A stretch of 64,000 nt of DNA from Caldinitratiruptor microaerophilus. GTDB taxonomy: Bacteria; Bacillota; Sulfobacillia; Symbiobacteriales; ZC4RG38. The stretch covers positions 1,178,001 to 1,242,000 of the forward strand of contig NZ_AP025628.1 of assembly GCF_025999835.1 (NCBI RefSeq). Reading direction: 5' to 3'. The position numbers and the translations under genes are program-made. Below are positions 1-64,000 of the stretch, in pieces (the stretch's first letter is position 1; each line of letters begins with the position of its first letter). The notes under the pieces are model-generated. The model was not told where the DNA came from. It saw nothing but the letters and a program-made list of their open reading frames with translations, and made no database searches.

Positions 1-1000
1 AGGCGATCAGCCGCTCGGGCCGGGAGAAAAGCCACGGCGCCAGGCCGGCGTAGCCGGCCGCGCCCACGACGGCCAGGGCCGCGAACAGGGCCGACCCCGC
101 CAGGGCGAAGCGGACCGGCGGCTCCAGGCGCCGGTGGGCGCGGCGCGGGGCGCTGCGCCAGACGAGGCGGGCGTACAGGAGGGCCGCCACCGCTCCGACG
201 GCGACCAGCGCCCGCACGGCGGGGCCCCGGGCCGCCGGAGGGAGGAAGCTCCCCGCCAGCGCCAGCCCGAGGGGTACCGCGGACAGGGCCGCCAGCACCG
301 GGTCCGCGGCGCGGGCGGGCGGCGGCGCCCCCACGGCGAAGAGCGGCGTGAGCTTCAGGCTCACGAACGCGATGAGCACGGTGAACCAGCCCCCGGCCCC
401 GAGGGCCAGGTGGCTGCCGGTCACCGGCCCGGTCGCCCGGATGAACCCCCAGCGCAGGCTGAGGGCCAGTGTCAGCCCCCAGGTGGCGGTCAGCACCAGG
501 TAAGCGGCCGCGATCGCCATGCCGGCGCCGACCCGGTCCGGGTGGGCGCGGCCCCGCAACGTGAGAGCCAGGTGGAACGCGAACACCAGCACCGAGGTCA
601 TCAGCAGGGATGCCCCGGCGATGATCCGCGGCGTGTGCAGCCACCCGAAGCCGGTGACGAGAAGGGCCACGCCGGCGGCGTGGACCCCCAGGTGGACCAG
701 GGCCAGTCGCTCGCTGTAGAGTCGCGCGTGCAGGACCACGGGGGCCATCTGGTAGACGGCCCCCATGGCCAGGGTCGTCCCCCACCCGAGCACGAACAGG
801 TGGAGGGCGGTCAGCACCGTCCCGTTGTGCACCCAGTGGCGGAGGAAGGCGGCAGGGTGCAGGGAGGCCACGGCGAAGGCCGCGACGAGCGCGGCCGTCG
901 CCGAGAGGAAGAAGGCCAGGGGAACCCAGGGAGCCGGGGCCGCCTCCAGCTTCAGGGCGTGCTCGTGCCGGACGCCCGGCTGCGTCACGGCGATCACCAC
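1..1000 (-). CDS. Polytopic membrane protein, heme-copper oxidase subunit I-like (partial)
   Basis: The reading frame runs off the left edge, so the C-terminus is missing. The visible 333 residues hold about nine hydrophobic segments. Conserved-looking histidines sit in membrane segments (HNGTVLTALHLFVLGWG, then MGAVYQMAPVVL, LVHLGVHAAG and SHLALGAGGWF). This spacing resembles stand-alone CcoN/NnrS-like proteins related to heme-copper oxidase subunit I, which bind heme. Family assignment is from pattern only. The start is uncertain: GTG at 1000 is used here, with further in-frame GTG codons at 997 and 988. It is read away from the YlbF gene, 61 bases upstream. Confidence 0.6.
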   Translation of the reverse strand, partial: MVIAVTQPGVRHEHALKLEAAPAPWVPLAFFLSATAALVAAFAVASLHPAAFLRHWVHNGTVLTALHLFVLGWGTTLAMGAVYQMAPVVLHARLYSERLALVHLGVHAAGVALLVTGFGWLHTPRIIAGASLLMTSVLVFAFHLALTLRGRAHPDRVGAGMAIAAAYLVLTATWGLTLALSLRWGFIRATGPVTGSHLALGAGGWFTVLIAFVSLKLTPLFAVGAPPPARAADPVLAALSAVPLGLALAGSFLPPAARGPAVRALVAVGAVAALLYARLVWRSAPRRAHRRLEPPVRFALAGSALFAALAVVGAAGYAGLAPWLFSRPERLIA

Positions 1001-1061
1001 CGCAGTAGCGACCTTCGGAGGGAAGCGTACCCGGCTCTCTCCGGTCCGGATGTGACCCCCA

Positions 1062-1424
1062 TCACCTGCCTGGCCCGGAGCCCTGCGCCGCCACCGGCAG
1101 GCCGAGGGCCTCGGCGAGAATCCGGTTGATCTCGCTCCAGAGCTGGGTGAGCTGGGCTTCGGCCTCCACGTACTCCCGGGCCACCGGGTTCGCCTGCACC
1201 GCGGCGGCCAGCTCCTGCAGCGCCTTCAGGTGTTCCGCATCCGGCGTCTTGCCCTGCGCCTGCAGCGCGGCCAGCTCCCACTGCTTGCTCCGCAGCGCCA
1301 GGAGCTGCTTCTCCGCCCGCGAGTCCGCCTTCACCCGGCGCCGGGCCTCCTGGAACGTCTGGTTCTCCGGACTGGCCTGGAGGGCCTTGGCCAGCTTGTG
1401 GGCCAGCTCGTGGATGTAGCCCAC
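1062..1424 (-). CDS. YlbF/YmcA family protein
   Basis: A 120-residue, almost entirely helical, highly charged protein (LAHKLAKALQASPENQTF, then repeated K/E/A/L helices). This is the size and character of the YlbF/YmcA (Ric) family. In Bacillus these small proteins act with RNase Y in mRNA maturation and affect competence, sporulation and biofilm formation. The GTG start at 1424 is preceded by AAGGAGG at 10 bases. Several paralogues usually exist per genome, so the exact orthologue (YlbF, YmcA or YheA) cannot be named. It follows the WD40-like gene by 15 bases and is probably cotranscribed with it. Confidence 0.75.
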   Translation of the reverse strand: MGYIHELAHKLAKALQASPENQTFQEARRRVKADSRAEKQLLALRSKQWELAALQAQGKTPDAEHLKALQELAAAVQANPVAREYVEAEAQLTQLWSEINRILAEALGLPVAAQGSGPGR

Positions 1425-1439
1425 GCCCTCACCCCCTCC

Positions 1440-2495
1440 TTACCGGAGTACGACGATCGCCGACGTCACGTGCACGCCCCGTGCGTCCGAACGCAGGTTC
1501 AGGCGAGAGGCCAGGAGCCGCGTGCCGTCGGGCGACCAGCGCGGGTGGAAGTAGAGATCGGCGCGCTGGTCGGGCTGGCGGACCGCCGTCTGTCCGGAGT
1601 CCAGGTCCAGGACGTGAATCCCGCTCTGCCTGTGGGGGCTGCGGAAGGCGATCTTCCGGCCGTCGGGCGAGACGTGGGGCATGATCCCCCCGCCGGTGGT
1701 GAGGCGTTCCGGCTCGCCGCCGGCGGCGGGGACCCGGTAGAGGTCGAGGTCGAGCCGGTCCGGGTGGCGCCGCCCCGACCCGAACACGAGCCACTGCCCG
1801 TCCGGCGACCAGGCGACGCCGCCCGGGAGGAGGTCGCCCTCCGGGCCGGCCTCGGCCAGGATCCGGGTCATGCGCGTCCGGAGGTCGAGGTGCACCAGGC
1901 GGCCTCGCGTGGTGAAGGCGATCCCCTCTCCGCCCGGATGCCAGGCAAGGTAGCCGAGGGGCTCGCCGGCCTCCACCAGCACCTGCTCGCCCGTGCCATC
2001 GGCCCGCATCCGCACCAGTTGACCGTGGTCCGACTTCCCGTCCTGCGGGTGCCGGATGAGGGCGATCCAGCGGCCGTCGGGCGACCAGGACGGCTGGGTG
2101 TCCCACGTGTCGCGCCCTGCGGCGAGGGGCCGGGCGGACGAGCCGTCCGCCGCCATGACCCAGGTCCGCCCGTCGCGCATGAAGACGATCTGCGTCCCGT
2201 CCGGCGACCAGTCCGGGAAGCCGTCGAGCACGTCTCCGCCCGTGAGCGGCTCGGGCGGGCCGGGCGCGGGGGCGGCGGGCGCCGGTCCTGCCGGCACGGC
2301 CGGCGGCGACCCGGCCGCCGGCGCCGGCGGGGCGGACGGGGTCTCCAGGGCAGCCGGCACCCGGAGCAGCGCCGCGCCGGCGGCGAGCCGTCCCAGGGGC
2401 TGCGCGACCAGGAGGAGCCCCGCCGCCAGAAGGAGGGGGTGCACGAGGCGCTGCGCGAGGGCCTCGTCGCCGCGCCGGGACCAGCGGTTGGCCAT
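1440..2495 (-). CDS. Membrane-anchored WD40-like (TolB/PD40) beta-propeller protein
   Basis: 351 residues. One hydrophobic segment near residues 20-45 is followed by a Pro/Ala-rich linker, so the propeller probably sits outside the membrane. Six PD40-type repeats follow, each built around W/H-SPDG: DGFPDWSPDGTQIVF, DTQPSWSPDGRWIAL, LAWHPGGEGIAF, GVAWSPDGQWLVF, PHVSPDGRKIAF and PRWSPDGTRLLA. These repeats are typical of TolB-like propellers that bind peptides or act as scaffolds. There is no peptidase domain. ATG start at 2495 with GGGGG seven bases upstream. Function is not predictable beyond the fold. Confidence 0.75.
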   Translation of the reverse strand: MANRWSRRGDEALAQRLVHPLLLAAGLLLVAQPLGRLAAGAALLRVPAALETPSAPPAPAAGSPPAVPAGPAPAAPAPGPPEPLTGGDVLDGFPDWSPDGTQIVFMRDGRTWVMAADGSSARPLAAGRDTWDTQPSWSPDGRWIALIRHPQDGKSDHGQLVRMRADGTGEQVLVEAGEPLGYLAWHPGGEGIAFTTRGRLVHLDLRTRMTRILAEAGPEGDLLPGGVAWSPDGQWLVFGSGRRHPDRLDLDLYRVPAAGGEPERLTTGGGIMPHVSPDGRKIAFRSPHRQSGIHVLDLDSGQTAVRQPDQRADLYFHPRWSPDGTRLLASRLNLRSDARGVHVTSAIVVLR

Positions 2496-2576
2496 GTCGC
2501 ATCCCCCCGGGACCCGCGTCGGTGGCGGGCCCGGGCAAGGCTATGCCGCCGCCGCCGTCCCCATGACGCGGGCCCG

Positions 2577-3893
2577 TCAGGCCGCGCCCACCAGGCGCCG
2601 GGCGTGCTCGGCCGCCTTCGCCGTGATCTCCGCCGCGTCCATCGTGGTCAGGCGGCGGTCCTCCACCACCACCCGGCCGTCGACGAGGACGGTCTCGACG
2701 TCGCCGGGGTTGGTGGAGTAGGCGAGGATCGAGAACGGGTCGTGGACCGGCGTGAGGCCGGGGCGGCGGGCGTCGACCAGGATGAGGTCCGCCCGCTTGC
2801 CGGGCTCCAGGGTGCCGATGCGGTCCTCCAGCCCCAGTACCCGGGCGCCGCCGGCCGTGGCGGCGTGGACCGCGTCGTAGGCCGTGAAGGCCCGCGGGTC
2901 GCCGGAGGCGTTCTTCTGCAAGAGCGCCGCCAGGCGGATCTCGCCCCACAGGCTCATCTGGTTCGCCGAGGCCGCCCCGTCCGTGCCGAGGCCGACCGGC
3001 ACCCCGGCCCTGCGCCACGCCAGGATCGGGGCCACCCCGCAGGCCAGCTTGAGATTGGAGACCGGGCAGTGGGCGACCCGGCCGCCGGCGGCGGCGAAGA
3101 TCTCCATGTCGGCGTCCGTCGGGTGCACGCAGTGCGCCCCCACCACCGGGTGGCGGGTGAGCCCCGCGTCGCGGATGATCTCGAAGGCCGTCTTGCCGTA
3201 ACGCTGGCGCAGGAGCTCCACCTCGTCGCGGGTCTCCACGAGGTGGATGTGGATGCCCACGCCCATCTCGGCCGCGGCCTCCGCCACCTTCTCGAGCTCG
3301 GGCGGTGCCACCGTGTACGGGGCGTGGGGGGCGAGCATGGTGAGGACCCGCCCGTCCGCCTTGCCGTGCCACGCCCGGTAGAAGTCCCAGGCGTCGGCCA
3401 GGCGGGAGCGGAAGTCCTCGCCGCTGCCGATGATCCCCCGGCTCAGCACCGCCCGCGCGCCGGTGTCGGCGACCGCGCGGGCGGCGTCGGCCATGAAGAA
3501 GTACATGTCGTTGAACGTGGTGACCCCGGCCAGCAGGCTCTCCAGGCAGGCCAGGGCCGTGCCCCAGTACACGTCCTCGGCCGTGAGGTTCGCCTCGACC
3601 GGCCAGATCTTCGTCTCCAGCCACTCCATGAGCCGCATGTCGTCGGCGTAGCCGCGCAGGAGCACCATGGCGGCGTGGGTGTGGGTGTTCACGAGGCCCG
3701 GCAGCACCAGCCGGCCGGTCGCCTCGATGGTCCGCTGCGCCCATCCCGGCGCCCTCACCTCGGCCGGGGCGGCCTGCGCCGGCCCGGCGTAGGCGATGCG
3801 CCCATCCTCGATCGCCACCAGACCGCCCTCGTACACGGCGTCGGGGCCGGTCATCGTCAGCACGGTACCTCCGGTGATGAGGATCCTCTCCAC
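2577..3893 (-). CDS. mtaD: 5-methylthioadenosine/S-adenosylhomocysteine deaminase
   Basis: A 438-residue amidohydrolase of the MTA/SAH deaminase type. It converts methylthioadenosine or SAH to the inosine derivatives with release of ammonia. Metal-binding HTHTHAAM follows the GLVN turn near residue 67. Further landmarks are the catalytic HLVET (E/H), VGAHCVHPTD and GLGTDGAASANQMSLW, which is diagnostic of this family. Length fits. GTG start at 3893 with AGGAGGAG six bases upstream. It is the last gene of the mtnP-ahcY-TIM barrel-mtaD run on this strand, so MTA and SAH can each be removed by two routes encoded side by side. Confidence 0.9.
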   Translation of the reverse strand: MERILITGGTVLTMTGPDAVYEGGLVAIEDGRIAYAGPAQAAPAEVRAPGWAQRTIEATGRLVLPGLVNTHTHAAMVLLRGYADDMRLMEWLETKIWPVEANLTAEDVYWGTALACLESLLAGVTTFNDMYFFMADAARAVADTGARAVLSRGIIGSGEDFRSRLADAWDFYRAWHGKADGRVLTMLAPHAPYTVAPPELEKVAEAAAEMGVGIHIHLVETRDEVELLRQRYGKTAFEIIRDAGLTRHPVVGAHCVHPTDADMEIFAAAGGRVAHCPVSNLKLACGVAPILAWRRAGVPVGLGTDGAASANQMSLWGEIRLAALLQKNASGDPRAFTAYDAVHAATAGGARVLGLEDRIGTLEPGKRADLILVDARRPGLTPVHDPFSILAYSTNPGDVETVLVDGRVVVEDRRLTTMDAAEITAKAAEHARRLVGAA

Positions 3894-3920
3894 GCCGCAC
3901 TCCTCCTCGACGTCGTGCCT

Positions 3921-4817
3921 TCAGCCGGCCTCCTGCCCCCTGGCCAGCTTCCGGACCCATCCCAGGCTCTCCTCGGTCTCCTCCGGCGTGGCCAGGGCCG
4001 GGCGGTGCTGCAGCACCAGGCGCACCCTCTTGTTCTGCCTGACCGCCTCCTCCGCCACCGCGGCGGCCCCCGCCCAGCCGTCGTCGAACGTGAGCGCCGG
4101 GCGGGCCGGTACCCCGGACGCAGGGTCCTCCCCGGAGGCCCGCCCCTCGTGCAGGTGCACGGCCTGCACCCACGGCAGGAGCGGATCCGCCAGCTCCCCG
4201 GGCGGGCGCCCGTACAGGCGCGCGAGGCGCCCCAGCCGGGCCGTGTCCAGGCACACGCCCAGCACGCCGAACTCCCCCAGCAGCTCCGGCCACAGGCCGT
4301 CGACGTAGAACCAGCGGGCGGGGCCGTCGATCTCCAGCAGCACCCCGGTGCCCAGGCGCTCCCGGGCCTCCGCGAGCGGCTCGAGGGCCTGCCGGGCGGC
4401 GTCGGCCAGGGATTTGCGGCTCCAGGCGTCGGGCGCCAGCCATTCGGCGGGACCCGGCCAGCGGGCCGGGTCGTCCTCGGCCAGCGGCGGGTAGGGGAAA
4501 TGGAAGACCACGTCCCGCGCGCCCGCCGCCTTCGCCTGCTGCAGGGCCCGGACGGCGCCTTCGGCGGCCTGCCGGCGCAGGTCCCGGTCCCGCTCCAGGA
4601 GGCGCAGGTAGCCGCCTGCGCCCTCCCGGACGGGCGGCCAGTGGACGCTCACGATCCAGTCGTGGGCCTCCGCCGCCGCCACCGCGGCCCAGAAGCTCGC
4701 CAGGTCCTCGAACAGCCCCAGCTCGCCGCCGTGCCAGCCGGCATCCAGCCGGATCCCGTCCTGCTGGACCTCCTCCCCGGCGTAGCGGCCCCGGACGGTG
4801 AGGAACAGGTGAACCAC
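3921..4817 (-). CDS. TIM-barrel sugar isomerase/epimerase-like protein
   Basis: 298 residues with the alternating strand-helix pattern of xylose-isomerase-like TIM barrels. Strands include IVSVHWPP, DVVFHFPYPP, GVLLEIDG, GVCLDTARLG and AVHLHEG, each ending in H, E or D residues that in this fold bind a divalent metal. No close functional family is recognised. It starts with GTG four bases after the ahcY stop, so the two are translationally close, and mtaD follows 27 bases on. The context suggests a role in handling nucleoside or ribose products of SAM metabolism. That role is inference. Confidence 0.65.
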   Translation of the reverse strand: MVHLFLTVRGRYAGEEVQQDGIRLDAGWHGGELGLFEDLASFWAAVAAAEAHDWIVSVHWPPVREGAGGYLRLLERDRDLRRQAAEGAVRALQQAKAAGARDVVFHFPYPPLAEDDPARWPGPAEWLAPDAWSRKSLADAARQALEPLAEARERLGTGVLLEIDGPARWFYVDGLWPELLGEFGVLGVCLDTARLGRLARLYGRPPGELADPLLPWVQAVHLHEGRASGEDPASGVPARPALTFDDGWAGAAAVAEEAVRQNKRVRLVLQHRPALATPEETEESLGWVRKLARGQEAG

Positions 4818-4821
4818 GGCG

Positions 4822-6087
4822 TCACACCCGCCACGAGCGCAGATACTGCTCCTGTTCCGGGGTCAACCGGTCGATCTCGACGCCCAGGGCCCGGAGGCGC
4901 AGCTCGGCCACCCGCACGTCGATCTCCCGGGGCACCGGCACGACGTCCCTGGGCAGTTCGTGCCCGTGCCGGGCGATGTGGAGCTGGGCCAGGCACTGGA
5001 CGGCGAAGGAGAGGTCCATGATCTCGGCGGGGTGGCCGTCGGCGCCGGCCAGGTTCACCAGGCGCCCGTCGGCCAGGAGGTAGACCCGCCGCCCGTCCGG
5101 GAAGCGGTACTCGTCGACGTTCTTCCGCACGCGCACCGGCGGGCCGCAGAGGGCCTCCAGGTCGGGCTTGGCGACCTCCACGTCGAAGTGCCCGGCGTTG
5201 GCCAGGATGCAGCCGTCCTTGATCACCTCGAGGTGCTCGCGCCGCACCACCCCGCGGTTGCCGGTCACAGTGACGATGAAGTCGGCGATCGCGGCAGCCC
5301 GGCGCATCGGCATCACCTCGAAGCCGTCCATGAGCGCCTCGTTGGCGGCGATCGGGTCGACCTCGGTGACCACGACCCGGGCCCCGAGCCCCCGGGCCCG
5401 CATCGCCACGCCCTTGCCGCACCAGCCGTACCCGGCCACCACGGCGACCTTCCCGGCCACCGTGAGGTTCGTGTTGCGCATGATCCCGTCCCAGGTCGAC
5501 TGGCCGGTGCCGTAGCGGTTGTCGAAGAGGTACTTCATATAGGCGTTGTTGACGGCCAGCATCGGGAAGGCCAGGGTGCCTTCGGCCGCCATCGCCCGCA
5601 GGCGCTGCACGCCCGTCGTGGTCTCCTCCGACCCGCCCCGGATGTCCGGCAGGAGCTCCCGGTGGCGCGTGTGCAGGGCGGCCACGAGGTCGCCGCCGTC
5701 GTCGAGGATCTGGTCGGGCCGGGCGGCCAGCACCCGGTCGATGTGGGCCTCGTACTCCTCGGGCGTCGCGCCGTACCAGGCGTGCACCGTCACGCCCCGC
5801 TCGGCCAGGGCGGCGGCGACGTCGTCCTGGGTGGAGAGCGGGTTGGAGCCGGTGATGTGCACGTCGGCGCCCCCGGCGGCCAGGACCGTCGCCATGTAGG
5901 CCGTCTTGGCCTCCAGGTGCAGGCAGATGGCGATACGCTTCCCGGCGAAGGGGCGCGTGGCCTCGAACTCCTTGCGGACCTCGTTCAGCACCGGCATGTG
6001 CCGGGCCACCCAGTCGATCTTCCGGTGACCCTCCGGCGCCAGCCCCGGGTCCCGGAGGCTGGAAACCGCCACCTTCGATTCGGACAC
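4822..6087 (-). CDS. ahcY: Adenosylhomocysteinase
   Basis: Hydrolyses S-adenosylhomocysteine to adenosine and homocysteine, closing the methyl cycle. 421 residues, the length of the prokaryotic short form. Landmarks: HLEAKTAYM near residue 50, [31 protein letters not shown], the NAD-binding [17 protein letters not shown] near residue 218, and [11 protein letters not shown]. The frame stays open upstream into mtnP, but homology begins at [15 protein letters not shown], so the GTG at 6087 with a G-rich ribosome site (AGAGGGGGG) is chosen. It lies 26 bases after the mtnP stop. Confidence 0.95.
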
Positions 6088-6113
6088 GGGTGCGAGCCCC
6101 CCTCTTCCCCGTC

Positions 6114-6899
6114 TCACATCCGGATCCCCGGCGACGCGTGGGCGCAGCGGCACCCCCGCTCCTCCGGAAGGTTGTCGAGCGCGAGCATGGCCAGACGCCG
6201 CAGCCGCTCGGCATTCTGCGCCATGACCTCCAGGACCTCTTCGTGGGTCAGGGGCTGGGGCGAGATGCCGGCGGCGAAGTTCGTCACCATGGAGACGGTG
6301 CTGTAGCAGATCCCCGCCTCGTGGGCGAGCACGACCTCCGGCACGCCGGTCATTCCCACCACGTCGCCTCCGAGCCGCTGGTACGCCTTGATCTCGGCCG
6401 GCGTCTCGAACCGGGGCCCCTCGGTGCACACGTACGTGCCCTCGCGGTGAAAACCGAGGCCCAGCGTCTTCGCCGCCTCCGCCAGCACCCCCCGGAGTTC
6501 GGGGCAGTAGGGCTCGGTGAAGTCGACGTGCACCACCCCTTCCGGCCCGCCCTCGAAGAACGTCGACGGCCGGCCCTTCGTGAAGTCGAGGAACTGGTCG
6601 CAGAAGACGAAGTCGCCCGGGCGCATGTCGAGGTTCAGGGAGCCCACCGCTGTCGTGGCGATGATCCGCTCGACGCCCAGGCGCTTGAGGGCCCAGATGT
6701 TGGCCCGGTAGTTGATCCGGTGGGGCGGGACGGAGTGCTTCTCGCCGTGGCGCGCCAGGAAGGCGACCTCCTTTCCCCGGTACGTCCCCACCTTCACCCG
6801 GACGTCCCCGTACGGCGTCGACACCTGCTCCTCCCGCAGGCCGGTCAGGATGGCCGGGTCGTAGACCCCCGTACCGCCGATGAGCGCATACCGTACCAC
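6114..6899 (-). CDS. mtnP: S-methyl-5'-thioadenosine phosphorylase
   Basis: 261-residue nucleoside phosphorylase of the MTAP type, splitting methylthioadenosine with phosphate into adenine and methylthioribose-1-phosphate. Seen: IGGTGVYDP at the N-terminus (phosphate site), [51 protein letters not shown] and [17 protein letters not shown], where the final motif carries the purine-binding residues. First gene of the methyl-cycle cluster. The SAM decarboxylase that ultimately generates MTA is encoded 1.6 kb away. The C-terminal [11 protein letters not shown] extends slightly past the usual end. Confidence 0.93.
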
Positions 6900-7006
6900 G
6901 CCGCCACGCCCCTTCTGACAACGCTACCCAGACCGCGACATAAGCTGTTGCCGGAGAGTGTTCCCGGGCAGTTCGCCCGATCCCTTCACGGTTGAGGTGG
7001 GGACGC

Positions 7007-7822
7007 ATGAGCGATCGCCCCCATTCCCCCACCCCGGCCGGCAGCAGCGGAGACCGACGCGAGGGAGCGGGGGAGTTCGTCCGCCGGTGGCGCGGCGGAA
7101 ACCTGGGCCGCCTGGTCCTGGTCGAGACCGCCGACCTGGACGGGGACGGGCGCCCGGAGATCGTCGCCCTGGCCGGCAGGGACCTCAAGGTCTTCGACTG
7201 GAGTGGCGGTACCTACCTGCTTCGCTCCGAGGCGCTGCTCCCCCGGGACGGTCTCTCCCTGGCTGCCGGCGAGCTCGGGCCCGGGGGCCCCGCCGCCGTG
7301 GCGGTGGGCACCCGGGACGCGGTTCTCCTGTACACCCTGACGGACCTTGGCCTGCGGCCGCTGTGCGAGACCCTGCTCTACCCGGGCGCGTACTTCCGCA
7401 GCATCGACCTGGCCGACGTCAACGGCGACGGCCGGCCCGAGGTCGTGGCCGCCGCCTCCGGAGCCCAGACCATGTACATCTTCCAGGTGGCGGCCACGAG
7501 CAGCGAGGGCCGGCTCGAGGAGCTGGGAAGGGTCTACATCGGCGGCCTGATCACCGGACAGGGCGGCCACGGCGGCGAGCTGGCCGCCGGCACGCGGGAC
7601 GGTTACGTGGACGTCTTCGTCCCCTGCTCGCTCCTCCCGGAGCCCACGCAGGGCCTGTACACCGTGCGCCGGGGCGACAGCCTGTGGCGCATCGCCCGCC
7701 GCTTCGGCATCTCGCCCGGCGCCCTCGCCCGGGCCAACCGCCTGCAAGAACCCTACCTGCTCGAGCCCGGGCAGATCCTCATCATCCCCGCGCCCGCCCG
7801 GCACGACGGGCAGGGCGGCTGA
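7007..7822 (+). CDS. FG-GAP/VCBS repeat protein with C-terminal LysM domain
   Basis: 271 residues. The N-terminal two thirds carry FG-GAP-type calcium-loop repeats ([18 protein letters not shown], then [16 protein letters not shown] and an [12 protein letters not shown] blade), suggesting a partial beta-propeller. The last 45 residues are a LysM module ([19 protein letters not shown] to [13 protein letters not shown]) that would bind peptidoglycan or spore cortex. No signal peptide is visible. In spore formers LysM proteins without signal peptides are often spore-coat components. ATG at 7007 has GAGGTGGGG five bases upstream. It stands alone between two minus-strand genes; a spore location is inference. 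Confidence 0.75.
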
Positions 7823-7826
7823 AGCG

Positions 7827-8288
7827 CTACGGCCGCTCGACCACCCACGGGTCGGCGGCGCGCCCGTACTCGACGATGTCCTCCGGCCGGAACCACAGCG
7901 CGATCTCCTTCTCGGCCGTGTCCGGCCCGTCCGAACCGTGCACCAGGTTGCGGCCGATGTCGACCGCCAGATCCCCCCGGATCGTGCCGGGTCCGGCCTG
8001 TACGGGGTTGGTCGTGCCCATGGTGCTGCGGATGACCTCGATGGCGTTCGGCCCTTCCCACACCATGGCCATGACGGGGCCGGACGTGATGAACCGGATG
8101 AGTCCCTCGAAGAACGGCTTGCCGCGGTGCACCTCGTAGTGCTTCTCCGCCAGCTCCCGCGACACCGCCATGAACCGGGCCGCCACGAGCTTGAGCCCGC
8201 GGCGCTCCAGGCGGCTGATGATCTCCCCCACCAGACCCCGCTGGACCCCGTCGGGCTTGACCATCACGAAGCTGCGCTCCACCGCCAA
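7827..8288 (-). CDS. ndk: Nucleoside diphosphate kinase
   Basis: Transfers the gamma phosphate between nucleoside tri- and diphosphates through a phosphohistidine. 153 residues. N-terminal RSFVMVKPDGVQRGLVGEI, the conserved MAMVWEGPNAIEVIR, STMGTTNP and the catalytic-histidine motif LVHGSDGPDTAEKEIALWF are all present. The chosen start is TTG at 8288 with AGGGGG about nine bases upstream; a GTG at 8282 is an alternative. It converges on the LysM gene with only four bases between the stops. Confidence 0.95.
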   Translation of the reverse strand: MAVERSFVMVKPDGVQRGLVGEIISRLERRGLKLVAARFMAVSRELAEKHYEVHRGKPFFEGLIRFITSGPVMAMVWEGPNAIEVIRSTMGTTNPVQAGPGTIRGDLAVDIGRNLVHGSDGPDTAEKEIALWFRPEDIVEYGRAADPWVVERP

Positions 8289-8335
8289 GCTGCTCGGACC
8301 CCCTGTTTCTTCCTACGGATGCCCAACCGGACGCC

Positions 8336-8365
8336 ATTGTATCCCAGCGCGCCGGGAAAAACCAA
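8336..8365 (-). promoter_or_regulatory. Candidate promoter for ndk
   Basis: TACAAT at 8341-8336 and TTGGTT at 8365-8360, separated by 18 bases, read toward ndk about 50 bases upstream of its start. The -35 box matches only three of six consensus bases and overlaps the speD terminator tail, so support is modest. Confidence 0.35.
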
Positions 8366-8416
8366 CCCCCGTGACCCACGGATTCCTTCCGGAATGCCGG
8401 CGAGTCAACGGGGGTT
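8357..8416 (-). terminator. Rho-independent terminator downstream of speD
   Basis: On the minus strand AACCCCCGT (8416-8408) pairs with ACGGGGGTT (8372-8364). A second smaller hairpin (GGCATTCC with GGAATCC) lies inside the loop, and the T-run TTTTT (8361-8357) follows. It lies 59 bases after the speD stop. Confidence 0.75.
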
Positions 8417-8474
8417 GCCGCGTGCCTGGTGTCTGTTGGCACTACCGTCTACAATAGGTCCCCACCTCCGGGCA

Positions 8475-8906
8475 TCAGCGGGCCGCTCCGACGGTCGCGG
8501 GGGCCTTCAGGTGCTCGTCCGTCTTGTGCGATGCCCCCTGCTGGAGCGGACCCCACGGGTGCAGGATGCCGCGCTTCGTCTCCGTCGCCGATACACTCTC
8601 TGCCTTGAACTGGTCGCAGATGTGCTGGCAGGCGATCCACGGATCCACGTCATCCCCGCACGTGAACACGTCCACGGCTGCGTACCCGAGTTCCGGCCAG
8701 GTGTGGATCGCCAGGTGGCTCTCGGAGATGATCACCACACCGCTCACGCCCTGGGGACTGAATCTATGGAATGCAACCTCCCGGACCTCCGCCCCCGCGT
8801 TCAGGGCGGCATCCACCATGACCTTCTCCACGTGCTTGATGTCATTCAGCAGCGTGGGGTCGCACCCATAAACCTCCGCCAGAATGTGGCGGCCCAGAGC
8901 CTTCAT
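8475..8906 (-). CDS. speD: S-adenosylmethionine decarboxylase proenzyme
   Basis: Makes decarboxylated SAM, the aminopropyl donor for spermidine. 143 residues, matching the small prokaryotic SpeH/SpeD class. The self-cleavage site is seen in ISESHLAIHTWPE, where the serine after SE becomes the pyruvoyl group, and GYAAVDVFTCGDDVDPW follows. ATG at 8906 (MKALGRHILAEVYGC) is preferred to the longer in-frame extension because family homology starts there. The tail past ILHPWGPLQ is longer than usual and not conserved-looking. It is transcribed alone from a good sigma-A promoter. Confidence 0.93.
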   Translation of the reverse strand: MKALGRHILAEVYGCDPTLLNDIKHVEKVMVDAALNAGAEVREVAFHRFSPQGVSGVVIISESHLAIHTWPELGYAAVDVFTCGDDVDPWIACQHICDQFKAESVSATETKRGILHPWGPLQQGASHKTDEHLKAPATVGAAR

Positions 8907-9014
8907 TTCACCTATCAGCCCCCTAATCCCAAAGTCCGGCAGCGCGCACAAAGATCCGGGCCGGCCCACCGGTCGGGGCCCTGCCCTGGGCCCGCCCGAC
9001 GGCCGGCCAAGTAA

Positions 9015-9042
9015 ATTGTAGCAGACCCCTTCACCCTGTCAA
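9015..9042 (-). promoter_or_regulatory. Sigma-A promoter of speD
   Basis: TTGACA (9042-9037) and TACAAT (9020-9015) with a 16-base spacer, read toward speD. The roughly 100-base leader (8907-9010) is very GC-rich and contains GGCCGGC/GCCGGCC pairing that could fold into a leader hairpin. Confidence 0.75.
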
Positions 9043-9135
9043 TTGGACATCGGTGGCGGTATCGCACGGGCCCGGGAGCGGGCAGGACAGGGAGGGCCCC
9101 CGTGGCGAATGTTCGTCCGCCAGGAGGTGGGGCGT

Positions 9136-11022
9136 GTGCGGCCGCGCATCGCGGTGCTCGGCTACGAGCCGCTCGGGCAGCTCTTCCGGCAGGTGCTCCT
9201 CGGCCGGGACCTCCCGTACGAGGTGCAGTTCGTGCAGGCCCTCTTCGAGGAGGCCCTCCCGGCGGCTCGCGAATTGGAACGGTCGGGCCGGGCCGACGCC
9301 TTCGTCGCCGGCGCCGTGAACTACCCGCTCCTCCGGGACCGGCTGCGGCTGCCGGTCGTCCCCCTCACCATCACCGGGTACGACCTCCTGCGGGCGATCG
9401 CCCGGGCGGCCGACCACGGCCACCGCATCCTGGTGATGAGCTACCGCGAGCGGCGCCTGCCTGCGGAGGACCTGCGGGCCGTGTTCCGGGTCCAGGTGGA
9501 CGAGGAGGTCTTCACGTCCTGGGAGGAGGCCGACGGCATCGTGCGCCGGCGCCGCGACGCGGGGTGGACGGTGCTCGTCGGGCCGAGCGTGGCGTGCGAG
9601 CTGGCCGGGCAGCACGGGCTCCACGGCGTGCTCGCCTACGGGCCGGACACCCTCCTCCGGGCCCTGCAGCAGGCCTACGAGATGGCCACCGCCCGCCTGG
9701 CGGAGGCGCAGCGCACGGAAGAGCTGCGCACCATCCTGCAGTTCGCCCCGACCGGGATCATCGCCGCCGACGGCAACGGGCGGATCACGGTCTTCAACCC
9801 GGCGCTTGAGCGGCTGACGGGGATCGCCGCGGGGGAGGCCGTGGGCCGTCCGGCCGACGAGGTCGTGCCCGCGCTGGAGCTCGGCCGGGTGCTGGAGAGC
9901 GGCGCCCCTTCGCTGGCGGCGGTGGCGCAGCTGGGCCCGCTGGAGGTCGTCACGAACCGGGTACCCGTCACCGTGCAGGGGCGGCCGGCCGGCGTGGTGG
10001 CCACCGTGTGGGACGCGCGCTCGGTGGAGGAGTCCGAGGTGGCGGTGCGGCGCGTCCGCCACGGCCGGGGCCTGGTGGCCCGTTTCACCTTCGCCCACGT
10101 GGTCGGGGAGAGCCCCGCACTGCGCCAGGCCGTGGCGGCAGCCCGGCGGTTCGCCCGGGCCGAGCAGCCGATCCTCATCTACGGCGAGACCGGGACGGGC
10201 AAGGAGCTGTTCGCGCAGTCCATCCACAACGCGAGCCGGCGGGCCGGCCGGCCCTTCGTGGCGATCAACTGCGCGGCGGTGCCGGAATCCCTGCTGGAGA
10301 GCGAGCTCTTCGGCTTCGAGGAGGGCGCCTTCACCGGCGCCCGCCGGGGCGGCAAGCCGGGGCTGATGGAGCTCGCACACACCGGCACCCTCTTCCTCGA
10401 CGAGGTGGCCGAGCTCAGCCCGCCCCTCCAGACGAAGCTGCTGCGGGCCCTGCAGGAGCGGGAGATCATGCGGGTCGGGGGCGACCGGCTCATCCCCGTG
10501 GACGTGCGCGTCGTGGCGGCCACCAGCCGTGACCTGGACGCCGAGGTGGCCGCCGGCCGCTTCCGGGAGGACCTGTACTACCGGCTCAACGTGCTGGAGC
10601 TGCGGCTCCCGCCCCTGCGGGAGCGCCGGGAGGACGTGCCCCTCCTCGTGCGGCACTTCCTGGCCGGGCGCCCGCAGGCGCTGGTGGAGGCGGCCGTCGC
10701 CGGGATCGCGGCCCACCTGGGCGACTACCCCTGGCCCGGGAACGTGCGCGAGCTCGAGAACCTGCTCTCCCGCTTCATCGCGCTGGCGGACACCGAGGAG
10801 GGCAAGACCCCGCCTGCCGCCCTGATGGCGGAGCTCGCGCGGCAGCTGCAGAGCCGCGCCCGGACCCGGCGGGTGCGGAGCGCCCGGGAGGACGAGGTCC
10901 GCCGGATCGCCGAGGCGATGGCCGCCGAGGGCGGCAACCGGGCCGCCGCGGCCCGCCGGCTGGGGATCAGCCGGTCGACCCTCTGGCGCAAGCTGCGCGA
11001 GCTGAACGGCCCCGGCGTCTGA
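9136..11022 (+). CDS. Sigma-54-dependent transcriptional activator with PrpR N-terminal domain
   Basis: 628 residues. An N-terminal PrpR_N-type sensor domain (about 1-175) is followed by a PAS domain (about 197-300, ILQFAPTGIIAADGNGRITV), the AAA+ sigma-54 interaction domain, and a Fis-type helix-turn-helix (about 601-620, NRAAAARRLGISRSTLWRKL). Key motifs are Walker A GETGTGKE near 350, the sigma-54 contact loop GAFTGA near 397 and Walker B TLFLDEVAEL near 420. GTG at 9136 is chosen because AGGAGGTGG ends five bases before it, although the frame is open further upstream. It lies directly upstream of a sigma-54 promoter and the enoyl-CoA hydratase-liv operon, which it probably activates. Confidence 0.92.
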   Translation: MRPRIAVLGYEPLGQLFRQVLLGRDLPYEVQFVQALFEEALPAARELERSGRADAFVAGAVNYPLLRDRLRLPVVPLTITGYDLLRAIARAADHGHRILVMSYRERRLPAEDLRAVFRVQVDEEVFTSWEEADGIVRRRRDAGWTVLVGPSVACELAGQHGLHGVLAYGPDTLLRALQQAYEMATARLAEAQRTEELRTILQFAPTGIIAADGNGRITVFNPALERLTGIAAGEAVGRPADEVVPALELGRVLESGAPSLAAVAQLGPLEVVTNRVPVTVQGRPAGVVATVWDARSVEESEVAVRRVRHGRGLVARFTFAHVVGESPALRQAVAAARRFARAEQPILIYGETGTGKELFAQSIHNASRRAGRPFVAINCAAVPESLLESELFGFEEGAFTGARRGGKPGLMELAHTGTLFLDEVAELSPPLQTKLLRALQEREIMRVGGDRLIPVDVRVVAATSRDLDAEVAAGRFREDLYYRLNVLELRLPPLRERREDVPLLVRHFLAGRPQALVEAAVAGIAAHLGDYPWPGNVRELENLLSRFIALADTEEGKTPPAALMAELARQLQSRARTRRVRSAREDEVRRIAEAMAAEGGNRAAAARRLGISRSTLWRKLRELNGPGV

Positions 11023-11053
11023 CGGTCCGGCGAGGGGCGCGGCCGGGGGAGAT

Positions 11054-11081
11054 ACGTCGCGACCTATGTCGCGACGTTTTT
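11054..11081 (+). terminator. Terminator hairpin and/or activator binding site
   Basis: ACGTCGCGAC (11054-11063), CTAT loop and GTCGCGACGT (11068-11077), followed by TTTT. It ends transcription of the activator gene. GTCGCGAC is itself a palindrome present twice here, with a further CGCGAC half just downstream. The block lies about 115-145 bases before the sigma-54 -12 element, the usual place for an enhancer site, so it may serve both purposes. Confidence 0.65.
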
Positions 11082-11183
11082 CGCGACACATGAGCGAGAG
11101 CCCCTCCCGGGCAGACCAAGGGGGCGCACCCGACGGCCGCTTCTGGTGCGCCTCCACGCCATCCCCCGCTGCGGTCCGAACGC

Positions 11184-11199
11184 TGGCATGGGAATTGCA
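11184..11199 (+). promoter_or_regulatory. Sigma-54 (-24/-12) promoter
   Basis: TGGCATGGGAATTGCA matches the TGGCAC(N5)TTGC consensus with exact GG-to-GC spacing (GG 11185-11186, GC 11197-11198). The transcript would begin near 11210 and precede the TTG start at 11266. The sigma-54 activator is encoded immediately upstream. Confidence 0.85.
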
Positions 11200-11265
11200 T
11201 CAGCCGCCGGGCAATCGATACGCTGCCGTCCCATGCGCGACGCTGGCCTGCAGGGGGAGTGCCGG

Positions 11266-12027
11266 TTGACCACGGAGACCCGATCGCTGGAATCGCTCAC
11301 GCTTCACGTCGACGGAGCCATCGCCACCCTGACCATCGCCCGCCCCCGCGTCCGCAACGCCTTCACCACCGCCATGTGGGCCCACCTCCGGGACCAGGTC
11401 CGGCGGCTCGCCACGAACCCGGACGTGCGCGTGCTGGTCCTCCGGGGCGAGGGGCGGACCTTCACGTCGGGTTCCGACATCGGGGAGTTCGCCCGGCTGG
11501 GCCCGGAGGGCTCGGAGCAGTCGTTCCGGTTGATGGAGGAGGCCATCACCGCCGTCGAGTCGCTGCCGTTCGCGACCATCGCCGCCATCGGCGGTCACGC
11601 CCTGGGGGCGGGCCTCGAGCTGGCCCTGGCCTGCGATCTCCGCATCGGCGCGGCGGACGCGCGCCTCGGGATGCCCATCGCCCGGCTGGGGATCACGGTC
11701 ACCCCGCGCTTCGCCGCCCGGCTGGTGGCGGCCGTGGGGCCCGCCCGGGCCCGCGACCTGCTCCTGACGGGGAGGATCCTCGCCGCGGAGGAGGCCCGCG
11801 CGGCCGGGCTCCTCCACTACGTCGTCGACCCCGCCGAACTGGAGCCGGCCGTCACCGACCTGGCAAACCGGGTCGCCGCGCAGTCGCCCGCCGCGGTGCG
11901 GGCGGCCAAGCGCTGGATCGCGGCCCTCCTGCCGGCCGTCGACGACGGCGACGCCCGGGCCGTCGACCCGGTGGAGTTCCGGGAGGGGGTGGCTGCGTTC
12001 CTCGAAGGCCGCCCGCCACGGTTTTGA
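11266..12027 (+). CDS. Enoyl-CoA hydratase/isomerase family protein
   Basis: 253-residue crotonase-fold protein acting on acyl-CoA thioesters. Motifs: the first oxyanion-hole segment GRTFTSGSDIGEF near residue 62, and the second, AIGGHALGAGLELALACDLRI near 105, followed by GMPIARLGITVTP. The frame is open to 11146, but the TTG at 11266 with GGGGGAG six bases upstream is chosen; it is also the first start downstream of the sigma-54 promoter. As first gene of a liv operon it suggests CoA-linked breakdown of the imported branched-chain or hydrophobic substrate. The exact reaction is unknown. Confidence 0.88.
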   Translation: MTTETRSLESLTLHVDGAIATLTIARPRVRNAFTTAMWAHLRDQVRRLATNPDVRVLVLRGEGRTFTSGSDIGEFARLGPEGSEQSFRLMEEAITAVESLPFATIAAIGGHALGAGLELALACDLRIGAADARLGMPIARLGITVTPRFAARLVAAVGPARARDLLLTGRILAAEEARAAGLLHYVVDPAELEPAVTDLANRVAAQSPAAVRAAKRWIAALLPAVDDGDARAVDPVEFREGVAAFLEGRPPRF

Positions 12028-12121
12028 AGATTCCATTTCCCGCCTCGTCGTAGGAAAGCAGGATTTGCCCCCATCGAACGGGAAAGTACCACTGATCCAA
12101 ATGATCAGGGAGGGGTAGTCG

Positions 12122-13471
12122 TTGGCTGAGATGTCCACGCAACGCGCCCGGCCCCGGCCCTTGCGCCGGCTGGGGCTCGTCGCTCTCGCGACCGGGCTAC
12201 TCGTCGCGCTCACCGCCTGCGGGGGCGGGGCTCCTTCCGGCTCGTCCGGCGCGACGGGGTCCTCGGGGTCCTCGGGGGCAGCGCCGCAGGGCGGCGCGGC
12301 GCAGGGCGGCGGGGCCGCCGGCGGGGGCGAGGTCATCAAGATCGGCGTCGTCCTCCCGACGAGCGGTCGCGAGGCGAAGCCCGGCACGTACCAGTGGGAA
12401 GGCATTCAGCTCGCGATCAAGCAGGTCAACGACAAGGGCGGAGTGTCCGTCGGCGGCAAGAAGATGAAGATCGAGCCCGTCTTCTACGACGACGAGTCCG
12501 ACCAGGCCAAGTCGGCGTCCCTCGTGGAGCGGGCCATGACGGCCGACAAGGTCGTCGCCGTCATCGGCGGGTACTCGACGGCGCTGGGCCAGGCCGAGTC
12601 GGTCATGCCGGACCGCTACCAGGTGCCCTGGATCACCCCCGGCGCCGCGGCGAGCACGATCTTCAGCCAGGGCTACCAGTGGACGTTCGGGACCCTGACC
12701 CCGGTCTCCGAGCTCGGCTACACCACCGGCAAGTTCCTGGGCTGGCTCGTCGACCAGGGCAAGCTCCAGAAGGGCCTCAAGATCGCGATGGTCCTGGAGA
12801 ACACGGACCACGGCGTGGACTACGGTAACGGCATCGAGCAGTGGCTCAAGGAGAACCCCGGGTACTTCACGGTGGTCTTCAAGGAGAACTTCGAGCTCGG
12901 GGCCCCCGACTTCTCCGGCCTGCTGCAGAAGGTGAAGAACGCCGGCGCCGACATCTTCCTGTCCGACGCCCACCTGCAGGACTACATCACGATGCACCGC
13001 CAGTACGTCCAGGCCGGGCTGTACCACCAGATGGTCAGCTACGGCGCCCGCGGGCCCGAGAAGGACGCCCGGGACGCCCTCGGCGACGCGGTGACCGGGA
13101 TCTTCGCCGGCATCTGGTGGTCGAAGAACCTGCCCTACCCGCAGGTCAAGAAGTTCATCGAGGACTACAAGGCGGCGTACGGCCGTGAGCCCGACTCCTG
13201 GTATGCCGCCACCGCCTACGACGCCGTCCGGGCCCTCGTGACCGCCATCGAGCAGGCGGGCAGCCTCGACAAGACCGCGATCCGGGATGCCCTGCGCAAG
13301 GTCGAGCTGAAGGATTCGCTCCTGCCCGGACAGGTCCTCAAGTTCGAGGCGAACGGCCAGCTGAAGGCGCCCTTCGTGATCGTGCAGAACAAGCCCGGCG
13401 GCAAGGTGGACATCGTCTACCCGGCGGATGCGGCGACGGGCGAGGTCATCGCCCCGATCCCCAAGAAGTGA
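12122..13471 (+). CDS. livK: Branched-chain amino acid-type ABC transporter, substrate-binding lipoprotein
   Basis: 449 residues. A lipoprotein signal peptide (positively charged start, hydrophobic core, LTACGGG lipobox) is followed by a Gly/Ser/Ala-rich linker to about residue 70. Then comes a type I periplasmic-binding fold of the Peripla_BP_6 class: IKIGVVLPTSGREAKPGT, FYDDESDQAKSASL, AVIGGYSTALGQAE, PWITPGAAAST. TTG at 12122 has AGGGAGG at eight bases; the ATG at 12131 is too far. First of five transporter genes. Ligand not predictable beyond an amino-acid-like or acyl compound. Confidence 0.88.
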   Translation: MAEMSTQRARPRPLRRLGLVALATGLLVALTACGGGAPSGSSGATGSSGSSGAAPQGGAAQGGGAAGGGEVIKIGVVLPTSGREAKPGTYQWEGIQLAIKQVNDKGGVSVGGKKMKIEPVFYDDESDQAKSASLVERAMTADKVVAVIGGYSTALGQAESVMPDRYQVPWITPGAAASTIFSQGYQWTFGTLTPVSELGYTTGKFLGWLVDQGKLQKGLKIAMVLENTDHGVDYGNGIEQWLKENPGYFTVVFKENFELGAPDFSGLLQKVKNAGADIFLSDAHLQDYITMHRQYVQAGLYHQMVSYGARGPEKDARDALGDAVTGIFAGIWWSKNLPYPQVKKFIEDYKAAYGREPDSWYAATAYDAVRALVTAIEQAGSLDKTAIRDALRKVELKDSLLPGQVLKFEANGQLKAPFVIVQNKPGGKVDIVYPADAATGEVIAPIPKK

Positions 13472-13563
13472 CCCGCGATACGTTTCGGTGACCGTGAAGG
13501 CCCGGGCCAGTCTCCGCGGCTGACCCGGGCCACACCGCTCTAGGTGAGCGAGGTGGTCGGCGC

Positions 13564-14457
13564 TTGACGGCAGGGGAGTTCCTCAACCTCCTGGTAGCCG
13601 CCCTGCTCCTGGCAGGAATCTACGCCACCATGTCCTTCGGCATGACCGTCATCTACGGCGTGATGAAGATCATCAACCTCGCACACGCCGGCTTCATGAT
13701 GCTTGGCGCCTACTTCGCGTACGAGCTGTACCAGCGCCTCGGGGTCGACCCCATCCTGGGGTCGGTCCTCGCCATCCCCGTGTTCTTCGTCCTCGGCGTG
13801 GCGTGCTACTTCCTCCTGGTGCGCTGGGTCCCGACCTCGGACCAGCCCACCCTGCCGTCGCTGCTCCTGCTGTTCGGGCTCTGGCTCGTCCTGCAGAACG
13901 TGGGCTACTCCGTCTGGGGGAACACGGACCGCTCGATCCTGACCCCGTTCACGCTGTCCACCATCCGCATCGGCCCCGTGTCCATCTCCACGCTGCGGGC
14001 GGTGGTGTTCGCCGTCGCCGTCCTCTCCCTGGTCGTGCTCCAGCTCGTGCTGACCCGGACGTGGTTCGGCCGGTCGGTGCGGGCGCTCACCCAGAACAAG
14101 CTCGCCGGGCAGATCGTGGGCATCGACACGCAGCGCACGGCGGCCCTGACCTTCGGCCTGGGGATCGCCTTCGCCGGGATGGCGGGAGCCCTGCTCGCCA
14201 CGCTGTACTCCTTCAACCCCGACTTCGGCCGGCCGTTTCTCCTGCGCTCCTTCGTGATCATCGTCCTGGGCGGGCTGGAGTCGTTCTCCGGCGTGGCCGT
14301 GGGGGCGCTCATCCTGGCGCTGGTGGAGACCTTCACGATCCTGGTCGTGCCCGCCGGCTACCAGGTGGCCATCTCGTTCGCCCTCCTGGTGGTGGCGCTC
14401 CTGGTCCTGCCCGGCGGCGTGGCCAGCCTCTTCGAGCGAAGGGGGCGGGCGGCATGA
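13564..14457 (+). CDS. livH: Branched-chain amino acid-type ABC transporter permease LivH
   Basis: 297 residues, about eight membrane segments. The characteristic LivH opening (LLAGIYATMSFGMTVIYGVMKIINLAHAGFMMLGAY) is split here only for description. The cytoplasmic coupling segment GRSVRALTQNKLAGQIVGID contacts the ATPase, and VLGGLESFSGVAVGALI is near the end. TTG start at 13564. It overlaps livM by four bases (ATGA). Confidence 0.93.
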   Translation: MTAGEFLNLLVAALLLAGIYATMSFGMTVIYGVMKIINLAHAGFMMLGAYFAYELYQRLGVDPILGSVLAIPVFFVLGVACYFLLVRWVPTSDQPTLPSLLLLFGLWLVLQNVGYSVWGNTDRSILTPFTLSTIRIGPVSISTLRAVVFAVAVLSLVVLQLVLTRTWFGRSVRALTQNKLAGQIVGIDTQRTAALTFGLGIAFAGMAGALLATLYSFNPDFGRPFLLRSFVIIVLGGLESFSGVAVGALILALVETFTILVVPAGYQVAISFALLVVALLVLPGGVASLFERRGRAA

Positions 14458-15476
14458 GCCGGAGCGCATCGGTGGCGGGCGGCCCGGGGGCCGCCAGGCT
14501 GGCCGCGGCGGCGCTGCCGCTGGCCCTGGCGCTCCTGCTGGCGGCCGTCCCCCTGTTCGGGCTCGGACCGAACGTGATCCGCCTCCTCTTCGTCACCCTG
14601 GTGTGGGTCACCACCAGCGTGGCCTGGAACATCCTCGGCGGCATCACGGGGCAGGTCTCGTTCGGGTTCGCCGTCTTCTACGGGCTGGGCGCCTACACGG
14701 CGGCACTCCTCATCCGGGGCGGCACCCCGCCGCTCCTGGCGTTCCTCGCCGCCGGCGCGGTGGCCACGGTCGCCTCCCTGGTGGTCGGGATCCCGACCTT
14801 CCGCCTGCGGGGACCCTACTTCGCCATCGCCACCATTGGCGTGAGCGAGGCCGTGCGGGTGACCATGAACAACCTCGCCTTCACCGGCGGCGCCAGCGGG
14901 TACCGGATCGTCGAGCGGGTCCCGTTCAACCAGATGACCCACTACTACAGCGCGCTGGCGCTGGCGGCGCTGGCGATCGCCGTCTCGATCCTGGTCGTCC
15001 GGTCGAAGTTCGGCCTCGGCCTCATGGCGGTGCGGGAGGACGAGGACGCCGCGGCCGACCTCGGCTTGAACCCCTTCAAGTACAAGCTGCTGGCGCACGC
15101 CCTGGCCGCCGCGCTGACCGGCATGGCCGGGGGCGTGTTCGCCCGCTACGCGGGGTTCATCCACCCCGGCGGCGTGTTCGCCTTCAACACCAGCGTCTCG
15201 ATCCTCCTCATGCCGGTCATCGGGGGCCTGGGGACCGTCTGGGGACCGGTGATCGGCGGCCTCATCTACGGGACGGTGCAGGAGCAGCTGGTCGCCGCCT
15301 TCCCCAACCTGCACCTGCTCCTCTACGGCTCGCTCCTCATCGTGATCATCCTCTTCGAACCGAAGGGCATCGTGGGCCTGGTGGGCCGGCTCGCCCGGTG
15401 GGCGGCCGGAAGCCGCCGGCAGGCGGTCCCGGTGGCAGCCCGCGGCGCGTCGACCGGAACGGGGGTGGAGTCATGA
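14454..15476 (+). CDS. livM: Branched-chain amino acid-type ABC transporter permease LivM
   Basis: 340 residues, eight to nine membrane segments. Landmarks are AWNILGGITGQVSFGFAVFY, FRLRGPYFAIATIGVSEAVR and the coupling segment LGLMAVREDEDAAADLGLN, then GGVFARYAGFIHPG and GGLGTVWGPVIGGL. It forms the translocation pore with LivH. ATG at 14454 overlaps the livH stop, and its own stop overlaps the livG start (ATGA), so the genes are translationally coupled. Confidence 0.93.
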   Translation: MSRSASVAGGPGAARLAAAALPLALALLLAAVPLFGLGPNVIRLLFVTLVWVTTSVAWNILGGITGQVSFGFAVFYGLGAYTAALLIRGGTPPLLAFLAAGAVATVASLVVGIPTFRLRGPYFAIATIGVSEAVRVTMNNLAFTGGASGYRIVERVPFNQMTHYYSALALAALAIAVSILVVRSKFGLGLMAVREDEDAAADLGLNPFKYKLLAHALAAALTGMAGGVFARYAGFIHPGGVFAFNTSVSILLMPVIGGLGTVWGPVIGGLIYGTVQEQLVAAFPNLHLLLYGSLLIVIILFEPKGIVGLVGRLARWAAGSRRQAVPVAARGASTGTGVES

Positions 15477-16213
15477 GCGCCATCCTCGAGGTGAACGGGC
15501 TCACCCGGTACTTCGGGGGGCTGGCCGCCGTCAAGGACGTCACCTTCGCCGTGCCCGAGGGGTCCATCTTCGGCCTGATCGGCCCGAACGGGGCCGGCAA
15601 GACCACGCTCTTCAGCATGGTCGCCGGGGCCCTCCAGCCCAGCGGCGGCACGGTCCGCTTCCGGGGCCGGGACGTCACCGGCATCCGGCCGTACGAGGCG
15701 GTGGCGTCGGGCATCGTCCGCACGCACCAGATCGTTCGCCCGTTCAAGTCCATGACGGTGCTGGAGAACGTGATGGTGGCCACCTACTTCGGCCGCCACG
15801 GCGCCACGAACCCCCGGGTGGCCCGGGAACGGGCCATGGAGGTGCTCGCCTTCGTGGGGATCGAGCACGTGGCGGGGCAGCAGGCGGCGGTGCTGCCGAT
15901 CGGCCAGCAGAAGCTCCTGGAGCTCGCCCGCGCCCTGGCGGCGAAGCCGGACCTCCTCCTCTGCGACGAGATCGCCGGCGGCCTCACGGACGCCGAGACC
16001 CAGAACGTGCTGGGCCTCCTGCGCAAGATCCGGGAGCGGGGCACCACCATCCTCTACATCGAGCACGACATGCGGGCCGTGATGTCGGTCTGCGACCGCA
16101 TCGTGGTCCTCAACTACGGGCAGAAGCTGGCCGAGGGTACGCCGGCCGAGATCCAGCGGAACCCCGCCGTGATCGAGGCGTACCTGGGCACGTCAGCGGC
16201 CGAGGCGGGGTGA
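15473..16213 (+). CDS. livG: Branched-chain amino acid-type ABC transporter ATPase LivG
   Basis: 246 residues. Walker A GPNGAGKTT near 37, LivG-specific GIVRTHQIVRPFKSMTVLENV, Walker B LLLCDEIAGGLT near 160 and the H-loop IEHDMRAVMSVCDRI. The ABC signature reads LPIGQQKLLELARAL instead of LSGGQ; a variant second half is common in LivG proteins but PIGQQ is unusual. The Walker B aspartate is preceded by C, and the catalytic glutamate is present (DEIAG). Confidence 0.92.
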   Translation: MSAILEVNGLTRYFGGLAAVKDVTFAVPEGSIFGLIGPNGAGKTTLFSMVAGALQPSGGTVRFRGRDVTGIRPYEAVASGIVRTHQIVRPFKSMTVLENVMVATYFGRHGATNPRVARERAMEVLAFVGIEHVAGQQAAVLPIGQQKLLELARALAAKPDLLLCDEIAGGLTDAETQNVLGLLRKIRERGTTILYIEHDMRAVMSVCDRIVVLNYGQKLAEGTPAEIQRNPAVIEAYLGTSAAEAG

Positions 16214-16220
16214 TCGCGGG

Positions 16221-16946
16221 ATGGCACAGGAGCCGCTGCTCGAGGTGCGGGACCTGGCCGTCGCCTACGGGAGCGTGCAGGTGATCTGGGGGATCTCGTT
16301 CCGGGTCGAGGAAGGCCAGGTCGTGAGCATCATCGGCTCGAACGGGGCCGGCAAGACCACCACCCTGCGGTCCCTGGCGGGGCTTCTCCTGCCCCGTGGC
16401 GGCAGCATCCGCTTCCGGGGGGAGGACATCACCGCGCTGCCGGCCCACGCCCGGGTGAACCGGCAGATCGTGCTGGTCCCCGAGGGCCGCCAGCTGTGGC
16501 CGCGGATGACCGTCGAGGAGAACCTCCTCCTGGGCGCCTTCGCCCCGGCCTTCCGGGGGCGGGCGCAGGAGCGGCTCGCCCGCGTCTACGACCTGTTCCC
16601 CCGGCTCAAGGAGCGCCGCCGCCAGCTCGCCGGCACGCTCTCCGGCGGCGAGCAGCAGATGTGCGCGATCGGCCGGGGGCTCATGGCCGAGCCCAAGGTG
16701 CTCATGCTGGACGAGCCGTCCCTCGGCCTGGCGCCCAAGCTGGTCGAGGAGATCTTCCGCTTCGTCGACGACATCTCCGCCCAGGGCGTGACGATCCTCC
16801 TGGTGGAGCAGAACGTGAAGTACGCCCTCCGGGCGGCCGACCACGCCTACGTGCTGGAGACCGGCCGCATCACGCTCGAGGGGAGCGGCCGGGACCTCCT
16901 GCACGACGACCACGTCCGCACCGCGTACCTCGGCGGGGCGGCGTGA
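16221..16946 (+). CDS. livF: Branched-chain amino acid-type ABC transporter ATPase LivF
   Basis: 241 residues. Walker A GSNGAGKTT, QIVLVPEGRQLWPRMTVEENL (typical of LivF), a canonical TLSGGEQQMCAIGRGL signature, Walker B LMLDEPSLGLAP and the switch LVEQNVKYAL. Last gene of the first liv operon, seven bases after livG. A strong hairpin follows. Confidence 0.93.
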   Translation: MAQEPLLEVRDLAVAYGSVQVIWGISFRVEEGQVVSIIGSNGAGKTTTLRSLAGLLLPRGGSIRFRGEDITALPAHARVNRQIVLVPEGRQLWPRMTVEENLLLGAFAPAFRGRAQERLARVYDLFPRLKERRRQLAGTLSGGEQQMCAIGRGLMAEPKVLMLDEPSLGLAPKLVEEIFRFVDDISAQGVTILLVEQNVKYALRAADHAYVLETGRITLEGSGRDLLHDDHVRTAYLGGAA

Positions 16947-16971
16947 GGTGGCCGCCCGCCCGCATCACGGG

Positions 16972-17000
16972 AAGGCCGGCCCGTCAGCCGGGCCGGCCTT
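16972..17000. terminator. Convergent hairpin between livF and the SRPBCC gene
   Basis: AAGGCCGGCCCG and CGGGCCGGCCTT form a perfect 12-bp stem with a five-base loop. The minus-strand gene's stop codon lies in the loop. No long T-run follows on either side, so efficiency is uncertain, but the position between convergent genes fits a bidirectional terminator. Confidence 0.6.
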
Positions 17001-17436
17001 CGCTCTTCTCCAGCCGCTCCTTCACGGCCTTCAGCATGCCCTCGGCGTTGTCCCGGACCACCAGCCGGGCGATCGGGTTGAGCATCGTCGCGAACATGGG
17101 GATGCCGATCTCGAAGTCGACCGTGAGGGTCACCTTCGTGCCCTCCGGGGTCTCCTCCAGGATCCAGTCGCCCTCGAACTTCTTGAGGTCCCCGCCGAGC
17201 TGGCGGTAGTGGATGCGGAAGTTCTCGTCGTCGAACTCGTCGAGTTCCGTCCACCGCAGCGTGGCGCCCTTCACGGTGCCGACCCACTCGGTCACGGTGG
17301 CCCCGGGGCGCCGCTCGAGGACCTCGACGTTCTTCAGGTTGGGCATGAACCGGGGGTACGATGGCATGTCCTTGACGACCTCGTAGACCTGCGCCCGCGG
17401 CGCCCGGATGATCTCCTGTACCTCGACGTAGGGCAT
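16984..17436 (-). CDS. SRPBCC/START-like protein (Coq10/polyketide cyclase type)
   Basis: 150 residues of the START/Bet v1 fold: EVQEIIRAPRAQVYEVVKDM at the start, YPRFMPNLKNVEVLER, then the sheet segments WILEETPEGTKVTLTVDFEI and a long C-terminal helix. Such proteins bind hydrophobic ligands, for example quinones (Coq10) or polyketides. No catalytic residue can be assigned. It follows the aminotransferase gene by 21 bases and is probably cotranscribed. Confidence 0.75.
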   Translation of the reverse strand: MPYVEVQEIIRAPRAQVYEVVKDMPSYPRFMPNLKNVEVLERRPGATVTEWVGTVKGATLRWTELDEFDDENFRIHYRQLGGDLKKFEGDWILEETPEGTKVTLTVDFEIGIPMFATMLNPIARLVVRDNAEGMLKAVKERLEKSEGRPG

Positions 17437-17457
17437 CTCGGGCCTGTCACCCCTTCC

Positions 17458-18750
17458 CTACTCGATGTCCGCGTCGACCTCGGCCGCTCGGGCGATGCCC
17501 GCCTCGAGCGCGGCGAGGACCCGGTCCAGCTGCTCGTACGTGATGACGGCGGGCGGGGAGACCCGGATCACCCGGGGGTTGTTGAGCGAGTGGATGACGA
17601 TCACGCCGCGGTCGATGAGCTCGCTGATGAGCACCCCCGCGTGCCCGTCCTTGGTGAGCTCCAGCCCGATCAGGAGGCCCTTGCCGCGCACGTCCCGCAG
17701 GACCTGCGGGTAGCGGTCCCGCAGGGCCCGCAGGCGGCTCAGGAGATACTCGCCCTTGGCCGCCGCCTGCTCGAGGAGGCCCTCCTCCTGGATGGCCTCG
17801 ATGGCGGCGATGGCGGCCCGGCACGCCAGCGGGTTCCCGCCGAAGGTCGAGCTGTGGATGTACGGGTTGGCGTTGAAGAGGTCCCAGATCGGCGCCTTCG
17901 CCACGACCGCCCCGATCGGCATGACCCCGCCGCCCAGCGCCTTGGCGGTCGTCAGGATGTCCGGGACGACGCCCCAGTGCTCCGACGCCCACCAGCGCCC
18001 GGTCCTGCCCATGCCGGTCTGGACCTCGTCCAGGATCAGGAGGGCCCCCCGCTCGTCGCAGAGCCGGCGGACCCCGGGAAGGTAGTCGTCCGGCGGGACG
18101 ATGACCCCGCCCTCGCCCTGGATGGGCTCGAGGATCACCGCGGCGGTGTCCGGCCCGATCGCCTTCTCCATCGCCTCCAGGTCGCCGAAGGGGACGTGCG
18201 TGACCCCCGGCAGCAGCGGATAGAAGGGCTCCCGGTAAAGCTCCCGGCCGCTCACCGAGAGCGCGCCGAAGGTCTTGCCGTGGAACGCGCCGGTGGCGGC
18301 CACGAAGCCCGGACGCTTCGTGTAGGCCCGGGCCAGCTTCAGGGCGGCCTCGTTCGCCTCGGCCCCCGAGTTGCAGAAGAAGCAGTACTGGAGATCCCCG
18401 GGGGCGATGGAGGCGAGCAGCCGGCCCAGGTCGGCGATGGGCTTGTGGGGGAGCGTGCGTCCGTGCATGGCCATGCGGTCGAGCTGCTCCCGCACCGCCG
18501 CCACCACCCTGGGGTGGCTGTGCCCGTGGAACATGACGCCGTACGAGCCGCAGTCGATGAACTCGCGGCCGTAGATGTCCGTGATGACGGCGCCCCGCGC
18601 CTCCCACTCCAGGGTCGTGAACCCCATGAACCGGTAGAGCCGGGCCATGGCGTCGTTGACGTGCTCGCCGTAGTCCCGGAGCGCCTGCTCCACGACCGCG
18701 TCGGGGTTCTCCACCCGGGGCCGCGTCTCGGTCTTCTCGGTCAAGCGCAT
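17458..18750 (-). CDS. Class III aminotransferase, putrescine/ornithine aminotransferase type
   Basis: 430-residue PLP enzyme. Seen: FCNSGAEANEAALKLARAYT (PLP phosphate site), GAFHGKTFGALS, EPIQGEGGVIVPP, LILDEVQTGMGRTG (the D contacting the PLP ring nitrogen) and the Schiff-base lysine in TTAKALGGGVMPIGA near residue 278. Closest in style to YgjG-like putrescine or acetylornithine aminotransferases; the amino donor is not certain. ATG at 18750 with GGGAGG nearby (short spacing). A promoter-like sequence lies upstream. Confidence 0.88.
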   Translation of the reverse strand: MRLTEKTETRPRVENPDAVVEQALRDYGEHVNDAMARLYRFMGFTTLEWEARGAVITDIYGREFIDCGSYGVMFHGHSHPRVVAAVREQLDRMAMHGRTLPHKPIADLGRLLASIAPGDLQYCFFCNSGAEANEAALKLARAYTKRPGFVAATGAFHGKTFGALSVSGRELYREPFYPLLPGVTHVPFGDLEAMEKAIGPDTAAVILEPIQGEGGVIVPPDDYLPGVRRLCDERGALLILDEVQTGMGRTGRWWASEHWGVVPDILTTAKALGGGVMPIGAVVAKAPIWDLFNANPYIHSSTFGGNPLACRAAIAAIEAIQEEGLLEQAAAKGEYLLSRLRALRDRYPQVLRDVRGKGLLIGLELTKDGHAGVLISELIDRGVIVIHSLNNPRVIRVSPPAVITYEQLDRVLAALEAGIARAAEVDADIE

Positions 18751-18783
18751 CGTCCTCCCGGTGCTCCGCTGGCACCCGCCGCC

Positions 18784-18812
18784 ATTGTGCACAGATCGGT
18801 GTACAGATTCAA
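18784..18812 (-). promoter_or_regulatory. Candidate sigma-A promoter of the aminotransferase gene
   Basis: TTGAAT (18812-18807) and CACAAT (18789-18784) with a 17-base spacer, 34 bases upstream of the ATG at 18750. Confidence 0.5.
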
Positions 18813-18950
18813 CCGCCACCGGCCGGATTCCTCGCGCCACCCCGATGCTCATGGCGGCTGGGTGACGGCGAGAAGCGGTACCCTATTCCCGGCAGGAGGA
18901 ATCGCCCTGCCCCCGGCGAACCGAACTGCCGGAAGGGGGACCGGTAGGAC

Positions 18951-20324
18951 GTGAACGTGGCAGCTGGCATGTTCCGGGAGTACGACATCCGTGGGGTTGC
19001 AGGGGACGACCTCACCCCGGCCGTGGCGGAGGCGGTGGGCAGGGCCTTCGCCACATACATGCAGCGGCGCGGCGTGCGGGATCGCCGGGTGCTCGTGGGC
19101 CGCGACGGGCGCGCCTCCTCCCCGGAACTCCGGGAGGCCCTCGTCGCCGGGCTCCGGAGCGCGGGGGCCGACGTGGTGGACATCGGCCTCGTCGTCACGC
19201 CGATTCTCTACTACAGCCGGGTGCTCTACGGCATCGACGGCGCCGTGATGATCACGGCCAGCCACAACCCTCCCGAGTACAACGGGTTCAAGATCGCCCT
19301 GGGGTACGCCACCATCCACGGTGAGGAGATCCAGGCCCTGCGCCGCATCATCGAGGAGGAAAGCTTTGCTGCCGGGTCCGGCTCCTACGAGACCCGCGAC
19401 CCGGTGCCGGAGTACATCGAGATGCTCCGGGAGAAGATCCGGCTCGACCGGCCCTTGAAGGTGGTGGCGGACGCCGGCAACGGCACGGCGGGCCTCTTCG
19501 CCGAGAAGGCGCTGCGGGCCATGGGCGCCGAGGTCATCCCGCTTTACTGCGATCTCGATCCGTCCTTCCCCCACCACCACCCCGACCCGGTCAAGCCGGA
19601 GAACCTGCAGGACCTCATCCGGGCCGTGCGTGAGCACGGCGCCGACCTGGGGCTGGGCTTCGACGGCGACGCAGACCGGCTGGGGGTCGTCGACGACGGG
19701 GGCGGGATCGTCTGGGGCGACACCTACATGGCGCTGCTCTGGCGTGAGGTGCTGGCCCGGCACCCCGGGGCGCCGGCGATCATCGAGGTGAAGTGCTCCC
19801 AGGCCCTGTGGGACGAGGTCGAGCGCCTGGGCGGGCGGCCCCTCTTCTACCGCACCGGGCACTCCCTCATCAAGGCGAAGATGAAGGAGATCGGCGCCGT
19901 CTTCACCGGCGAGATGTCCGGCCACATGTTCTTCGCCGACGAGTACTACGGCTACGACGACGCCTTCTACGCCGCCGGGCGGCTGCTCCGGTTCCTCTCA
20001 CGTCAGCCGAAGCCCCTATCCGCCCTGGTGGCCGAGATCCCGCACTACCATGCCACGCCCGAGATCCGGGTCGACTGCCCCGACGAGCGCAAGTTCGAGG
20101 TCGTCGCCGCCCTGCGGGAGCACTTCAAGCGGCAGTACGAGGTCGTCGAGGTCGACGGCGCCCGCGTGCTCTTCCCGGGCGGCTGGGGGCTGGTGCGCGC
20201 GTCGAACACCCAGCCCGTCCTCGTCCTGCGCTGCGAGGGGCGCACCGAGGCCGACCTGGAGCGGATCAAGGACGAGATGGAGCAGGCGCTGCGGGAGGTG
20301 GGCGGTATCCGTTGTGAGTTGTGA
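18951..20324 (+). CDS. Phosphomannomutase/phosphoglucomutase
   Basis: 457-residue alpha-D-phosphohexomutase of the AlgC/ManB type, interconverting hexose 1- and 6-phosphates for cell-surface sugar synthesis. Key motifs: FREYDIRGVAGDDLTP at the N-terminus, the phosphoserine loop TASHNPPEYNGFKI near residue 100, the metal loop GFDGDADRLGVVDD near 238, GEMSGHMFFADEYYGYDD near 320 and the phosphate-binding RASNTQPVLVLRCEG near the end. GTG start at 18951. The last codons run into a heptamer repeat. Confidence 0.92.
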   Translation: MNVAAGMFREYDIRGVAGDDLTPAVAEAVGRAFATYMQRRGVRDRRVLVGRDGRASSPELREALVAGLRSAGADVVDIGLVVTPILYYSRVLYGIDGAVMITASHNPPEYNGFKIALGYATIHGEEIQALRRIIEEESFAAGSGSYETRDPVPEYIEMLREKIRLDRPLKVVADAGNGTAGLFAEKALRAMGAEVIPLYCDLDPSFPHHHPDPVKPENLQDLIRAVREHGADLGLGFDGDADRLGVVDDGGGIVWGDTYMALLWREVLARHPGAPAIIEVKCSQALWDEVERLGGRPLFYRTGHSLIKAKMKEIGAVFTGEMSGHMFFADEYYGYDDAFYAAGRLLRFLSRQPKPLSALVAEIPHYHATPEIRVDCPDERKFEVVAALREHFKRQYEVVEVDGARVLFPGGWGLVRASNTQPVLVLRCEGRTEADLERIKDEMEQALREVGGIRCEL

Positions 20325-20353
20325 GTTGTGAGTGGTGAGTGGTGGGTTGTGAG
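20312..20353. repeat. Six tandem heptamers at the 3' end of the phosphohexomutase gene
   Basis: TTGTGAG repeated six times in a row (copies 4 and 5 read TGGTGAG and TGGTGGG). The first copies encode the last residues and stop codon of the phosphohexomutase. This is a slippage-prone simple repeat. Confidence 0.8.
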
Positions 20354-20428
20354 GTCCGTGAGGGCCTCCATGCCGGGACCCTGCGGGCAGCGGCGTGCCG
20401 GCCAGGGGCCCGCCTCACAGCTCACGGT

Positions 20429-20926
20429 TCATCTCAGCCACCGCTGCAGCGCGGGAACCCGCCGCAGCACGGGAAGGAGCGCTCCGGCCAGGAGCGCTCC
20501 GGCCGCGCTGGAGACCGTGAAGGGGACGATGTAGACGAGGAACCCCACCTGGCGCCCCAACACGAGCTGCGCCACCGGCACGGCCACCAGGGCCCCGAGG
20601 ACGCCCGTCCCGACGATCTCCCCCGCCAGGGCCGCGGCCACCCTGCCCGACCGCCGGTACAGGAGGCCCGCCAGGAGCGCGCCGAACATGCTGCCGGGAA
20701 ACGCCAGCGGCGTCCCGGTCCCCAGGGCCACCCGGAGGACGGAGACCGCGAAGGCCACGGAGACGGCGCCACCCGGCCCCAGCGTCACTGCCGAGAGGAC
20801 GTTGAGGAAGTGCTGGACGGGAAAGGCCTTGGCGAAGGCGACCGGGACGACGACGAGGTGGGAGGTCAGCACCCCGACCGCGACGTACAGGGCGGCCAGG
20901 GTGAGCTGATGAACGCGCGGCCGCAC
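20429..20926 (-). CDS. thiW: ECF transporter S component ThiW
   Basis: 165 residues, about five membrane segments: LTLAALYVAVGVLTSHLVVV at the N-terminus, AKAFPVQHFLNVLSAVTLGP, PLAFPGSMFGALLAGLLYR and AGEIVGTGVLGALVAVPVA. This matches the ThiW family of substrate-capture subunits for a thiazole precursor of thiamine, which work with a shared ECF ATPase/EcfT module encoded elsewhere. GTG at 20926 has AAGGGG eight bases upstream; GTG at 20935 overlaps the previous stop (GTGA) and is an alternative. No TPP riboswitch is seen. Confidence 0.85.
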   Translation of the reverse strand: MRPRVHQLTLAALYVAVGVLTSHLVVVPVAFAKAFPVQHFLNVLSAVTLGPGGAVSVAFAVSVLRVALGTGTPLAFPGSMFGALLAGLLYRRSGRVAAALAGEIVGTGVLGALVAVPVAQLVLGRQVGFLVYIVPFTVSSAAGALLAGALLPVLRRVPALQRWLR

Positions 20927-20931
20927 CGTCT

Positions 20932-21642
20932 TCACCCCTTGCGGGAGCTCCGGCCCGCCCCGGCCCGCAGGCGGGCGGCCCGACGGAGGATGAGCCACAA
21001 GGCCAGCGCGGCGCCCGCAGCGTCGATGGCGACGTCCGTGAGGCGCCCGTCCCGGCCCGGGACAAAGCGCTGGTGCCACTCGTCTCCGAGCGCGTAGAAC
21101 GTGGCCCAGGTCCACGACCACCGCGCGGCCGCCCAGCCGGCCAGGCGGGGCCACGTCGCGCGCGTGGCCGAGAGGATCAGGGCCGCCAGCACGCCGTACT
21201 CGAGGACGTGGGCGGTCTTGCGGACGATGAGCTCGAGCCAGTAGGCCTGCGCGGGGCTGAGCTGCAGCGGGAGGAACCCCAGCCTCGCCATGACGGGGAT
21301 CGCCCGCAGGTCCGGCACCGACGAGGCGACGAAGATGACCCCCATCCAGGCCAGGACGGCCAGCCAGTGCAGGGTCACCCGCCACGTGATGGCGGCCGGG
21401 CGCAGGCGCTCGGACCGTACCCCCGGGACGCCCCGCACCGCGGGCTGGCTCCGGGATGGGGGCACCGGCCGCAGCGCCGCGCCCGACCCGGGCTTCGCCG
21501 GGGGGGCGGACCGCGCCTTCTCCCGCTCCGTCTCCCCGCCGGGGCGCGACGGCGCCGCCGCCCGGCCGCCCTGGAGCGCGCGCAGCGGCGTGTCCGCCGA
21601 GCGGCCCGTGCCACGCCGCCTGCGCCGCCTCTTGGACGCCAC
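20932..21642 (-). CDS. VanZ-like membrane protein
   Basis: 236 residues. An unusual Arg/Pro/Ala-rich, probably disordered N-terminal third (to about residue 85) precedes a VanZ-type domain with four membrane segments. Hallmarks are MGVIFVASSVPDL, KTAHVLEYGVLAALI, and the YALGDEWHQRFVPGRDGRLTD motif with conserved D, E, H and Q. VanZ-type proteins modify resistance to some glycopeptides, but most chromosomal ones have no known role. It lies between lysC and thiW with short gaps, so it is probably in the metX operon. GTG start at 21642. Confidence 0.85.
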   Translation of the reverse strand: MASKRRRRRRGTGRSADTPLRALQGGRAAAPSRPGGETEREKARSAPPAKPGSGAALRPVPPSRSQPAVRGVPGVRSERLRPAAITWRVTLHWLAVLAWMGVIFVASSVPDLRAIPVMARLGFLPLQLSPAQAYWLELIVRKTAHVLEYGVLAALILSATRATWPRLAGWAAARWSWTWATFYALGDEWHQRFVPGRDGRLTDVAIDAAGAALALWLILRRAARLRAGAGRSSRKG

Positions 21643-21654
21643 GGGTCTTGCCCC

Positions 21655-22962
21655 CTACTTCTGCCCGGCCTTCGCGTCCTCCCCGCCCCGGGTCCCGATG
21701 GCCACCGGCTGGTCCCCGTCGCCCAGCCCGAACTTCTCATGGATGGCCTGGACCGCCTCGGCCGCCCGGCTCGCCCGCACCAGGCAGGAGATGCTGATCT
21801 CCGAGCCGGTGATCATCTCGATGTTGATGCCCCGCTCGGCCAGGGCAGTGAACATGGTGGCGGCCACGCCGTAGTTGGAGGCCACCCCCGAGCCGACGAT
21901 GGAGACCTTGGCCACATCCACATCATACACCAGCTGGGTGCCGGGCCACTCCTGCATGACCTCGCGGCAGATGTCGAGGGACACGTCGAGATCGTCCTTC
22001 GCCACGGTGAGCGAGATGTCGGCCTGCGTGGCGCCCGGGCCGCCGCTCTGGACGATGTCGTCGATCACGATCTTGTTCCGGGCGAAGGCGCTGAAGAGCT
22101 TCGCTGCGATGCCGGGCCGGTCGGGGACTTCGAGAAGGGTGATCCGCGCCACCTTCGAGTTCACCGCCACCCCGGTCACCACGCGCTGGAACTGCGGATT
22201 CACCCGCGCCACCACCTTCGTCTTCTTCTCCTCCGTGCCGCCCTCGTCGGGCAGGGGGGACAGGCTCGACAGCACCTCGAACTCGACCCCGTACTGCCGG
22301 GCGAATTCCACGCTGCGGAGCTGCATCACCTGCGCGCCGGAGGACGACATCTCCAGCAGCTCCTCGTAAGAGATCTCCTCCAGGCGCCGGGCGTTGGGGA
22401 CGATGCGGGGGTCGGCCGTGTAGATGCCGTCGACGTCCGTGTAGATCTGGCACGCCTCGGCGTCGAGGGCCGCCGCCAGGGCGATCGCCGTGAGGTCCGA
22501 CCCGCCCCGGCCCAGCGTGGTCAGGTCGCCGGCGGCGTCGATGCCCTGGAAGCCCGTCACGACCACCACGCGGCCCGCCTCGAGCTCCTTCCGGACCCGG
22601 TCCGGCTTCACGTCGAGGATGCGGGCGGCACGATGGGTGTCATCGGTGAAGAAGCCGGCCTGAAACCCCGTCAGCGACACGGCCGGGACCCCGAGCCGCT
22701 GCAGGGCCATGGCCATGAGAGCGGCGGATACCTGCTCGCCCGTCGCCATGAGCATGTCCATCTCGCGCGGGGACGGGTGCGCGTCCCCGTTGATGGCCTC
22801 GGCCAGGGCGATCAGCGAATCGGTGGTGTCCCCCATGGCGGACACCACCACCACCACGTCGTAGCCTTGAGACCGTTTCCACGCCACGCGACGGGCCGCG
22901 CGCAGGATCCGCTCCGTGGACGCGACCGAGGTCCCGCCGTACTTCTGGACAACGATAGCCAA
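21655..22962 (-). CDS. lysC: Aspartate kinase with two ACT domains
   Basis: 435 residues. Phosphorylates aspartate, the first step to lysine, threonine and methionine. Kinase motifs: VVQKYGGTSVASTERI at the N-terminus, LLMATGEQVSAAL-type segment, LGRGGSDLTAIALAAAL and IYTDVDGIYTADPRI. Two C-terminal ACT domains follow (from about 270, ARITLLEVPDRPGIAAKLF, and VSIVGSGVASNYGVAATMF), which bind feedback inhibitors. An acidic/Lys-rich insert sits between them and the kinase. TTG start at 22962 with AGGAGG nine bases upstream. It is downstream of metX and so probably under the same SAM riboswitch. Confidence 0.95.
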   Translation of the reverse strand: MAIVVQKYGGTSVASTERILRAARRVAWKRSQGYDVVVVVSAMGDTTDSLIALAEAINGDAHPSPREMDMLMATGEQVSAALMAMALQRLGVPAVSLTGFQAGFFTDDTHRAARILDVKPDRVRKELEAGRVVVVTGFQGIDAAGDLTTLGRGGSDLTAIALAAALDAEACQIYTDVDGIYTADPRIVPNARRLEEISYEELLEMSSSGAQVMQLRSVEFARQYGVEFEVLSSLSPLPDEGGTEEKKTKVVARVNPQFQRVVTGVAVNSKVARITLLEVPDRPGIAAKLFSAFARNKIVIDDIVQSGGPGATQADISLTVAKDDLDVSLDICREVMQEWPGTQLVYDVDVAKVSIVGSGVASNYGVAATMFTALAERGINIEMITGSEISISCLVRASRAAEAVQAIHEKFGLGDGDQPVAIGTRGGEDAKAGQK

Positions 22963-23091
22963 CCGGAGTGCCTCCTCTACTGCGCATGGCCGCTTCGGAC
23001 GGACCTGGAATTATGTTCGGACGTGCCGGCCCGGATACCTGCAAGCCCGTCGGGCCATGTACCGGGGGAGGGGTGGAAATCCGGTGCGGCC

Positions 23092-24420
23092 TCAGCCACG
23101 GGCCCGGTCCAGTTGCCGGTCCAGGAAGGCGGCCACGGCGCCGGCCATGAGGTCGAAATCGACCAGGAAGGCGTCGTGCCCCCAGGGACTGTCGATCTCG
23201 AAGTACTCGGCCGTGCCCCCTGCGGCCCGGATGCCCTCCACCATCTCTTTCTGCAGGTAAGTCGGGAAGAGGAAGTCGGAGCGGATGCCCACGACGAGGG
23301 CTTCGGCAGTCACCCGGGCGTACGCGGCCTCCATGGAAGGGTACCCCCGGCTGATGTCGTGCAGGTCCATGGCACGGCTCAGGTACAGGTAGGAGTTCGC
23401 GTCGAAGCGGCGGACCAGCGCCTGCCCGTTGTAGTGGAGGTACGACTCCACCTCGTAGGCGATCCCGAAGCCGCGCTCCAGGTCGGATTCGCCCGGCGAC
23501 GGGACGCCGGGGAACTCCATCCCGGGGGCCGGACCCGTGCGGGCCCCGGGGGCGGGCGCCCCGTCCGGGCGTCCGCCGCTGTCCGCGGCGGGGGTGGGCC
23601 GTCCGCCGTAGCCCTCATCCCAGTCGGCCGATTTCCGGCCGACCAGCCCGAGCGGCCTCACCCGCCGGCCGAACTGGGCCCACATCGACTCGTCCGAGCG
23701 GTAGGTGATCATGCCGAGCATCCGGGCGATCGCCAGCCCGTGCACCGGCCCCGGACCGGGGTAGTACTGTCCGCCCCGGAACTCCGGGTCCCGGAGGATC
23801 GCCTCGCGCTGCACGGCGTTGAAGGCGATGCCCTGCGGGTGGAAGCGGCTGCACCCCGCCACCGGGACGACCCCGAGGAGCCGGTCCGGGAAGGTGACGG
23901 CCCACTCGATCGCCTGCATGGCCCCGAGGCTGCCGCCGATCACCGCCACCACCCGCTCGATCCCCAGGGCGTCGAGCAGGGCGGCCTGCACCCGCACCAT
24001 GTCACGGGGGGTGATGACCGGGAACTCGAGCCCGTAGGGGCGGCCCGTCCGGGGGTCCGGGCTCGACGGCCCGGTCGTGCCCCGGCACCCGCCGAGGACG
24101 TTCGAGCAGATCACGAAGTACCGGTCGGTGTCGATGGCCTTGCCGGGCCCCACGGCTGCTTCCCACCAGCCCGGCCGGTCTTCCCCGTCCTCGTAGCGCC
24201 CGGCCACGTGCGCGTCGCCCGTGAGGGCGTGGCAGACCAGGACCACGTTGTCTTTCCGCGGGCTCAGCGTCCCCAGGGTCTCGTAGGCGACGGTGACGGG
24301 CCCCAGCCTGCGCCCGCTCTCGAGCTGCAGCGGCGCCTCCTCCGTGAAGAGCGTCACCGAGTGACGCCGGGCGCACGTCCCCGCTTCCCGGCCCCGGGCC
24401 AGCGCGCTTCCTCGAGCCAT
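23092..24420 (-). CDS. metX: Homoserine O-acetyltransferase
   Basis: 442-residue alpha/beta hydrolase that activates homoserine for methionine synthesis. Seen: VAYETLGTLSP, LVCHALTGDAHVAG, the nucleophile elbow GGSLGAMQAIEWA (Ser near residue 160), LHDISRGYPS and the catalytic histidine in SPWGHDAFLVDF near 411. A Pro/Gly/Ala-rich stretch of roughly 50 residues (about 260-313) is inserted where most MetX proteins have a short linker. ATG at 24420 is preceded by AGGAGG at eight bases. It is controlled by the SAM-I riboswitch upstream. Confidence 0.95.
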   Translation of the reverse strand: MARGSALARGREAGTCARRHSVTLFTEEAPLQLESGRRLGPVTVAYETLGTLSPRKDNVVLVCHALTGDAHVAGRYEDGEDRPGWWEAAVGPGKAIDTDRYFVICSNVLGGCRGTTGPSSPDPRTGRPYGLEFPVITPRDMVRVQAALLDALGIERVVAVIGGSLGAMQAIEWAVTFPDRLLGVVPVAGCSRFHPQGIAFNAVQREAILRDPEFRGGQYYPGPGPVHGLAIARMLGMITYRSDESMWAQFGRRVRPLGLVGRKSADWDEGYGGRPTPAADSGGRPDGAPAPGARTGPAPGMEFPGVPSPGESDLERGFGIAYEVESYLHYNGQALVRRFDANSYLYLSRAMDLHDISRGYPSMEAAYARVTAEALVVGIRSDFLFPTYLQKEMVEGIRAAGGTAEYFEIDSPWGHDAFLVDFDLMAGAVAAFLDRQLDRARG

Positions 24421-24512
24421 GTGCCGGTCCTCCTCCCTTCCACGCTCGCCTCTCCCTACGTGAGGGCTCCCGGCACCCGGCCCGGGTCGAATCCCCGTCA
24501 AACCAGGTAACG

Positions 24513-24541
24513 TAAAGGGCTTCCCCGCCCTGGAGAAGCCC
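24513..24541 (-). terminator. Expression-platform terminator of the SAM-I riboswitch
   Basis: On the minus strand GGGCTTC (24541-24535) pairs with GAAGCCC (24523-24517) and TTTA follows. It lies between the aptamer and metX, about 93 bases before the start codon. Confidence 0.7.
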
Positions 24542-24561
24542 ACGAAAATACCCCAGTGGAG

Positions 24562-24668
24562 CCCCTCTTATCTGCGGGAATTGGCACCTTCAGGGACAGC
24601 CTGGGGCGCTGCCCCTGGGTTGCCGGGCTTCATCGGGCCAGTCCCTCCACCTCTCTCGATAAGAGCCG
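24562..24668 (-). promoter_or_regulatory. SAM-I (S-box) riboswitch
   Basis: The minus strand carries the conserved S-box core in order: CTCTTATC, AGAGAGG, GGAGGGACTGGCCCGATGAA, GCCCGGCAACC, then AAGGTGCCAATTCC and GATAAGAG closing helix P1. P1 is formed by 24665-24658 with 24572-24565. It senses SAM and would switch off metX and the genes behind it (lysC, vanZ-like, thiW) through the terminator just downstream. Confidence 0.97.
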
Positions 24669-24707
24669 CCGCCGCTGCGGCGGGAACGATATGAAATTCT
24701 GAGCCGC

Positions 24708-24736
24708 ATCTTACCATGGGGAGACCTGGGCGTCAA
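24708..24736 (-). promoter_or_regulatory. Sigma-A promoter of the metX operon
   Basis: TTGACG (24736-24731) and TAAGAT (24713-24708) with a 17-base spacer, about 40 bases before the riboswitch aptamer. The -35 box overlaps the murJ stop codon. Confidence 0.75.
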
Positions 24737-26307
24737 CGGGGCCCAGGCCGGGGATCGCGGCCGTGCACCAGCCGGCGGACGGCGGCCGCCACCTCCGGCA
24801 CCCCGAGCCACCACAAGAGCAATCCGTACAGCAGCGCGGCTGCGCCGACCAGGACCAGCGTGGCGATGGCCTTCTGGGGTGCAGGCAGACCGCCCAGGCG
24901 CGGCGCGGCGACGAGACAGGCGGCGCCCATCGCCGCGGCCGCCAGCGCCGGTCGGGCGAGGCCCCGGACCAGTGGCCCGACGAGGTCGCCCACCTCCCGC
25001 CGCGCCGCCCACGCCTGGACCCCCGCGGCGGCAAAGGCGCCCATGCTGGCCCCCCAGGCGAGGGCGGGCGCCCCCAGGGGCCCGAGCAACAGGGCACCGA
25101 TGAGCGCCTGGACGCCCGCTCCGGCGAGGAGCGCGAGCGGCGGAACCCAGGGGCGGCCGAGCGTGAACAGGACGTACGCCAGGAGTTGCGTCACGGCAAA
25201 GCCCGTGACGCCCACCGCATCGCCCAGGAGGGTGGCCGCTGTGAGGCGTGTGGCCTCCGGGCCGAACGCCCCCCGCTGGTACACGACCTGGACAATGGGC
25301 AACCGGAGCGTGAGGAGCCCCGCCGTCACCGGGAGGGCCACGAGCAAGGCGAGGCGCATCCCCTGACCCAGAACGCGCTGCAGGGCCGCCCCATCGCCGC
25401 TTCCCCGGGCGGCGGCCAGGGCGGGGTAGGACACCGCGCCCACCGCCCAGACGGCGGTCTGGAGGGCGAACTGGCGGAGCTTGTCCGAGAAGGTGAGCGC
25501 CGCGATGGCGCCCGGCGGCAGGACCGGCGCAAACAGTCGGTCGACCACCAGGTACCCGGACTGCAGGAGCGACCACGCCGCCACCGGCGCGAAAAGGGCA
25601 CCGCCACCCGGTACGGTCTCCGCCCCATCCGCACCCGCTTCGGGCGGTGAAGCTTCGCCGCGTCCGCCCGGGCGGCGCAGCGCGAGGGCGGCGATGGTGG
25701 CCAGGAGCCCCACCTGCACCACCGCGCCTGCCAGGTAGGCCCAGGCGAGAGGCAAGGGGCCCCCTGCGCCGGCCAGGGCAAAGGCCACCGCAGCGATCAG
25801 AAGGCTCTGGGCGGAACGGCCGAGAGGGGTGTAAACGAACACCCGGTGGGCGTGCAGGAGCGCGGCCAGGACGGAGGCCACTGCCACCAGGACAGGGCCA
25901 GCGATGGCGATCCGGGCGGTGTTCACGGCCAGCCGGGCCTCCGCAGAAGGCCAGGCGTGGGTGAACGGGGCGAGCAGGAGCGGCAGCGCCACGAAGACCA
26001 CAAGCGCCGCTCCGCCGCCAAGGGCGGCCGTGCGGGCGAGGGCGCGGCGCGCCGCGACCCAGGCGCCGGCCCGGTCGCCTCTCCCCACACGGGCAGCGAG
26101 GTCGGGGACGAGGGCGCCCAACACCCCGCCGGCCGCCACCACCGTGGCCAGTTCCGGCAGCGTCATCCCGACCAGGTACACGTCGGTGGCGGCGGACGCG
26201 CCAAAAGCCCGGGCGACTGCCTGTTCCCGGACGAAACCCGCCAGTTTCTGCACCACGGTGAACACGGTGACGAGCGCCGCCGCCCCCAGAAGCCCACGCT
26301 GCCGCAT
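24733..26307 (-). CDS. murJ: Lipid II flippase MurJ (MviN family)
   Basis: 524-residue MATE-like integral membrane protein with about 14 helices. The N-terminal motif is VVQKLAGFVREQAVARAFGA, followed by DVYLVGMTLPEL and RAFG-type loops. KLRQFALQTAVWAVGAVSYP and RLPIVQVVYQRGAFGPEA are characteristic of MurJ. It flips the lipid-linked peptidoglycan precursor to the outer membrane leaflet. ATG at 26307 is chosen because family homology begins at MRQRGLLGAAALVT; the upstream extension is Gly/Cys-rich and not conserved. Spore formers often carry a second copy; no such context is visible here. Confidence 0.88.
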   Translation of the reverse strand: MRQRGLLGAAALVTVFTVVQKLAGFVREQAVARAFGASAATDVYLVGMTLPELATVVAAGGVLGALVPDLAARVGRGDRAGAWVAARRALARTAALGGGAALVVFVALPLLLAPFTHAWPSAEARLAVNTARIAIAGPVLVAVASVLAALLHAHRVFVYTPLGRSAQSLLIAAVAFALAGAGGPLPLAWAYLAGAVVQVGLLATIAALALRRPGGRGEASPPEAGADGAETVPGGGALFAPVAAWSLLQSGYLVVDRLFAPVLPPGAIAALTFSDKLRQFALQTAVWAVGAVSYPALAAARGSGDGAALQRVLGQGMRLALLVALPVTAGLLTLRLPIVQVVYQRGAFGPEATRLTAATLLGDAVGVTGFAVTQLLAYVLFTLGRPWVPPLALLAGAGVQALIGALLLGPLGAPALAWGASMGAFAAAGVQAWAARREVGDLVGPLVRGLARPALAAAAMGAACLVAAPRLGGLPAPQKAIATLVLVGAAALLYGLLLWWLGVPEVAAAVRRLVHGRDPRPGPR

Positions 26308-26386
26308 GCCGCCCCCGCATCCCTCCGCTTTCCGGCTGGCACAAACCGTCCCCATCGTACCACATGGACGGGCACACGCGCGGCGG

Positions 26387-26416
26387 ACCCCCCGGCGAGG
26401 CTCGCCGCCGGGGGGT
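26387..26416. terminator. GC-rich hairpin downstream of spoIVA
   Basis: ACCCCCCGGC and its complement GCCGGGGGGT enclose a short bulged loop between the spoIVA stop and murJ. There is no T-run, so function as a terminator is only probable. Confidence 0.5.
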
Positions 26417-26457
26417 GCGCTCGTGGCGGGGACGCGCAGGCCGTGGGGCCATGCGGG

Positions 26458-27939
26458 CTAGATGATGATGCAGATGAGCCCCCCGCTGCCCTCGTTGATG
26501 ATGCGGGTCAGGGTCTCCTGGAGCTTCTGCTGGGCATCCTCCGGCATGCGGTAGAGCTTGTTCTGCACGCCGTCGCGTACGAGCTCGTACAGCGACTTCC
26601 CGAAGATGTCGAAGTCCCAGAGCTTCTTCGGGTCGTCCTCGAACTTCTCCATCAAGTACTGGACCAGTTCCTCGCCCTGCTTCTCCGTGCCGATGATCGG
26701 CGTCACCTCCGTGTGGATGTCGGCGCGGATGAAGTGCAGGGACGGGGCGCTGGCGCGCAGCCTCACGCCGAAGCGGGAGCCCTGGCGCACGAGCTCGGGC
26801 TCGTCGAAGGTCATGTCGGAGAGCTGCGGCGGTACCATCCCGTAGCCCGTCTCGCGCACTTCGTGGAGCGCAACGGCGATCTTGTCGTACTCCTGTTTCG
26901 CCACCGCCCACTCCCGGAGCAGGCGTACCATGGTGTGCTTGCCCTCGAGCTTGACGCCCGCGATCTCCTCCAGAATCTGGTAGTAGAGGTCTTCCCGGGC
27001 CTCGAGCTCGACGACCGCCGTTCCCGTGCCCATGTCCATGGAGCGGAGCTGCGCCGTCTCCACGAACTCGTACGAAGCCAGACGCTCCACCGCCTGGTCC
27101 ACATCCCGAACCTTCGTGACAGCCTGCACCACCTCCGCCACGGCCGTCTCGAACTTCTCTCGCAGCCACTGACGGGAGTCCAGTTCCTCCACCCACCGCG
27201 GCAGGCGCACCTCCAGCTCGCGAACGGGGAACTCCAGCAGCAGCTGCTCGAGGACCATGTGGACGTCGTCCTCGGTGAGCTCCGACACGTCGGTGGGGAT
27301 GATGGGCGCACCGTACTTCTCCTCCAGCTCGCCGGCGAGATCGAGAGTCTCCTGGGCGTATGGCCGCGTGGTGTTGAGTACGACCACGAAGGGCTTGCCG
27401 AGTTCCTTCAGCTCGGCGACGACCCGCTCCTCCGCCTCGATGTACTTGCCCCGGGCGATGTCGGTGATGGTCCCGTCCGTGGTGACCACCACGCCGAGGG
27501 TGGCGTGCTCGGCGATCACCTTCCGGGTTCCGATCTCGGCCGCCTCGTGCAGCGGCACCTCGGCGTCGAACCAGGGCGTCAGCACCATGCGGGGCTGGCC
27601 CGTTTCGTCCAGGAAGCCGAGCGCCCCCTCCACGGGGTAGCCCACGACGTCGATGAGCCGCACGCGCACCGTGATGCCTTCGTGGGGCGTGAGCTCGACG
27701 GCCTCCTCCGGAATGAACTTCGGCTCCACCGTCATGATGGTCCGCCCGGCCCCGGACTGGGGCAACTCGTCGAGCATGCGCGTGCGGAGGAACTCGTCCT
27801 CGATCCGGGGCAGGACCAGCCGCTCCATGAACTTCCGGATGAAGGTGGACTTCCCTGTCCGGACCGGGCCGACGACCCCGATGTAGATGTCGCCCCCGGT
27901 CCGCTGGGCGATGTCCTGGAAGATGTTGAACTTCTCCAC
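26458..27939 (-). CDS. spoIVA: Stage IV sporulation protein A
   Basis: 493 residues, essentially the Bacillus length (492). SpoIVA is the ATPase that polymerises on the forespore surface as the coat basement layer. Seen: VEKFNIFQDIAQRTGGDIYI start, Walker A GPVRTGKST near residue 25, TIMTVEPKFIPEEAVEL, VRLIDVVGYPVEGALG, and the very conserved C-terminal end GSGGLICIII. GTG at 27939 is chosen over the slightly longer frame because family homology starts at EKFNIFQ and GAGGAGGGGG lies just upstream. A sigma-E-like promoter precedes it. It marks the genome as that of an endospore former. Confidence 0.97.
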   Translation of the reverse strand: MEKFNIFQDIAQRTGGDIYIGVVGPVRTGKSTFIRKFMERLVLPRIEDEFLRTRMLDELPQSGAGRTIMTVEPKFIPEEAVELTPHEGITVRVRLIDVVGYPVEGALGFLDETGQPRMVLTPWFDAEVPLHEAAEIGTRKVIAEHATLGVVVTTDGTITDIARGKYIEAEERVVAELKELGKPFVVVLNTTRPYAQETLDLAGELEEKYGAPIIPTDVSELTEDDVHMVLEQLLLEFPVRELEVRLPRWVEELDSRQWLREKFETAVAEVVQAVTKVRDVDQAVERLASYEFVETAQLRSMDMGTGTAVVELEAREDLYYQILEEIAGVKLEGKHTMVRLLREWAVAKQEYDKIAVALHEVRETGYGMVPPQLSDMTFDEPELVRQGSRFGVRLRASAPSLHFIRADIHTEVTPIIGTEKQGEELVQYLMEKFEDDPKKLWDFDIFGKSLYELVRDGVQNKLYRMPEDAQQKLQETLTRIINEGSGGLICIII

Positions 27940-28038
27940 GCTCCCCCTCCTCACCGGCGGCTATGCGAGGGATCGGTCCCGGTCGCCGGCCGCCGCGCGG
28001 CGGACCTTCCGGCGCCGCGCCAACGGATTCCGATGCGA

Positions 28039-28067
28039 TTCGTATGAGGGGTGACGGCTCATTATGC
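28039..28067 (-). promoter_or_regulatory. Sigma-E-type promoter of spoIVA
   Basis: GCATAAT (28067-28061) and CATACGAA (28046-28039) with a 14-base spacer on the minus strand, 100 bases upstream of spoIVA. The -10 differs from CATACAAT at two bases. spoIVA is sigma-E dependent in Bacillus. Confidence 0.65.
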
Positions 28068-28656
28068 GGTGGCCGCTTTCAGGAACTCGCCCCCCGCTGC
28101 CGTCCGACCGGGGGGCCAGGGGCTCCGGGCCGGTCGCGCGCGGCTCCGGCACCTCCACGGCCGGAACAGCCGCATGCGGGCGCGCGTACCGTTCCGTCAA
28201 GGCACGGGCGAACACGAACGACCCCGCCGGACAGACCCGGCGGGGCCGTGCGGGAGGCGGATCGCGAACATGACTGCGGGGTTATTGCCTTTTCCCTCTC
28301 CCGGGCCGTGCAGCCGCATCGCTTCTTCGATGGGCCCGGGCGCAACAACCCCGCAGCAGGGAACCAGGGAGCCTGGCCTGATGGCCCCGGTCAGCCGGCT
28401 GTCCGGGCGCTGACTTGACAGCCTCGCTGCCTTGGGGTCGGACCTCCACTGCCATCCGGGTCGGCACCCGCCGGCGAGTGGATCGCCTGATCCTGTGGAG
28501 CATCCGCCCGTCCCTGGCTCACCTCGCAGCCTCATCGTACAGCCGGCGGCCGCGTGCCGCAACCACCGAACGTGCCATGCGGCGTAACGAAAAAGGCCAT
28601 GTCGATCCTAGACTGGTTGTTGCGGCAATTCCGCCCATGCCGCGGTACCCGCTCTC
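28068..28656. other. Gene-poor interval between spoIVA and rbsK
   Basis: No convincing gene. Open frames here lack conserved motifs and good ribosome sites. The interval holds two stable hairpins: one at 28222-28245 (CCCCGCCGG with CCGGCGGGG) and a larger structured element at 28274-28356 described separately. Confidence 0.6.
28274..28356 (-). ncRNA. Unclassified structured RNA element
   Basis: An 83-base nested fold. The outer 15-bp stem joins 28274-28288 with 28342-28356, an inner 8-bp stem joins 28300-28307 (CCCGGGCC) with 28333-28340, and an apical 5-bp stem (CATCG/CGATG, 28317-28321 with 28328-28332) has a six-base loop. On the minus strand the only imperfect outer pair is a G-U wobble; on the plus strand it would be an A-C mismatch, which favours minus-strand RNA. 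No known family was recognised. It could also be a long terminator of rbsK or a MITE/REP-like palindrome. Confidence 0.4.
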
Positions 28657-29574
28657 CTACCGCCCCTCAAGAAACCGCAGGAACTCCTCCCTGTGGGGGA
28701 GCGACGGCTGCGCGCCGGGGCGGGTGACGGCCAGGGCGCCGGCCGTGCAGCCCCACTGCACCGCCTCGTGCAGGTCGAGCCCCTGCGCCAGCGCCGCGGC
28801 CAGAGCGCCGGCGAAGGCGTCCCCGGCCGCGGTGGTGTCGACCACCTTAACGGGAGGCGAAGGCACATGGGCGGTCCCCTCCGGCCCGGCGAACAGCGCA
28901 CCCTCGGGCCCGAGCTTCACGATCGCCCGCCGGAAGCCCTGGCCCAGGAGTTCCTGGGCGGCGTCGGCGGCCTCCTTCCGCCCCCGGACCGTGATGCCCG
29001 TGAGCGCCTGTGCCTCCACCTCGTTCGGGGTCACGAAGTCGACGAGCCGGATCAGGTGGGCGGGGAGCGGGCGCGCCGGAGCCGGATCGAGGACCACCAA
29101 CGCGCCCGCCTCCCTGGCCAGCTGAGCGGCCCGGATCACCGTCGCCATCGGGATCTCCAGCTGAAGCAGGATAACCCGGGCGGAGGAGAACAAGGGGCGC
29201 GCCTCCCCGACGGCCTCCGGCCCCATCGCCCCGTTGGCTCCGGGAACGGCGAGGATCGCGTTCTGACCGCCCGGGGCCACGATCACGACCGCAACCCCGG
29301 TGGACTGCCCGGCCACCGGGAGTACGCCGCGCACGTCGACTCCGGCGTCCCCCAGGCTCTTCCGCATTAGCTGGCCGAAGTCGTCCTCGCCCACGCGCCC
29401 CACCATCGCGGTCGAGACGCCCAGCCGCGCCGCAGCCACGGCCTGGTTGGCGCCCTTTCCGCCAGGCACGGTGTCCAGGCTCTGGGCCGAAATCGTCTCG
29501 CCCGAGTTCGGGAGGCGCGGGGCCCTCACCACCAGGTCGACGTTGAGGCTGCCCACGACCACGACGTCCGCCAT
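28657..29574 (-). CDS. rbsK: Ribokinase
   Basis: 305-residue PfkB-family kinase phosphorylating ribose. Seen: VVVGSLNVDLVVRAPRLPN at the start, the substrate motif PGGKGANQAVAAARLG near residue 40, NEVEAQALTG, and the ATP/anion-hole region VVDTTAAGDAFAGALAAAL with the catalytic Asp near 250 (usually GAGD, here AAGD). No ribose transporter is adjacent. Ribose could come from nucleoside salvage. Confidence 0.9.
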   Translation of the reverse strand: MADVVVVGSLNVDLVVRAPRLPNSGETISAQSLDTVPGGKGANQAVAAARLGVSTAMVGRVGEDDFGQLMRKSLGDAGVDVRGVLPVAGQSTGVAVVIVAPGGQNAILAVPGANGAMGPEAVGEARPLFSSARVILLQLEIPMATVIRAAQLAREAGALVVLDPAPARPLPAHLIRLVDFVTPNEVEAQALTGITVRGRKEAADAAQELLGQGFRRAIVKLGPEGALFAGPEGTAHVPSPPVKVVDTTAAGDAFAGALAAALAQGLDLHEAVQWGCTAGALAVTRPGAQPSLPHREEFLRFLEGR

Positions 29575-29671
29575 GCCTCGGGCCCCCTTTTCCGCTGTGC
29601 CCTCGCGTTCGAATAGTTTGCCGCTCAGGCACAGCCACCTCCTGCCGCTGGGGGCCCTGTGGTGCGGACGT

Positions 29672-30169
29672 TCATCCTCCGGCCGCGTGTCGCTCCGGCA
29701 ATTGCGGTGGCGATTCGCGCACCGTCACGGAAGCGAGGAGTCCCCCTTCCGCCTGGAGGCGGGTCACGGCGCCCCGGAAGTAACTCGTGTCAACCTCGAC
29801 GCCAACGCTGTTACGCCCCCACCGAGCGGCCGCCACGTTGGTCGTACTCGACGCCAGCTGGGCGTTGGCTACCTCGCCGATGAGGTCGTCAATCCGGTTC
29901 GGGACCGTTCCCGATACGTTCCTCAGAATGGATTTCAGCGAGATCGCCAGCCGGCACTTGCCTTCGTGATACCAGGCGACATCCCACTGCTTCTCCCGCC
30001 CAATGCCCGGTACCTCTCGCTCTATCTCTGCCCCGGCCAGCCCCAACCGGTCCAGTTGGTCCGCACAGTACTGCGCCAGGACCTTGAGGCGTTGGGTCGA
30101 CGTCGCAGCTCTCTCCGTTACAGCGATGCGGTAGAGGTCAGCGACGGCGTCCAGCAGGGAGACGGCCAA
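29672..30169 (-). CDS. PD-(D/E)XK-like restriction endonuclease-type protein, probably truncated
   Basis: 165 residues. The segment REKQWDVAWYHEG, followed by LAISLKSILRNVSGTV and PNRIDDLIGEVANAQL, reads as a PD-(D/E)XK nuclease core: the D of WDVAW and the SLK lysine match, and similar segments occur in type II restriction enzymes. After NAQL the sequence changes character (ASSTTNVAAARWG), suggesting a frameshift or truncation, and no methyltransferase partner is nearby. TTG at 30169 with GGGAGGTG five bases upstream is chosen. Its base composition is lower in GC than neighbours. Probably a remnant of a transferred restriction gene. Confidence 0.5.
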   Translation of the reverse strand: MAVSLLDAVADLYRIAVTERAATSTQRLKVLAQYCADQLDRLGLAGAEIEREVPGIGREKQWDVAWYHEGKCRLAISLKSILRNVSGTVPNRIDDLIGEVANAQLASSTTNVAAARWGRNSVGVEVDTSYFRGAVTRLQAEGGLLASVTVRESPPQLPERHAAGG

Positions 30170-30303
30170 GTCAGCACCTCCCGAAGCAGGACCCATGCCA
30201 CTTGGGCGTGGCAATCAGGTGCCCTCTTTCACCGGAATGCCGACTGCCACCCCACGTGCACCGCGGTTGGAAACAACGGGAGCTGCCTGCCATCATCAAC
30301 CAA

Positions 30304-30333
30304 ATCGTAAACCGAACTTGTGTTCGCTGTCAA
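30304..30333 (-). promoter_or_regulatory. Candidate promoter of the nuclease-like gene
   Basis: TTGACA (30333-30328) and TACGAT (30309-30304) with an 18-base spacer, reading toward the gene that starts at 30169. An AT-richer patch than the surroundings. Confidence 0.5.
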
Positions 30334-30370
30334 GAGGGGCGGACGATTACCGGAAGGACAACCCCGACGT

Positions 30371-30799
30371 TCAGATCAGCATGTCGATGATGGCCCGGCG
30401 GGTGAGGTACCCCAGCACCTTGCCGTCGGCGTCGACCACCGGGAGGACGCGCCGGTGGCGGCTGAACATGATCTCCGCCGCCTCCTCGAGGGACGCGTCG
30501 GGGCCGATCGTGTCGACCTGCCGGGAGACCACCTCCCGGATCGGTAGCACCTGCAGCATCTCCCGCGTCGCACCGCGCAGCCAGAACGGGGTGGGCTGAC
30601 CGTTCTCCTCCGAGAGCGTGCGGTGGATGAGCCGCACGAGGTCGCCCTCCGTGACGATCCCGTACAGCGAGCCGTTGTCGCCGATCACGGGGAGAAAGCT
30701 GATGTTCTGCTCACGCATCATCCGCAGCGCGAGCGCCACGGGATGGCTGGGCCGCGCCGTCCGCTCGACCTGGATCATGGCGTCCCGGACCTGGTTCAC
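30371..30799 (-). CDS. CBS-domain pair protein
   Basis: 142 residues made almost entirely of two CBS motifs: VRDAMIQVERTARPSHPVAL to VTEGDLVRLIH, and IREVVSRQVDTIGPDASLEE to LGYLTRRAIIDMLI. Stand-alone CBS pairs bind adenosyl nucleotides (AMP, ATP, SAM) and act as regulatory sensors. GTG at 30799 (VNQVRDAM) with AGGTGG eight bases upstream is chosen; the longer frame has no homology. Partner unknown. Confidence 0.88.
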   Translation of the reverse strand: MNQVRDAMIQVERTARPSHPVALALRMMREQNISFLPVIGDNGSLYGIVTEGDLVRLIHRTLSEENGQPTPFWLRGATREMLQVLPIREVVSRQVDTIGPDASLEEAAEIMFSRHRRVLPVVDADGKVLGYLTRRAIIDMLI

Positions 30800-30977
30800 T
30801 CCGACACCACCTTTTGCTTGCTCGCGTCGATCGTTCCTACCGGCCAACCGGCCCTGGAACATTCTTCATTCTTCCTTCATCCTGCGACCACCGGGCTCCT
30901 TCCGCCGCGCACCGAAACGCCGCCGGCGCGGCATACTACCGCGGCGGCCGATTCCGCATGAAGCGGAGGGATCTGAT

Positions 30978-31175
30978 ATGCGCGGCGGACAGTTGAAGAA
31001 CGGGCACGTCCACCACGACGGAAACTCCTGGGAGAGGGAAGAGATCCGCCGGCTGGACAACCTCCGGCGCCGGCTCAGCGTGGCCGTGGCGGCGGGCCGG
31101 ATGACCGCCCGGGAGGCTGCGGACCTCCTGGTCGACGAGATGATCCCCTCCGCGCTGCAGATCCGCCGGCGCTAG
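30978..31175 (+). CDS. Small hypothetical protein
   Basis: 65 residues, very basic and helical in its second half (EEIRRLDNLRRRLSVAVAAG, then MTAREAADLLVDEMIPSAL). ATG at 30978 has GGAGGG seven bases upstream, and the reading frame has strong third-position GC, so it looks real. CATACTA at 30932-30938, 40 bases upstream, resembles a sporulation-sigma -10 element, which would fit a spore-specific small protein; this is weak. No family recognised. Confidence 0.55.
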   Translation: MRGGQLKNGHVHHDGNSWEREEIRRLDNLRRRLSVAVAAGRMTAREAADLLVDEMIPSALQIRRR

Positions 31176-31255
31176 CACCGGTCCCCCAGCGGACGGGTCC
31201 GGCAGCCAGGGCTGGCTGGGCGGCGGTCCGGTCCGCGGCGCGGCCCGGCAAGACG

Positions 31256-31284
31256 GCGCGGCCGGCCACACAGGCCGGCCGCGC
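31256..31284 (-). terminator. Terminator-like hairpin after gabT copy 1
   Basis: GCGCGGCCGGCC and GGCCGGCCGCGC form a perfect 12-bp stem with a five-base loop, 20 bases past the gabT stop. No T-run. The repeat boundary (31254) lies at the foot of this hairpin. Confidence 0.6.
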
Positions 31285-31303
31285 GGAGCCCGGACCGCCG
31301 CCC

Positions 31304-32650
31304 TCAGCGCGTCCGCGACACGGAGGCGATCGCCTCCTCGAGGATGTCCAGGCCCTCGTCGAGCTGCTCGTCGGTGATCGCCAGGGGGGCCAGGAACCGG
31401 ATCACCTGGTTGTGGTGGCCGGCCTTCATGAGGATCAGGCCGTTCTCGTAGCACCGCTTGAAGATGGCCGCGGTCTCCTCCGTGGCCGGCTCCTTCGTCG
31501 CGCGGTCCTTCACCAGCTCGATGGCGGCCATGGCGCCGAGCCCCCGTACGTCACCCACCAGCTCGAAGCGCTCGTGCCAGTCCCGGAAGCGGGCCAGGAC
31601 GCGCTCGCCCACCGCCTGTGCCCGCTCCACGTACCGGTCGCGCTCCATCACCTCGATGACCTTGAGGGCGGCCGCGCAGGCGACGGGGTTGCCGCCGTAC
31701 GTACCGCCCAGGCCGCCGACCTGCGCGGCGTCCATGATCTCCGCCCGCCCGGTGACGGCGGAAATCGGCAGCCCGTCGCCCAGCGACTTGGCCATCGTCA
31801 CCAGGTCCGGGACCACGCCCGAGTGCTCGACGGCGAAGAAGCGGCCCGTGCGCCCGAAGCCGGTCTGGATCTCGTCCGCGATGAAGACGATGCCGTACTC
31901 GTCGCACAGCGCCCGGAGGCCGCGCAGGAACTCCGGCGGCTGGACCAGGAATCCGCCCTCGCCCTGCACCGGCTCGATGATCAGCGCGGCCACCTTGTCG
32001 GGGCCGATCTCGTCCTCGATCGCCCGGCGGACGTCTTCCAGGGCGTGGCGGGCAGTGGCGGCCGGATCGGCAAAGGGCGAGCGGTAGGGGTAGACGGCGG
32101 GGAGGCGGTAGATCTCCGGGGCGAAGGGCCCGAAGCCGTACTTGTACGTGGAGACCTTGGCCGTCAGGCTCATGCCGAGGAGCGTGCGGCCGTGGAAGGC
32201 GTGGGTGAAGGTGATCACCGCCGGGCGCCCGGTGTAGCGGCGGGCGAGCTTCACCGCGTTCTCCACGGCCTCGGCGCCGCTGTTGAAGAGAGCGGTCTTC
32301 TTGGGGAAGTCGCCCGGGGTGAGGCGGTTCAGCTCCTCGGCCAGTCGGACGTACGGCTCGTACATGGTGACGTGGAAGCAGGTGTGCAGGAAACGGTCCA
32401 CCTGCTCCTTGACCGCCGCGACCACCTCGGGGTGGTTCGCGCCCAGGTTCAGGACGCCGATGCCACCGGCGAAGTCGAGAAACACGTTTCCGTCGACATC
32501 CGTGAGCGTGGCGCCCCGGGTCTCGGCGGCGAAGATGGGGGCGACGTTGGCCACGCCCCGCGGAACCGCCGCCTCGCGCCGGCGCAGGAGCTCCTGGGAA
32601 CGCGGACCGGGGATGGGCGTGCGGATCTGCACCGTCCTGGACACACGCAT
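31304..32650 (-). CDS. gabT: 4-aminobutyrate aminotransferase-type class III aminotransferase, copy 1
   Basis: 448-residue PLP enzyme: ALFNSGAEAVENAVKLARRY, THAFHGRTLLGMSL, EPVQGEGGFLVQP, FIADEIQTGFGRTG and the PLP lysine in TMAKSLGDGLPISAV near residue 290. The motif set is that of GabT, which converts GABA (or similar omega-amino acids) with 2-oxoglutarate to semialdehyde and glutamate. The protein is identical by eye to copy 2 (59021-60367); all DNA differences inside the gene are silent. ATG at 32650 follows GGAGGAG. It has lost its native upstream operon and now lies behind the island's minus-strand genes. Confidence 0.9.
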   Translation of the reverse strand: MRVSRTVQIRTPIPGPRSQELLRRREAAVPRGVANVAPIFAAETRGATLTDVDGNVFLDFAGGIGVLNLGANHPEVVAAVKEQVDRFLHTCFHVTMYEPYVRLAEELNRLTPGDFPKKTALFNSGAEAVENAVKLARRYTGRPAVITFTHAFHGRTLLGMSLTAKVSTYKYGFGPFAPEIYRLPAVYPYRSPFADPAATARHALEDVRRAIEDEIGPDKVAALIIEPVQGEGGFLVQPPEFLRGLRALCDEYGIVFIADEIQTGFGRTGRFFAVEHSGVVPDLVTMAKSLGDGLPISAVTGRAEIMDAAQVGGLGGTYGGNPVACAAALKVIEVMERDRYVERAQAVGERVLARFRDWHERFELVGDVRGLGAMAAIELVKDRATKEPATEETAAIFKRCYENGLILMKAGHHNQVIRFLAPLAITDEQLDEGLDILEEAIASVSRTR

Positions 32651-32702
32651 CTCTCCTCCGACTGGAACTTCGACGGGTTGTGCGCAAACGGCGGATGGAC
32701 GT

Positions 32703-32767
32703 CTACGACGGGAACACCCCGAGGTCCACCTCCTGGCCGATCCCGAACTGCCGGGCCCGCTCGTAGA
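32703..32767 (-). pseudogene. 3' fragment of the ornithine cyclodeaminase-like gene
   Basis: Encodes YERARQFGIGQEVDLGVFPS and stop, matching the C-terminus of the intact gene at 60420-61424 apart from one L-to-F change. The rest of the gene is absent because the repeat ends at 32767. Confidence 0.9.
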
Positions 32768-32912
32768 GTGGCAGCGCTTCTCCAGCGCCGAGACCATCCG
32801 GGCGCGGGCCTACCCCCGCCCGGCATCTGGATACACCCGGTGGAGCCCGGGACCAGCCGACGCCCTGCAGGCCCTCGACGTGCTCTACCGGGTTGTCCTC
32901 GGCCTTGACTGA
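32768..32912 (+). pseudogene. Truncated 3' end of an unidentified gene at the island junction
   Basis: Immediately after the repeat ends, the plus strand reads about 48 codons (WQRFSSAETIRARAYPRP through ALQALDVLYRVVLGLD) to a TGA, with strong third-position GC as in real coding DNA. It has no start and its 5' part is missing, as expected for a gene cut by recombination. Family not recognised. Confidence 0.4.
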
Positions 32913-33002
32913 GATCCCGAGGGGCCGGTACGGTATCAGCGCTACCCCGTAACCCCTCAACTAAAAGGTTGTCTATTCTGTCTCTTCGGCTTGGCGCCCA
33001 CG

Positions 33003-34412
33003 TCAGACCAGCGGAGGTGGCCGTCGGTGCCAGCCTGCCACCTGTTCATAGGCATGGGCCACCCGGATCACAGTGGATTCATCAAAGGGACGCCCGATGA
33101 TTTGTAAACCAATGGGGAGCCCGCCCCGACTAAACCCGCATGGGATAGAGATCGCCGGCAAACCGGACTGGTTAGCGGGGGCGTTCAGCCGCACGAAAGC
33201 GTCCAACACGGGTTCAGGCTGGCCCGCAACATTTACCTGCTCCTGGCCGATGGGCGGGGCCGGCAGCGGGATGGTGGGGGCAGCCAGCACATCCACCTGC
33301 CCGAGGGCCTGCTCCATCTCCGCCGCAATCCGGGCCCGGATCCGCAACCCGTCTAGGTACTGCACGGCCGAAATCAACAGGCTACCCTCGAGGGTGCCGC
33401 GCAGTGCCGGGCTGTAATGCTCGGGCTGGCTGCGCAGGAACGGTACGTGCCAGGCGGCCGCCTCCGCCATGCAGACCACGTACTGGGCCGGCATGACATC
33501 CCGAAGGGCTGGAAGGTCCACCTCCATCACCCGTGCTCCCATTTCTGCCAAAATCCGGACGGCCCTGTATACCGCCTCGGCCACCTCTGGATCCACCCGC
33601 TCGAAGTACCAGTGCCGGGGGAGGCCGATCGTGATATCGCTAACCCCGGCACTCAGCTCGGCGCTGAAGTCAGGTACGGGTACGTTAGCGGAGCCGGGGT
33701 CCGCCGGGTCGTAACCGGCGATGACCTGCAGCAACAAGGCCGCATCGGCCACGCTTCGGGCCATGGGGCCGCAGTGATCCTGACTCCAGGCCAAAGGGAA
33801 AATGCCCTGGCGGCTAACTCGGCCGTAGGTGGGCTTCAGCCCCACCACCCCGCAGCAGGCAGCGGGAATGCGGATGGACCCGCCGGTGTCGGTACCTATG
33901 GCCACCGTGCAAAGGCCTGCGGCCAGAGCCGCCCCCGACCCTCCGCTGGAACCCCCGGGGATGCAGTCCACATTCCAGGGGTTGCGGGTCGGGCCGAAAA
34001 AGGGGTTGTTGGTCGTGATGCCGGCCGCAAATTCGTGGGTATTAGTCTTGCCCACTATGACCGCCCCAGCCTCCCGGAGCCGCACCACGACGGCAGCGTC
34101 GGTGTTCGGGACGAAGTCCCGCAGCACCCGCGAGCCGGCGGTGGTGCGGACCCCGGCGGTGCAGACCACGTCCTTGACCGCCACCGGAATCCCGTGCAAG
34201 GGGCCACGGTATCGGCCGCCGGCAATCTCCGTCTCCGCGGTACGGGCCGCCGCCAGCGCCTCCTCGGCGGTGACGGTAATATAGGCGTTGATTCGCGGTT
34301 CCACCTCCTCAATCCGCTTCAGGACCGCCGTGGTCAGCTCCACCGGGGACAGGTCCCGTCGGCGGATGCGGTCGGCGGCCTCGGTGAGGCTCATGTAGGC
34401 CAGGTCAACCAT
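33003..34412 (-). CDS. Amidase signature family hydrolase
   Basis: 469 residues. Hydrolyses an amide bond using the Ser-cisSer-Lys triad: Lys in GIPVAVKDVV near residue 75, the glycine/serine segment GGSSGGSGAALAAG near 150, and GTDTGGSIRIPAACCG with the acylated serine. Closest in style to GatA/AtzE-like amidases. ATG at 34412 is used; GTG at 34421 is an alternative. It overlaps the small gene at 34405-34602 by eight bases, an arrangement seen for amidases with a small partner subunit. Last gene of the island's minus-strand operon. Confidence 0.9.
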   Translation of the reverse strand: MVDLAYMSLTEAADRIRRRDLSPVELTTAVLKRIEEVEPRINAYITVTAEEALAAARTAETEIAGGRYRGPLHGIPVAVKDVVCTAGVRTTAGSRVLRDFVPNTDAAVVVRLREAGAVIVGKTNTHEFAAGITTNNPFFGPTRNPWNVDCIPGGSSGGSGAALAAGLCTVAIGTDTGGSIRIPAACCGVVGLKPTYGRVSRQGIFPLAWSQDHCGPMARSVADAALLLQVIAGYDPADPGSANVPVPDFSAELSAGVSDITIGLPRHWYFERVDPEVAEAVYRAVRILAEMGARVMEVDLPALRDVMPAQYVVCMAEAAAWHVPFLRSQPEHYSPALRGTLEGSLLISAVQYLDGLRIRARIAAEMEQALGQVDVLAAPTIPLPAPPIGQEQVNVAGQPEPVLDAFVRLNAPANQSGLPAISIPCGFSRGGLPIGLQIIGRPFDESTVIRVAHAYEQVAGWHRRPPPLV

Positions 34413-34602
34413 GGCGCTCACCCGCCCTAAGACAACGGACCAGTACCGGCTCCTCCGCTGGGCCCGGCCGGTGGCAGGCCGCCAGACCCTCCTTGATGGT
34501 CCGGGCAAAGGCAGCCGCCGCTTCCGCCGTCGCCGGGTCTAACTCCCGGTTGTAGAGCGCCTTCATCAGCCAGCGGGCCAATTCAGGGGTCACCTGCGAC
34601 AC
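34405..34602 (-). CDS. Small protein upstream of amidase, possible GatC/AtzG-like subunit
   Basis: 65 residues (VTPELARWLMKALYNREL, then a long Ala-rich helix ending RCLRAGERHG). It ends inside the first codons of the amidase gene, so the two are translationally coupled. Small helical subunits that stabilise amidases (GatC, AtzG) have this size and position, but no clear sequence match can be claimed. Role inferred from context only. Confidence 0.6.
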   Translation of the reverse strand: MSQVTPELARWLMKALYNRELDPATAEAAAAFARTIKEGLAACHRPGPAEEPVLVRCLRAGERHG

Positions 34603-34617
34603 GAATCCTACCCTCCT

Positions 34618-35892
34618 TCATTCCTGCCAGCCACACCATTCCACGATGAAGCTGGCCAGCACCTCGGCCACCTCGACCACCGAATCGATTTCCACATACT
34701 CGTCTACGCCGTGGAGCCGCTCGCCACGGGGACCGAAGTTCAGGGCGGGGATGTTCCAATAAGCGCAAAACCGACTGTCCAGTCCAGCCGTGGCGGCCAC
34801 CAGCTTGAAAGGACGGCCAGCCACCCGCTCGGCCGTCGCCTTGAAGGTGACCACCAGGGGATCGTTGCCATCCTGCAGCCAGGGTTCTGCCTGCCACCCA
34901 TACCACACCACCACAGGCGGGTGTTCGGCCAACCAGGGGTCGGCGGCGGCGGCCGCTGTGATGACCGCCTCCACCTCCTGCCGGATTCCGCCCAGGGTCT
35001 CCCCCGGCAGGAACGAGATCCGGCAGGTCAGTTCTGCCCAGCCCGGTACGGTGGAGGTCCAGTCGCCAGCTTGCATGGTTCCGATGTTCAAGTGGCAGCT
35101 CCGCCCCGTCTCCCGCCCGAAAAACTCGGGCGGATGGCGGCGCGCCCTCTCCTCGTCTAGGTCCAGGAGGGCTTGGTAGATGGGGATCATCTTGCCAATA
35201 GCGTTGACGCCCTGGTGGGCGAGGCCGGCGTGAGCGGTCCGCCCCGCCACCCGTACTTTGAAATAGGCCACCCCCACCATGCCAATGCAGATGTCGTCAA
35301 ACGGCTCGGTCACCACCATGCCGTCTGCCCGGTTCCCCCCTATCAGGCAGGCGAGGGTGCCCCCGGAGCCGCCGGCCTCCTCTTCGATGACGCTCTGCAG
35401 CTGTACGGTGCCCGATGGTCGAATGCCGACGTCGAGCACCGCTTTGAGGGCAAAGTAGTTGGCGATCAGGCCGGACTTCATGTCCATGGCCCCACGCCCG
35501 TACATCCGGTTACCGACGATCTGCGCCCCCCATGGGTCATAGGTCCACTGGTTGACGGGCTCGGGGGACACCACGTCGATGTGGCCGTTGAGGATTAGGG
35601 ACCGGCCCCCGCCCGCCCCGCGCAGCGTGCCCAGGACGTTTGGCCGCCCGGCGTACTCCCAGGGGGTTTCGCAATAGGCGGGATGGGCGGCGATCAGCTC
35701 CCGGTCGGCCGTAAAGGTTTCCACCTCCAAGCCCAGCCGCTCATACAACTGAGCCATGTACTGCTGCGCCTCCCCCTCCTGTCCAACGACGCTGGGGATG
35801 CGCACCACGTCTTGCAGGGCAGAGATCAAGTCATCCGCTTGTCGGCGGAGGTTGGCCCGCACCGCCGCCTGCACTTTCTCCAGCCTTGTCAT
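34618..35892 (-). CDS. M20 family metallopeptidase (ArgE/DapE type), paralogue 1
   Basis: 424 residues. Two-zinc amidohydrolase/peptidase: LILNGHIDVVSPEPV (H and D zinc ligands), YGRGAMDMKSGL (bridging D), VIEEEAGGSGG (catalytic and ligand Glu), and ERLHGVDEYVEIDS (last His ligand). The dimerisation lid domain lies between (HAGLAHQGVNAI). It resembles the other island M20 protein (44981-46252) closely, including GWQAEPW versus GWKAEPW, so they are duplicates with diverged substrates. Likely deacylates or hydrolyses an amide. 15 bases upstream of the small amidase partner gene. Confidence 0.9.
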   Translation of the reverse strand: MTRLEKVQAAVRANLRRQADDLISALQDVVRIPSVVGQEGEAQQYMAQLYERLGLEVETFTADRELIAAHPAYCETPWEYAGRPNVLGTLRGAGGGRSLILNGHIDVVSPEPVNQWTYDPWGAQIVGNRMYGRGAMDMKSGLIANYFALKAVLDVGIRPSGTVQLQSVIEEEAGGSGGTLACLIGGNRADGMVVTEPFDDICIGMVGVAYFKVRVAGRTAHAGLAHQGVNAIGKMIPIYQALLDLDEERARRHPPEFFGRETGRSCHLNIGTMQAGDWTSTVPGWAELTCRISFLPGETLGGIRQEVEAVITAAAAADPWLAEHPPVVVWYGWQAEPWLQDGNDPLVVTFKATAERVAGRPFKLVAATAGLDSRFCAYWNIPALNFGPRGERLHGVDEYVEIDSVVEVAEVLASFIVEWCGWQE

Positions 35893-35904
35893 GGAGCTTC
35901 CTCC

Positions 35905-36690
35905 TCAGGCGGAACGGGTGCTGGGGCGGCTGGGCGGCAGGCCGAATCGGCCGGCGCTGGCGCCCCCGTCCACGGTGATGACGGTGCCGGTTAAGTAGTT
36001 GGACGGATTGGAGGCAACCATCAGGCAGGCCGCGGCCACATCGGCGGGGGTACCCACCCGTCCCACAGGGACCTGGAGAGCAAAGCTGACCTTGTACTCC
36101 TCGGTCAGGTTGGAGCTGTCAATGATGCCTGGGGCGATACTGTTGACCCGGATCCCGTACTGGCCCAGCTCCATGGCGAGTGTCTGGCTAAACATGACTA
36201 CCGCCGCCTTCGAGGCGCAGTAATGCGCTGAGCCCACTCGTGCGATCCTGTAACTGCCTGAGGAGATAGTAATGATGTCGCCACCGGTGCCCTGCTTCAC
36301 CATCTGGCGGGCCACCGCCTGGCAGACCAGGAAGGTGCCCTTAGCATTGGTGTCGAAGACCAAGTCCCACTCCGCTTCGGTCATGTCCAACACTAGTGCC
36401 TCGGGATAGACGCCGGCGTTACTGATGCAGATGTCGATACCTCCCCAGGCCGCCACTATGGCGTCCACCATTCCGCGCACCCCTTCGGCGCTGCGCACGT
36501 CGGTGGCGTAGGTCAAAAGCCGATCCGGGCCGAATCCCAGTTCGGCTGCCGCTCTCTGCACCTGGGCGAGGTCCCTGTCGTGAATCATCACCCGGGCCCC
36601 TTCGGCCAGGAAAGCACGAGCAGTGGCCGCCCCGATGCCCCGACCCGCGCCGGTAACTAGGACGCGCTGATCACGCAGTGATTTCACCAT
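35905..36690 (-). CDS. Short-chain dehydrogenase/reductase
   Basis: 261 residues. Classical SDR: cofactor loop VTGAGRGIGAATARAF near residue 11, ISNAGVYPE, catalytic Ser in TISSGSYRIA and YCASKAAVV (Tyr-x3-Lys), then APGIIDSSN and a C-terminal LTGTVITVDGGA. Oxidises or reduces a hydroxyl/keto group with NAD(P). It abuts the next SDR (shared base 36690) and precedes the M20 gene by 12 bases. Substrate unknown. Confidence 0.9.
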   Translation of the reverse strand: MVKSLRDQRVLVTGAGRGIGAATARAFLAEGARVMIHDRDLAQVQRAAAELGFGPDRLLTYATDVRSAEGVRGMVDAIVAAWGGIDICISNAGVYPEALVLDMTEAEWDLVFDTNAKGTFLVCQAVARQMVKQGTGGDIITISSGSYRIARVGSAHYCASKAAVVMFSQTLAMELGQYGIRVNSIAPGIIDSSNLTEEYKVSFALQVPVGRVGTPADVAAACLMVASNPSNYLTGTVITVDGGASAGRFGLPPSRPSTRSA

Positions 36691-37436
36691 TACATCCAGC
36701 CCCCGCCATTCGGACTAATCACTTGGCCGGTGATGAACTCGGCCGCGTCGGACGCCAGGAAGCAGATGACGGCTGCCACATCTTCTGGCTGTCCGACCCG
36801 GGGCCAGAGCACCCACCCCGGCTGCTGCACGGTGCCTCGCCGACGGGACATCTCAGTATCGATTAGCCCGGGGGCGACGGCGTTGACATTGATCCGGTGC
36901 CCAGCCAGTTCCTTGGCCAGGCACTTGGTCAGCCCGATCACCCCAGCCTTGGCCGCCCCATAGTGGGTACTGCCTGCTAATCCACTCAAGCCAACGGTGG
37001 AGGCAAGGTTGATGATGTTGCCCCGCCCCTGCCGGATCATCAGGGGTACCACCGCCCGACACACGAGAAACACGCCGGTCAGGTCGATGTGGATCATGCG
37101 CTGCCATTCTTCCAGTGACATATCGGCCAGGCGGGTGCCCGTGCCGCCGATGCCGGCGTTGTTGACCAGCACGTCGATGCGACCGTAAGCTCGAACGGTC
37201 TCATCCACGGCCGCGGCTACGGCGACCGGATTGCCCACATCGATGTAGATGCCCAAAGCAGCCGGCCCTTGGGCGGTGCATTCGGAGGCCGTGGCCCAAG
37301 CCGTTTCCAGGTCCAAATCGGCGGCTACTACGGTGGCACCTTCCCGAGCCATGGCAACGGCCGTCGCCCGACCAATGCCCCGGCCTGCACCGGTCACTAG
37401 GACTACCTTGCCTTTCAGATTCATGTCTGTGGCCAC
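36690..37436 (-). CDS. Short-chain dehydrogenase/reductase
   Basis: 248 residues of the FabG-like SDR class: VTGAGRGIGRATAVAMA, VNNAGIGGTG, the Ser/Tyr/Lys set (LASTVGLSGLAG, HYGAAKAGVIG), APGLIDTEM and FITGQVISPNGG. GTG at 37436 is used; ATG at 37424 is possible and neither has a good ribosome site. It directly follows a decayed old-yellow-enzyme fragment, suggesting that the operon has been rearranged here. Confidence 0.9.
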   Translation of the reverse strand: MATDMNLKGKVVLVTGAGRGIGRATAVAMAREGATVVAADLDLETAWATASECTAQGPAALGIYIDVGNPVAVAAAVDETVRAYGRIDVLVNNAGIGGTGTRLADMSLEEWQRMIHIDLTGVFLVCRAVVPLMIRQGRGNIINLASTVGLSGLAGSTHYGAAKAGVIGLTKCLAKELAGHRINVNAVAPGLIDTEMSRRRGTVQQPGWVLWPRVGQPEDVAAVICFLASDAAEFITGQVISPNGGGWM

Positions 37437-37439
37437 CCA

Positions 37440-37654
37440 AGTATTGCTTGGCTAAAAGGTACTGAAGCGACCACTCCACCTCGACCCCGACGGCGAAGCC
37501 GGCGTGAAGGGGGCCACTGCGGCGCGGCCACTCTAGCGGGTGAGGTGAATGTCCGTGAGGGAGCCGTCCTCCCTGGCGTTGTACGTATAGATGGGGGAGA
37601 TAACGAATCGGTTCTTAAGCTGCGCCGACCGGAACTAAACGGAGCAAAGAGCAC
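37440..37654 (-). pseudogene. N-terminal remnant of an NADH:flavin oxidoreductase (old yellow enzyme family)
   Basis: A good start survives (GTG at 37654 after AGGAGG) encoding VLFAPFSSG. A frameshift then moves to QLKNRFVISPIYTYN and EDGSLTDIHLTR, the typical first 45 residues of old-yellow-enzyme proteins (LKNRFV...P...EDGS.TD). An in-frame stop follows and the whole flavin barrel is missing before the next SDR gene. Confidence 0.5.
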
Positions 37655-37696
37655 AGAACGTACCTCCTAGGACCTATACCAGGATGTGCGCCAGTC

Positions 37697-38680
37697 TTAC
37701 AGCGATGGGAAACCGGGAATGGAATCGACCGACTCCAGGGCGTTGATGATGGCAATCACTAGGGCGTCAGCGGCAGCGGACCCGGCGATGTCCGTATCCT
37801 CCTCGGCGGAGACGCCGCCTGCGCTGAGCCGGCTACCGCCGCCCACCGAGAGGGCAAAGATGGTGTTGCCGTCGCACAAAGTGTAAATGGGCCGGAACGC
37901 CCGCGTCAGGCCGGCGTAGCCAGGCTGGCTAGCTTGCGGAGGCGGGTTTTGTGCAAGTGGAGGTTGGTGGCCACACAGGCAACGGTGGTGTTAGCGCCGG
38001 GCTCCACCATCTTGCTCACCCCGGCTGCCTCAGGCGGCCAAGTGCGTGGCCCGACCTGCGGGACATGCCGTACGAGATGATAGCCGCTGTGGGTGGCAGA
38101 GAGGTCATCGGTGGCCGGGTTGACGGCATCGCCTAGGGCGTTGATGACCACCAGAACGCCGACGATAGCGCCGTAGCCCAAGTCAACGCTAGCGGTGCCA
38201 GTGACGCCCTTCATCTTGATACCGCCCGGGAACTTGCCGCAGGTGCCGCCGGTGCCGGCTCCCACGTTACCTTACTCCACCGCCCATCGTGGGCGGCCGC
38301 TGCGGCCCGATATCCCCACTCGGGGGTCGGCCGCACCTTATTACTGCATACGCCCAGGTCGTAGATGGCGGCACTAGGCACTATGGGCACAACGCCAGCC
38401 CCGTAGTCGGTGCCGCCGCCCTGCTCCTCCAGGTATTGTATTGGCGGACGCCCGTGGTGGAGGCCAGGCCGAAGCGGCTGCCGCCGGTGAGCACCACGGC
38501 GTGCACCAGCGGCCCATGGTTTTCGGGCGCCAGCCCCTCGGTCTCGACGCTGCTTGGGCCGTCACCAAGCGCAGCGATGCCGGCGCTGGCTCCCCCCTCC
38601 GGAATGATGACCCTGACCCCGGTCAGGTTCTCCCGGTCCGTCACCTGTCCTACCCGGACCTGGGAAGATCGGTGATGGCG
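37697..38680 (-). pseudogene. Decayed P1 family peptidase (DmpA/L-aminopeptidase, S58)
   Basis: Family segments appear in the right order but in different frames: ITDLP, then VRVGQVTDRENLTGVRV to VHAVVLTGGSRFGLAS, then YLEEQGGGTDYGAGVVPIVP and AAIYDLG, then GAGTGGTCGKFPGG to GANTTVACVATNLHL, then GYAGLTRAFRPIYTLCDGNT to ALVIAIINALESV. At least four frameshifts (near 38,660, 38,440, 38,270 and 37,915) separate them. NTTV carries the residues around the autocleavage/catalytic site. These enzymes cleave N-terminal or beta-peptide amides. The gene is dead as sequenced. Confidence 0.85.
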
Positions 38681-39844
38681 TTATACCGACCGCTCGGCAC
38701 GGTCCATTCCTCCTGTCTCACGCGGGGGATACTGGGCTGCCCAGAATTCGGCGATCTGCCGCCCGGTGGCCAACCAGGCCCCGCGCTGGCGCAGGGCTGC
38801 GACTACCCGGCGCAGCATCTGCAGTCGGCCGGGTCGGCCGATGAACTGCGGGTGCATGGTCAGGTTGAACAGCCCGCCGTACTCCATCAGCCCGTCTAAC
38901 TCCTCTTTCCAAATCTGCTCCACCTCTGCGGCAGGTCGAATCGGGCGGGGTGTACGGGTGGAGAACATGAAGAATGGGGCGTCATCCAGTACCCACTGCA
39001 CAGGCAGCTCCAGGAGCGGAGCCCCCTCACCAGCATGCCAGTAAGGACGGATATCATCCATCAGGTTGGACGAGTACAGGAACCCAAACTTCCGGAGGAA
39101 CCGCAAGGTGCTGGGCGTGAACTCCCAGGCAGGGGAGCGGTAGCCCACGGGCCGGTAGCCGGTGAGGTTAGCCAGGATCTCCAGCCCTCGCTGGAGGACC
39201 GCCTCTTCCTTGGCCGGGTCGTTAGGGTCCGGCCACTCGTGCAGGTAGCCGTGATGGCCCAGTTCGTGGCCGCGGGCGGCGATCTCGCGTATCTCCAGGG
39301 GATACCTCTCTGCCACCCAGCCGGGCACAAAGAAGGTGGCCTTCACGTCCAGCTCATCTAATAAATCCAGGATCAGACCCAGGGCCACCTTGGGCCCGTA
39401 CCGGCCCTGGGACAGAACGCCAACCCGCTGAGCGTTTTCGGCCTCTCGGGAGATCCACAGCGATTCGCCGTCGACGTCGAAGGTCAACATGGCGGCCACA
39501 GCTGCCTCGCCAGGCCAGAGTGGTTTTGCGGTCATGGACGGAATACCTCCCACGTGGATGTCGGTGCTGGGAATGCCGGCGACGATGTAAGCAGTGGAGT
39601 CCACATAGGCCAAGGTGGTAGCGAAAGTGGACGGCGCGAAGATCTCGTCACCATGGTTAAACTGAGCCTCGGACGCCTGCACAGCGGCAAGCACTTCGGG
39701 GCTGCACTGGGTCTTGGGCGTCCTCGGGCCGGCCTGCGGGTCACCTTTTCCTACTAGGTACCCTGGATGGTCCCGTCTAAACCGGGTGGCAGGGACCTCC
39801 CAGATGTAAGCAGGCTCTAGGTAAGACACTAGGGCCTGGCTCAC
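38681..39844 (-). CDS. Polysaccharide deacetylase-like protein with an unrecognised N-terminal extension
   Basis: 387 residues. Residues about 104-387 are a NodB-type deacetylase: metal motif LTFDVDGESL, GHELGHHGYLHEWPD, RSPAWEFTP and LTMHPQFIGR, closest in style to the PuuE/HP0310-like subgroup that acts on cyclic amides or acetamido groups. The first ~100 residues (SYLEPAYIWEVPATRF to GIPSTDIHVGG) match nothing recognised. The GTG at 39844 is well supported by GAGGAGG seven bases upstream and a GTGA overlap with the livM stop. An internal ATG at 39535 with GGGAGGT could give the deacetylase alone. Confidence 0.8.
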   Translation of the reverse strand: MSQALVSYLEPAYIWEVPATRFRRDHPGYLVGKGDPQAGPRTPKTQCSPEVLAAVQASEAQFNHGDEIFAPSTFATTLAYVDSTAYIVAGIPSTDIHVGGIPSMTAKPLWPGEAAVAAMLTFDVDGESLWISREAENAQRVGVLSQGRYGPKVALGLILDLLDELDVKATFFVPGWVAERYPLEIREIAARGHELGHHGYLHEWPDPNDPAKEEAVLQRGLEILANLTGYRPVGYRSPAWEFTPSTLRFLRKFGFLYSSNLMDDIRPYWHAGEGAPLLELPVQWVLDDAPFFMFSTRTPRPIRPAAEVEQIWKEELDGLMEYGGLFNLTMHPQFIGRPGRLQMLRRVVAALRQRGAWLATGRQIAEFWAAQYPPRETGGMDRAERSV

Positions 39845-40914
39845 GCGCCTGCCTCCTCGGAGTCTGACCCGCTGACTTCCTCCTTGGTTTCCTCCTTAGG
39901 ACCGAACCACAGCTTGAACACGTCCGTCATCGTGGGCACCACCCCACGGGGCATGGTGACAACGAACAGGACCATGGCAGCACCTAGCAGTAGCAACCGG
40001 AACCGGTCCACGTCTTTGAGCAGTTCGTTCAGTACCGTGAGCAGAAGCGTACCAACGATGGGGCCACCAAAGCTCCCCCAGCCGCCGATGACCAGCATGG
40101 CCAGCAGATTGGTCATCTGGGCGAAGCTGAGCATGCCTGGCGCCATGACCTTCAGGTAGTGGCCGTAAAAGGCGCCAGCTAGACCGGTAAACACGGCAGA
40201 GATGAAGAAGAGCAACAGCTTGTAGCGGAATGGGCTGATGCCTCGGGAGACGGCGTAGGCCTCCGAGTCGCGCAGCGCCTTGAAGGCTAACCCGACCCGC
40301 GAGTTTACCACTCTGAAGATTGAATAGGTAGAGACAGCGAACAAGACCAGGGCCACCCAGTAGTAGGCCATAAGCTCATGCTCGGGCCCCAGTCGGTCCA
40401 GCCCTAACGACGGCACGCGCAAGCCAAACCCGCCGCCGGTAATCTTCGTGTCATCGGTGACAATCGTCAGGTAGATGATCTGGTGAAACGCCAGGGTCAG
40501 CAGCACGACGTATACGCCGCGCAGCCGCAGTACAGGCAGGCCCAAGAGCAAGCCCACCACCCCAGCCACCAGTGCGCCCACGGGCATGGTGATCCAGGGG
40601 TTGACGTGTGCGTACACGGCCAGCATGCCGGAGGCGTAACCACCGACCCCGAATAACGCCAACTGGCCGAAGGACGGTATTCCCCCGTAACCCATGACCA
40701 GGTTCCACATCTCGTTCACCACGGCCCAGATAAAGAAGCTCACGGCGGTGTGCAAGACATACGAGCTGTTCACGAATACTGGCAGGACCAGCAGGACCAG
40801 AAAGATCAGGCCCCAAGTGCTCCAGCTCCACTCCTGCCACGGGGCAGCGCCAGGTGCCAGGGTTAGCCGGCGGTTCAATCCACCGGACTCCAACGCGGTC
40901 ACATGGTGTCTCAC
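39841..40914 (-). CDS. livM: Branched-chain amino acid-type ABC transporter permease LivM (island system)
   Basis: 357 residues, about nine membrane segments: MWNLVMGYGGIPSFGQLALF, LRLRGVYVVLLTLAFHQI, the coupling segment VGLAFKALRDSEAYAVSRG, GAFYGHYLKVMAPGM and GGWGSFGGPIVGTLL. An acidic C-terminal tail (KEETKEEVSGSDSEEAGA) is unusual. GTG at 40914 overlaps the livH stop (GTGA); the longer frame upstream lies inside livH and is not used. Confidence 0.9.
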   Translation of the reverse strand: MRHHVTALESGGLNRRLTLAPGAAPWQEWSWSTWGLIFLVLLVLPVFVNSSYVLHTAVSFFIWAVVNEMWNLVMGYGGIPSFGQLALFGVGGYASGMLAVYAHVNPWITMPVGALVAGVVGLLLGLPVLRLRGVYVVLLTLAFHQIIYLTIVTDDTKITGGGFGLRVPSLGLDRLGPEHELMAYYWVALVLFAVSTYSIFRVVNSRVGLAFKALRDSEAYAVSRGISPFRYKLLLFFISAVFTGLAGAFYGHYLKVMAPGMLSFAQMTNLLAMLVIGGWGSFGGPIVGTLLLTVLNELLKDVDRFRLLLLGAAMVLFVVTMPRGVVPTMTDVFKLWFGPKEETKEEVSGSDSEEAGA

Positions 40915-41789
40915 AGCCGCCGTGCCTCCCCCAAGCCGAACAGACCATTGGGTCTGACGATCAGCACAACGATCATCACGAGAAACAGAACCTGCAGGGA
41001 CCATTTCACGCCGAGGTACAGGCTGACCAAGGCCTCCAGCAGGCCAATCAGGTAAGCCGCCCACATGGTACCCTTTACGCTCCCCAGCCCGCCGAAAATG
41101 GTGACGAGCAGGCTCTTGAGCAGGGGCGGCCCGCCCATGGTGGGCGAGAGAAAGTAAATGCCGGAAAGCAGCACCCCTGCTACGGCGGCCAGGGCGGTGC
41201 TTATCACCATGACGATGGTGAAGGATCGTTTGACCGGTACGCCCATCAGCCGGGCGGCGGTCATGTTCTGGGCGATGGCTCGGATAGCTAGGCCATGACG
41301 GGTCCTGTACAGGAACAGATGCATCATTAGTAGCACGCCCACCGCCACGGCGGCGATGACCAGATCTCGGAAAGAAACGTTTAGCGGGCCTACTTTGAAC
41401 CCGCCGGGGACGATCTCGGGCAGGGTCTTGTTGCGGCCGCCGAAAGCGAGTAGTACGGCATTTTCGAGTACGATGCCGACGCCGACGGTGGCAATCAGGG
41501 TGTTGTTCTCCCAGCCCGGCCGCTCAAGGAGAGGGAGCACCACCATATACTGGAGGATGTACCCTACCAACCCCATGGCGGCCGCAGCCACCGGGACTCC
41601 GATCAGGGGGTGAATGCCGGCGGTGGTTACCACCAACCACGCTACGTAAGCACCGGCCATGAAGATGCTGCCGTGGGCTAAGTTCAGCATCCGCAGCGCA
41701 CCCCAGATCAGGGTCAGGCCCGTTGCCACCAGGGCGTATATGGAGCCCAGGAGAAGACCGCTGTATATAGCTTGGGTAAGCCCTGGCAT
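40911..41789 (-). CDS. livH: Branched-chain amino acid-type ABC transporter permease LivH (island system)
   Basis: 292 residues, about eight membrane segments: LLLGSIYALVATGLTLIWGA, LNLAHGSIFMAGAY, the coupling segment HGLAIRAIAQNMTAARLMGV and IFGGLGSVKGTMWAAYLIG. ATG at 41789 is preferred because AAGGAG lies eight bases upstream; the GTG at 41825 that overlaps livF is an alternative. Pairs with LivM. Confidence 0.9.
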   Translation of the reverse strand: MPGLTQAIYSGLLLGSIYALVATGLTLIWGALRMLNLAHGSIFMAGAYVAWLVVTTAGIHPLIGVPVAAAAMGLVGYILQYMVVLPLLERPGWENNTLIATVGVGIVLENAVLLAFGGRNKTLPEIVPGGFKVGPLNVSFRDLVIAAVAVGVLLMMHLFLYRTRHGLAIRAIAQNMTAARLMGVPVKRSFTIVMVISTALAAVAGVLLSGIYFLSPTMGGPPLLKSLLVTIFGGLGSVKGTMWAAYLIGLLEALVSLYLGVKWSLQVLFLVMIVVLIVRPNGLFGLGEARRL

Positions 41790-41821
41790 GGTTCCAACTC
41801 CTTCACGGCCACTGGCGGTCG

Positions 41822-42529
41822 TCACCCGAGATAGGCAGAGAACAGTGCTTCATCCATCAGCAACTCGCCCGCCTGCCCCTCCTTGACAAGGGACCCGCTC
41901 TCCAGCAGGTACACCCGCTGTGCCACGTGCACGGCATGCGTCGCGTTCTCGTCTACCAGCAGGATTGACAGGCCACTCGCCGCGATCTCCTTGATCTTCG
42001 TGTATACCTCTTCGATGACGATGGGCGCCAGGCCAAGGGAGGGCTCGTCGATCATGAGCAACTTGGCGTCGCTCATCAGGCCTCGACCGAGGGCAAGCAT
42101 CCGGCGTTCGCCGCCGGAGAGGGTGCGCGCCAGTTGGTTCCGCCGCTCCCCCAGCCGGGGAAAGAGACTGTAAACACGGTCCAGCTTTTCGCCCCGCCTC
42201 GCCCAGGCCCGAGGCAGGTAGGCGCCCATCAGGAGGTTCTCCTCCACCGTCATCTCGGGAAACGGGAGGTCGCCCTGGGGGATGTGTACGACCCCGGCGG
42301 CGGTAATTTCCTCTGCCTCGAGGCCGGAGATGGTCCTGCCCTCAAACTTGATCTCTCCGGCGGTCAGCGGTACCAGGCCGCTGATCGCCCGCAGAAGGGT
42401 GGTCTTGCCGTGGCCGTTGGGACCGAGGATGACCACCGCCTCACCTTGGTTCACGTGCATGGAAAGGTCGTGCAGCACCACCGAACCGCCGTACCCGCAG
42501 CGGATCCCAGACACTTCGAGCAGTATCAT
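41822..42529 (-). CDS. livF: Branched-chain amino acid-type ABC transporter ATPase LivF (island system)
   Basis: 235 residues: Walker A GPNGHGKTTL, GVVHIPQGDLPFPEMTVEEN, a canonical TLSGGERRMLALGRGL signature, Walker B LMIDEPSLGLAP and the switch LVDENATHAVHV. The histidine in Walker A (GHGKTT) is an uncommon substitution for A or S. Two bases after livG. Confidence 0.9.
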   Translation of the reverse strand: MILLEVSGIRCGYGGSVVLHDLSMHVNQGEAVVILGPNGHGKTTLLRAISGLVPLTAGEIKFEGRTISGLEAEEITAAGVVHIPQGDLPFPEMTVEENLLMGAYLPRAWARRGEKLDRVYSLFPRLGERRNQLARTLSGGERRMLALGRGLMSDAKLLMIDEPSLGLAPIVIEEVYTKIKEIAASGLSILLVDENATHAVHVAQRVYLLESGSLVKEGQAGELLMDEALFSAYLG

Positions 42530-42531
42530 CC

Positions 42532-43323
42532 CTACCCCCCTTTCAGGGCTGCGACTAGGTCTCTGGCCTGCTCGCCGAGGTAGACTGCCACTACCCGCTC
42601 ATCGCGGATGACATCGGACGGGTTGCCCTCTGCCAGCTTTTCGCCGTGGTGGATGATTAGTAGCCGGTCTGCCAGGGCGAGAAGTGCCTTCATCACGTGC
42701 TCGATGATCAGCACAGTGACGCCGGCGGCGTTGACTTTGCGCACCAGTTCCACCAGTTGCTCGCGCTCTGCCCGGTTCAGGCCGCCTACCGGCTCGTCCA
42801 GCATCAGCAACTTCGGCCGGGTGGCCAGGGCAGAGGCGATCATCAGCCGCTTCTTGTCAAAGACCGAAAGTGTCTCCGCTAGCTGAGCCTGCTTGTCGAG
42901 CAGCCCCACGAACTCCAAGGCCGCCAACGCCTCGTCGATTTCTTCCGGCCGGAACCGCAGGGTGGGAGCAACGCTCCCACCCTTGACGCTCCCACCCTGT
43001 CGGCCAAAGGCGCTGCCGACCAGGGCGTTGGCCAACACGCTCTGGGTCCCGAAGACCACCGGGGTCTGAAAGGTACGGGCGATGCCGCGGTGGCAGACCT
43101 CTTCCGGTTGAAGCTGCTGGATCTCCTCCCCCCGGAACCGGATGGTACCGCTGGTTGGGGGTGTATGTCCGGAAATCATGTCAAACAACGTGGTTTTGCC
43201 TGCACCGTTGGGACCAGCAATCCCGTAGACCTGCCGCTCCGCAACGGAGAAGGTCAGGTCCTTGTTTGCCTCCAGCCCGCCGTACCGCTTGGTCAGACCC
43301 TGGACCTCGAGAATCACGCCCAT
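42532..43323 (-). CDS. livG: Branched-chain amino acid-type ABC transporter ATPase LivG (island system)
   Basis: 263 residues: Walker A GPNGAGKTTLF, GIARTFQTPVVFGTQSVLAN, Walker B LMLDEPVGGLN and the H-loop IIEHVMKALLALADR. The signature reads LSVFDKKRLMIASAL rather than LSGGQ. A short GGSVKGGSVAP stretch near residue 115-125 is encoded by a perfect DNA hairpin. Pairs with LivF. Confidence 0.9.
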   Translation of the reverse strand: MGVILEVQGLTKRYGGLEANKDLTFSVAERQVYGIAGPNGAGKTTLFDMISGHTPPTSGTIRFRGEEIQQLQPEEVCHRGIARTFQTPVVFGTQSVLANALVGSAFGRQGGSVKGGSVAPTLRFRPEEIDEALAALEFVGLLDKQAQLAETLSVFDKKRLMIASALATRPKLLMLDEPVGGLNRAEREQLVELVRKVNAAGVTVLIIEHVMKALLALADRLLIIHHGEKLAEGNPSDVIRDERVVAVYLGEQARDLVAALKGG

Positions 43324-43341
43324 CAGGTCTCCCCCTCAGAC

Positions 43342-44679
43342 CTAGGCGAGCCAGGGTGGCAGTTTGAATTGGCCGGTCGTGTACGGTTCCGGGCTGACCA
43401 GGACATGTTTCTTGTTCTGGATCTGGTACGTGAGGTGGGGCATGCCCAGGGAGGGATCCTTAGTGTACTCGGGATACGGCCGACCAGACAGGTCGCTTTT
43501 GTCAAAGGCCATGGTACCGCAGACGCCCCGGTGGATAATATTTTCCATAATCGAGCAGACCTTGCGGGTATCGGTGGGGTCGCCTGCCATGGCCACGGCC
43601 CGCAGGTAGACGTTGGTCATGTCATAGAGGGAGCCGGCGTTGGCGCCGCCCGGCTCTGCCCCGAACTTCTGCCGGTACCGCTGCTTCCACGGCTCGGCGT
43701 AGGAGTCTGGCAGGATACCGATGACCGTAGACCAGATGACACCGTTGGCGGCGTCCCCGGCCATCTCCAGGTACTCGGGGATGGAGGGGCCGTACTGCTG
43801 GTAGAGAAGCGACGGGGTCGGATCCTTGACAAACTCCTTGGTGAACAATGCCAGGTCACTGGGCGCATAATCAGTGATGAAGATCAGGCCTGGGGGATCC
43901 TTCCGGATTTTGGCCAGGGTGGGGCCCCAGTCTGCTACCGGGACGACCACCCTCTCGTAGATGTTGACGGTCCAGCCCCGCTTCTCGGCCTCAGCCTTGA
44001 ATGTGTCGGCAATACTGATACTGTACGGGTTGTCGGAGGTGATGAGGGTGAGTTTTTTATTGTACGGCTTCCACTGGCCGGACTCGATCAGTTGATCCAT
44101 GTAGGCGGCAAACCCAATACCGTACCACACCTCTGTTGGGTCGCCCTGGAAGATCATCCAGTACTTGTCCCGGTTTTCCCGCACCGGCTTGGCCGATGCC
44201 TCGGTGGTGTTCACGTGCATGTACGGGATCTTTGCCTGGGCTACCAGGTCGAACTCGGGGCCAGAGGAGACGTGGTAGCCCACGATGATGGCGTGGACCT
44301 TCTCCACCTCGATCAGCCGCTGGAAGTTGCTCAGCATCTTCTCAGCCGGCATCTCTTCCACGTCCAGGACCACCAGTTCGACCGGGATGCCGCCAACTCC
44401 ACCCTGGGCGTTGACCTCATCGATAGCCATCTGCAGGCCCCGCTGCATCTCAGTACCGTCGCCGGCTCCCCACCCAGTCAGCGGGAGCGAAGCACCAATC
44501 CGGATCTTGTCGACCTTGGTCTTCATCTGGGCGCCGGCGAGGTTGGCCTGCTGGGCGGGCGTGGCAACCATTCGACTAGCCTGGCGAGCCAGGAGTCCGC
44601 CAAGCACGAGACCGCCAACGCCGGCCACAGCGGCCGAGCGGAGCAGTTCGCGCCGCGAAAGCCTCTTGGAATCTGACAT
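43342..44679 (-). CDS. livK: Liv-type ABC transporter substrate-binding protein with Tat signal
   Basis: 445 residues. The N-terminus has a twin-arginine export signal (KRLSRRELLRSAAV followed by a Gly/Ala/Leu-rich core), which is unusual for this family, then a Peripla_BP_6 fold: IRIGASLPLTGWGAGDGTEM, VVLDVEEMPAEKMLSNF, HAIIVGYHVSSGPEF and VNTTEASAKPV. No lipobox cysteine, so it may stay membrane-anchored by its signal or be released. ATG at 44679 with AAGGAGG eight bases upstream. First gene behind the minus-strand sigma-54 promoter. Ligand unknown. Confidence 0.9.
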   Translation of the reverse strand: MSDSKRLSRRELLRSAAVAGVGGLVLGGLLARQASRMVATPAQQANLAGAQMKTKVDKIRIGASLPLTGWGAGDGTEMQRGLQMAIDEVNAQGGVGGIPVELVVLDVEEMPAEKMLSNFQRLIEVEKVHAIIVGYHVSSGPEFDLVAQAKIPYMHVNTTEASAKPVRENRDKYWMIFQGDPTEVWYGIGFAAYMDQLIESGQWKPYNKKLTLITSDNPYSISIADTFKAEAEKRGWTVNIYERVVVPVADWGPTLAKIRKDPPGLIFITDYAPSDLALFTKEFVKDPTPSLLYQQYGPSIPEYLEMAGDAANGVIWSTVIGILPDSYAEPWKQRYRQKFGAEPGGANAGSLYDMTNVYLRAVAMAGDPTDTRKVCSIMENIIHRGVCGTMAFDKSDLSGRPYPEYTKDPSLGMPHLTYQIQNKKHVLVSPEPYTTGQFKLPPWLA

Positions 44680-44763
44680 CCTCACGGCCTCCTTTGGTTG
44701 GATTGACGGACGTCGAACCGAAGATTTACAGCCGTGGCCTGCCGTTCTCACCCAACGAGTATT

Positions 44764-44779
44764 AGCAAAGGTGGTGCCA
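44764..44779 (-). promoter_or_regulatory. Sigma-54 promoter of the island liv operon
   Basis: Minus strand TGGCACCACCTTTGCT, matching TGGCAC(N5)TTGC with exact spacing, 85 bases upstream of the substrate-binding protein gene. Confidence 0.85.
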
Positions 44780-44840
44780 AGTCCCCTGATGCGGATACAT
44801 ACAGTGTCTAACCCGGTGAACGTCCCTGCGGGTCGCCAGA

Positions 44841-44860
44841 TTCACACATACATGTGCGAA
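44841..44860. promoter_or_regulatory. Palindromic enhancer candidate between divergent sigma-54 promoters
   Basis: TTCACACATACATGTGCGAA, a near-perfect inverted repeat (TTC-N-CACAT / ATGTG-N-GAA). Its centre is about 84-91 bases from the -12 elements of both flanking sigma-54 promoters. It probably binds the activator encoded at 46293-47744. Confidence 0.6.
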
Positions 44861-44927
44861 TGTGAGCAAGTCGAAGGTGTAACCCGTCGTCCCACTCCTC
44901 CTTAGCGATGGGCTATCATCCCGCTAC

Positions 44928-44943
44928 TGGCATGCAAATTGCG
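44928..44943 (+). promoter_or_regulatory. Sigma-54 promoter of the M20 peptidase gene
   Basis: TGGCATGCAAATTGCG with the exact -24/-12 spacing (GG 44929-44930, GC 44941-44942), 38 bases before the ATG at 44981. Confidence 0.85.
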
Positions 44944-44980
44944 TGCAGGGTGGACGTAGCTTGCCGTGGGAGGTAATCAC

Positions 44981-46252
44981 ATGGTCACTGCCGACCTGCG
45001 CAGCCGGATTGACCGGCACATTCAGAAACACCGCGACCAACTCATCGAGTGGGTGGCGGCGGCGGTACGCATCCCCAGCGTCACTGGCCGGGAGTCGGCC
45101 ATGCAGGAATACGTGGCCAGGCTTTACGCCAGCATGGGACTGGAAGTCATCCGCCATCAACCTGTAAGGGAGCAGGTGGCGGATCACCCAGCCTTCGTCG
45201 ATTCCGGTATTCCGTTTTCCAACCGCCAGAACATCATCGGCATCCTCCGCGGGCGCACCGACGCGCCGTCCCTGACCTTGCACGGCCATGTGGACGTAGT
45301 CTCCCCGGAGCCCGTGGATCAGTGGAACCATGACCCCTGGGGAGCCGAAATTGTCGGCAATCGCATGTACGGCCGCGGCGCCGGCGACATGAAAGCCGGA
45401 CACATGGCCAACGCCTTTGCGCTCAAGACCCTGCTGGATTTGGGGCTAAAGCCGCGCGGCACTGTCATGCTGATGAGCACCGTTGAAGAGGAAGCCGGGG
45501 GCGGCGGCGGTACGTTAGCTTGCATGGTAAGCGGGTTTCTGACCGACGGGTTTGTGACAACCGAACCCCACAGTCTGAACCTGACCATCTCACACGCTGG
45601 CGTGCTCTACTTCCGGGTCAAGGTACAGGGCAGGACTGCGCATGCTGGGCTAGCCCATACCGGGGTGAACGCTATTGTCAAGATGCAGCCGATCGTCCAA
45701 GCCCTCTGGGAACTGGACCAGAACCGGGGACAGATGGTTCGGTTTGCGCTGTATGAAGAGGGAAGTGGCAGGTCGTGCCATTTGAACCTGGGTACCCTGC
45801 GGGCCGGCGACTGGCCGTCCACGGTGGCCGGCTGGGCCGTCCTGGAGTGCAGGATCGGGTTCGTCCCCGGTGAGACCAGCGGGGAGATCCAGGCGCTGGT
45901 TGAGCGGACAGTGCGCGAAGTGGCCGCCGGTGATCCGTGGCTAGCAGAGCATCCCCCGCAGGTAGAGTGGTTCGGCTGGAAGGCGGAGCCCTGGTACCAA
46001 GATCCAGACCACGCTTATGTCAGGGCGTTCAAGTCGGCGGCCGAGGCTGTCCTGGGCCGGGAGGTACGGATCCAGGGCCGGGCAGCGGCCAACGATGCGC
46101 GGTTTACCGACTATTTTGGACGGGCGGGAGTGGCCTTTGGCCCTATCTGCGGCAACATGCACGGAATCGACGAGTGGGTAGACCTAGATAGCGTGGTGGA
46201 TACAGCCAGGGTCTTGGCGTACCATATCGCCGAGTGGTGCGGCCTGGAATAA
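44981..46252 (+). CDS. M20 family metallopeptidase, paralogue 2
   Basis: 423 residues with all zinc motifs: LTLHGHVDVVSPEPV, YGRGAGDMKAGH, TVEEEAGGGGG and NMHGIDEWVDLDS. The lid-domain motif GRTAHAGLAHTGVNAI is shared with the paralogue at 34618-35892. ATG at 44981 is preferred over the longer frame because GGGAGGT lies six bases upstream. It is transcribed divergently from the liv operon from its own sigma-54 promoter, so both M20 enzymes should be induced together. Substrate probably an N-acyl amino acid or dipeptide-like amide. Confidence 0.92.
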   Translation: MVTADLRSRIDRHIQKHRDQLIEWVAAAVRIPSVTGRESAMQEYVARLYASMGLEVIRHQPVREQVADHPAFVDSGIPFSNRQNIIGILRGRTDAPSLTLHGHVDVVSPEPVDQWNHDPWGAEIVGNRMYGRGAGDMKAGHMANAFALKTLLDLGLKPRGTVMLMSTVEEEAGGGGGTLACMVSGFLTDGFVTTEPHSLNLTISHAGVLYFRVKVQGRTAHAGLAHTGVNAIVKMQPIVQALWELDQNRGQMVRFALYEEGSGRSCHLNLGTLRAGDWPSTVAGWAVLECRIGFVPGETSGEIQALVERTVREVAAGDPWLAEHPPQVEWFGWKAEPWYQDPDHAYVRAFKSAAEAVLGREVRIQGRAAANDARFTDYFGRAGVAFGPICGNMHGIDEWVDLDSVVDTARVLAYHIAEWCGLE

Positions 46253-46292
46253 AGATCAGCCGCCGACCAGGTAACCCCGGCCACCGACCGTT

Positions 46293-47744
46293 TCAGAATC
46301 GGCGCTTTCGGTTGGCGCCAGTGTACTTTTTCAGCTTCCGCACCACTGTGGAGTGGCTAACCCCCAGTGCCTGCCCCATCTCCTGGGTGGTGGCGTACAG
46401 GCGACTGGCCAGCAGCAGCAGCTGTTCTTCCACCAACCGGACAGCATCCCGGAGGGGCACCAACCCCTGTACGACAACGGGCTGCCCTTCCGATTGTTGA
46501 GTCAGCAGCCCGGACCGGCCGGCCAATCCGTTCTGAAACTCCTGCGGCAGGTCCGAGAGGTGGATGACCGGCTGTTCGACCAACACCACCAGCCGTTCGA
46601 CAAGGTGCTCCAGTTGCCGGACGTTGCCGGGCCAGGGATAGGTTTTCAGCGCGGCCATCGCCGCCTCTGAAAACCGCTTACGGCGCCCGTGCAGCCTGGC
46701 AAACCGCTCCAGAAACAGTTCCACCAGCGGAGCGATATCTTCCGGCCGTTCCCGCAGCGGTGGCACCTCGATAGGCAGTACGTTCAGGCGGTAGTACAGG
46801 TCTTCGCGGAACCGGCCCTCCCGGACCATGGCTGCAAGGTCCCGATTGGTGGCGGTGATGATGCGCACATCTGCTCGGATGGGTTCAGTGCCGCCAACCC
46901 GCGTGAAGGTCCGATCCTGCAGCACATGAAGCAACTTGACCTGCAGGCTGAGCGGCAGTTCACCAATCTCGTCTAAGAACAGCGTCCCGCCCTCGGCCGC
47001 TTGTAGGTAGCCGGCCTTGCCGCCTCGTTCCGCACCGGTAAAGGCCCCGCGTTCGTACCCAAACAGGGCAGACTCAAACAACGACTCCGGGATGGCCCCG
47101 CAGTTGACTCGCACGAAGGGTGCCCGACAACGTGGGCTGTGGCGGTGGATGGCCCGCGCTACCACTTCCTTGCCCACACCGGTCTCCCCTAGGATGAGCA
47201 CTGGGGAACTGACCGCCCCAACTTTGCGCACCCACTCCCGGACCTGCCGCATCAGCGGGCTGACCGCAATCATCTCGTCTTGGGGCCCGGAACTGCGCTG
47301 TTGCGGGACATCCGAAAGGGCCCTGCTGAGCAGGTGTGCGTCGGCCGCAATGGCGGAAAGAAGTTCGGGGTCTTCGACTAGTTCCGTACCCAGGCCCAAT
47401 ACATGCCGGGACCGTCCCCCAGAGGGAAACCAACGCATGAGTAGCAATCGGCCCCGCAACGTCCGGCACAGGCTTGCGGTCGGGTAGCGCGGCACCACCA
47501 GCGGCGCCTCCGCCAGGACACCGGTCAGAAGGTCGTAGATCAACCGACCCACCAATTCCTCGTTCGAGCAGCCGAAAAGGTGCAGGGCTTCCCCCTCGGA
47601 GTAGAAGACCTTACCAAGGGGGCTGACCAGGGCATACCAGTGCACTCCTAGTTCGGCCATCTTCCGGGGATGCGTCAAGAGTAGGTTGGCGTCCCGCTGG
47701 ATAGGTACCGAGTCGAGTGCAGTGGCTCGTTCCGGTCGAGTCAC
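46293..47744 (-). CDS. Sigma-54-dependent transcriptional activator with PAS-like sensor
   Basis: 483 residues. N-terminal PAS-like domain (about 25-140: LGVHWYALVSPLGKVFYSEG, FGCSNEELVGR), AAA+ domain with Walker A GETGVGKE near 186, GAFTGA near 231 and Walker B TLFLDEIGEL, and a C-terminal helix-turn-helix (TTQEMGQALGVSHSTVVRKL). GAFTGA shows it can contact sigma-54. GTG at 47744 with GGGAGGG seven bases upstream is chosen. Its gene faces the M20 gene and it probably activates both divergent sigma-54 promoters. The sensed ligand is unknown. Confidence 0.92.
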   Translation of the reverse strand: MTRPERATALDSVPIQRDANLLLTHPRKMAELGVHWYALVSPLGKVFYSEGEALHLFGCSNEELVGRLIYDLLTGVLAEAPLVVPRYPTASLCRTLRGRLLLMRWFPSGGRSRHVLGLGTELVEDPELLSAIAADAHLLSRALSDVPQQRSSGPQDEMIAVSPLMRQVREWVRKVGAVSSPVLILGETGVGKEVVARAIHRHSPRCRAPFVRVNCGAIPESLFESALFGYERGAFTGAERGGKAGYLQAAEGGTLFLDEIGELPLSLQVKLLHVLQDRTFTRVGGTEPIRADVRIITATNRDLAAMVREGRFREDLYYRLNVLPIEVPPLRERPEDIAPLVELFLERFARLHGRRKRFSEAAMAALKTYPWPGNVRQLEHLVERLVVLVEQPVIHLSDLPQEFQNGLAGRSGLLTQQSEGQPVVVQGLVPLRDAVRLVEEQLLLLASRLYATTQEMGQALGVSHSTVVRKLKKYTGANRKRRF

Positions 47745-47763
47745 GGATTGACCCTCCCGCAGA

Positions 47764-48546
47764 CTAACCGCTCCTGGGAGCACCCAAGTACTGCGAGATG
47801 GAACGGGCCGTGGCCCGCACCGCCTGCGCAATCTCGTACTTGCGCCCTCGCACTCGTTCGATTAGACCGGCCACGCCCACACCGGCCACCACGCGGCCCG
47901 TGTGGTTGAAGATGGGTGCGGCCACCGCGGCCAGCCCGTCGTGCACCTCTTCCTCCGTGTAGGCAAAGCCGTCTGCCCGGATCTGCGCCAGATCCCGCAA
48001 CAACGTGTCCGGATCCGTCACAGTTCGGGGACCCGCGGCCTCCAGCGGCCCCTCCTGAAGGTAGGCCGCAATCTCTTCCGGCGGCAGAAAGGCCATCAGA
48101 GCCTTGGAGGTGGCCCCCGCGTGCAGCGGCGAGGTCATTCCCACCTGCATAGCCACGTGGGCCCCCACCGGTGGGTCGGCCCGGTCGATGAGGACAACGG
48201 AGCGCTGGGCACGTACCATCAGGTAGGCACACTCGCCCACCGTGTGGGCGAGCGCCCGGAGGGGCTCCCGCCCCTGTTCCAACACGGCAAGCCGTTTGAG
48301 CGCGGCCTGCCCGATCTCCACGGCCCCCAACCCCAGGTAATACTTGCGGGTGGCCGGATTCTGGTCCACCACGCCTCGCTCGTACAACGTGCGCAACAGA
48401 GAGTGCACAACGCTGGGAGATTCATGCAGAGCACGAGCTAGTTCGGACACTCCCCAGTCCTGGCTGTTTTGGGCTAGAACAAAGAGGATGGCAAGAGCCT
48501 TATCTACAGCTCCTACCTTGCGTACGGTCTTCGAACGAGCCCCCAT
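47764..48546 (-). CDS. IclR family transcriptional regulator
   Basis: 260 residues. Winged helix-turn-helix at the N-terminus (AVDKALAILFVLAQNSQD, WGVSELARALHESPSVVHSL) and the IclR effector domain (LHAGATSKALMAFLPPEEI, GFAYTEEEVHDGLAAVAAPI). Regulates small-molecule catabolic genes. It is 19 bases upstream of the sigma-54 activator gene on the same strand and may be cotranscribed with it. ATG at 48546. Confidence 0.9.
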   Translation of the reverse strand: MGARSKTVRKVGAVDKALAILFVLAQNSQDWGVSELARALHESPSVVHSLLRTLYERGVVDQNPATRKYYLGLGAVEIGQAALKRLAVLEQGREPLRALAHTVGECAYLMVRAQRSVVLIDRADPPVGAHVAMQVGMTSPLHAGATSKALMAFLPPEEIAAYLQEGPLEAAGPRTVTDPDTLLRDLAQIRADGFAYTEEEVHDGLAAVAAPIFNHTGRVVAGVGVAGLIERVRGRKYEIAQAVRATARSISQYLGAPRSG

Positions 48547-48618
48547 CCAGATACCACCGCCTTCCGAGACCACATTCGCTATTGTCAAATGGGATTCGCC
48601 AAGAGCGAATGATTTCCT

Positions 48619-48835
48619 TCACCTTGTGAGCCTGCTGCATGAAGTCCTTTCCCTTGATGGGCGAACCCAGCCGCGCAGCTGGCAGATCTCCTCGTCGCAG
48701 TAGAGGTCGGTGTTGCCGAGGTTGCAGACGACCCACTGCTGGGTCTTACCGCCTTCGCGGGTAGGACTCGACGAGGGTGAGGTAGCGGTAGATGCGGCCG
48801 CGTCGGGTTGCGGTGACAACTGGGAGGAAGATGGG
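48619..48835 (-). mobile_element. Frameshifted N-terminal remnant of an IS1634-type transposase
   Basis: Minus-strand frames read IFLPVVTATRRGRIYRYLTL then VESY, and after a one-base shift REGGKTQQWVVCNLGNTDL. Together this matches the start of IS1634/IS4-like transposases (M-FLR...YRYL-LVESYREGGK--Q-VV-NLG). The start codon is lost, the frame is broken and the catalytic part is absent. Dead insertion-sequence fragment between the two halves of the island. Confidence 0.6.
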
Positions 48836-48906
48836 GACTCACCTTGGGCGTTGTAGTCACCGCGAAAATACGGCGAAAAACCAGTACGATCATGCACAAT
48901 CGTCAA

Positions 48907-49403
48907 AAAGTTTTAACTACACGTTTGACTCGATTTTGGGGATCGCCCCCAGAAAAATGGCCCATTTCAGACCCCGGCGGGGCCCGAAAGAGGCCGGTTA
49001 CTGTGTCAAAGTCGGGCTTCAGCGCCCTCGCGCCGCCCCCAGGTTCCCGGGCGTTCCCGGAGGCTTGGGGGATTGTGATGGATAACGTCGGCACGAACGT
49101 CAGCACGAACGCGGCTTGCCCATGCGGTCGCTCTCAAAGGTGGGCTTGCCGATTGCATGAAGCGAGGAGGAATTCCACGAGGTGGATCGAATGCAGTACC
49201 AGCAGTGTTGTTCAATTAAGAGCACGCGTTCAGCATGCTGAACAATCTTGTTTCCGGTTGCGCAGTGCCTCTTGCCCATCAAGTCTGAGCATCTGAGTAA
49301 AGGGGGGTCGACCGATCACCGTTGAGTGGTCTCGCACGTCGTGACCAGCAGGGACCGCTGGGTTGATAGGGTGTCGCACTTGAGGATCGTGGGGAGATGA
49401 AAA
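48907..49403. other. AT-richer non-coding stretch upstream of the M24 peptidase operon
   Basis: No gene seen. It contains a hairpin with flanking T and A runs (48934-48955, TTTTGGGG/CCCC-AGAAAA), a tandem 12-base direct repeat (GTCGGCACGAAC at 49087-49098, GTCAGCACGAAC at 49099-49110) and a perfect 16-bp palindrome at 49228-49243. The composition differs from the rest of the window. Probably insertion-sequence debris followed by the control region of the next operon. Confidence 0.55.
49228..49243. promoter_or_regulatory. Perfect palindrome, candidate regulator operator
   Basis: GTTCAGCATGCTGAAC, self-complementary over all 16 bases, with an overlapping outer pair TTGTTCA...TGAACAA. It lies about 160 bases upstream of the M24 peptidase start. 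It could be the site of one of the two IclR-type regulators encoded nearby. No second copy was found. Confidence 0.45.
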
Positions 49404-50543
49404 GTGGTTCGAGACCGCCAACTCCGCGCGGCACGTCTCCTGAAAGAGCGACGCTTGGCCTGCGCCGTGTTTGCGGACCCGGCGTCGACTGTGTACCTCA
49501 CTGGTTACGTACCGCCCGTCGAAACTGGCCCAAGCCCGTTCGAGGGCGGGCCGCCCCTGGTTGTCCTGACCGCCGACGGTGGAGCCCTGCTCATCGTCTC
49601 TGACATAGAAGAACCAGCGGCCCGCGGGCGGGCCACGGTGGATGAGGTGATTGCCTACCGAGCCTATAGCCCGAGCGAGAACCTGCCCCGGGAGGACGGC
49701 TACAGGGAGGCTCTAATGCAGGCACTCGACAAGGCAAGGTTTCGAGGCGGCGCATTGGGGATTGAGGGAGCAGTGCCGCATCACGCTACCGCCTGGGTGG
49801 CGCAGGTTTTTCGTGGCGCCGAGTTCACCAGCGTCAGCGAGTGCCTGAACCCAATTCGCATGGTGAAGGATTCGGACGAAGTGGCCGCCATCCGAAAGGC
49901 TGCCGACATCAGCGTGGCGGGGCAGCGGGCCGTCCGCCAACTCGTCCGGCCGGGGCTCAGTGAGGTCGAACTGTTTGCCGCTGTGCGGGGGCAAATGGAA
50001 CAGGCCTTCGGGCGAAGGTTGCCTGTCCTGGCAGACCTGGTATCCGGCCCTCGGAGCGCGGAGGTGGGCGGTGCACCGTCTTCACGTACTGTCGGGGAGG
50101 GAGAGGTTGTCCTGGTCGACTTGGTCCCCTGTGTGGACGGGTACTGGGGCGACACCTGCGTGACTGTTTTCCTGGGTCCTGCTCCTGAAGCAGAACTGCG
50201 CCAGGCGCACCGGGTGGTAGTGGAAGCGCTCCAGAAGGGGATCGAGGCGGTGAAACCGGGCATGACCGCGTCGGAACTCGACGCGATCGTTCGTGGCCAC
50301 GTGCGCAAGTTCGGCTATGACTACCCGCACCACACAGGCCACGGTGTGGGGACGACGTGGCACGAAGGGCCCCGTATAGTCGCGGGGGACCGCACGGTTC
50401 TCCGCCCGGGCATGGTCATCGCTCTCGAACCGGGGGTTTACGTTGATGGCCGTTTCGGCGTAAGGGTTGAAGACCTGTTGCTCGTCACCGAGTCGGGCGC
50501 TGAGGTCCTCAGCCACCACGACAAGTCCCTGATAGTCCCGTGA
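49404..50543 (+). CDS. M24 family peptidase (Xaa-Pro aminopeptidase-like)
   Basis: 379 residues. N-terminal creatinase-like domain (to about 140) and a pita-bread catalytic domain with all five metal ligands: D in VVLVDLVP, D in YWGDTC, H in HHTGHGVG, E in IALEPGVY and E in RVEDLLLV. Cleaves Xaa-Pro bonds or related amide/C-N bonds (creatinase, DMSP lyase DddP share the fold). GTG at 49404 with GGGGAG eight bases upstream. It heads the operon for sugar-type transport and catabolism, an odd pairing for a peptidase. Confidence 0.9.
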   Translation: MVRDRQLRAARLLKERRLACAVFADPASTVYLTGYVPPVETGPSPFEGGPPLVVLTADGGALLIVSDIEEPAARGRATVDEVIAYRAYSPSENLPREDGYREALMQALDKARFRGGALGIEGAVPHHATAWVAQVFRGAEFTSVSECLNPIRMVKDSDEVAAIRKAADISVAGQRAVRQLVRPGLSEVELFAAVRGQMEQAFGRRLPVLADLVSGPRSAEVGGAPSSRTVGEGEVVLVDLVPCVDGYWGDTCVTVFLGPAPEAELRQAHRVVVEALQKGIEAVKPGMTASELDAIVRGHVRKFGYDYPHHTGHGVGTTWHEGPRIVAGDRTVLRPGMVIALEPGVYVDGRFGVRVEDLLLVTESGAEVLSHHDKSLIVP

Positions 50544-50585
50544 TGACCGGTTTCCATAACCTCATGAGGCAGGTGTAGCAGGAAC

Positions 50586-51968
50586 ATGCTCCAGAAGTTC
50601 AGGCTGACTGTCACGGCTGCCCTCCTTTTGGGACTAGTGAGCAGCACGGCCGGGTGTGGCGGCGGCAAGACCCCTACTGCCCCGCGGGAGGGCCCTGGGA
50701 CCTCGGCGAGCGCTCCGTCTGCCCAGCCCAAGGAGCCCGTCAAGCTGGTCATGTGGTGGTGGGGGGACCAGGAGGCACAAGGCGCCAAGCAGTGGGTGGA
50801 CGAGACGATTCAGGAGTACCAGAAGCTCCATCCTGAGGTGACCATCGAGGCGGTCCTGCAGACCACCGACGGTTTGTATCCGGCCTTTGAGGCGGCGGCG
50901 AAAGCCAAGAAGGGCCCCGACATCCAGTACCTGTGGGGTGGTATAAACACCCTCGGGATGGCCTGGCAGGGCTACCTGGCGCCTATTTCAGACTACATCC
51001 CGGAACAAGAATGGAGGCATTATCTGAACCACCACGAGGAACTATACGACGGCAAGCTGTGGTCGGCGCCGTGGTACACACAGCCGTCATTCCCGATCGT
51101 TTATAACAAGGAGCTGTTCGCCAAGGCAGGGCTCGACCCCGAAAAACCGCCGAAGTCCTGGGACGAGTTCGTGGCTGCCGCCGAGAAACTGAAGGCTGCC
51201 GGCATCACGCCTCTTGCAGGCGGCCTGAAGGATGGCTGGTTCGGCGGTTGGCTTTTCTCGGTGTTCGGTGCACAGAATCTCGATTCCGCTGAAGACATTA
51301 TCCAGGCGGTGGTCTCGGGAGATCTGACGGACCGCAAGTATTCCGAATGGGTTTACAAGCTTGCAGAGACCATTGAGAAAGGGTACTGGAACCCCGACAT
51401 CACGTCACTCGAGCTGTATCAGGGACTGGCGCTGTGGACCCAGGGAAAGGCGGCCATGACCTGGGTAGCGGGTTCCGACATTCGCAAGTTCGTCACGCAA
51501 ATGGGTGCCGAAAGAGTCGGGGTCATGACGGCACCTGTTTTCGGCCGCGGAAAACTCGCAGGGACATTCGGCAGCACCTCACAGACCCTCGCCATTACCT
51601 CGTTCTCGCAACACAAGGAGCAGGCCGCCGATTTCATCCGGTTCACTCACGAACCCCAGCGGATGAAGCGGTTCTACGAGATCACTGGGTCGATCCCGGC
51701 CGATGATCGGTTCCCGGTTGAGGCAATCACGCTCCCGCAGCAGAAGGAGATCTTTCGCTGGATGACGCAGAATGGCGGGGCGTACATCGAAAACTTCATC
51801 CCTGCAAAGCTTGATAGTGAAGGCAACTTCGCGGGCATGCAGCTCCTTTTCTCTGGCAGCAAGAAACCGGATGAGGTGGTTCAGCTACTTCAGGACGTCG
51901 TCAAGAAGTGGCGCGATGAGAATCCGGCGGAGGTCGAGCGGTTCAAGTCATGGAAGCCGAACGGGTGA
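50586..51968 (+). CDS. Sugar ABC transporter substrate-binding lipoprotein
   Basis: 460 residues. Lipoprotein signal (LLLGLVSSTAGCGGG) followed by a SBP_bac_1 fold: VKLVMWWWGDQEAQ, EYQKLHPEVTIEA, GPDIQYLWGG, PIVYNKELFAKAGLDPEKPP and SWDEFVAAAEKLKAAG. These features place it with family 1 carbohydrate-binding proteins. First of three transporter genes; 42 bases after the M24 gene. Confidence 0.92.
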   Translation: MLQKFRLTVTAALLLGLVSSTAGCGGGKTPTAPREGPGTSASAPSAQPKEPVKLVMWWWGDQEAQGAKQWVDETIQEYQKLHPEVTIEAVLQTTDGLYPAFEAAAKAKKGPDIQYLWGGINTLGMAWQGYLAPISDYIPEQEWRHYLNHHEELYDGKLWSAPWYTQPSFPIVYNKELFAKAGLDPEKPPKSWDEFVAAAEKLKAAGITPLAGGLKDGWFGGWLFSVFGAQNLDSAEDIIQAVVSGDLTDRKYSEWVYKLAETIEKGYWNPDITSLELYQGLALWTQGKAAMTWVAGSDIRKFVTQMGAERVGVMTAPVFGRGKLAGTFGSTSQTLAITSFSQHKEQAADFIRFTHEPQRMKRFYEITGSIPADDRFPVEAITLPQQKEIFRWMTQNGGAYIENFIPAKLDSEGNFAGMQLLFSGSKKPDEVVQLLQDVVKKWRDENPAEVERFKSWKPNG

Positions 51969-52957
51969 CAAGCGGGCGGGAGCTGCCGTCCTCCACGGCA
52001 GTTCCCGCCGGCAGGCTCGGGCGGGGTGAAACCCCGGCTGGCCTGGTGCCGCGCCAGAAAGGTTCCTTGTCTGCCGGTAGGCGCCCGAACCGGTACGCCT
52101 GGGAGTGGTGGCTATGGGTTGCACCGGGTGCTGTAGCTCTGGCGTTCGTTTACCTGTACCCGGTGCTGGTCCTGTTTCGCGATAGCCTCTACCAGATTAC
52201 CGGCTACACCAGCACGTTTGTCGGGTTGCGGAACTACCTGTACGTGTTACGAGACGAGCAGTTCCACGCCGCTATCCTGCACAACGTGCTCCTGCTCCTG
52301 TGCGTCCCGATCCTCGTGGTTCTCTCGTTAGTCCTTGCGATCGTGCTGTACGAGCGAGTGGTGGGATGGCAGTTCTACCGGACTGTGCTGTTCCTCCCGT
52401 ATATTCTGGCTGTGCCTGTGGCGAGCGTGGTGTTCAGCCACCTCCTCCAGTACGGGGGCGTCGTGAATTCCTTCCTGCGCTACATCGGCCTTGGGTGGGC
52501 AGCAGTCGACTGGCTTGGCAGCCCCAAGTGGGCTTTGCCGACCCTGATGGGGATTATCGTCTGGAAGGAACTCGGGTTCGGAATCGTGCTCTTCCTGGCC
52601 CGTCTGTTGTCCCTGCCTCAGGAACTGTTCGAGGCCGCCCGCGTGGACGGAGCTTCCTGGCTACAGGTTCATCGCTATGTGACCGTTCCACAGTTACGAG
52701 ACGTGATCGGCTTCTACGTCACGGTGGAGAGCATCACCATGCTCAGCTGGGTTTTCAATTACGTTTACATCGTGTCGAACGGAACTGGTGGCCCGGGGAC
52801 CAGCACGTTGGTCACCGAACTGTACGTATACCGGAAAGCCTTTGGCTATGGCGCCGGCGTCCTGGGTGTTGCGTCCGCCGCATCGGTCTTGCTGTTCCTT
52901 GGTTCCATCCTCATGATCATCTGGAACCTGCGGCGGCAAAAGGAGGCGCTGGGATGA
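51965..52957 (+). CDS. Sugar ABC transporter permease (MalF/UgpA type)
   Basis: 330 residues, six core membrane helices after a charged N-terminal tail. The EAA coupling loop reads EAARVDGASWLQVHRYVTVP. GTG at 51965 overlaps the preceding stop (GTGA) with GGAAG eight bases upstream; an in-frame ATG at 51950 is the alternative. It pairs with the next permease, whose start overlaps its stop. Confidence 0.9.
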   Translation: MTSGRELPSSTAVPAGRLGRGETPAGLVPRQKGSLSAGRRPNRYAWEWWLWVAPGAVALAFVYLYPVLVLFRDSLYQITGYTSTFVGLRNYLYVLRDEQFHAAILHNVLLLLCVPILVVLSLVLAIVLYERVVGWQFYRTVLFLPYILAVPVASVVFSHLLQYGGVVNSFLRYIGLGWAAVDWLGSPKWALPTLMGIIVWKELGFGIVLFLARLLSLPQELFEAARVDGASWLQVHRYVTVPQLRDVIGFYVTVESITMLSWVFNYVYIVSNGTGGPGTSTLVTELYVYRKAFGYGAGVLGVASAASVLLFLGSILMIIWNLRRQKEALG

Positions 52958-53787
52958 GCCATTTCTGGAGACGGGCGCCCCTGGAGGTCCTGCGTCAGGG
53001 TATCCTCATCCTCGCCAGCGTATCTGCCCTGTTTCCTCTCTACTTCATGTTAGTAAACAGTCTCAAGAACCCAGTTGAATACCAGACCAGTCCGTTACGA
53101 CTGCCGGCGTCACTCGACTTCAGCAATTACGCTCAGGCCCTCCATGCGGGTTTCCTGCGGTGGTTTTTCAACAGTATAGTGATCACCGGCGCGAGCATCG
53201 TGCTGGTCACTTTCCTCGCGGCGTTGGCGGCCTATGCTGTGGCCTGGATGGGGGTGCCATACGGTCGGACGGCAGTCGCGCTCGTGGCAGGCCTGATGAC
53301 GGTTCCCCCGATCATTATGGTGATCCCGTTGTTTCGAATGATGGCGGACTTACAGTTAGTGGATACTCATGTGGCAGTGGTGCTGATCTACACAGGGCTC
53401 ATGATGCCGTTCTCCCTGTTCATGCTCTATAACTTCTTCCGTTCCATTCCCCGCGAGCTTCTGGAGGCCGTGGCGATTGACGGTGCCGGTCACCTGCGCG
53501 CCTTCTGGAGCGTTGTCCTTCCGCTTTCGCGCCCCGCGATCGTAACGCTGGCCCTGGTCAACATGTTGTGGGCCTGGAACGAGTTGCTGATCGCGCTCGT
53601 CTTCCTGCAAACTGACAAGGCGAAAACGTTGATGGTCGGGATCACCACGTTCCAATCGAAACACAACTTGAACGTACCGGTGATCATGGCGGGGCTCTTC
53701 GTAGCAACGATACCGGTCGTTGCCCTGTACCTGGCAGGCCAGCGATACTTCATCCGAGGCCTGACCGCCGGGGCCATCAAGGAGTAG
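52954..53787 (+). CDS. Sugar ABC transporter permease (MalG/UgpE type)
   Basis: 277 residues, six membrane helices: GILILASVSALFPLYFMLVN start, EAA loop LLEAVAIDGAGHLRAFWSVV, and a C-terminus AGQRYFIRGLTAGAIKE, diagnostic of MalG-type permeases. ATGA overlap with the previous gene. No ATPase gene follows, so the system must borrow an ATPase (MsiK/UgpC type) from elsewhere. Confidence 0.92.
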   Translation: MSHFWRRAPLEVLRQGILILASVSALFPLYFMLVNSLKNPVEYQTSPLRLPASLDFSNYAQALHAGFLRWFFNSIVITGASIVLVTFLAALAAYAVAWMGVPYGRTAVALVAGLMTVPPIIMVIPLFRMMADLQLVDTHVAVVLIYTGLMMPFSLFMLYNFFRSIPRELLEAVAIDGAGHLRAFWSVVLPLSRPAIVTLALVNMLWAWNELLIALVFLQTDKAKTLMVGITTFQSKHNLNVPVIMAGLFVATIPVVALYLAGQRYFIRGLTAGAIKE

Positions 53788-53801
53788 GGGGCCGTGAAAC
53801 T

Positions 53802-54560
53802 GTGCCTCATGTACCGGCGCTCGTGCGGGCACTCGACATTCTGGAGCTCGTTGCCAGAGAGGAAGCGATCAGTCTCTCCGAGGTGAGCCGCAAGCTCAAC
53901 CTTCCCAGGAGCACCGCACACGCGCTTTTGACCACGCTCGGAGCCCGAGGCTACCTTCACCGGCGCGCGGACGGCAAGTTCCAGCTTGGCCTGGCCCTTG
54001 TCGGCTTGGCACGCCGGGTCATCGTGGATGTGGACGTCCGGGACGTGGCACGCCCCGTCATGGAACAACTGGTTCACACGGTCCGGGAGACGGTTCACCT
54101 GGCGGTGCTGGACCCGGAGGACTTCGAGGTCGTCTACATCGAGAAGATCGAGAGTCCCATGCCGATCGTGCTCGCCTCGTGGGTGGGCAAGAAGAACCCG
54201 GCATACTGCACGGCCGTGGGAAAGTCACTTCTCGCCTGGTTACCGGAACCGGAACTCCAGCGCTTTCTCGATCGCGGAGGCTGGCAGCAATTTACCCCGA
54301 ATACCCGTGCAACCCGTGAGGCACTGGAGAGCGAACTCCGGAATGTGCGTGCGATGGGGTACTCGCTCGACCGGGAGGAACACCACCTGGGTGTCCGCTG
54401 CGTGGGGGCCCCGATCTTCGACCGTGCAGGGCGCGCGGTTGCGGCCCTGAGCGTGGCGGGGCCAGCTGGGCGTATGCCCGACGACCGCATTCCGGAACTC
54501 GCGCAGCAGGTTCGCGCCGCCTCTCAGCTCATATCCCGCCTCCTCGGGGGGAAGGTGTAA
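53802..54560 (+). CDS. IclR family transcriptional regulator
   Basis: 252 residues. Winged helix-turn-helix (ALVRALDILELVAREEAISL, LSEVSRKLNLPRSTAHALL) and effector domain (TAVGKSLLAWLPEPEL, GYSLDREEHHLGVRCVGAPI). It sits inside the sugar-acid operon, 14 bases after the permease gene, so it probably regulates this operon. IclR proteins commonly control sugar-acid and aromatic pathways. GTG start at 53802. Confidence 0.9.
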   Translation: MPHVPALVRALDILELVAREEAISLSEVSRKLNLPRSTAHALLTTLGARGYLHRRADGKFQLGLALVGLARRVIVDVDVRDVARPVMEQLVHTVRETVHLAVLDPEDFEVVYIEKIESPMPIVLASWVGKKNPAYCTAVGKSLLAWLPEPELQRFLDRGGWQQFTPNTRATREALESELRNVRAMGYSLDREEHHLGVRCVGAPIFDRAGRAVAALSVAGPAGRMPDDRIPELAQQVRAASQLISRLLGGKV

Positions 54561-54669
54561 GCGTACCGCCCGGCTCCCCGTCACGCCCCGCCGCAAAGGT
54601 TGCGAGGCAGAGGCAGGGGGCCACCGCCCACAAGCGTTGGAAGCGCCCACAGAAAGGGGTCGTCTGGCC

Positions 54670-55785
54670 ATGAAGATCACACAGGTTGAGGCCTATCACC
54701 TCCGGCTGCCGGCTGTGGAAGCCATCTGCAACGGAACCCAGGATGCCCTTGTGGTGCGGATTGACACCGACGAGGGGATCAGCGGCTGGGGAGAGGTCGA
54801 CTCGTCACCGCACGTGATCAAGGCGATTTACGACACGCCGAGTTCTCATACTCTCAGCTACGGGCTTCGGGAACTCCTGATCGGCGAAGACCCGTTCGAC
54901 ATCCGCCGGTTGTGGGACAGGATGTACCGCGGGAGCATTTACTACGGGCGGCGCGGAGCTGCCCTTCAGGCGATCAGCGGCGCAGACATCGCCCTGTGGG
55001 ACATCGTGGGCAAGGCAACGGGGAAACCGGTCTGGAAGCTCTTGGGCGGTGCCTATCACCGTCGGGTGCGGGCCTACGCGAGCGCTCTCATGCCGGAGAA
55101 CCCGGATGACGCTGCCGCGTTCGCGCGTCAGAATCTGGCTCGTGGCTTCAAGGCTATGAAGTTCGGTTGGGGTCCGCTAGGAAAGGACCCTGGCCGTGAT
55201 GAGGCGCTGGTTGCTGCCGTCCGGGATGCGGTCGGGCCTGATGTCGACATCATGATCGACGTCGGCCACGCCTGGGATGCACCGACCGCGATCGAGCGGA
55301 TTCGCCGCCTCTCTTCGTACAGGCTGTACTGGATCGAGGAGCCCCTCTTTCCGGACGACCTCGACGGGTACGCCCGCCTGTGCGACGCGGTGGACGTGCG
55401 GATCGCCGCGGGAGAGGAGGACACGGGCCGGTTCGCCTTTGTCGAGTTGATGGACCGGGGACGGGTTCACGTGGTACAGCCCGACGTGAGCCGGTGCGGG
55501 GGACTCACCGAAGCGCTTCGGATCGCGGACCTGGCGTATACGCGCGGGCGCATGGTGGTGCCCCACGCGTTCAGCACCGGTATCCTGCTTGCGGCGTCCC
55601 TCCACTTCGCTGCCGCCATTCCCAACGGTGGCCTACTGGAATACGTGGTCGACGGATCTCCTCTCAGCGACGGCCTCGCACGGGTGTCCTTCAGTCTTGA
55701 AGATGGCCACATCTCCGTCCCAGACAAACCCGGCCTCGGAATCGAGGTCGACTTGGACGTTCTGGGGCGTTATCGCGTCGAATGA
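54670..55785 (+). CDS. Enolase superfamily (mandelate racemase/muconate lactonizing) enzyme
   Basis: 371 residues. Capping domain (1-125) then a modified TIM barrel with the catalytic apparatus: MKFGWG at the second-strand lysine site (near 170), metal ligands in MIDVGHAWD, WIEEPL and AAGEEDTG, and the Asp/His pair in VVQPDVSRCGG and VVPHAFSTGI. The pattern fits acid-sugar dehydratases such as galactarate, fuconate or rhamnonate dehydratases, which abstract a proton alpha to a carboxylate. Substrate not certain. ATG at 54670 with AAAGGGG upstream. Confidence 0.88.
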   Translation: MKITQVEAYHLRLPAVEAICNGTQDALVVRIDTDEGISGWGEVDSSPHVIKAIYDTPSSHTLSYGLRELLIGEDPFDIRRLWDRMYRGSIYYGRRGAALQAISGADIALWDIVGKATGKPVWKLLGGAYHRRVRAYASALMPENPDDAAAFARQNLARGFKAMKFGWGPLGKDPGRDEALVAAVRDAVGPDVDIMIDVGHAWDAPTAIERIRRLSSYRLYWIEEPLFPDDLDGYARLCDAVDVRIAAGEEDTGRFAFVELMDRGRVHVVQPDVSRCGGLTEALRIADLAYTRGRMVVPHAFSTGILLAASLHFAAAIPNGGLLEYVVDGSPLSDGLARVSFSLEDGHISVPDKPGLGIEVDLDVLGRYRVE

Positions 55786-55845
55786 GCGGTGCCGAGATAG
55801 AGAACGCCGAGATAGACAACGCGGGGTAAGAAAGAAGGTATCGGC

Positions 55846-56859
55846 ATGCATGCCCTCGTTTGGCACGGCCCCCGCTCGATGGCCCTGGAGGTCGTGCCCG
55901 AACCAACCGTCGCCCCTGGCGAGGTGCTTGTGGAGGTCGAGGCCGTAGGCATCTGCGGGTCGGAGATATCTGGCTACCTCGGGGAGAATGCCTTGCGCAG
56001 ACCGCCACTCATCATGGGGCACGAGTTCATCGGACGCGTGGTGGACGCACCGGGAGCCGGAAGCCTGCTTCCCGGACAGCGCGTCGTGGTGAATCCGCTG
56101 CTTTCCTGTGGGGATTGCCGGATGTGTCACCTTGGCCTCGAGAATTTGTGCGAGCACCGCGCACTTCTTGGGGCGCAGAGGCCGGGGGCGTTTGCCGAGC
56201 GGGTCGCTGTCCCCGAACGTAACTGCTTGCCGGTTCCTGAAACCCTACCACCGGTGCTGGGAGTGGCGGTGGAACCCCTCGCCTGTGCCCTGCGGGCCGT
56301 GGAACTTGGGCATGTCGGCCTGGGGGACCGGGTGGCTGTGTTTGGCGCAGGAGCCATTGGCCTTTTCGCCGTGGCTCTCGCCGCGCGGGCCGGAGCGAGC
56401 ATGGTCGCTGTCGTGGACGTGAACGAGAGCCGGCTGCGGACGGCGCAGGCGTGGGGCGCCACGCATCTGTTGAACGCCCGTACCCATCCCGGCGAGGAGA
56501 TCCTTCTCCTGACCGCGTCGCTTGGGGCCGATGTGGTGATCGACGCTGTCGGCCGCAGCGTCACCCGGCGGGAAGCCATCCGCGCGGTCAGACCGGGTGG
56601 GCGCGTCGTTCTTGTAGGGCTGCACGAGGCTGAATCACCCATTCAGGCCAATGATGTGGTCCGCCGGGAGATCCACGTCACAGGGTCGTTCGCGTACAGG
56701 GTTCACACGTTCGAGCAGGCGCTGTCGCTTATCCAACTCGGAATAGTCCCGACAGGTGGCGGCTGGTATGACGAGAGGACACTCGCCGCAGGGCCCGTGT
56801 CGTTCGAAGAACTGGTGGCGGGGGCAGTATCCGTGTCCAAGGTCATCTTGCGGCCGTGA
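55846..56859 (+). CDS. Zinc-dependent MDR dehydrogenase (sorbitol/threonine dehydrogenase type)
   Basis: 337 residues: VGICGSEISGYLGE (catalytic Cys), GHEFIGRVVDAPG (His, Glu), structural zinc cysteines in CGDCRMCHLGLENLC, and the NAD Rossmann turn VAVFGAGAIGLFAVALAARAG near residue 165. It oxidises a secondary hydroxyl of a polyol or sugar acid. A GTGA overlap couples it to the next gene. Confidence 0.9.
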   Translation: MHALVWHGPRSMALEVVPEPTVAPGEVLVEVEAVGICGSEISGYLGENALRRPPLIMGHEFIGRVVDAPGAGSLLPGQRVVVNPLLSCGDCRMCHLGLENLCEHRALLGAQRPGAFAERVAVPERNCLPVPETLPPVLGVAVEPLACALRAVELGHVGLGDRVAVFGAGAIGLFAVALAARAGASMVAVVDVNESRLRTAQAWGATHLLNARTHPGEEILLLTASLGADVVIDAVGRSVTRREAIRAVRPGGRVVLVGLHEAESPIQANDVVRREIHVTGSFAYRVHTFEQALSLIQLGIVPTGGGWYDERTLAAGPVSFEELVAGAVSVSKVILRP

Positions 56860-57923
56860 CGTACTGGGTGCGGGACGCCGGCTTGCTGTCAATCCATGGG
56901 CGGGCGACAGGCACACGGGGGGTGCCCACGTTGACCGCGCGAGTTGAAACGGGTTGGAGCTATCTTGGTCACGATGCTTTGATACTCGAAAATGAATTCG
57001 TGCGGGTTGTACTGCTTCCCGGACTCGGTGGGAAGATCTGGGAGCTGACCGACAAGGTGTCCGGGCGGCAGTGGCTGTGGCACAGTCCACGGGTAGAGCC
57101 ACGGGCCGCGCCCTTCGGGGCTGTCTACGATGACTGGTTTTGCGGCGGTTGGGACGAACTGTTCCCCAACGATGCGCCAGAGGTGTACAACGGGGAGTCG
57201 CTAGTGGACCACGGAGAGGTCTGGTCCCTTCCGTGGACCGCTTGCGTGGAGTGCGCCGGGCCCGTTGAGGCGGTTGTACGTCTTACACGCGCCACCCCGA
57301 TCACTCCGGCCATGGTGGAACGGCGCCTTGTCCTGCGGACGGGCGAGCGGCAGTTGCGGCTTTTCTATCAGATAAGCAACACGGGCTACCGTCCCTTTGA
57401 CTTCCTCTGGAAGCTCCACCCGGCTCTATCCGTGGCCCCGGGCTACAGGATCGATCTGCCGGCAACCGAAGCACGGATGGAACAAGGATACACCGGTCGC
57501 GTCGGACACGCGGAACCGTTCCCGTGGCCGGTGACGGACGGGCTAGACGTTCGCCATGTGCCAGGACCGGAGGCGGGTGTCACGGAACTAGTGTACACCT
57601 ACGGGCTGCGTGCCGGATGGTGCGCCCTCACCGATCCGGAGGCACTCGTCGGGATCGGCCTTGTATTCCCGTCCGACGTTTTCCGCTCCGTGTGGATCTT
57701 CGGTGCCTATGGAGGGTGGCGGGGCCTTTACACCACCATTCTCGAGCCCTGTACCGGCTACCCGTACCGGTTGGCCGATGCGGTCGCTTCGGGCCGGGCA
57801 AACCGGCTCGCCCCGGGCGAGTCGCTGAAGGCCGACGTGACTGTCGTTTTCTACTCAGGGGTGCATGAGGTATACGAGATTACCGACGGGGGCGAGGTGA
57901 AAGGGTGTGGAACTCAGCGGTAA
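56856..57923 (+). CDS. Galactose mutarotase-like (aldose 1-epimerase/DUF5107-like) protein
   Basis: 355 residues, predominantly beta. ALILENEFVRVVLLPGLGGKI near residue 45 and WFCGGWDELFPNDAPE near 90 match the supersandwich-fold carbohydrate-binding/mutarotase families; LRLFYQISNTGYRPFDFLWK and LHPAL also fit. Probably interconverts anomers of, or binds, the sugar fed into this pathway. GTG at 56856 overlaps the dehydrogenase stop; the 3' end overlaps the next gene by 17 bases. Confidence 0.7.
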   Translation: MTYWVRDAGLLSIHGRATGTRGVPTLTARVETGWSYLGHDALILENEFVRVVLLPGLGGKIWELTDKVSGRQWLWHSPRVEPRAAPFGAVYDDWFCGGWDELFPNDAPEVYNGESLVDHGEVWSLPWTACVECAGPVEAVVRLTRATPITPAMVERRLVLRTGERQLRLFYQISNTGYRPFDFLWKLHPALSVAPGYRIDLPATEARMEQGYTGRVGHAEPFPWPVTDGLDVRHVPGPEAGVTELVYTYGLRAGWCALTDPEALVGIGLVFPSDVFRSVWIFGAYGGWRGLYTTILEPCTGYPYRLADAVASGRANRLAPGESLKADVTVVFYSGVHEVYEITDGGEVKGCGTQR

Positions 57924-58683
57924 CGTGGCCTTCGTGACCGGTGCCGCCCGGGGCATCGGCGCCGCCATCGCCAGGGCCCTCGTCCGAGAAGGCGCTGCGG
58001 TGGTTGTCGCTGACGTGCTCGAGGCGCAAGGTGAGCACGTGGCCTCCACCTTGCGGGAAGCCGGCGGGAGAGCAGTATACGTGCACGTGGACGTGCGCCG
58101 GCCGGACGAAGTCGATGCGGCCATGGCGCGAACGCTCGACACGTTTGGTGGCCTGGATATCCTAGTGAATAACGCGGGCGTCTTCTACCCTTCGCCGTTC
58201 CCTCAGACGGAGCCATTCGCCGAGTGGTACCGCGTCGTGGAAGTTATCTTCCACGGAACATATCACTGTTCGAAAAGGGCTGCCGAGGTCATGATCCGGC
58301 AGGGTCGCGGAGGTCGCATCGTGAACGTCACGTCCGTTCACGAGTTCCTGGGCGAGCGGGCGGCCACACACTATGACGCCGCCAAGGGGGCGGTCGGAGG
58401 AATGGCCCGCGCCATGGCCTGCGACCTCGCCCCCCACGGGATTCTGGTCAACAACGTCGCTCCGGGTTTCGTGGACACGGACATGTCAGTCGTAAACGGT
58501 GTCAACGAGTTGCAAACCGAGGATTTCCGCAGGGTTTACATCGAAGGACGGCGCATCCCCCTGGCGCGGCCTGCCAGGCCGGAGGAGGTCGCCGAGGTCG
58601 TCTTGTTCCTGTGCTCTCCGCGAAACACCTATATGACCGGAACCACGGTTGTGGTCGACGGCGGCCTCAGCATCACATTCTGA
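57907..58683 (+). CDS. Short-chain dehydrogenase/reductase
   Basis: 258 residues, classical SDR: VTGAARGIGAAIARALV near residue 10, VNNAGVFYPSPF, the Ser in NVTSVHEFLG, HYDAAKGAVGG (Tyr and Lys) and C-terminal YMTGTTVVVDGGL. Likely a sugar or sugar-acid dehydrogenase. GTG at 57907 with GAGGTG seven bases upstream. Last gene of the operon. Confidence 0.9.
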   Translation: MELSGNVAFVTGAARGIGAAIARALVREGAAVVVADVLEAQGEHVASTLREAGGRAVYVHVDVRRPDEVDAAMARTLDTFGGLDILVNNAGVFYPSPFPQTEPFAEWYRVVEVIFHGTYHCSKRAAEVMIRQGRGGRIVNVTSVHEFLGERAATHYDAAKGAVGGMARAMACDLAPHGILVNNVAPGFVDTDMSVVNGVNELQTEDFRRVYIEGRRIPLARPARPEEVAEVVLFLCSPRNTYMTGTTVVVDGGLSITF

Positions 58684-58705
58684 GACCCGTCGCCACACGA
58701 ACGAG

Positions 58706-58747
58706 CGCCCGGTGGCGTTGCCGCATCGGCGGGGCGCACACCGGGCG
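58706..58747 (+). terminator. Inverted repeat after the sugar-acid operon
   Basis: CGCCCGGTG (58706-58714) and CACCGGGCG (58739-58747) form a 9-bp stem around a 24-base loop, 22 bases after the SDR stop. No T-run. The remainder to 58970 shows no gene. Confidence 0.4.
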
Positions 58748-58972
58748 TGGTGTTCACACGAGGAACTCGCGGCGTGGACCGCACCGGAGTTCGACAGTTT
58801 CGGGGTCGTCTCGAGCACACGAGTACTGGAGAAGCCTGTCGGCAAGCGGGTTAGCGCGATTGGCATAGGCCCGAAGCCTCGAAAAGCATACGAACACGAA
58901 TACTCGCGAGATCGCTTTGCGTATCGCTTGGTTTGGTATATACGTCAGCTCCCATGCCGGGCGCACAACGCG

Positions 58973-59001
58973 GCGCGGCCGGCCACACAGGCCGGCCGCG
59001 C
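58973..59001 (-). terminator. Terminator-like hairpin after gabT copy 2
   Basis: Perfect 12-bp GCGCGGCCGGCC stem with a five-base loop, identical to the one at 31256-31284. Confidence 0.6.
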
Positions 59002-59020
59002 GGAGCCCGGACCGCCGCCC

Positions 59021-60367
59021 TCAGCGCGTCCGCGACACGGAGGCGATCGCCTCCTCGAGGATGTCCAGGCCCTCGTCGAGCTGCTCGTCGGTGATCGCCA
59101 GGGGGGCCAGGAACCGGATCACCTGGTTGTGGTGGCCGGCCTTCATGAGGATCAGGCCGTTCTCGTAGCACCGCTTGAAGATGGCCGCGGTCTCCTCCGT
59201 GGCCGGCTCCTTCGTCGCGCGGTCCTTCACCAGCTCGATGGCGGCCATGGCGCCGAGCCCCCGCACGTCACCCACCAGCTCGAAGCGCTCGTGCCAGTCC
59301 CGGAAGCGGGCCAGGACGCGCTCGCCCACCGCCTGTGCCCGCTCCACGTACCGGTCGCGCTCCATCACCTCGATGACCTTGAGGGCGGCCGCGCAGGCGA
59401 CGGGGTTGCCGCCGTACGTCCCGCCCAGGCCGCCGACCTGCGCGGCGTCCATGATCTCCGCCCGCCCCGTGACGGCGGAAATCGGCAGCCCGTCGCCCAG
59501 CGACTTGGCCATCGTCACCAGGTCCGGGACCACGCCCGAGTGCTCGACGGCGAAGAAGCGGCCCGTGCGCCCGAAGCCGGTCTGGATCTCGTCCGCGATG
59601 AAGACGATACCGTACTCGTCGCACAGCGCCCGGAGGCCGCGCAGGAACTCCGGCGGCTGGACCAGGAATCCGCCCTCGCCCTGCACCGGCTCGATGATCA
59701 GCGCGGCCACCTTGTCGGGGCCGATCTCGTCCTCGATCGCCCGGCGGACGTCTTCCAGGGCGTGGCGGGCAGTGGCGGCCGGATCGGCAAAGGGCGAGCG
59801 GTAGGGGTAGACGGCGGGGAGGCGGTAGATCTCCGGGGCGAAGGGCCCGAAGCCGTACTTGTACGTGGAGACCTTGGCCGTCAGGCTCATGCCGAGGAGC
59901 GTGCGGCCGTGGAAGGCGTGGGTGAACGTGATCACCGCCGGGCGCCCGGTGTAGCGGCGGGCGAGCTTCACCGCGTTCTCCACGGCCTCGGCGCCGCTGT
60001 TGAAGAGAGCGGTCTTCTTGGGGAAGTCGCCCGGGGTGAGGCGGTTCAGCTCCTCGGCCAGTCGGACGTACGGCTCGTACATGGTGACGTGGAAGCAGGT
60101 GTGCAGGAAACGGTCCACCTGCTCCTTGACCGCCGCGACCACCTCGGGGTGGTTCGCGCCCAGGTTCAGGACGCCGATGCCACCGGCGAAGTCGAGAAAC
60201 ACGTTCCCGTCGACATCCGTGAGCGTGGCGCCCCGGGTCTCGGCGGCGAAGATGGGGGCGACGTTGGCCACGCCCCGCGGAACCGCCGCCTCGCGCCGGC
60301 GCAGGAGCTCCTGGGAACGCGGACCGGGGATGGGCGTGCGGATCTGCACCGTCCTGGACACACGCAT
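59021..60367 (-). CDS. gabT: 4-aminobutyrate aminotransferase-type class III aminotransferase, copy 2
   Basis: 448 residues with the same protein sequence as copy 1 as far as can be read. Motifs: FNSGAEAVENAVKLARRY, EPVQGEGGFLVQP, FIADEIQTGFGRTG and TMAKSLGDGLPISAV with the PLP lysine. This copy keeps its original context: it follows the ornithine cyclodeaminase-like gene by 52 bases in a livHMGF-ocd-gabT run, which suggests import and transamination of an amino acid such as GABA, ornithine or a relative. ATG at 60367 after GGAGGAG. Confidence 0.92.
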   Translation of the reverse strand: MRVSRTVQIRTPIPGPRSQELLRRREAAVPRGVANVAPIFAAETRGATLTDVDGNVFLDFAGGIGVLNLGANHPEVVAAVKEQVDRFLHTCFHVTMYEPYVRLAEELNRLTPGDFPKKTALFNSGAEAVENAVKLARRYTGRPAVITFTHAFHGRTLLGMSLTAKVSTYKYGFGPFAPEIYRLPAVYPYRSPFADPAATARHALEDVRRAIEDEIGPDKVAALIIEPVQGEGGFLVQPPEFLRGLRALCDEYGIVFIADEIQTGFGRTGRFFAVEHSGVVPDLVTMAKSLGDGLPISAVTGRAEIMDAAQVGGLGGTYGGNPVACAAALKVIEVMERDRYVERAQAVGERVLARFRDWHERFELVGDVRGLGAMAAIELVKDRATKEPATEETAAIFKRCYENGLILMKAGHHNQVIRFLAPLAITDEQLDEGLDILEEAIASVSRTR

Positions 60368-60419
60368 CTCTCCTCCGACTGGAACTTCGACGGGTTGTGC
60401 GCAAACGGCGGATGGACGT

Positions 60420-61424
60420 CTACGACGGGAAGACCCCGAGGTCCACCTCCTGGCCGATCCCGAGCTGCCGGGCCCGCTCGTAGATACGGCGGCCGACGAC
60501 CACGTCCATGACCGCCAGGCCCACGGACTTGAAGAGCGTGAGCTCGTCCGCCCGCTCCCGGCCCGGCCGGTGGCCGCTGTGGATCTCCCCCAGCTCGGCG
60601 TGGAGGCGGCCCGCTTCCCACAGCCCCTCACGGATGGGGATCAGGAGATCGCCGGCCTCCGCCAGCGCGGCCTCGCGCGACTCCACCACCACCTTGTCCG
60701 CACGGGCCACGACCTCTCCCGGCACCTCCTGCATGTCCGGCCGGAACGACCCGATCGCACAGATGTGCACCCCAGTCCCGACAGCTCCGGCCGGGAACAC
60801 GGGGGTGTGGGAGGTCGTCGCCGTGACGACGATGTCTGCCCCCCGCACCGCCTCACCGGGGTCCGGGGAGACCTGAAGACGGGGCACCTCCGGCCCCAGC
60901 TGGGCCGCCAGCTCCCGGGCGAACGTCTCGGCCTTCTCCCGGCGCCGGTTGTAAAGGCGCACCTCGCGCAGGCGGCGGACCGCCGCCACCGCGCGCAGCG
61001 CCATCCGGGCCTGGGTGCCGGTGCCGATGATCGCCGCGACGGCGGCATCGGGCCGCGCCAGGTACCGGGTGGCGAGCCCGGAAGCCGCACCCGTCCGAAG
61101 CGCGGTCAGGTACGACCCCTCGAGGAGGGCCAGCGGCTCGCCCGTCTCGGGGTCTGCCAGCAGCACCGCCCCGTGGATCACCGGCTTGTCCCGCCCGGCG
61201 TTGCGGGGAAAGACGGAGACGTACTTCACCCCGAGGCTGCCCGCCCCCGCCACCAGGGCCGGCATGAAGAGGGCGGTCGCCCCCTGCTCCGGGACCGGGA
61301 TGCCGGTGCGCAGGGGCACGTTCGCACGGCCCCCGGAGAAGTGGGACAGGGCCTCGCCCACCGCCTCGATCGCCTCGGGCATGGCAAGCGCCCGCGCTTG
61401 GTCCTGCGCGCTGAGGATGAGCAT
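60420..61424 (-). CDS. Ornithine cyclodeaminase/mu-crystallin family protein
   Basis: 334 residues: GGRANVPLRTGIPVPEQ, MPALVAGAGSLGVKYVSVFP, LLEGSYLTALRTGAASGLAT, the NAD(P) turn IIGTGTQARMALRAVAAV near residue 130, and GSFRPDMQEVPGEV. The family includes ornithine cyclodeaminase, alanine dehydrogenase-like and imine reductase enzymes (for example delta-1-pyrroline-2-carboxylate reductase). The substrate cannot be fixed, but the operon partners point to amino-acid catabolism. ATG at 61424, 18 bases after livF. Confidence 0.9.
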   Translation of the reverse strand: MLILSAQDQARALAMPEAIEAVGEALSHFSGGRANVPLRTGIPVPEQGATALFMPALVAGAGSLGVKYVSVFPRNAGRDKPVIHGAVLLADPETGEPLALLEGSYLTALRTGAASGLATRYLARPDAAVAAIIGTGTQARMALRAVAAVRRLREVRLYNRRREKAETFARELAAQLGPEVPRLQVSPDPGEAVRGADIVVTATTSHTPVFPAGAVGTGVHICAIGSFRPDMQEVPGEVVARADKVVVESREAALAEAGDLLIPIREGLWEAGRLHAELGEIHSGHRPGRERADELTLFKSVGLAVMDVVVGRRIYERARQLGIGQEVDLGVFPS

Positions 61425-61442
61425 CCCCTGCGGAAGCCTCCT

Positions 61443-62165
61443 TCAGGCCGGCCGGCGGTTCTGGATCCCCAGGTAGAGCTGGATGAGCTCCGGATGCCCC
61501 GCCAGCTCCCCGGGCGTGCCGCAAAAGCGGACCTCGCCCTGCACCAGGATGTAGACCCGGTCGGCGATGCGCAGGGCCTGCCGCACGTTCTGCTCGACGA
61601 GCACGATGGGCACGCCGGTCTGCGCAAGCGCCTGGACCTCCCGGAACGCATGCTGCACGAGGGCTGGGGACAACCCCGCGGAGGGCTCGTCGAGGAGGAG
61701 CACCCGCGGGTTGTGCATCAGCGCCCGGGCAAGGCTCACGAGCATCTGCTGCCCGCCGCTCAGGGTGCCGGCCGGCTGCCGGAGCCGGCTCGCCAGCTCC
61801 GGAAAGCGGGCCAGGACCTGGTCCCGGCGCCGCCGCACCTCGGCGCGGTCCCGGACGAGGTAGGCCCCCATCAGGAGGTTCTCCTCCACCGTCAGGTAGG
61901 GGAAGACCCGTCCCCCCTGCGGCACCGTGGCGATGCCCAGCTGGGTGCGGAGGTGGCCGGTCCGGCGGGTGATGTCCTCGTCGCCGAGGAAGAGGCGGCC
62001 CCGCCACACGTCGACGACCCCGGCGAGGACCTTGAGCAGGGTGGACTTGCCGCTCCCGTTCGGCCCGAAGATGGCCGTGATCCCGCTGGGAAGGGCCTCG
62101 ACGTCGACCCCGTGGAGGATCTCCTGCTTGCCGTACCCGGCCACGACACCTTCCGCCCGGATCAC
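61443..62165 (-). CDS. livF: Branched-chain amino acid-type ABC transporter ATPase LivF (third system)
   Basis: 240 residues: Walker A GPNGSGKSTLL, GIATVPQGGRVFPYLTVEEN, a canonical TLSGGQQMLVSLARAL signature, Walker B LLLDEPSAGLSP and LVEQNVRQALRIAD. GTG at 62165 overlaps the livG stop (GTGA). Confidence 0.92.
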   Translation of the reverse strand: MIRAEGVVAGYGKQEILHGVDVEALPSGITAIFGPNGSGKSTLLKVLAGVVDVWRGRLFLGDEDITRRTGHLRTQLGIATVPQGGRVFPYLTVEENLLMGAYLVRDRAEVRRRRDQVLARFPELASRLRQPAGTLSGGQQMLVSLARALMHNPRVLLLDEPSAGLSPALVQHAFREVQALAQTGVPIVLVEQNVRQALRIADRVYILVQGEVRFCGTPGELAGHPELIQLYLGIQNRRPA

Positions 62166-62890
62166 GCTTCGTCACTCCCCAGGTAGGCCGCAACGACCTG
62201 CGGATTCGCCTTCACGGCGTCGAAGTCGCCCTCGGCGATCTTCTGGCCCCGGTCCATCACGATGACGCGGGAGCACAGGTCCTGGATGAGATCCATGTCG
62301 TGCTCGATGACCAGGAACGTGATCCCCTGGCCGTTCAGGGTCCGGATGTACCCGGCGATCTCCCGGGCCAGCACCGGGTTCACGCCCGCGGCGACCTCGT
62401 CCAGGAGGATGAGCCGGGGGGAGATCATCAGGACCCGCCCCAGCTCGAGCAGCTTCATCTGGCCGCCCGAGAGGTTCTCGGCCGGCTCGTCCGCCAGGTG
62501 GGCGAGCCGCAGGAACTCGAGCCAGTGCCCGGCCGCCCTCGCCAGCTCCTTCGCGGACCGCCCCTGGGGCTGGGCCATGCCGGCGACCAGGAGGTTCTGG
62601 CGCACCGTCATCTTGAGGAACGGCGTGGGGATCTGGAAGGTCCGGCCGAGGCCCAGCCGGGCGATGCGGTGGGGCCGCCAGCCCGTGACGTCGTGCCCGG
62701 CGAACCGGACGCTGCCGCCGTCGGGCGGGAGCACGCCGGCGACGAGGTTGAAGAAGGTGGACTTGCCGCTGCCGTTGGGACCTATGATGCCAACGATCTC
62801 CCCGCCCTCGACGGTGAGCGACACCCCGTCGACCGCCCGGATGCCGCCGAACGAGCGGGCAAGGTTCCGGACCTCGAGCAGCGCGCTCAT
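62162..62890 (-). CDS. livG: Branched-chain amino acid-type ABC transporter ATPase LivG (third system)
   Basis: 242 residues: Walker A GPNGSGKSTFF, LGRTFQIPTPFLKMTVRQNL, a canonical NLSGGQMKLLELGRVL signature, Walker B LILLDEVAAGVNP and the H-loop IEHDMDLIQDLCSRV. ATG at 62890 overlaps the livM stop (ATGA); the longer frame upstream lies inside livM. Confidence 0.92.
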   Translation of the reverse strand: MSALLEVRNLARSFGGIRAVDGVSLTVEGGEIVGIIGPNGSGKSTFFNLVAGVLPPDGGSVRFAGHDVTGWRPHRIARLGLGRTFQIPTPFLKMTVRQNLLVAGMAQPQGRSAKELARAAGHWLEFLRLAHLADEPAENLSGGQMKLLELGRVLMISPRLILLDEVAAGVNPVLAREIAGYIRTLNGQGITFLVIEHDMDLIQDLCSRVIVMDRGQKIAEGDFDAVKANPQVVAAYLGSDEA

Positions 62891-63855
62891 GCCCCCACCC
62901 CCAGACGGCGGAGAAGGTAGCGGGCGTTCTCCCGCCAGCGCCCGCCGCGGCGGCCCTCGAACAGCCCCACGATGCCGTCGGGGAGGTAGAGCACCACCGC
63001 GCAGACGGCGAGACCGAGGAGGACCAGGTAGAACACCGACTCGCCCCAGTACGCCCAGATGACCCGGTTGAGGAGCCACAGGATGCCCGCGCCGAGCACG
63101 GGGCCCCAGTACGTGCCCAGCCCGCCGAGGAGGACCATCACGACCATCTGGTCCGTCACGGAGACGTCCAGGACGCTCTGCGGGTGGATGAACGTGATCC
63201 AGTACGTGTAGATGCCCCCCAGCACCCCGGGGAAGAACGCGGAGAGGGCGAAGGCCTGGAGCTTCACCCGCGTGGTGTCGATCCCGAGGGACTCCGCTGC
63301 CATCTCATTCTCCCGGATGGCCTGCAGCTTCTGCCCGAAGGGCGCGCGCTCGAGGAGCCACCATGTCACGGCCATCGTCAGCAGGAAGGCGCCAAACGTG
63401 ATGTAGTACACGAGCGTGTCGTTGAGCGGGGAGTCCACCTGAATGCCGTGGGGGCCGCCGGTGAACTCGAGAACGAGAGCGACCTGCTTGACCATCTCAC
63501 CGAAGGCCCACGTGGCGATCGCAAAGTACGGCCCCCGCAGCCGGAGCGTGGGGATGCCGATGGCAGCCGCCAGGAGGGTCGTCAGGAGCCCGCCCAGCGG
63601 GAGCGTGGCCGCAAACGGCAGGCCCAGCTCGTTCATGCCGAGCGCCGTCACGTAGGCGCCGATCCCGAAGAAGGCACCGTGCCCGAAGTTCAGGTAGCCC
63701 GTGTACCCGCCGATGATGTTCCAGCTCTGACTGAGGGCGGCCCACAGCCAGATGCCGGTGAGGACCCGGAGCCAGAACGCCGGCAGGGCCGGGGGGACGG
63801 TGAGCAGCACGCCCAGGCCGGCTGCGAGCGCCACCAGGCGCAGCGAGCGACCCAC
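62887..63855 (-). CDS. livM: Branched-chain amino acid-type ABC transporter permease LivM (third system)
   Basis: 322 residues, about nine membrane segments: SWNIIGGYTGYLNFGHGAFF, LRLRGPYFAIATWAFGEM, the coupling segment FGQKLQAIRENEMAAESLGI, and GGLGTYWGPVLGAGI. GTG start at 63855, four bases after the livH stop. Confidence 0.92.
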   Translation of the reverse strand: MGRSLRLVALAAGLGVLLTVPPALPAFWLRVLTGIWLWAALSQSWNIIGGYTGYLNFGHGAFFGIGAYVTALGMNELGLPFAATLPLGGLLTTLLAAAIGIPTLRLRGPYFAIATWAFGEMVKQVALVLEFTGGPHGIQVDSPLNDTLVYYITFGAFLLTMAVTWWLLERAPFGQKLQAIRENEMAAESLGIDTTRVKLQAFALSAFFPGVLGGIYTYWITFIHPQSVLDVSVTDQMVVMVLLGGLGTYWGPVLGAGILWLLNRVIWAYWGESVFYLVLLGLAVCAVVLYLPDGIVGLFEGRRGGRWRENARYLLRRLGVGA

Positions 63856-63858
63856 CGC

Positions 63859-64000
63859 CTACACCCCCTTCCCGAAGAGACCCCTCGGCGCCACCAGCAG
63901 GACGAGGTAGAGCGCGCCGAAGAGGATCAGGAGGGTGTACTGGGCTCCCAGGTACGTGGCGACGAAGGACTGCAGGACACCCAGGGCCAGGCTGGCGGCG
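63859..64000 (-). CDS. livH: Branched-chain amino acid-type ABC transporter permease LivH (third system, C-terminal end)
   Basis: Only the last 46 residues lie in the window (LGVLQSFVATYLGAQYTLLI, then VLLVAPRGLFGKGV and stop). The ending P-R-G-L-F-G-K matches LivH C-termini. The rest is beyond the right edge. Confidence 0.8.
   Translation of the reverse strand, partial: AASLALGVLQSFVATYLGAQYTLLILFGALYLVLLVAPRGLFGKGV

Follow-up and report, generated by a model that had tools for sequence, protein, structure and literature searches.

The window analysed here, a 64,000-nt stretch of the single-contig genome of Caldinitratiruptor microaerophilus (3,599,694 bases), contains a 702-bp gap (27955-28656, 71% G+C) flanked by the ribokinase gene rbsK and by spoIVA. 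Strain JCM16183 is a relative of Symbiobacterium with a G+C content of 71% and is grown at 60 C (PMC9933637). Among the titles and opening abstract lines returned by a literature search on Caldinitratiruptor, none concerns RNA in this organism. The gap was delimited with a simple codon-usage gene caller; no gene was detected in it, and none of its seven translated ORF stretches has a Pfam match at E <= 1. The start of spoIVA was set at GTG 27942 by comparison with relatives. Read along the minus strand, the locus runs from ribokinase through 300 nt to an 83-nt nested hairpin (the element), and from there through 21 nt to a compact hairpin (28252-28215) and the putative spoIVA promoter (Table 1). 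The preliminary description had placed the element in a gene-free region between rbsK and the spoIVA promoter, and both statements are supported: TIGR02152 and TIGR02836 confirm the flanking genes, and a putative sigma-E-like promoter lies on the spoIVA side. Elsewhere in the chromosome, a second ribokinase-like gene (G000:C1:3501235-3502152) is 56% identical to the one at 28657-29574. The murJ-like gene upstream of the window's SAM riboswitch scores 160.1 bits, below the cut-off of its family.

Table 1. Features at and near the locus, in window coordinates.
Feature	Position	Strand	Evidence or structure	Placement
Ribokinase (rbsK)	28657..29574	minus	TIGR02152, 338.3 bits (cut-off 299.65)	upstream of element
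Nested hairpin, 83 nt (element)	28274..28356	minus	outer, inner and apical stems of 15, 8 and 5 bp; 6-nt loop; 11 nt and 9 nt unpaired on 3' side	
Compact GC-rich hairpin	28215..28252	minus	arms of 16 nt with 88% complementarity; core of 9 perfect pairs at 28222-28245	21 nt downstream of element
Putative sigma-E-like promoter of spoIVA	28042..28067	minus	pattern GCATAAT ... CATAC	between element and spoIVA
spoIVA	26458..27942	minus	TIGR02836, 771.2 bits (cut-off 459.9)	downstream of element
SAM riboswitch (S box)	24565-24665	minus	76.3 bits	downstream of murJ-like gene, same strand

As RNA, the element would fold well. In the outer stem (28274-28288 with 28342-28356), 14 Watson-Crick pairs are joined by one G-U on the minus strand; the 8-bp inner stem pairs CCCGGGCC with GGCCCGGG, and the 5-bp apical stem CAUCG with CGAUG under a loop of 6 nt. 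Rather than stacking end to end, the three stems are separated by an internal loop of 1/11 nt and a bulge of 9 nt, in each of which the longer strand is the 3' one when the minus strand is read. The predicted minimum free energy of the minus strand is -47.5 kcal/mol, a value that none of 200 shuffles reached (z -5.14); 2000 shuffles give a z of -4.84, and the best of them ties at -47.5. The plus strand is predicted at -42.4 kcal/mol (z -3.90). At 60 C the same minus fold is predicted, at -29.6 kcal/mol, and in a 162-nt context that includes the downstream hairpin the element keeps its fold and gains a 16th pair (28273/28357), while the context as a whole has a z of -2.52, with 3 of 200 shuffles as good. 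All three stems lie where the preliminary description had put them, and the one exception in the outer stem, at 28284/28346, is as described a G-U on the minus strand and an A.C on the plus strand; the 16th pair is likewise a G-U on the minus strand only. The further claim that this wobble favours the minus strand is a weak argument: since a single transition anywhere in a perfect palindrome leaves one strand with G-U and its complement with A-C, one such pair says little about which strand is transcribed and does not reveal it. A second inverted repeat in the gap (28555-28627) folds no better than its shuffles (z -0.62) and was rejected as a structure; it has the 9-mer GGTTGTTGC in common with the element.

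The putative promoter of spoIVA was assigned by comparison with the sigma-E consensus. Upstream of spoIVA, which occurs once per genome in 8 genomes, relatives carry CTCATAG sites (L022, L023, L103 and L104) or CCATAG (L106). This comparison of upstream sequence and hairpins leaves out L101, L102 and L105, where spoIVA is on the minus strand and for which tblastn was used. By tblastn, a ribokinase lies near spoIVA in none of the seven relatives, within an available flank of up to 1.5 kb; the arrangement was seen only in C. microaerophilus. As the predicted promoter lies between the element and spoIVA, spoIVA mRNA started from it would not contain the element, and a riboswitch for spoIVA is not favoured. 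Between ribokinase and the element no promoter stands above expectation, the best score of 7.5 being equalled by 58% of 300 mononucleotide shuffles, and a promoter scan of 27900-28700 returned none. No U-tract follows the stem of the element on either strand by eye (the tails are TCATGTTCG on minus and CAGGGAACC on plus) and the terminator scan made no call there; the element is therefore not itself an intrinsic terminator. The compact hairpin downstream appears terminator-like: T accounts for 7 of 18 positions after its 28222-28245 core in the minus tail, against 2 of 18 in the plus tail. It was not called by the terminator scan, whose sole call (28693-28678, minus; 0.2 expected in shuffles) lies in the 3' end of the ribokinase gene and, if real, could halt transcription before the element.

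How readily such a hairpin arises in this genome was assessed in 464 kb, made up of an even 400-kb sample and the 64-kb window, with no overlap by coordinates. Stems of this kind occur roughly as often as expected from Markov models: there are 10 inverted repeats with 15-bp arms, at most one mismatch and a 30-80-nt spacer, against 1-12, 4-9 and 5-10 in simulations of order 1, 3 and 5 (five runs each). The element is only mildly unusual relative to chance in its own genome, since 46 of 18,984 overlapping 83-nt windows with 60-72% G+C reach -47.5 kcal/mol or better on one strand or the other. It is also no outlier among intergenic hairpins. When up to three best-folding windows per gap were scored, 20 of 336 (from 136 stretches) had z <= -5, and none of the 25 lowest-z windows listed overlaps the element, whose exact frame was absent from the windows sampled. 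A folding z near -5 is thus no rarity among the intergenic stretches that fold best in a thermophile with 71% G+C. In the 136 real intergenic stretches, strong hairpins number 57, 23 and 12 at -42, -45 and -47 kcal/mol, compared with 26, 3 and 2 and with 30, 7 and 3 in two shuffled sets; the counts refer to windows of at most 72% G+C, with a step size that skipped the exact frame of the element. The intergenic set comes from the same simple codon-usage caller, so that gaps of up to 8 kb remain in which genes were missed, and 48 of 184 gaps (<83 or >1000 nt) were dropped before counting. Given the excess of real over shuffled, a sizeable share of these hairpins probably serve some function, presumably that of 3' ends, and as a class they seem to be partly functional, presumably as terminators.

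It is quite possible, on these counts, that the element is an imperfect palindrome formed by chance in GC-rich intergenic DNA and has no function. The frequency of comparable repeats, of GC-matched windows that fold as well and of intergenic windows with equally low z fits this reading, as does the lack of convincing relatives in the order, class and phylum samples described below. Against it, the outer, inner and apical stems together give a z of about -5, most of the comparable repeats listed are richer in G+C than its outer stem, and strong hairpins are commoner in real than in shuffled intergenic stretches. The window holds another long, very GC-rich palindrome at 31217-31304 (15-bp arms around 58 nt, -73 to -75 kcal/mol). 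At L035:9350-11200, a stretch that includes a 45-nt hairpin (arms of 15 bp with one mismatch) is present twice, 1611 bases apart; the copies flank a frame that by eye resembles a transposase, and the whole may be a tandem insertion sequence.

A search of the 64-kb window with Rfam 15 at the gathering score returned the SAM riboswitch as its only match, and nothing on the element. At E up to 10 there were two matches far below gathering, neither overlapping 28274-28356 and both at chance level: M23 (18.8 bits, E 0.71) at 28544-28596 on the plus strand and isrL (8.3 bits, E 8.9) at 28222-28245 on the minus strand, in the compact hairpin. The preliminary description, which recognised no RNA family in the element, is upheld on this point by both the strict and the permissive search. 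Relatives were sought with a covariance model built from the one sequence given twice, with the structure supplied. In whole-genome model searches only a fraction of the first-look candidates was scored: no more than 150 per genome for the order and the own genome, at most 29 in the class rows listed and 11 in the phylum; searches above 40 genomes used stricter filters, and the order, class and phylum samples overlap. No convincing relative was found in the 7 other genomes of the order, where a single match scored 22.2 bits (L054, E 1.73), in 153 other genomes of the class sample at E <= 0.5, or in 397 other genomes of the phylum sample at E <= 0.05; C. microaerophilus is the sole member of its genus among the genomes searched.

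Two better-scoring matches were judged to be chance. One, in the genome itself (L033:6380-6455, 27.5 bits, E 0.019), has the same stem order but lies opposite a minus-strand reading frame; the other, in the class sample (L062:1501-1580, 27.7 bits, E 0.118), lies within a 447-aa reading frame. By eye, this L033 frame (about 6014-6450, minus) resembles the N-terminal part of an Lhr-type helicase in an apparently broken gene. Weaker matches were those at L065 (22.1 bits, 46 nt), L103 (19.3 bits, 36 nt) and L059 (13.2 bits, 27 nt), and the 464-kb sample gave six further ones at E 2.3-8.3. In DNA searches, a 661-nt query against three genomes of the family gave short matches elsewhere only, the best of which (G002, 88% over 32 nt, E 8.4e-4) covers 28218-28249 and not the element; this part, the compact hairpin, has short look-alikes in the own genome as well. 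A 123-nt query against eight genomes of the order gave short matches only, the best at E 0.06 elsewhere in the own genome and, in a relative, at E 0.089. An 18-mer taken from the 3' loop matches 33 stretches from unrelated phyla, one of which has a model match at E <= 1 (0.13).

The reach of the method was gauged with a model built from the window's one SAM riboswitch, with an RNAalifold structure, which listed 6 matches in the own genome at E <= 0.01 and recovered SAM riboswitches in all 7 other genomes of the order. As the SAM riboswitch is a highly conserved RNA, this success indicates that such searches can work within the order but does not imply that a rapidly evolving RNA would be detected. 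Weak matches can also slip through: the 27.5-bit chance match at L033, reported by a direct search, was missed by the own-genome model search. As far as these searches reach, the conservation expected of the structured RNA proposed in the preliminary description is absent, there are no compensatory changes to test, and that proposal is left unsupported.

A discrete minus-strand sRNA of about 80-140 nt that is specific to the species or genus and stops at the 28215-28252 hairpin is an unlikely account. It would be consistent with the stable, compact minus fold that is predicted unchanged at 60 C, with the two wobbles that pair on the minus strand only and with the terminator-like hairpin 21 nt downstream, but no promoter exceeds expectation, and no convincing homologue appeared in the order, class and phylum samples even though the SAM control succeeded in 7 of 7 other order genomes. 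Should the element prove to be an sRNA, it would be a candidate in a little-studied genus.

Many genomic copies would have pointed to a REP/MITE palindrome; one copy was found. A 221-nt query of the own genome returned one full match, the rest being short with E >= 0.1, and the covariance model gave one match at E <= 10 among the 150 first-look candidates, out of 283, that were scored. A REP/MITE repeat was rejected on this ground. An integron attC site was rejected as well: by eye the outer arms read GTT...AAC, the reverse of the RYYYAAC ... GTTRRRY arrangement of such sites. The element might instead be the remnant of a mobile element: at a rearranged junction, a MITE-like insertion that is unique or has since been lost would account for the arms as its terminal inverted repeats. 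Its 15-bp terminal inverted repeat around 53 nt and a gene order seen at this junction in this genome only would suit such an origin. The single copy speaks against it, and so do the lack of any match of the 701-nt gap in plasmids or phages (blastn, E <= 1e-5) and the lack of a target-site duplication, by eye, in the flanks ...CATGA and CAGGG.... The outer-stem DNA pattern has no match in a genome contig collection and, slightly shortened, none in viral contigs; the viral result is a further point against this origin, and both collections may omit the own genome. We regard this origin as improbable. Least probable of all is a new sRNA confined to Caldinitratiruptor, made from the minus strand, ending at 28215-28252 and perhaps acting around sporulation next to spoIVA.

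Our tentative preference, held at somewhat less than even confidence, is for a lineage-specific intergenic hairpin without detectable conservation, possibly a passive 3'-end structure of ribokinase RNA. Minus-strand transcription, if there is any, would place the element in the 3' untranslated region of ribokinase, just before the terminator-like hairpin. If it acts at all, it would do so passively, through pausing or protection from 3' exonucleases; that the DNA is transcribed, which transcript carries the element and whether it has any effect are matters that we infer. The geometry is consistent with this: the element lies 300 nt past the ribokinase stop and 21 nt before a hairpin whose tail is T-richer on the minus strand, and no better-than-shuffled promoter intervenes between ribokinase and the element. 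Strong hairpins are also commoner in real than in shuffled intergenic stretches (12 versus 2 and 3 at <= -47 kcal/mol), and none of the 7 relatives shares the ribokinase-spoIVA neighbourhood within the flank available. Against a 3'-region hairpin of ribokinase RNA stand the missing U-tract at the element, long asymmetric 3' loops that are unusual for a plain terminator, a downstream hairpin uncalled by the terminator scan and the earlier position of the site that was called. Most economically, then, the element is either such a 3'-region hairpin or a neutral palindrome, a discrete sRNA being possible but unsupported. No finding so far identifies it as a functional RNA gene, and on present evidence its significance is small: it joins the similarly strong hairpins that are common in the genome of this thermophile with 71% G+C.

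Among known systems, REP/MITE palindromes resemble the element in being imperfect terminal inverted repeats in an intergenic gap, but the element was found in one genomic copy only. Orphan structured sRNAs and riboswitch candidates share with it a compact fold that includes an unpaired, purine-rich stretch, with a terminator-like hairpin downstream; unlike them, it has no homologues found (and so no covariation) and no promoter signal. From intrinsic terminators and 3'-UTR hairpins it differs in that its stem is not immediately followed by a U-tract, its internal loops are large and asymmetric, and a separate compact hairpin comes after it, whereas in its position downstream of a gene and its strong GC-rich stem it is like them.

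Follow-up and report, generated by a model that had tools for sequence, protein, structure and literature searches.

Probable outward-facing sigma-54 promoters flanking a palindrome, a candidate shared enhancer, between an ABC-transporter operon and an M20 deacylase gene in a thermophilic Firmicute

The 64-kb stretch of DNA analysed here (the window) contains two sigma-54 promoter elements that face outward from one intergenic region, one towards an ABC-transporter operon and the other towards an M20 deacylase gene, with a 22-bp palindrome almost midway between them. The transporter-side promoter is very probably real and the deacylase-side promoter probably so. The sigma-54 activator encoded nearby, at 46293-47744, is somewhat favoured as the protein that binds the palindrome as a site common to both promoters, and its service to both operons from this one site is plausible by position and gene neighbourhood. 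The three elements are as follows.

44779-44764, minus strand: predicted sigma-54 promoter of the ABC-transporter operon, TGGCACCACCTTTGCT, GG-N10-GC exact
44840-44861, no strand: candidate shared enhancer (UAS), 22-bp palindrome ATTCACACATACATGTGCGAAT, with nine of ten arm pairs and a 2-bp centre
44928-44943, plus strand: predicted sigma-54 promoter of the M20 deacylase gene, TGGCATGCAAATTGCG, GG-N10-GC exact

A sigma-54 promoter is expected to have GG at -24 and, after N10, GC at -12, in a sequence near TGGCAYN5TTGCW, and its start would lie approximately 12 bp downstream of the GC and need rpoN. The two divergent elements with exact GG-N10-GC spacing described in the original prediction are both present in the sequence and point outward. 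The left element has the full consensus TGGCAYN5TTGCW, and TGGCACCACCTTTGCT is the only site in 64 kb that matches YTGGCAC-N5-TTGCW, where 0.04 would be expected. The right element (TGGCAT...TTGCG) is the weaker of the two, with G following the GC where the consensus has A/T. The TGGCA-N6-TTGC pattern occurs three times in the window versus 0.28 expected in third-order Markov sequence; two of these matches are the promoter pair, and the third, at 11184, is found a short way downstream of a different activator gene. Transcription is predicted to start near 44753 (minus) on the transporter side and near 44954 (plus) on the deacylase side, and both positions precede good ribosome sites and ATG codons. 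A consensus scan of the spacer between the elements found no sigma-70-like promoter.

The genome (3.60 Mb, single contig) encodes the sigma factor itself: rpoN, on whose presence the original prediction depended, was identified with PF04552 (E 1.4e-61), together with 14 full-length sigma-54 activator domains and a few partial ones. The strict pattern TGGCAYN5TTGC occurs 23 times genome-wide versus 6 for a reversed-pattern control, and such a site lies at a distance of 2.5 kb or less from 11 of the 14 activators, compared with a mean of 0.40 and a maximum of 5 in 20,000 trials of random placement. Strict divergent pairs less than 400 bp apart number two against 0.015 expected by chance, and the pair at 44764-44943 is the only one with a gene on each side. 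The other consists of C1:77705 (minus, L021) and C1:77949 (plus, L022), 244 bp apart, and has no gene on the corresponding strand in front of C1:77949; this orphan site either matches by chance or drives an unannotated RNA. It is very unlikely that both elements are coincidental and neither is used by sigma-54: a few strict matches per genome are indeed expected by chance, but the presence of rpoN, the enrichment of 23 versus 6, the co-localisation with activators and the rarity of divergent pairs make the sigma-54 reading sound, and the spacer free of sigma-70-like promoters and the fit of the elements to their genes add to this support.

That only the transporter-side promoter is truly of the sigma-54 type, the deacylase gene being read from an unrecognised promoter and its element being a chance match, is quite improbable. 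Such a reading draws on the weaker right element, on the expectation that approximately 6 of the 23 strict sites are due to chance, and on the orphan at C1:77949, which indicates that strict matches can be spurious. However, the right element lies 53 bp from a good start codon with GGGAGG, its 15-mer TGGCATGCAAATTGC recurs identically at C1:3471373, 0.9 kb from another activator, and the scan of the spacer gave no sigma-70-like site.

The genes on either side of the spacer are as follows.

38681-39844, minus strand: polysaccharide-deacetylase-fold hydrolase, partly like allantoinase PuuE
39841-41064, minus strand: LivM/UrtC-type permease (longest frame; the true start is probably further downstream)
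40911-41825, minus strand: LivH/UrtB-type permease
41822-42529, minus strand: LivF-type ABC ATPase
42532-43323, minus strand: LivG-type ABC ATPase
43342-44679, minus strand: substrate-binding protein (Peripla_BP_6) with an RR-type signal, ATG at 44679 after AAAGGAGG
44981-46252, plus strand: M20 ArgE/DapE-family deacylase, ATG at 44981 after GGGAGG; NF005306 and TIGR01910 above cut-offs

Taken together, the leftward transporter and hydrolase genes and the rightward M20 deacylase suggest that an amide, N-acyl or peptide-like compound is taken up and hydrolysed. Further along the strand of the transporter operon, the region 31304-37436 (minus) encodes two SDRs, a second M20 deacylase, an amidase and a class III aminotransferase; the second deacylase is 53% identical to that at 44981, and these genes may form one amide-catabolic cluster with the transporter operon. 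Between them, at 37697-38644 (minus), a gene of peptidase family S58 (DmpA-like) appears to be split among different frames, with two of the pieces matching PF03576; it is either a pseudogene or a sequencing error within the same catabolic cluster.

The activator gene nearest to the promoter pair is convergent with the deacylase gene and is preceded by a gene of the IclR family.

46293-47744, minus strand: sigma-54 activator with a PAS-like N-terminus, an AAA+ domain with GAFTGA and a TyrR-type HTH (HTH_50)
47764-48588, minus strand: IclR-family regulator, 20 bp from the activator gene and probably on one transcript with it

The AAA+ domain of the activator possesses Walker A and Walker B motifs together with the GAFTGA loop, and its C-terminal HTH matches HTH_50 (E 9.8e-10) with helices that are confident in the predicted model. 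The N-terminus reaches an E value of only 0.23 against Pfam PAS, while it has a PAS-like order of strands and helices in the model and aligns with homologues. The putative PAS-like sensor, the GAFTGA motif and the TyrR-type HTH mark this protein as a competent activator and the likely owner of the palindrome. Its best relatives elsewhere share 46-58% identity.

The presence of the central palindrome and its near-midway position were borne out, but the extent originally given to it (44841-44860) was too short, as the repeat is 22 bp long. Its centre, at 44850.5, is 3 bp from the promoter midpoint at 44853.5, and 73 bp separate it from the GG of the left promoter and 79 bp from that of the right. 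The palindrome is thereby placed at about -98 (left) and -103 (right) from the predicted starts, the usual distance for enhancers, as had been proposed. When the 147-bp spacer was shuffled, a palindrome of this kind arose with p = 0.0047 anywhere and p = 0.0008 within 10 bp of the middle, values that are optimistic because the arm and loop lengths were fixed after the palindrome had been seen; a looser search for the best inverted repeat gave a weaker chance probability of 4-12%. The palindrome is the only strong inverted repeat in the spacer. Ten palindromes of the same form occur in the 64-kb window, and one of the nine others, at 11055, has the sigma-54 site at 11184, which is linked to an activator, downstream of it. 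A genome-wide search, suggested as a check in the original prediction, found the palindrome as a single copy apart from one match with three mismatches, and one-mismatch matches were present in 2 of 153 other genomes of the class. Neither TGT-N10-12-ACA sites of the NifA, FhlA or Clostridiales type nor TyrR-box-like sites were found in the spacer, and the search for a close relative with the same arrangement among the genome contigs, the class and a phylum sample gave none. The direct repeat GTSTAACCCG was also observed on both sides of the palindrome (44806 and 44877), with approximately 0.3 such pairs expected by chance by our own estimate.

The enhancers of the activator's relatives bear on whether it would recognise this palindrome. 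Beside genes for activators whose recognition helix reads NQSTVVRK or DQSTxxRK, the motif RATGCA-N4-TGCATY was found upstream of the sigma-54 site with two mismatches or fewer in 17 of 18 promoters, against 0.33 in shuffles, a contrast that is somewhat inflated because the motif was derived from those same promoters, which include several from closely related genomes. Inverted repeats that were GC-rich or stood directly after the activator gene were left out of these enhancers as possible terminators. The motif is often present in two to three copies, 90-240 bp upstream of the sigma-54 site (L091-L113, L071 and L088), and it occurs with two mismatches at two paralogues encoded in the genome that contains the window. 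In practice, this motif can help to find the targets of a large group of activators of the Clostridia type.

The recognition helix of the activator at 46293-47744 is SHSTVVRK rather than NQSTVVRK, and its spacer holds no significant RATGCA-N4-TGCATY site, the best having 3 mismatches in 12 positions (p = 0.11) where two or fewer were called for. In symmetric register the palindrome matches the motif at 5 of 12 positions; the CA-N4-TG core and its spacing are common to both, which speaks for the activator as its binder, and outside the core the palindrome differs. Among H-type activators in other genomes (L048, L049 and L054), no shared enhancer was found. The differences fit a changed specificity, but a palindrome bound by another protein would look the same. 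Since the helix differs, the relatives' motif is not significant and only the CA-N4-TG core is kept, the binding of the activator to the palindrome and the use of this site by both promoters are things that we infer.

A possible but unlikely alternative is that both promoters are of the sigma-54 type and answer to the same neighbouring activator, which would use other or weaker sites in the spacer; the palindrome would then serve as operator for a different factor, the simplest candidate being the IclR-family protein. IclR proteins bind palindromes, the iclR and activator genes are 20 bp apart, and GATTCACACATACATG, a half-match to the relatives' motif with three mismatches, overlaps the palindrome in another register, all of which agree with this alternative. 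It is mildly weakened by a search of the region upstream of iclR, the expected place for an autoregulatory site, which gave neither a copy nor a half-site of the palindrome, and a more natural target of the regulator is its own divergent neighbour, an M24 peptidase gene with an ABC transporter.

If the activator does bind the palindrome, sigma-54 RNA polymerase would wait in closed complexes at both promoters until the activator sensed a small molecule via its PAS-like domain. A dimer would bind the palindrome and then assemble the AAA+ ring, and looping of approximately 75 bp of DNA in either direction would open one promoter or the other. Because one activator would open either promoter, the genes for taking up an amide or N-acyl compound (ABC transporter) and for cleaving it (M20 deacylase and PuuE-like hydrolase) would be switched on together. 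Against this scheme, the distances of 73 and 79 bp differ by half a helical turn, so one side is possibly used poorly, and the right-hand -12 element has the G noted above. An improbable extension of this scheme holds that, within the family, the recognition helix (from NQSTVVRK to SHSTVVRK) and the enhancer (from RATGCA-N4-TGCATY to a palindrome with only the CA-N4-TG core) changed together, and that the ring, on a single dimer site with the promoters on opposite helical faces, chooses between the operons; if true, a single dimer site 73 and 79 bp from its promoters would constitute a built-in competition between two operons.

The arrangement is not new in kind because two such systems are established, hycA/hypA (FhlA) and orp1/orp2 (DVU2106). 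In Salmonella, the outward sigma-54 promoters of hycA/hypA are about 113 bp apart by coordinates and are both FhlA-dependent (PMC3844500), and fhlA is encoded nearby, in hypABCDE-fhlA (PMC8743547). The hycA/hypA region of E. coli and Salmonella thus resembles the present one in having two outward sigma-54 promoters in one intergenic region with an activator gene nearby, but it serves proteobacterial hydrogenase genes and uses FhlA sites, described as being of the TGT-N10-12-ACA type (PMC6615313), which the spacer here lacks. Similarly, the divergent orp1/orp2 operons of Desulfovibrio vulgaris are co-activated by sigma-54 and DVU2106, which binds palindromes (PMC3897727); divergent operons and palindromes as activator sites are shared with the present case, where binding is predicted, whereas orp1/orp2 has two palindromes and IHF sites and an unrelated gene content. 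GcsR of Pseudomonas binds three tandem TGTAACG-N4-CGTTCCG repeats (PMC4894688); like the activator at 46293-47744 it has a TyrR-type HTH, and its target is an amino-acid catabolic operon, but its repeats are not present here.

Clostridiales activators, including PrdR, XcyR and YpdR, are described in a survey as having palindromic enhancers next to operons for amino-acid and peptide catabolism, mostly 100-250 bp upstream, with the activator genes mostly beside their targets (PMC6615313), which favours the shared-enhancer reading. Both cases are Firmicute, whereas the motif, the HTH type and the operon differ. The same survey reports several palindromes at the targets of 198 of 263 activators (PMC6615313); that only one palindrome is seen in the present spacer counts against the shared-enhancer reading. 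Shared divergent enhancers do not appear to be a topic of that survey (PMC6615313). What differs here is the lineage, the gene content and possibly the enhancer sequence. With its two sigma-54 promoters and possibly one enhancer, the region is a compact and easily tested case from a lineage of thermophilic Firmicutes whose sigma-54 control has received hardly any study.

A second sigma-54 module was observed in the window at 9043-12027. It comprises an activator gene (9043-11022), two palindromes that overlap, ACGTCGCGACCTATGTCGCGACGT and TGTCGCGACGTTTTTCGCGACA, from about 11054 onwards, and the sigma-54 site at 11184, which precedes a gene similar to enoyl-CoA hydratase and an ABC operon of the branched-chain type.
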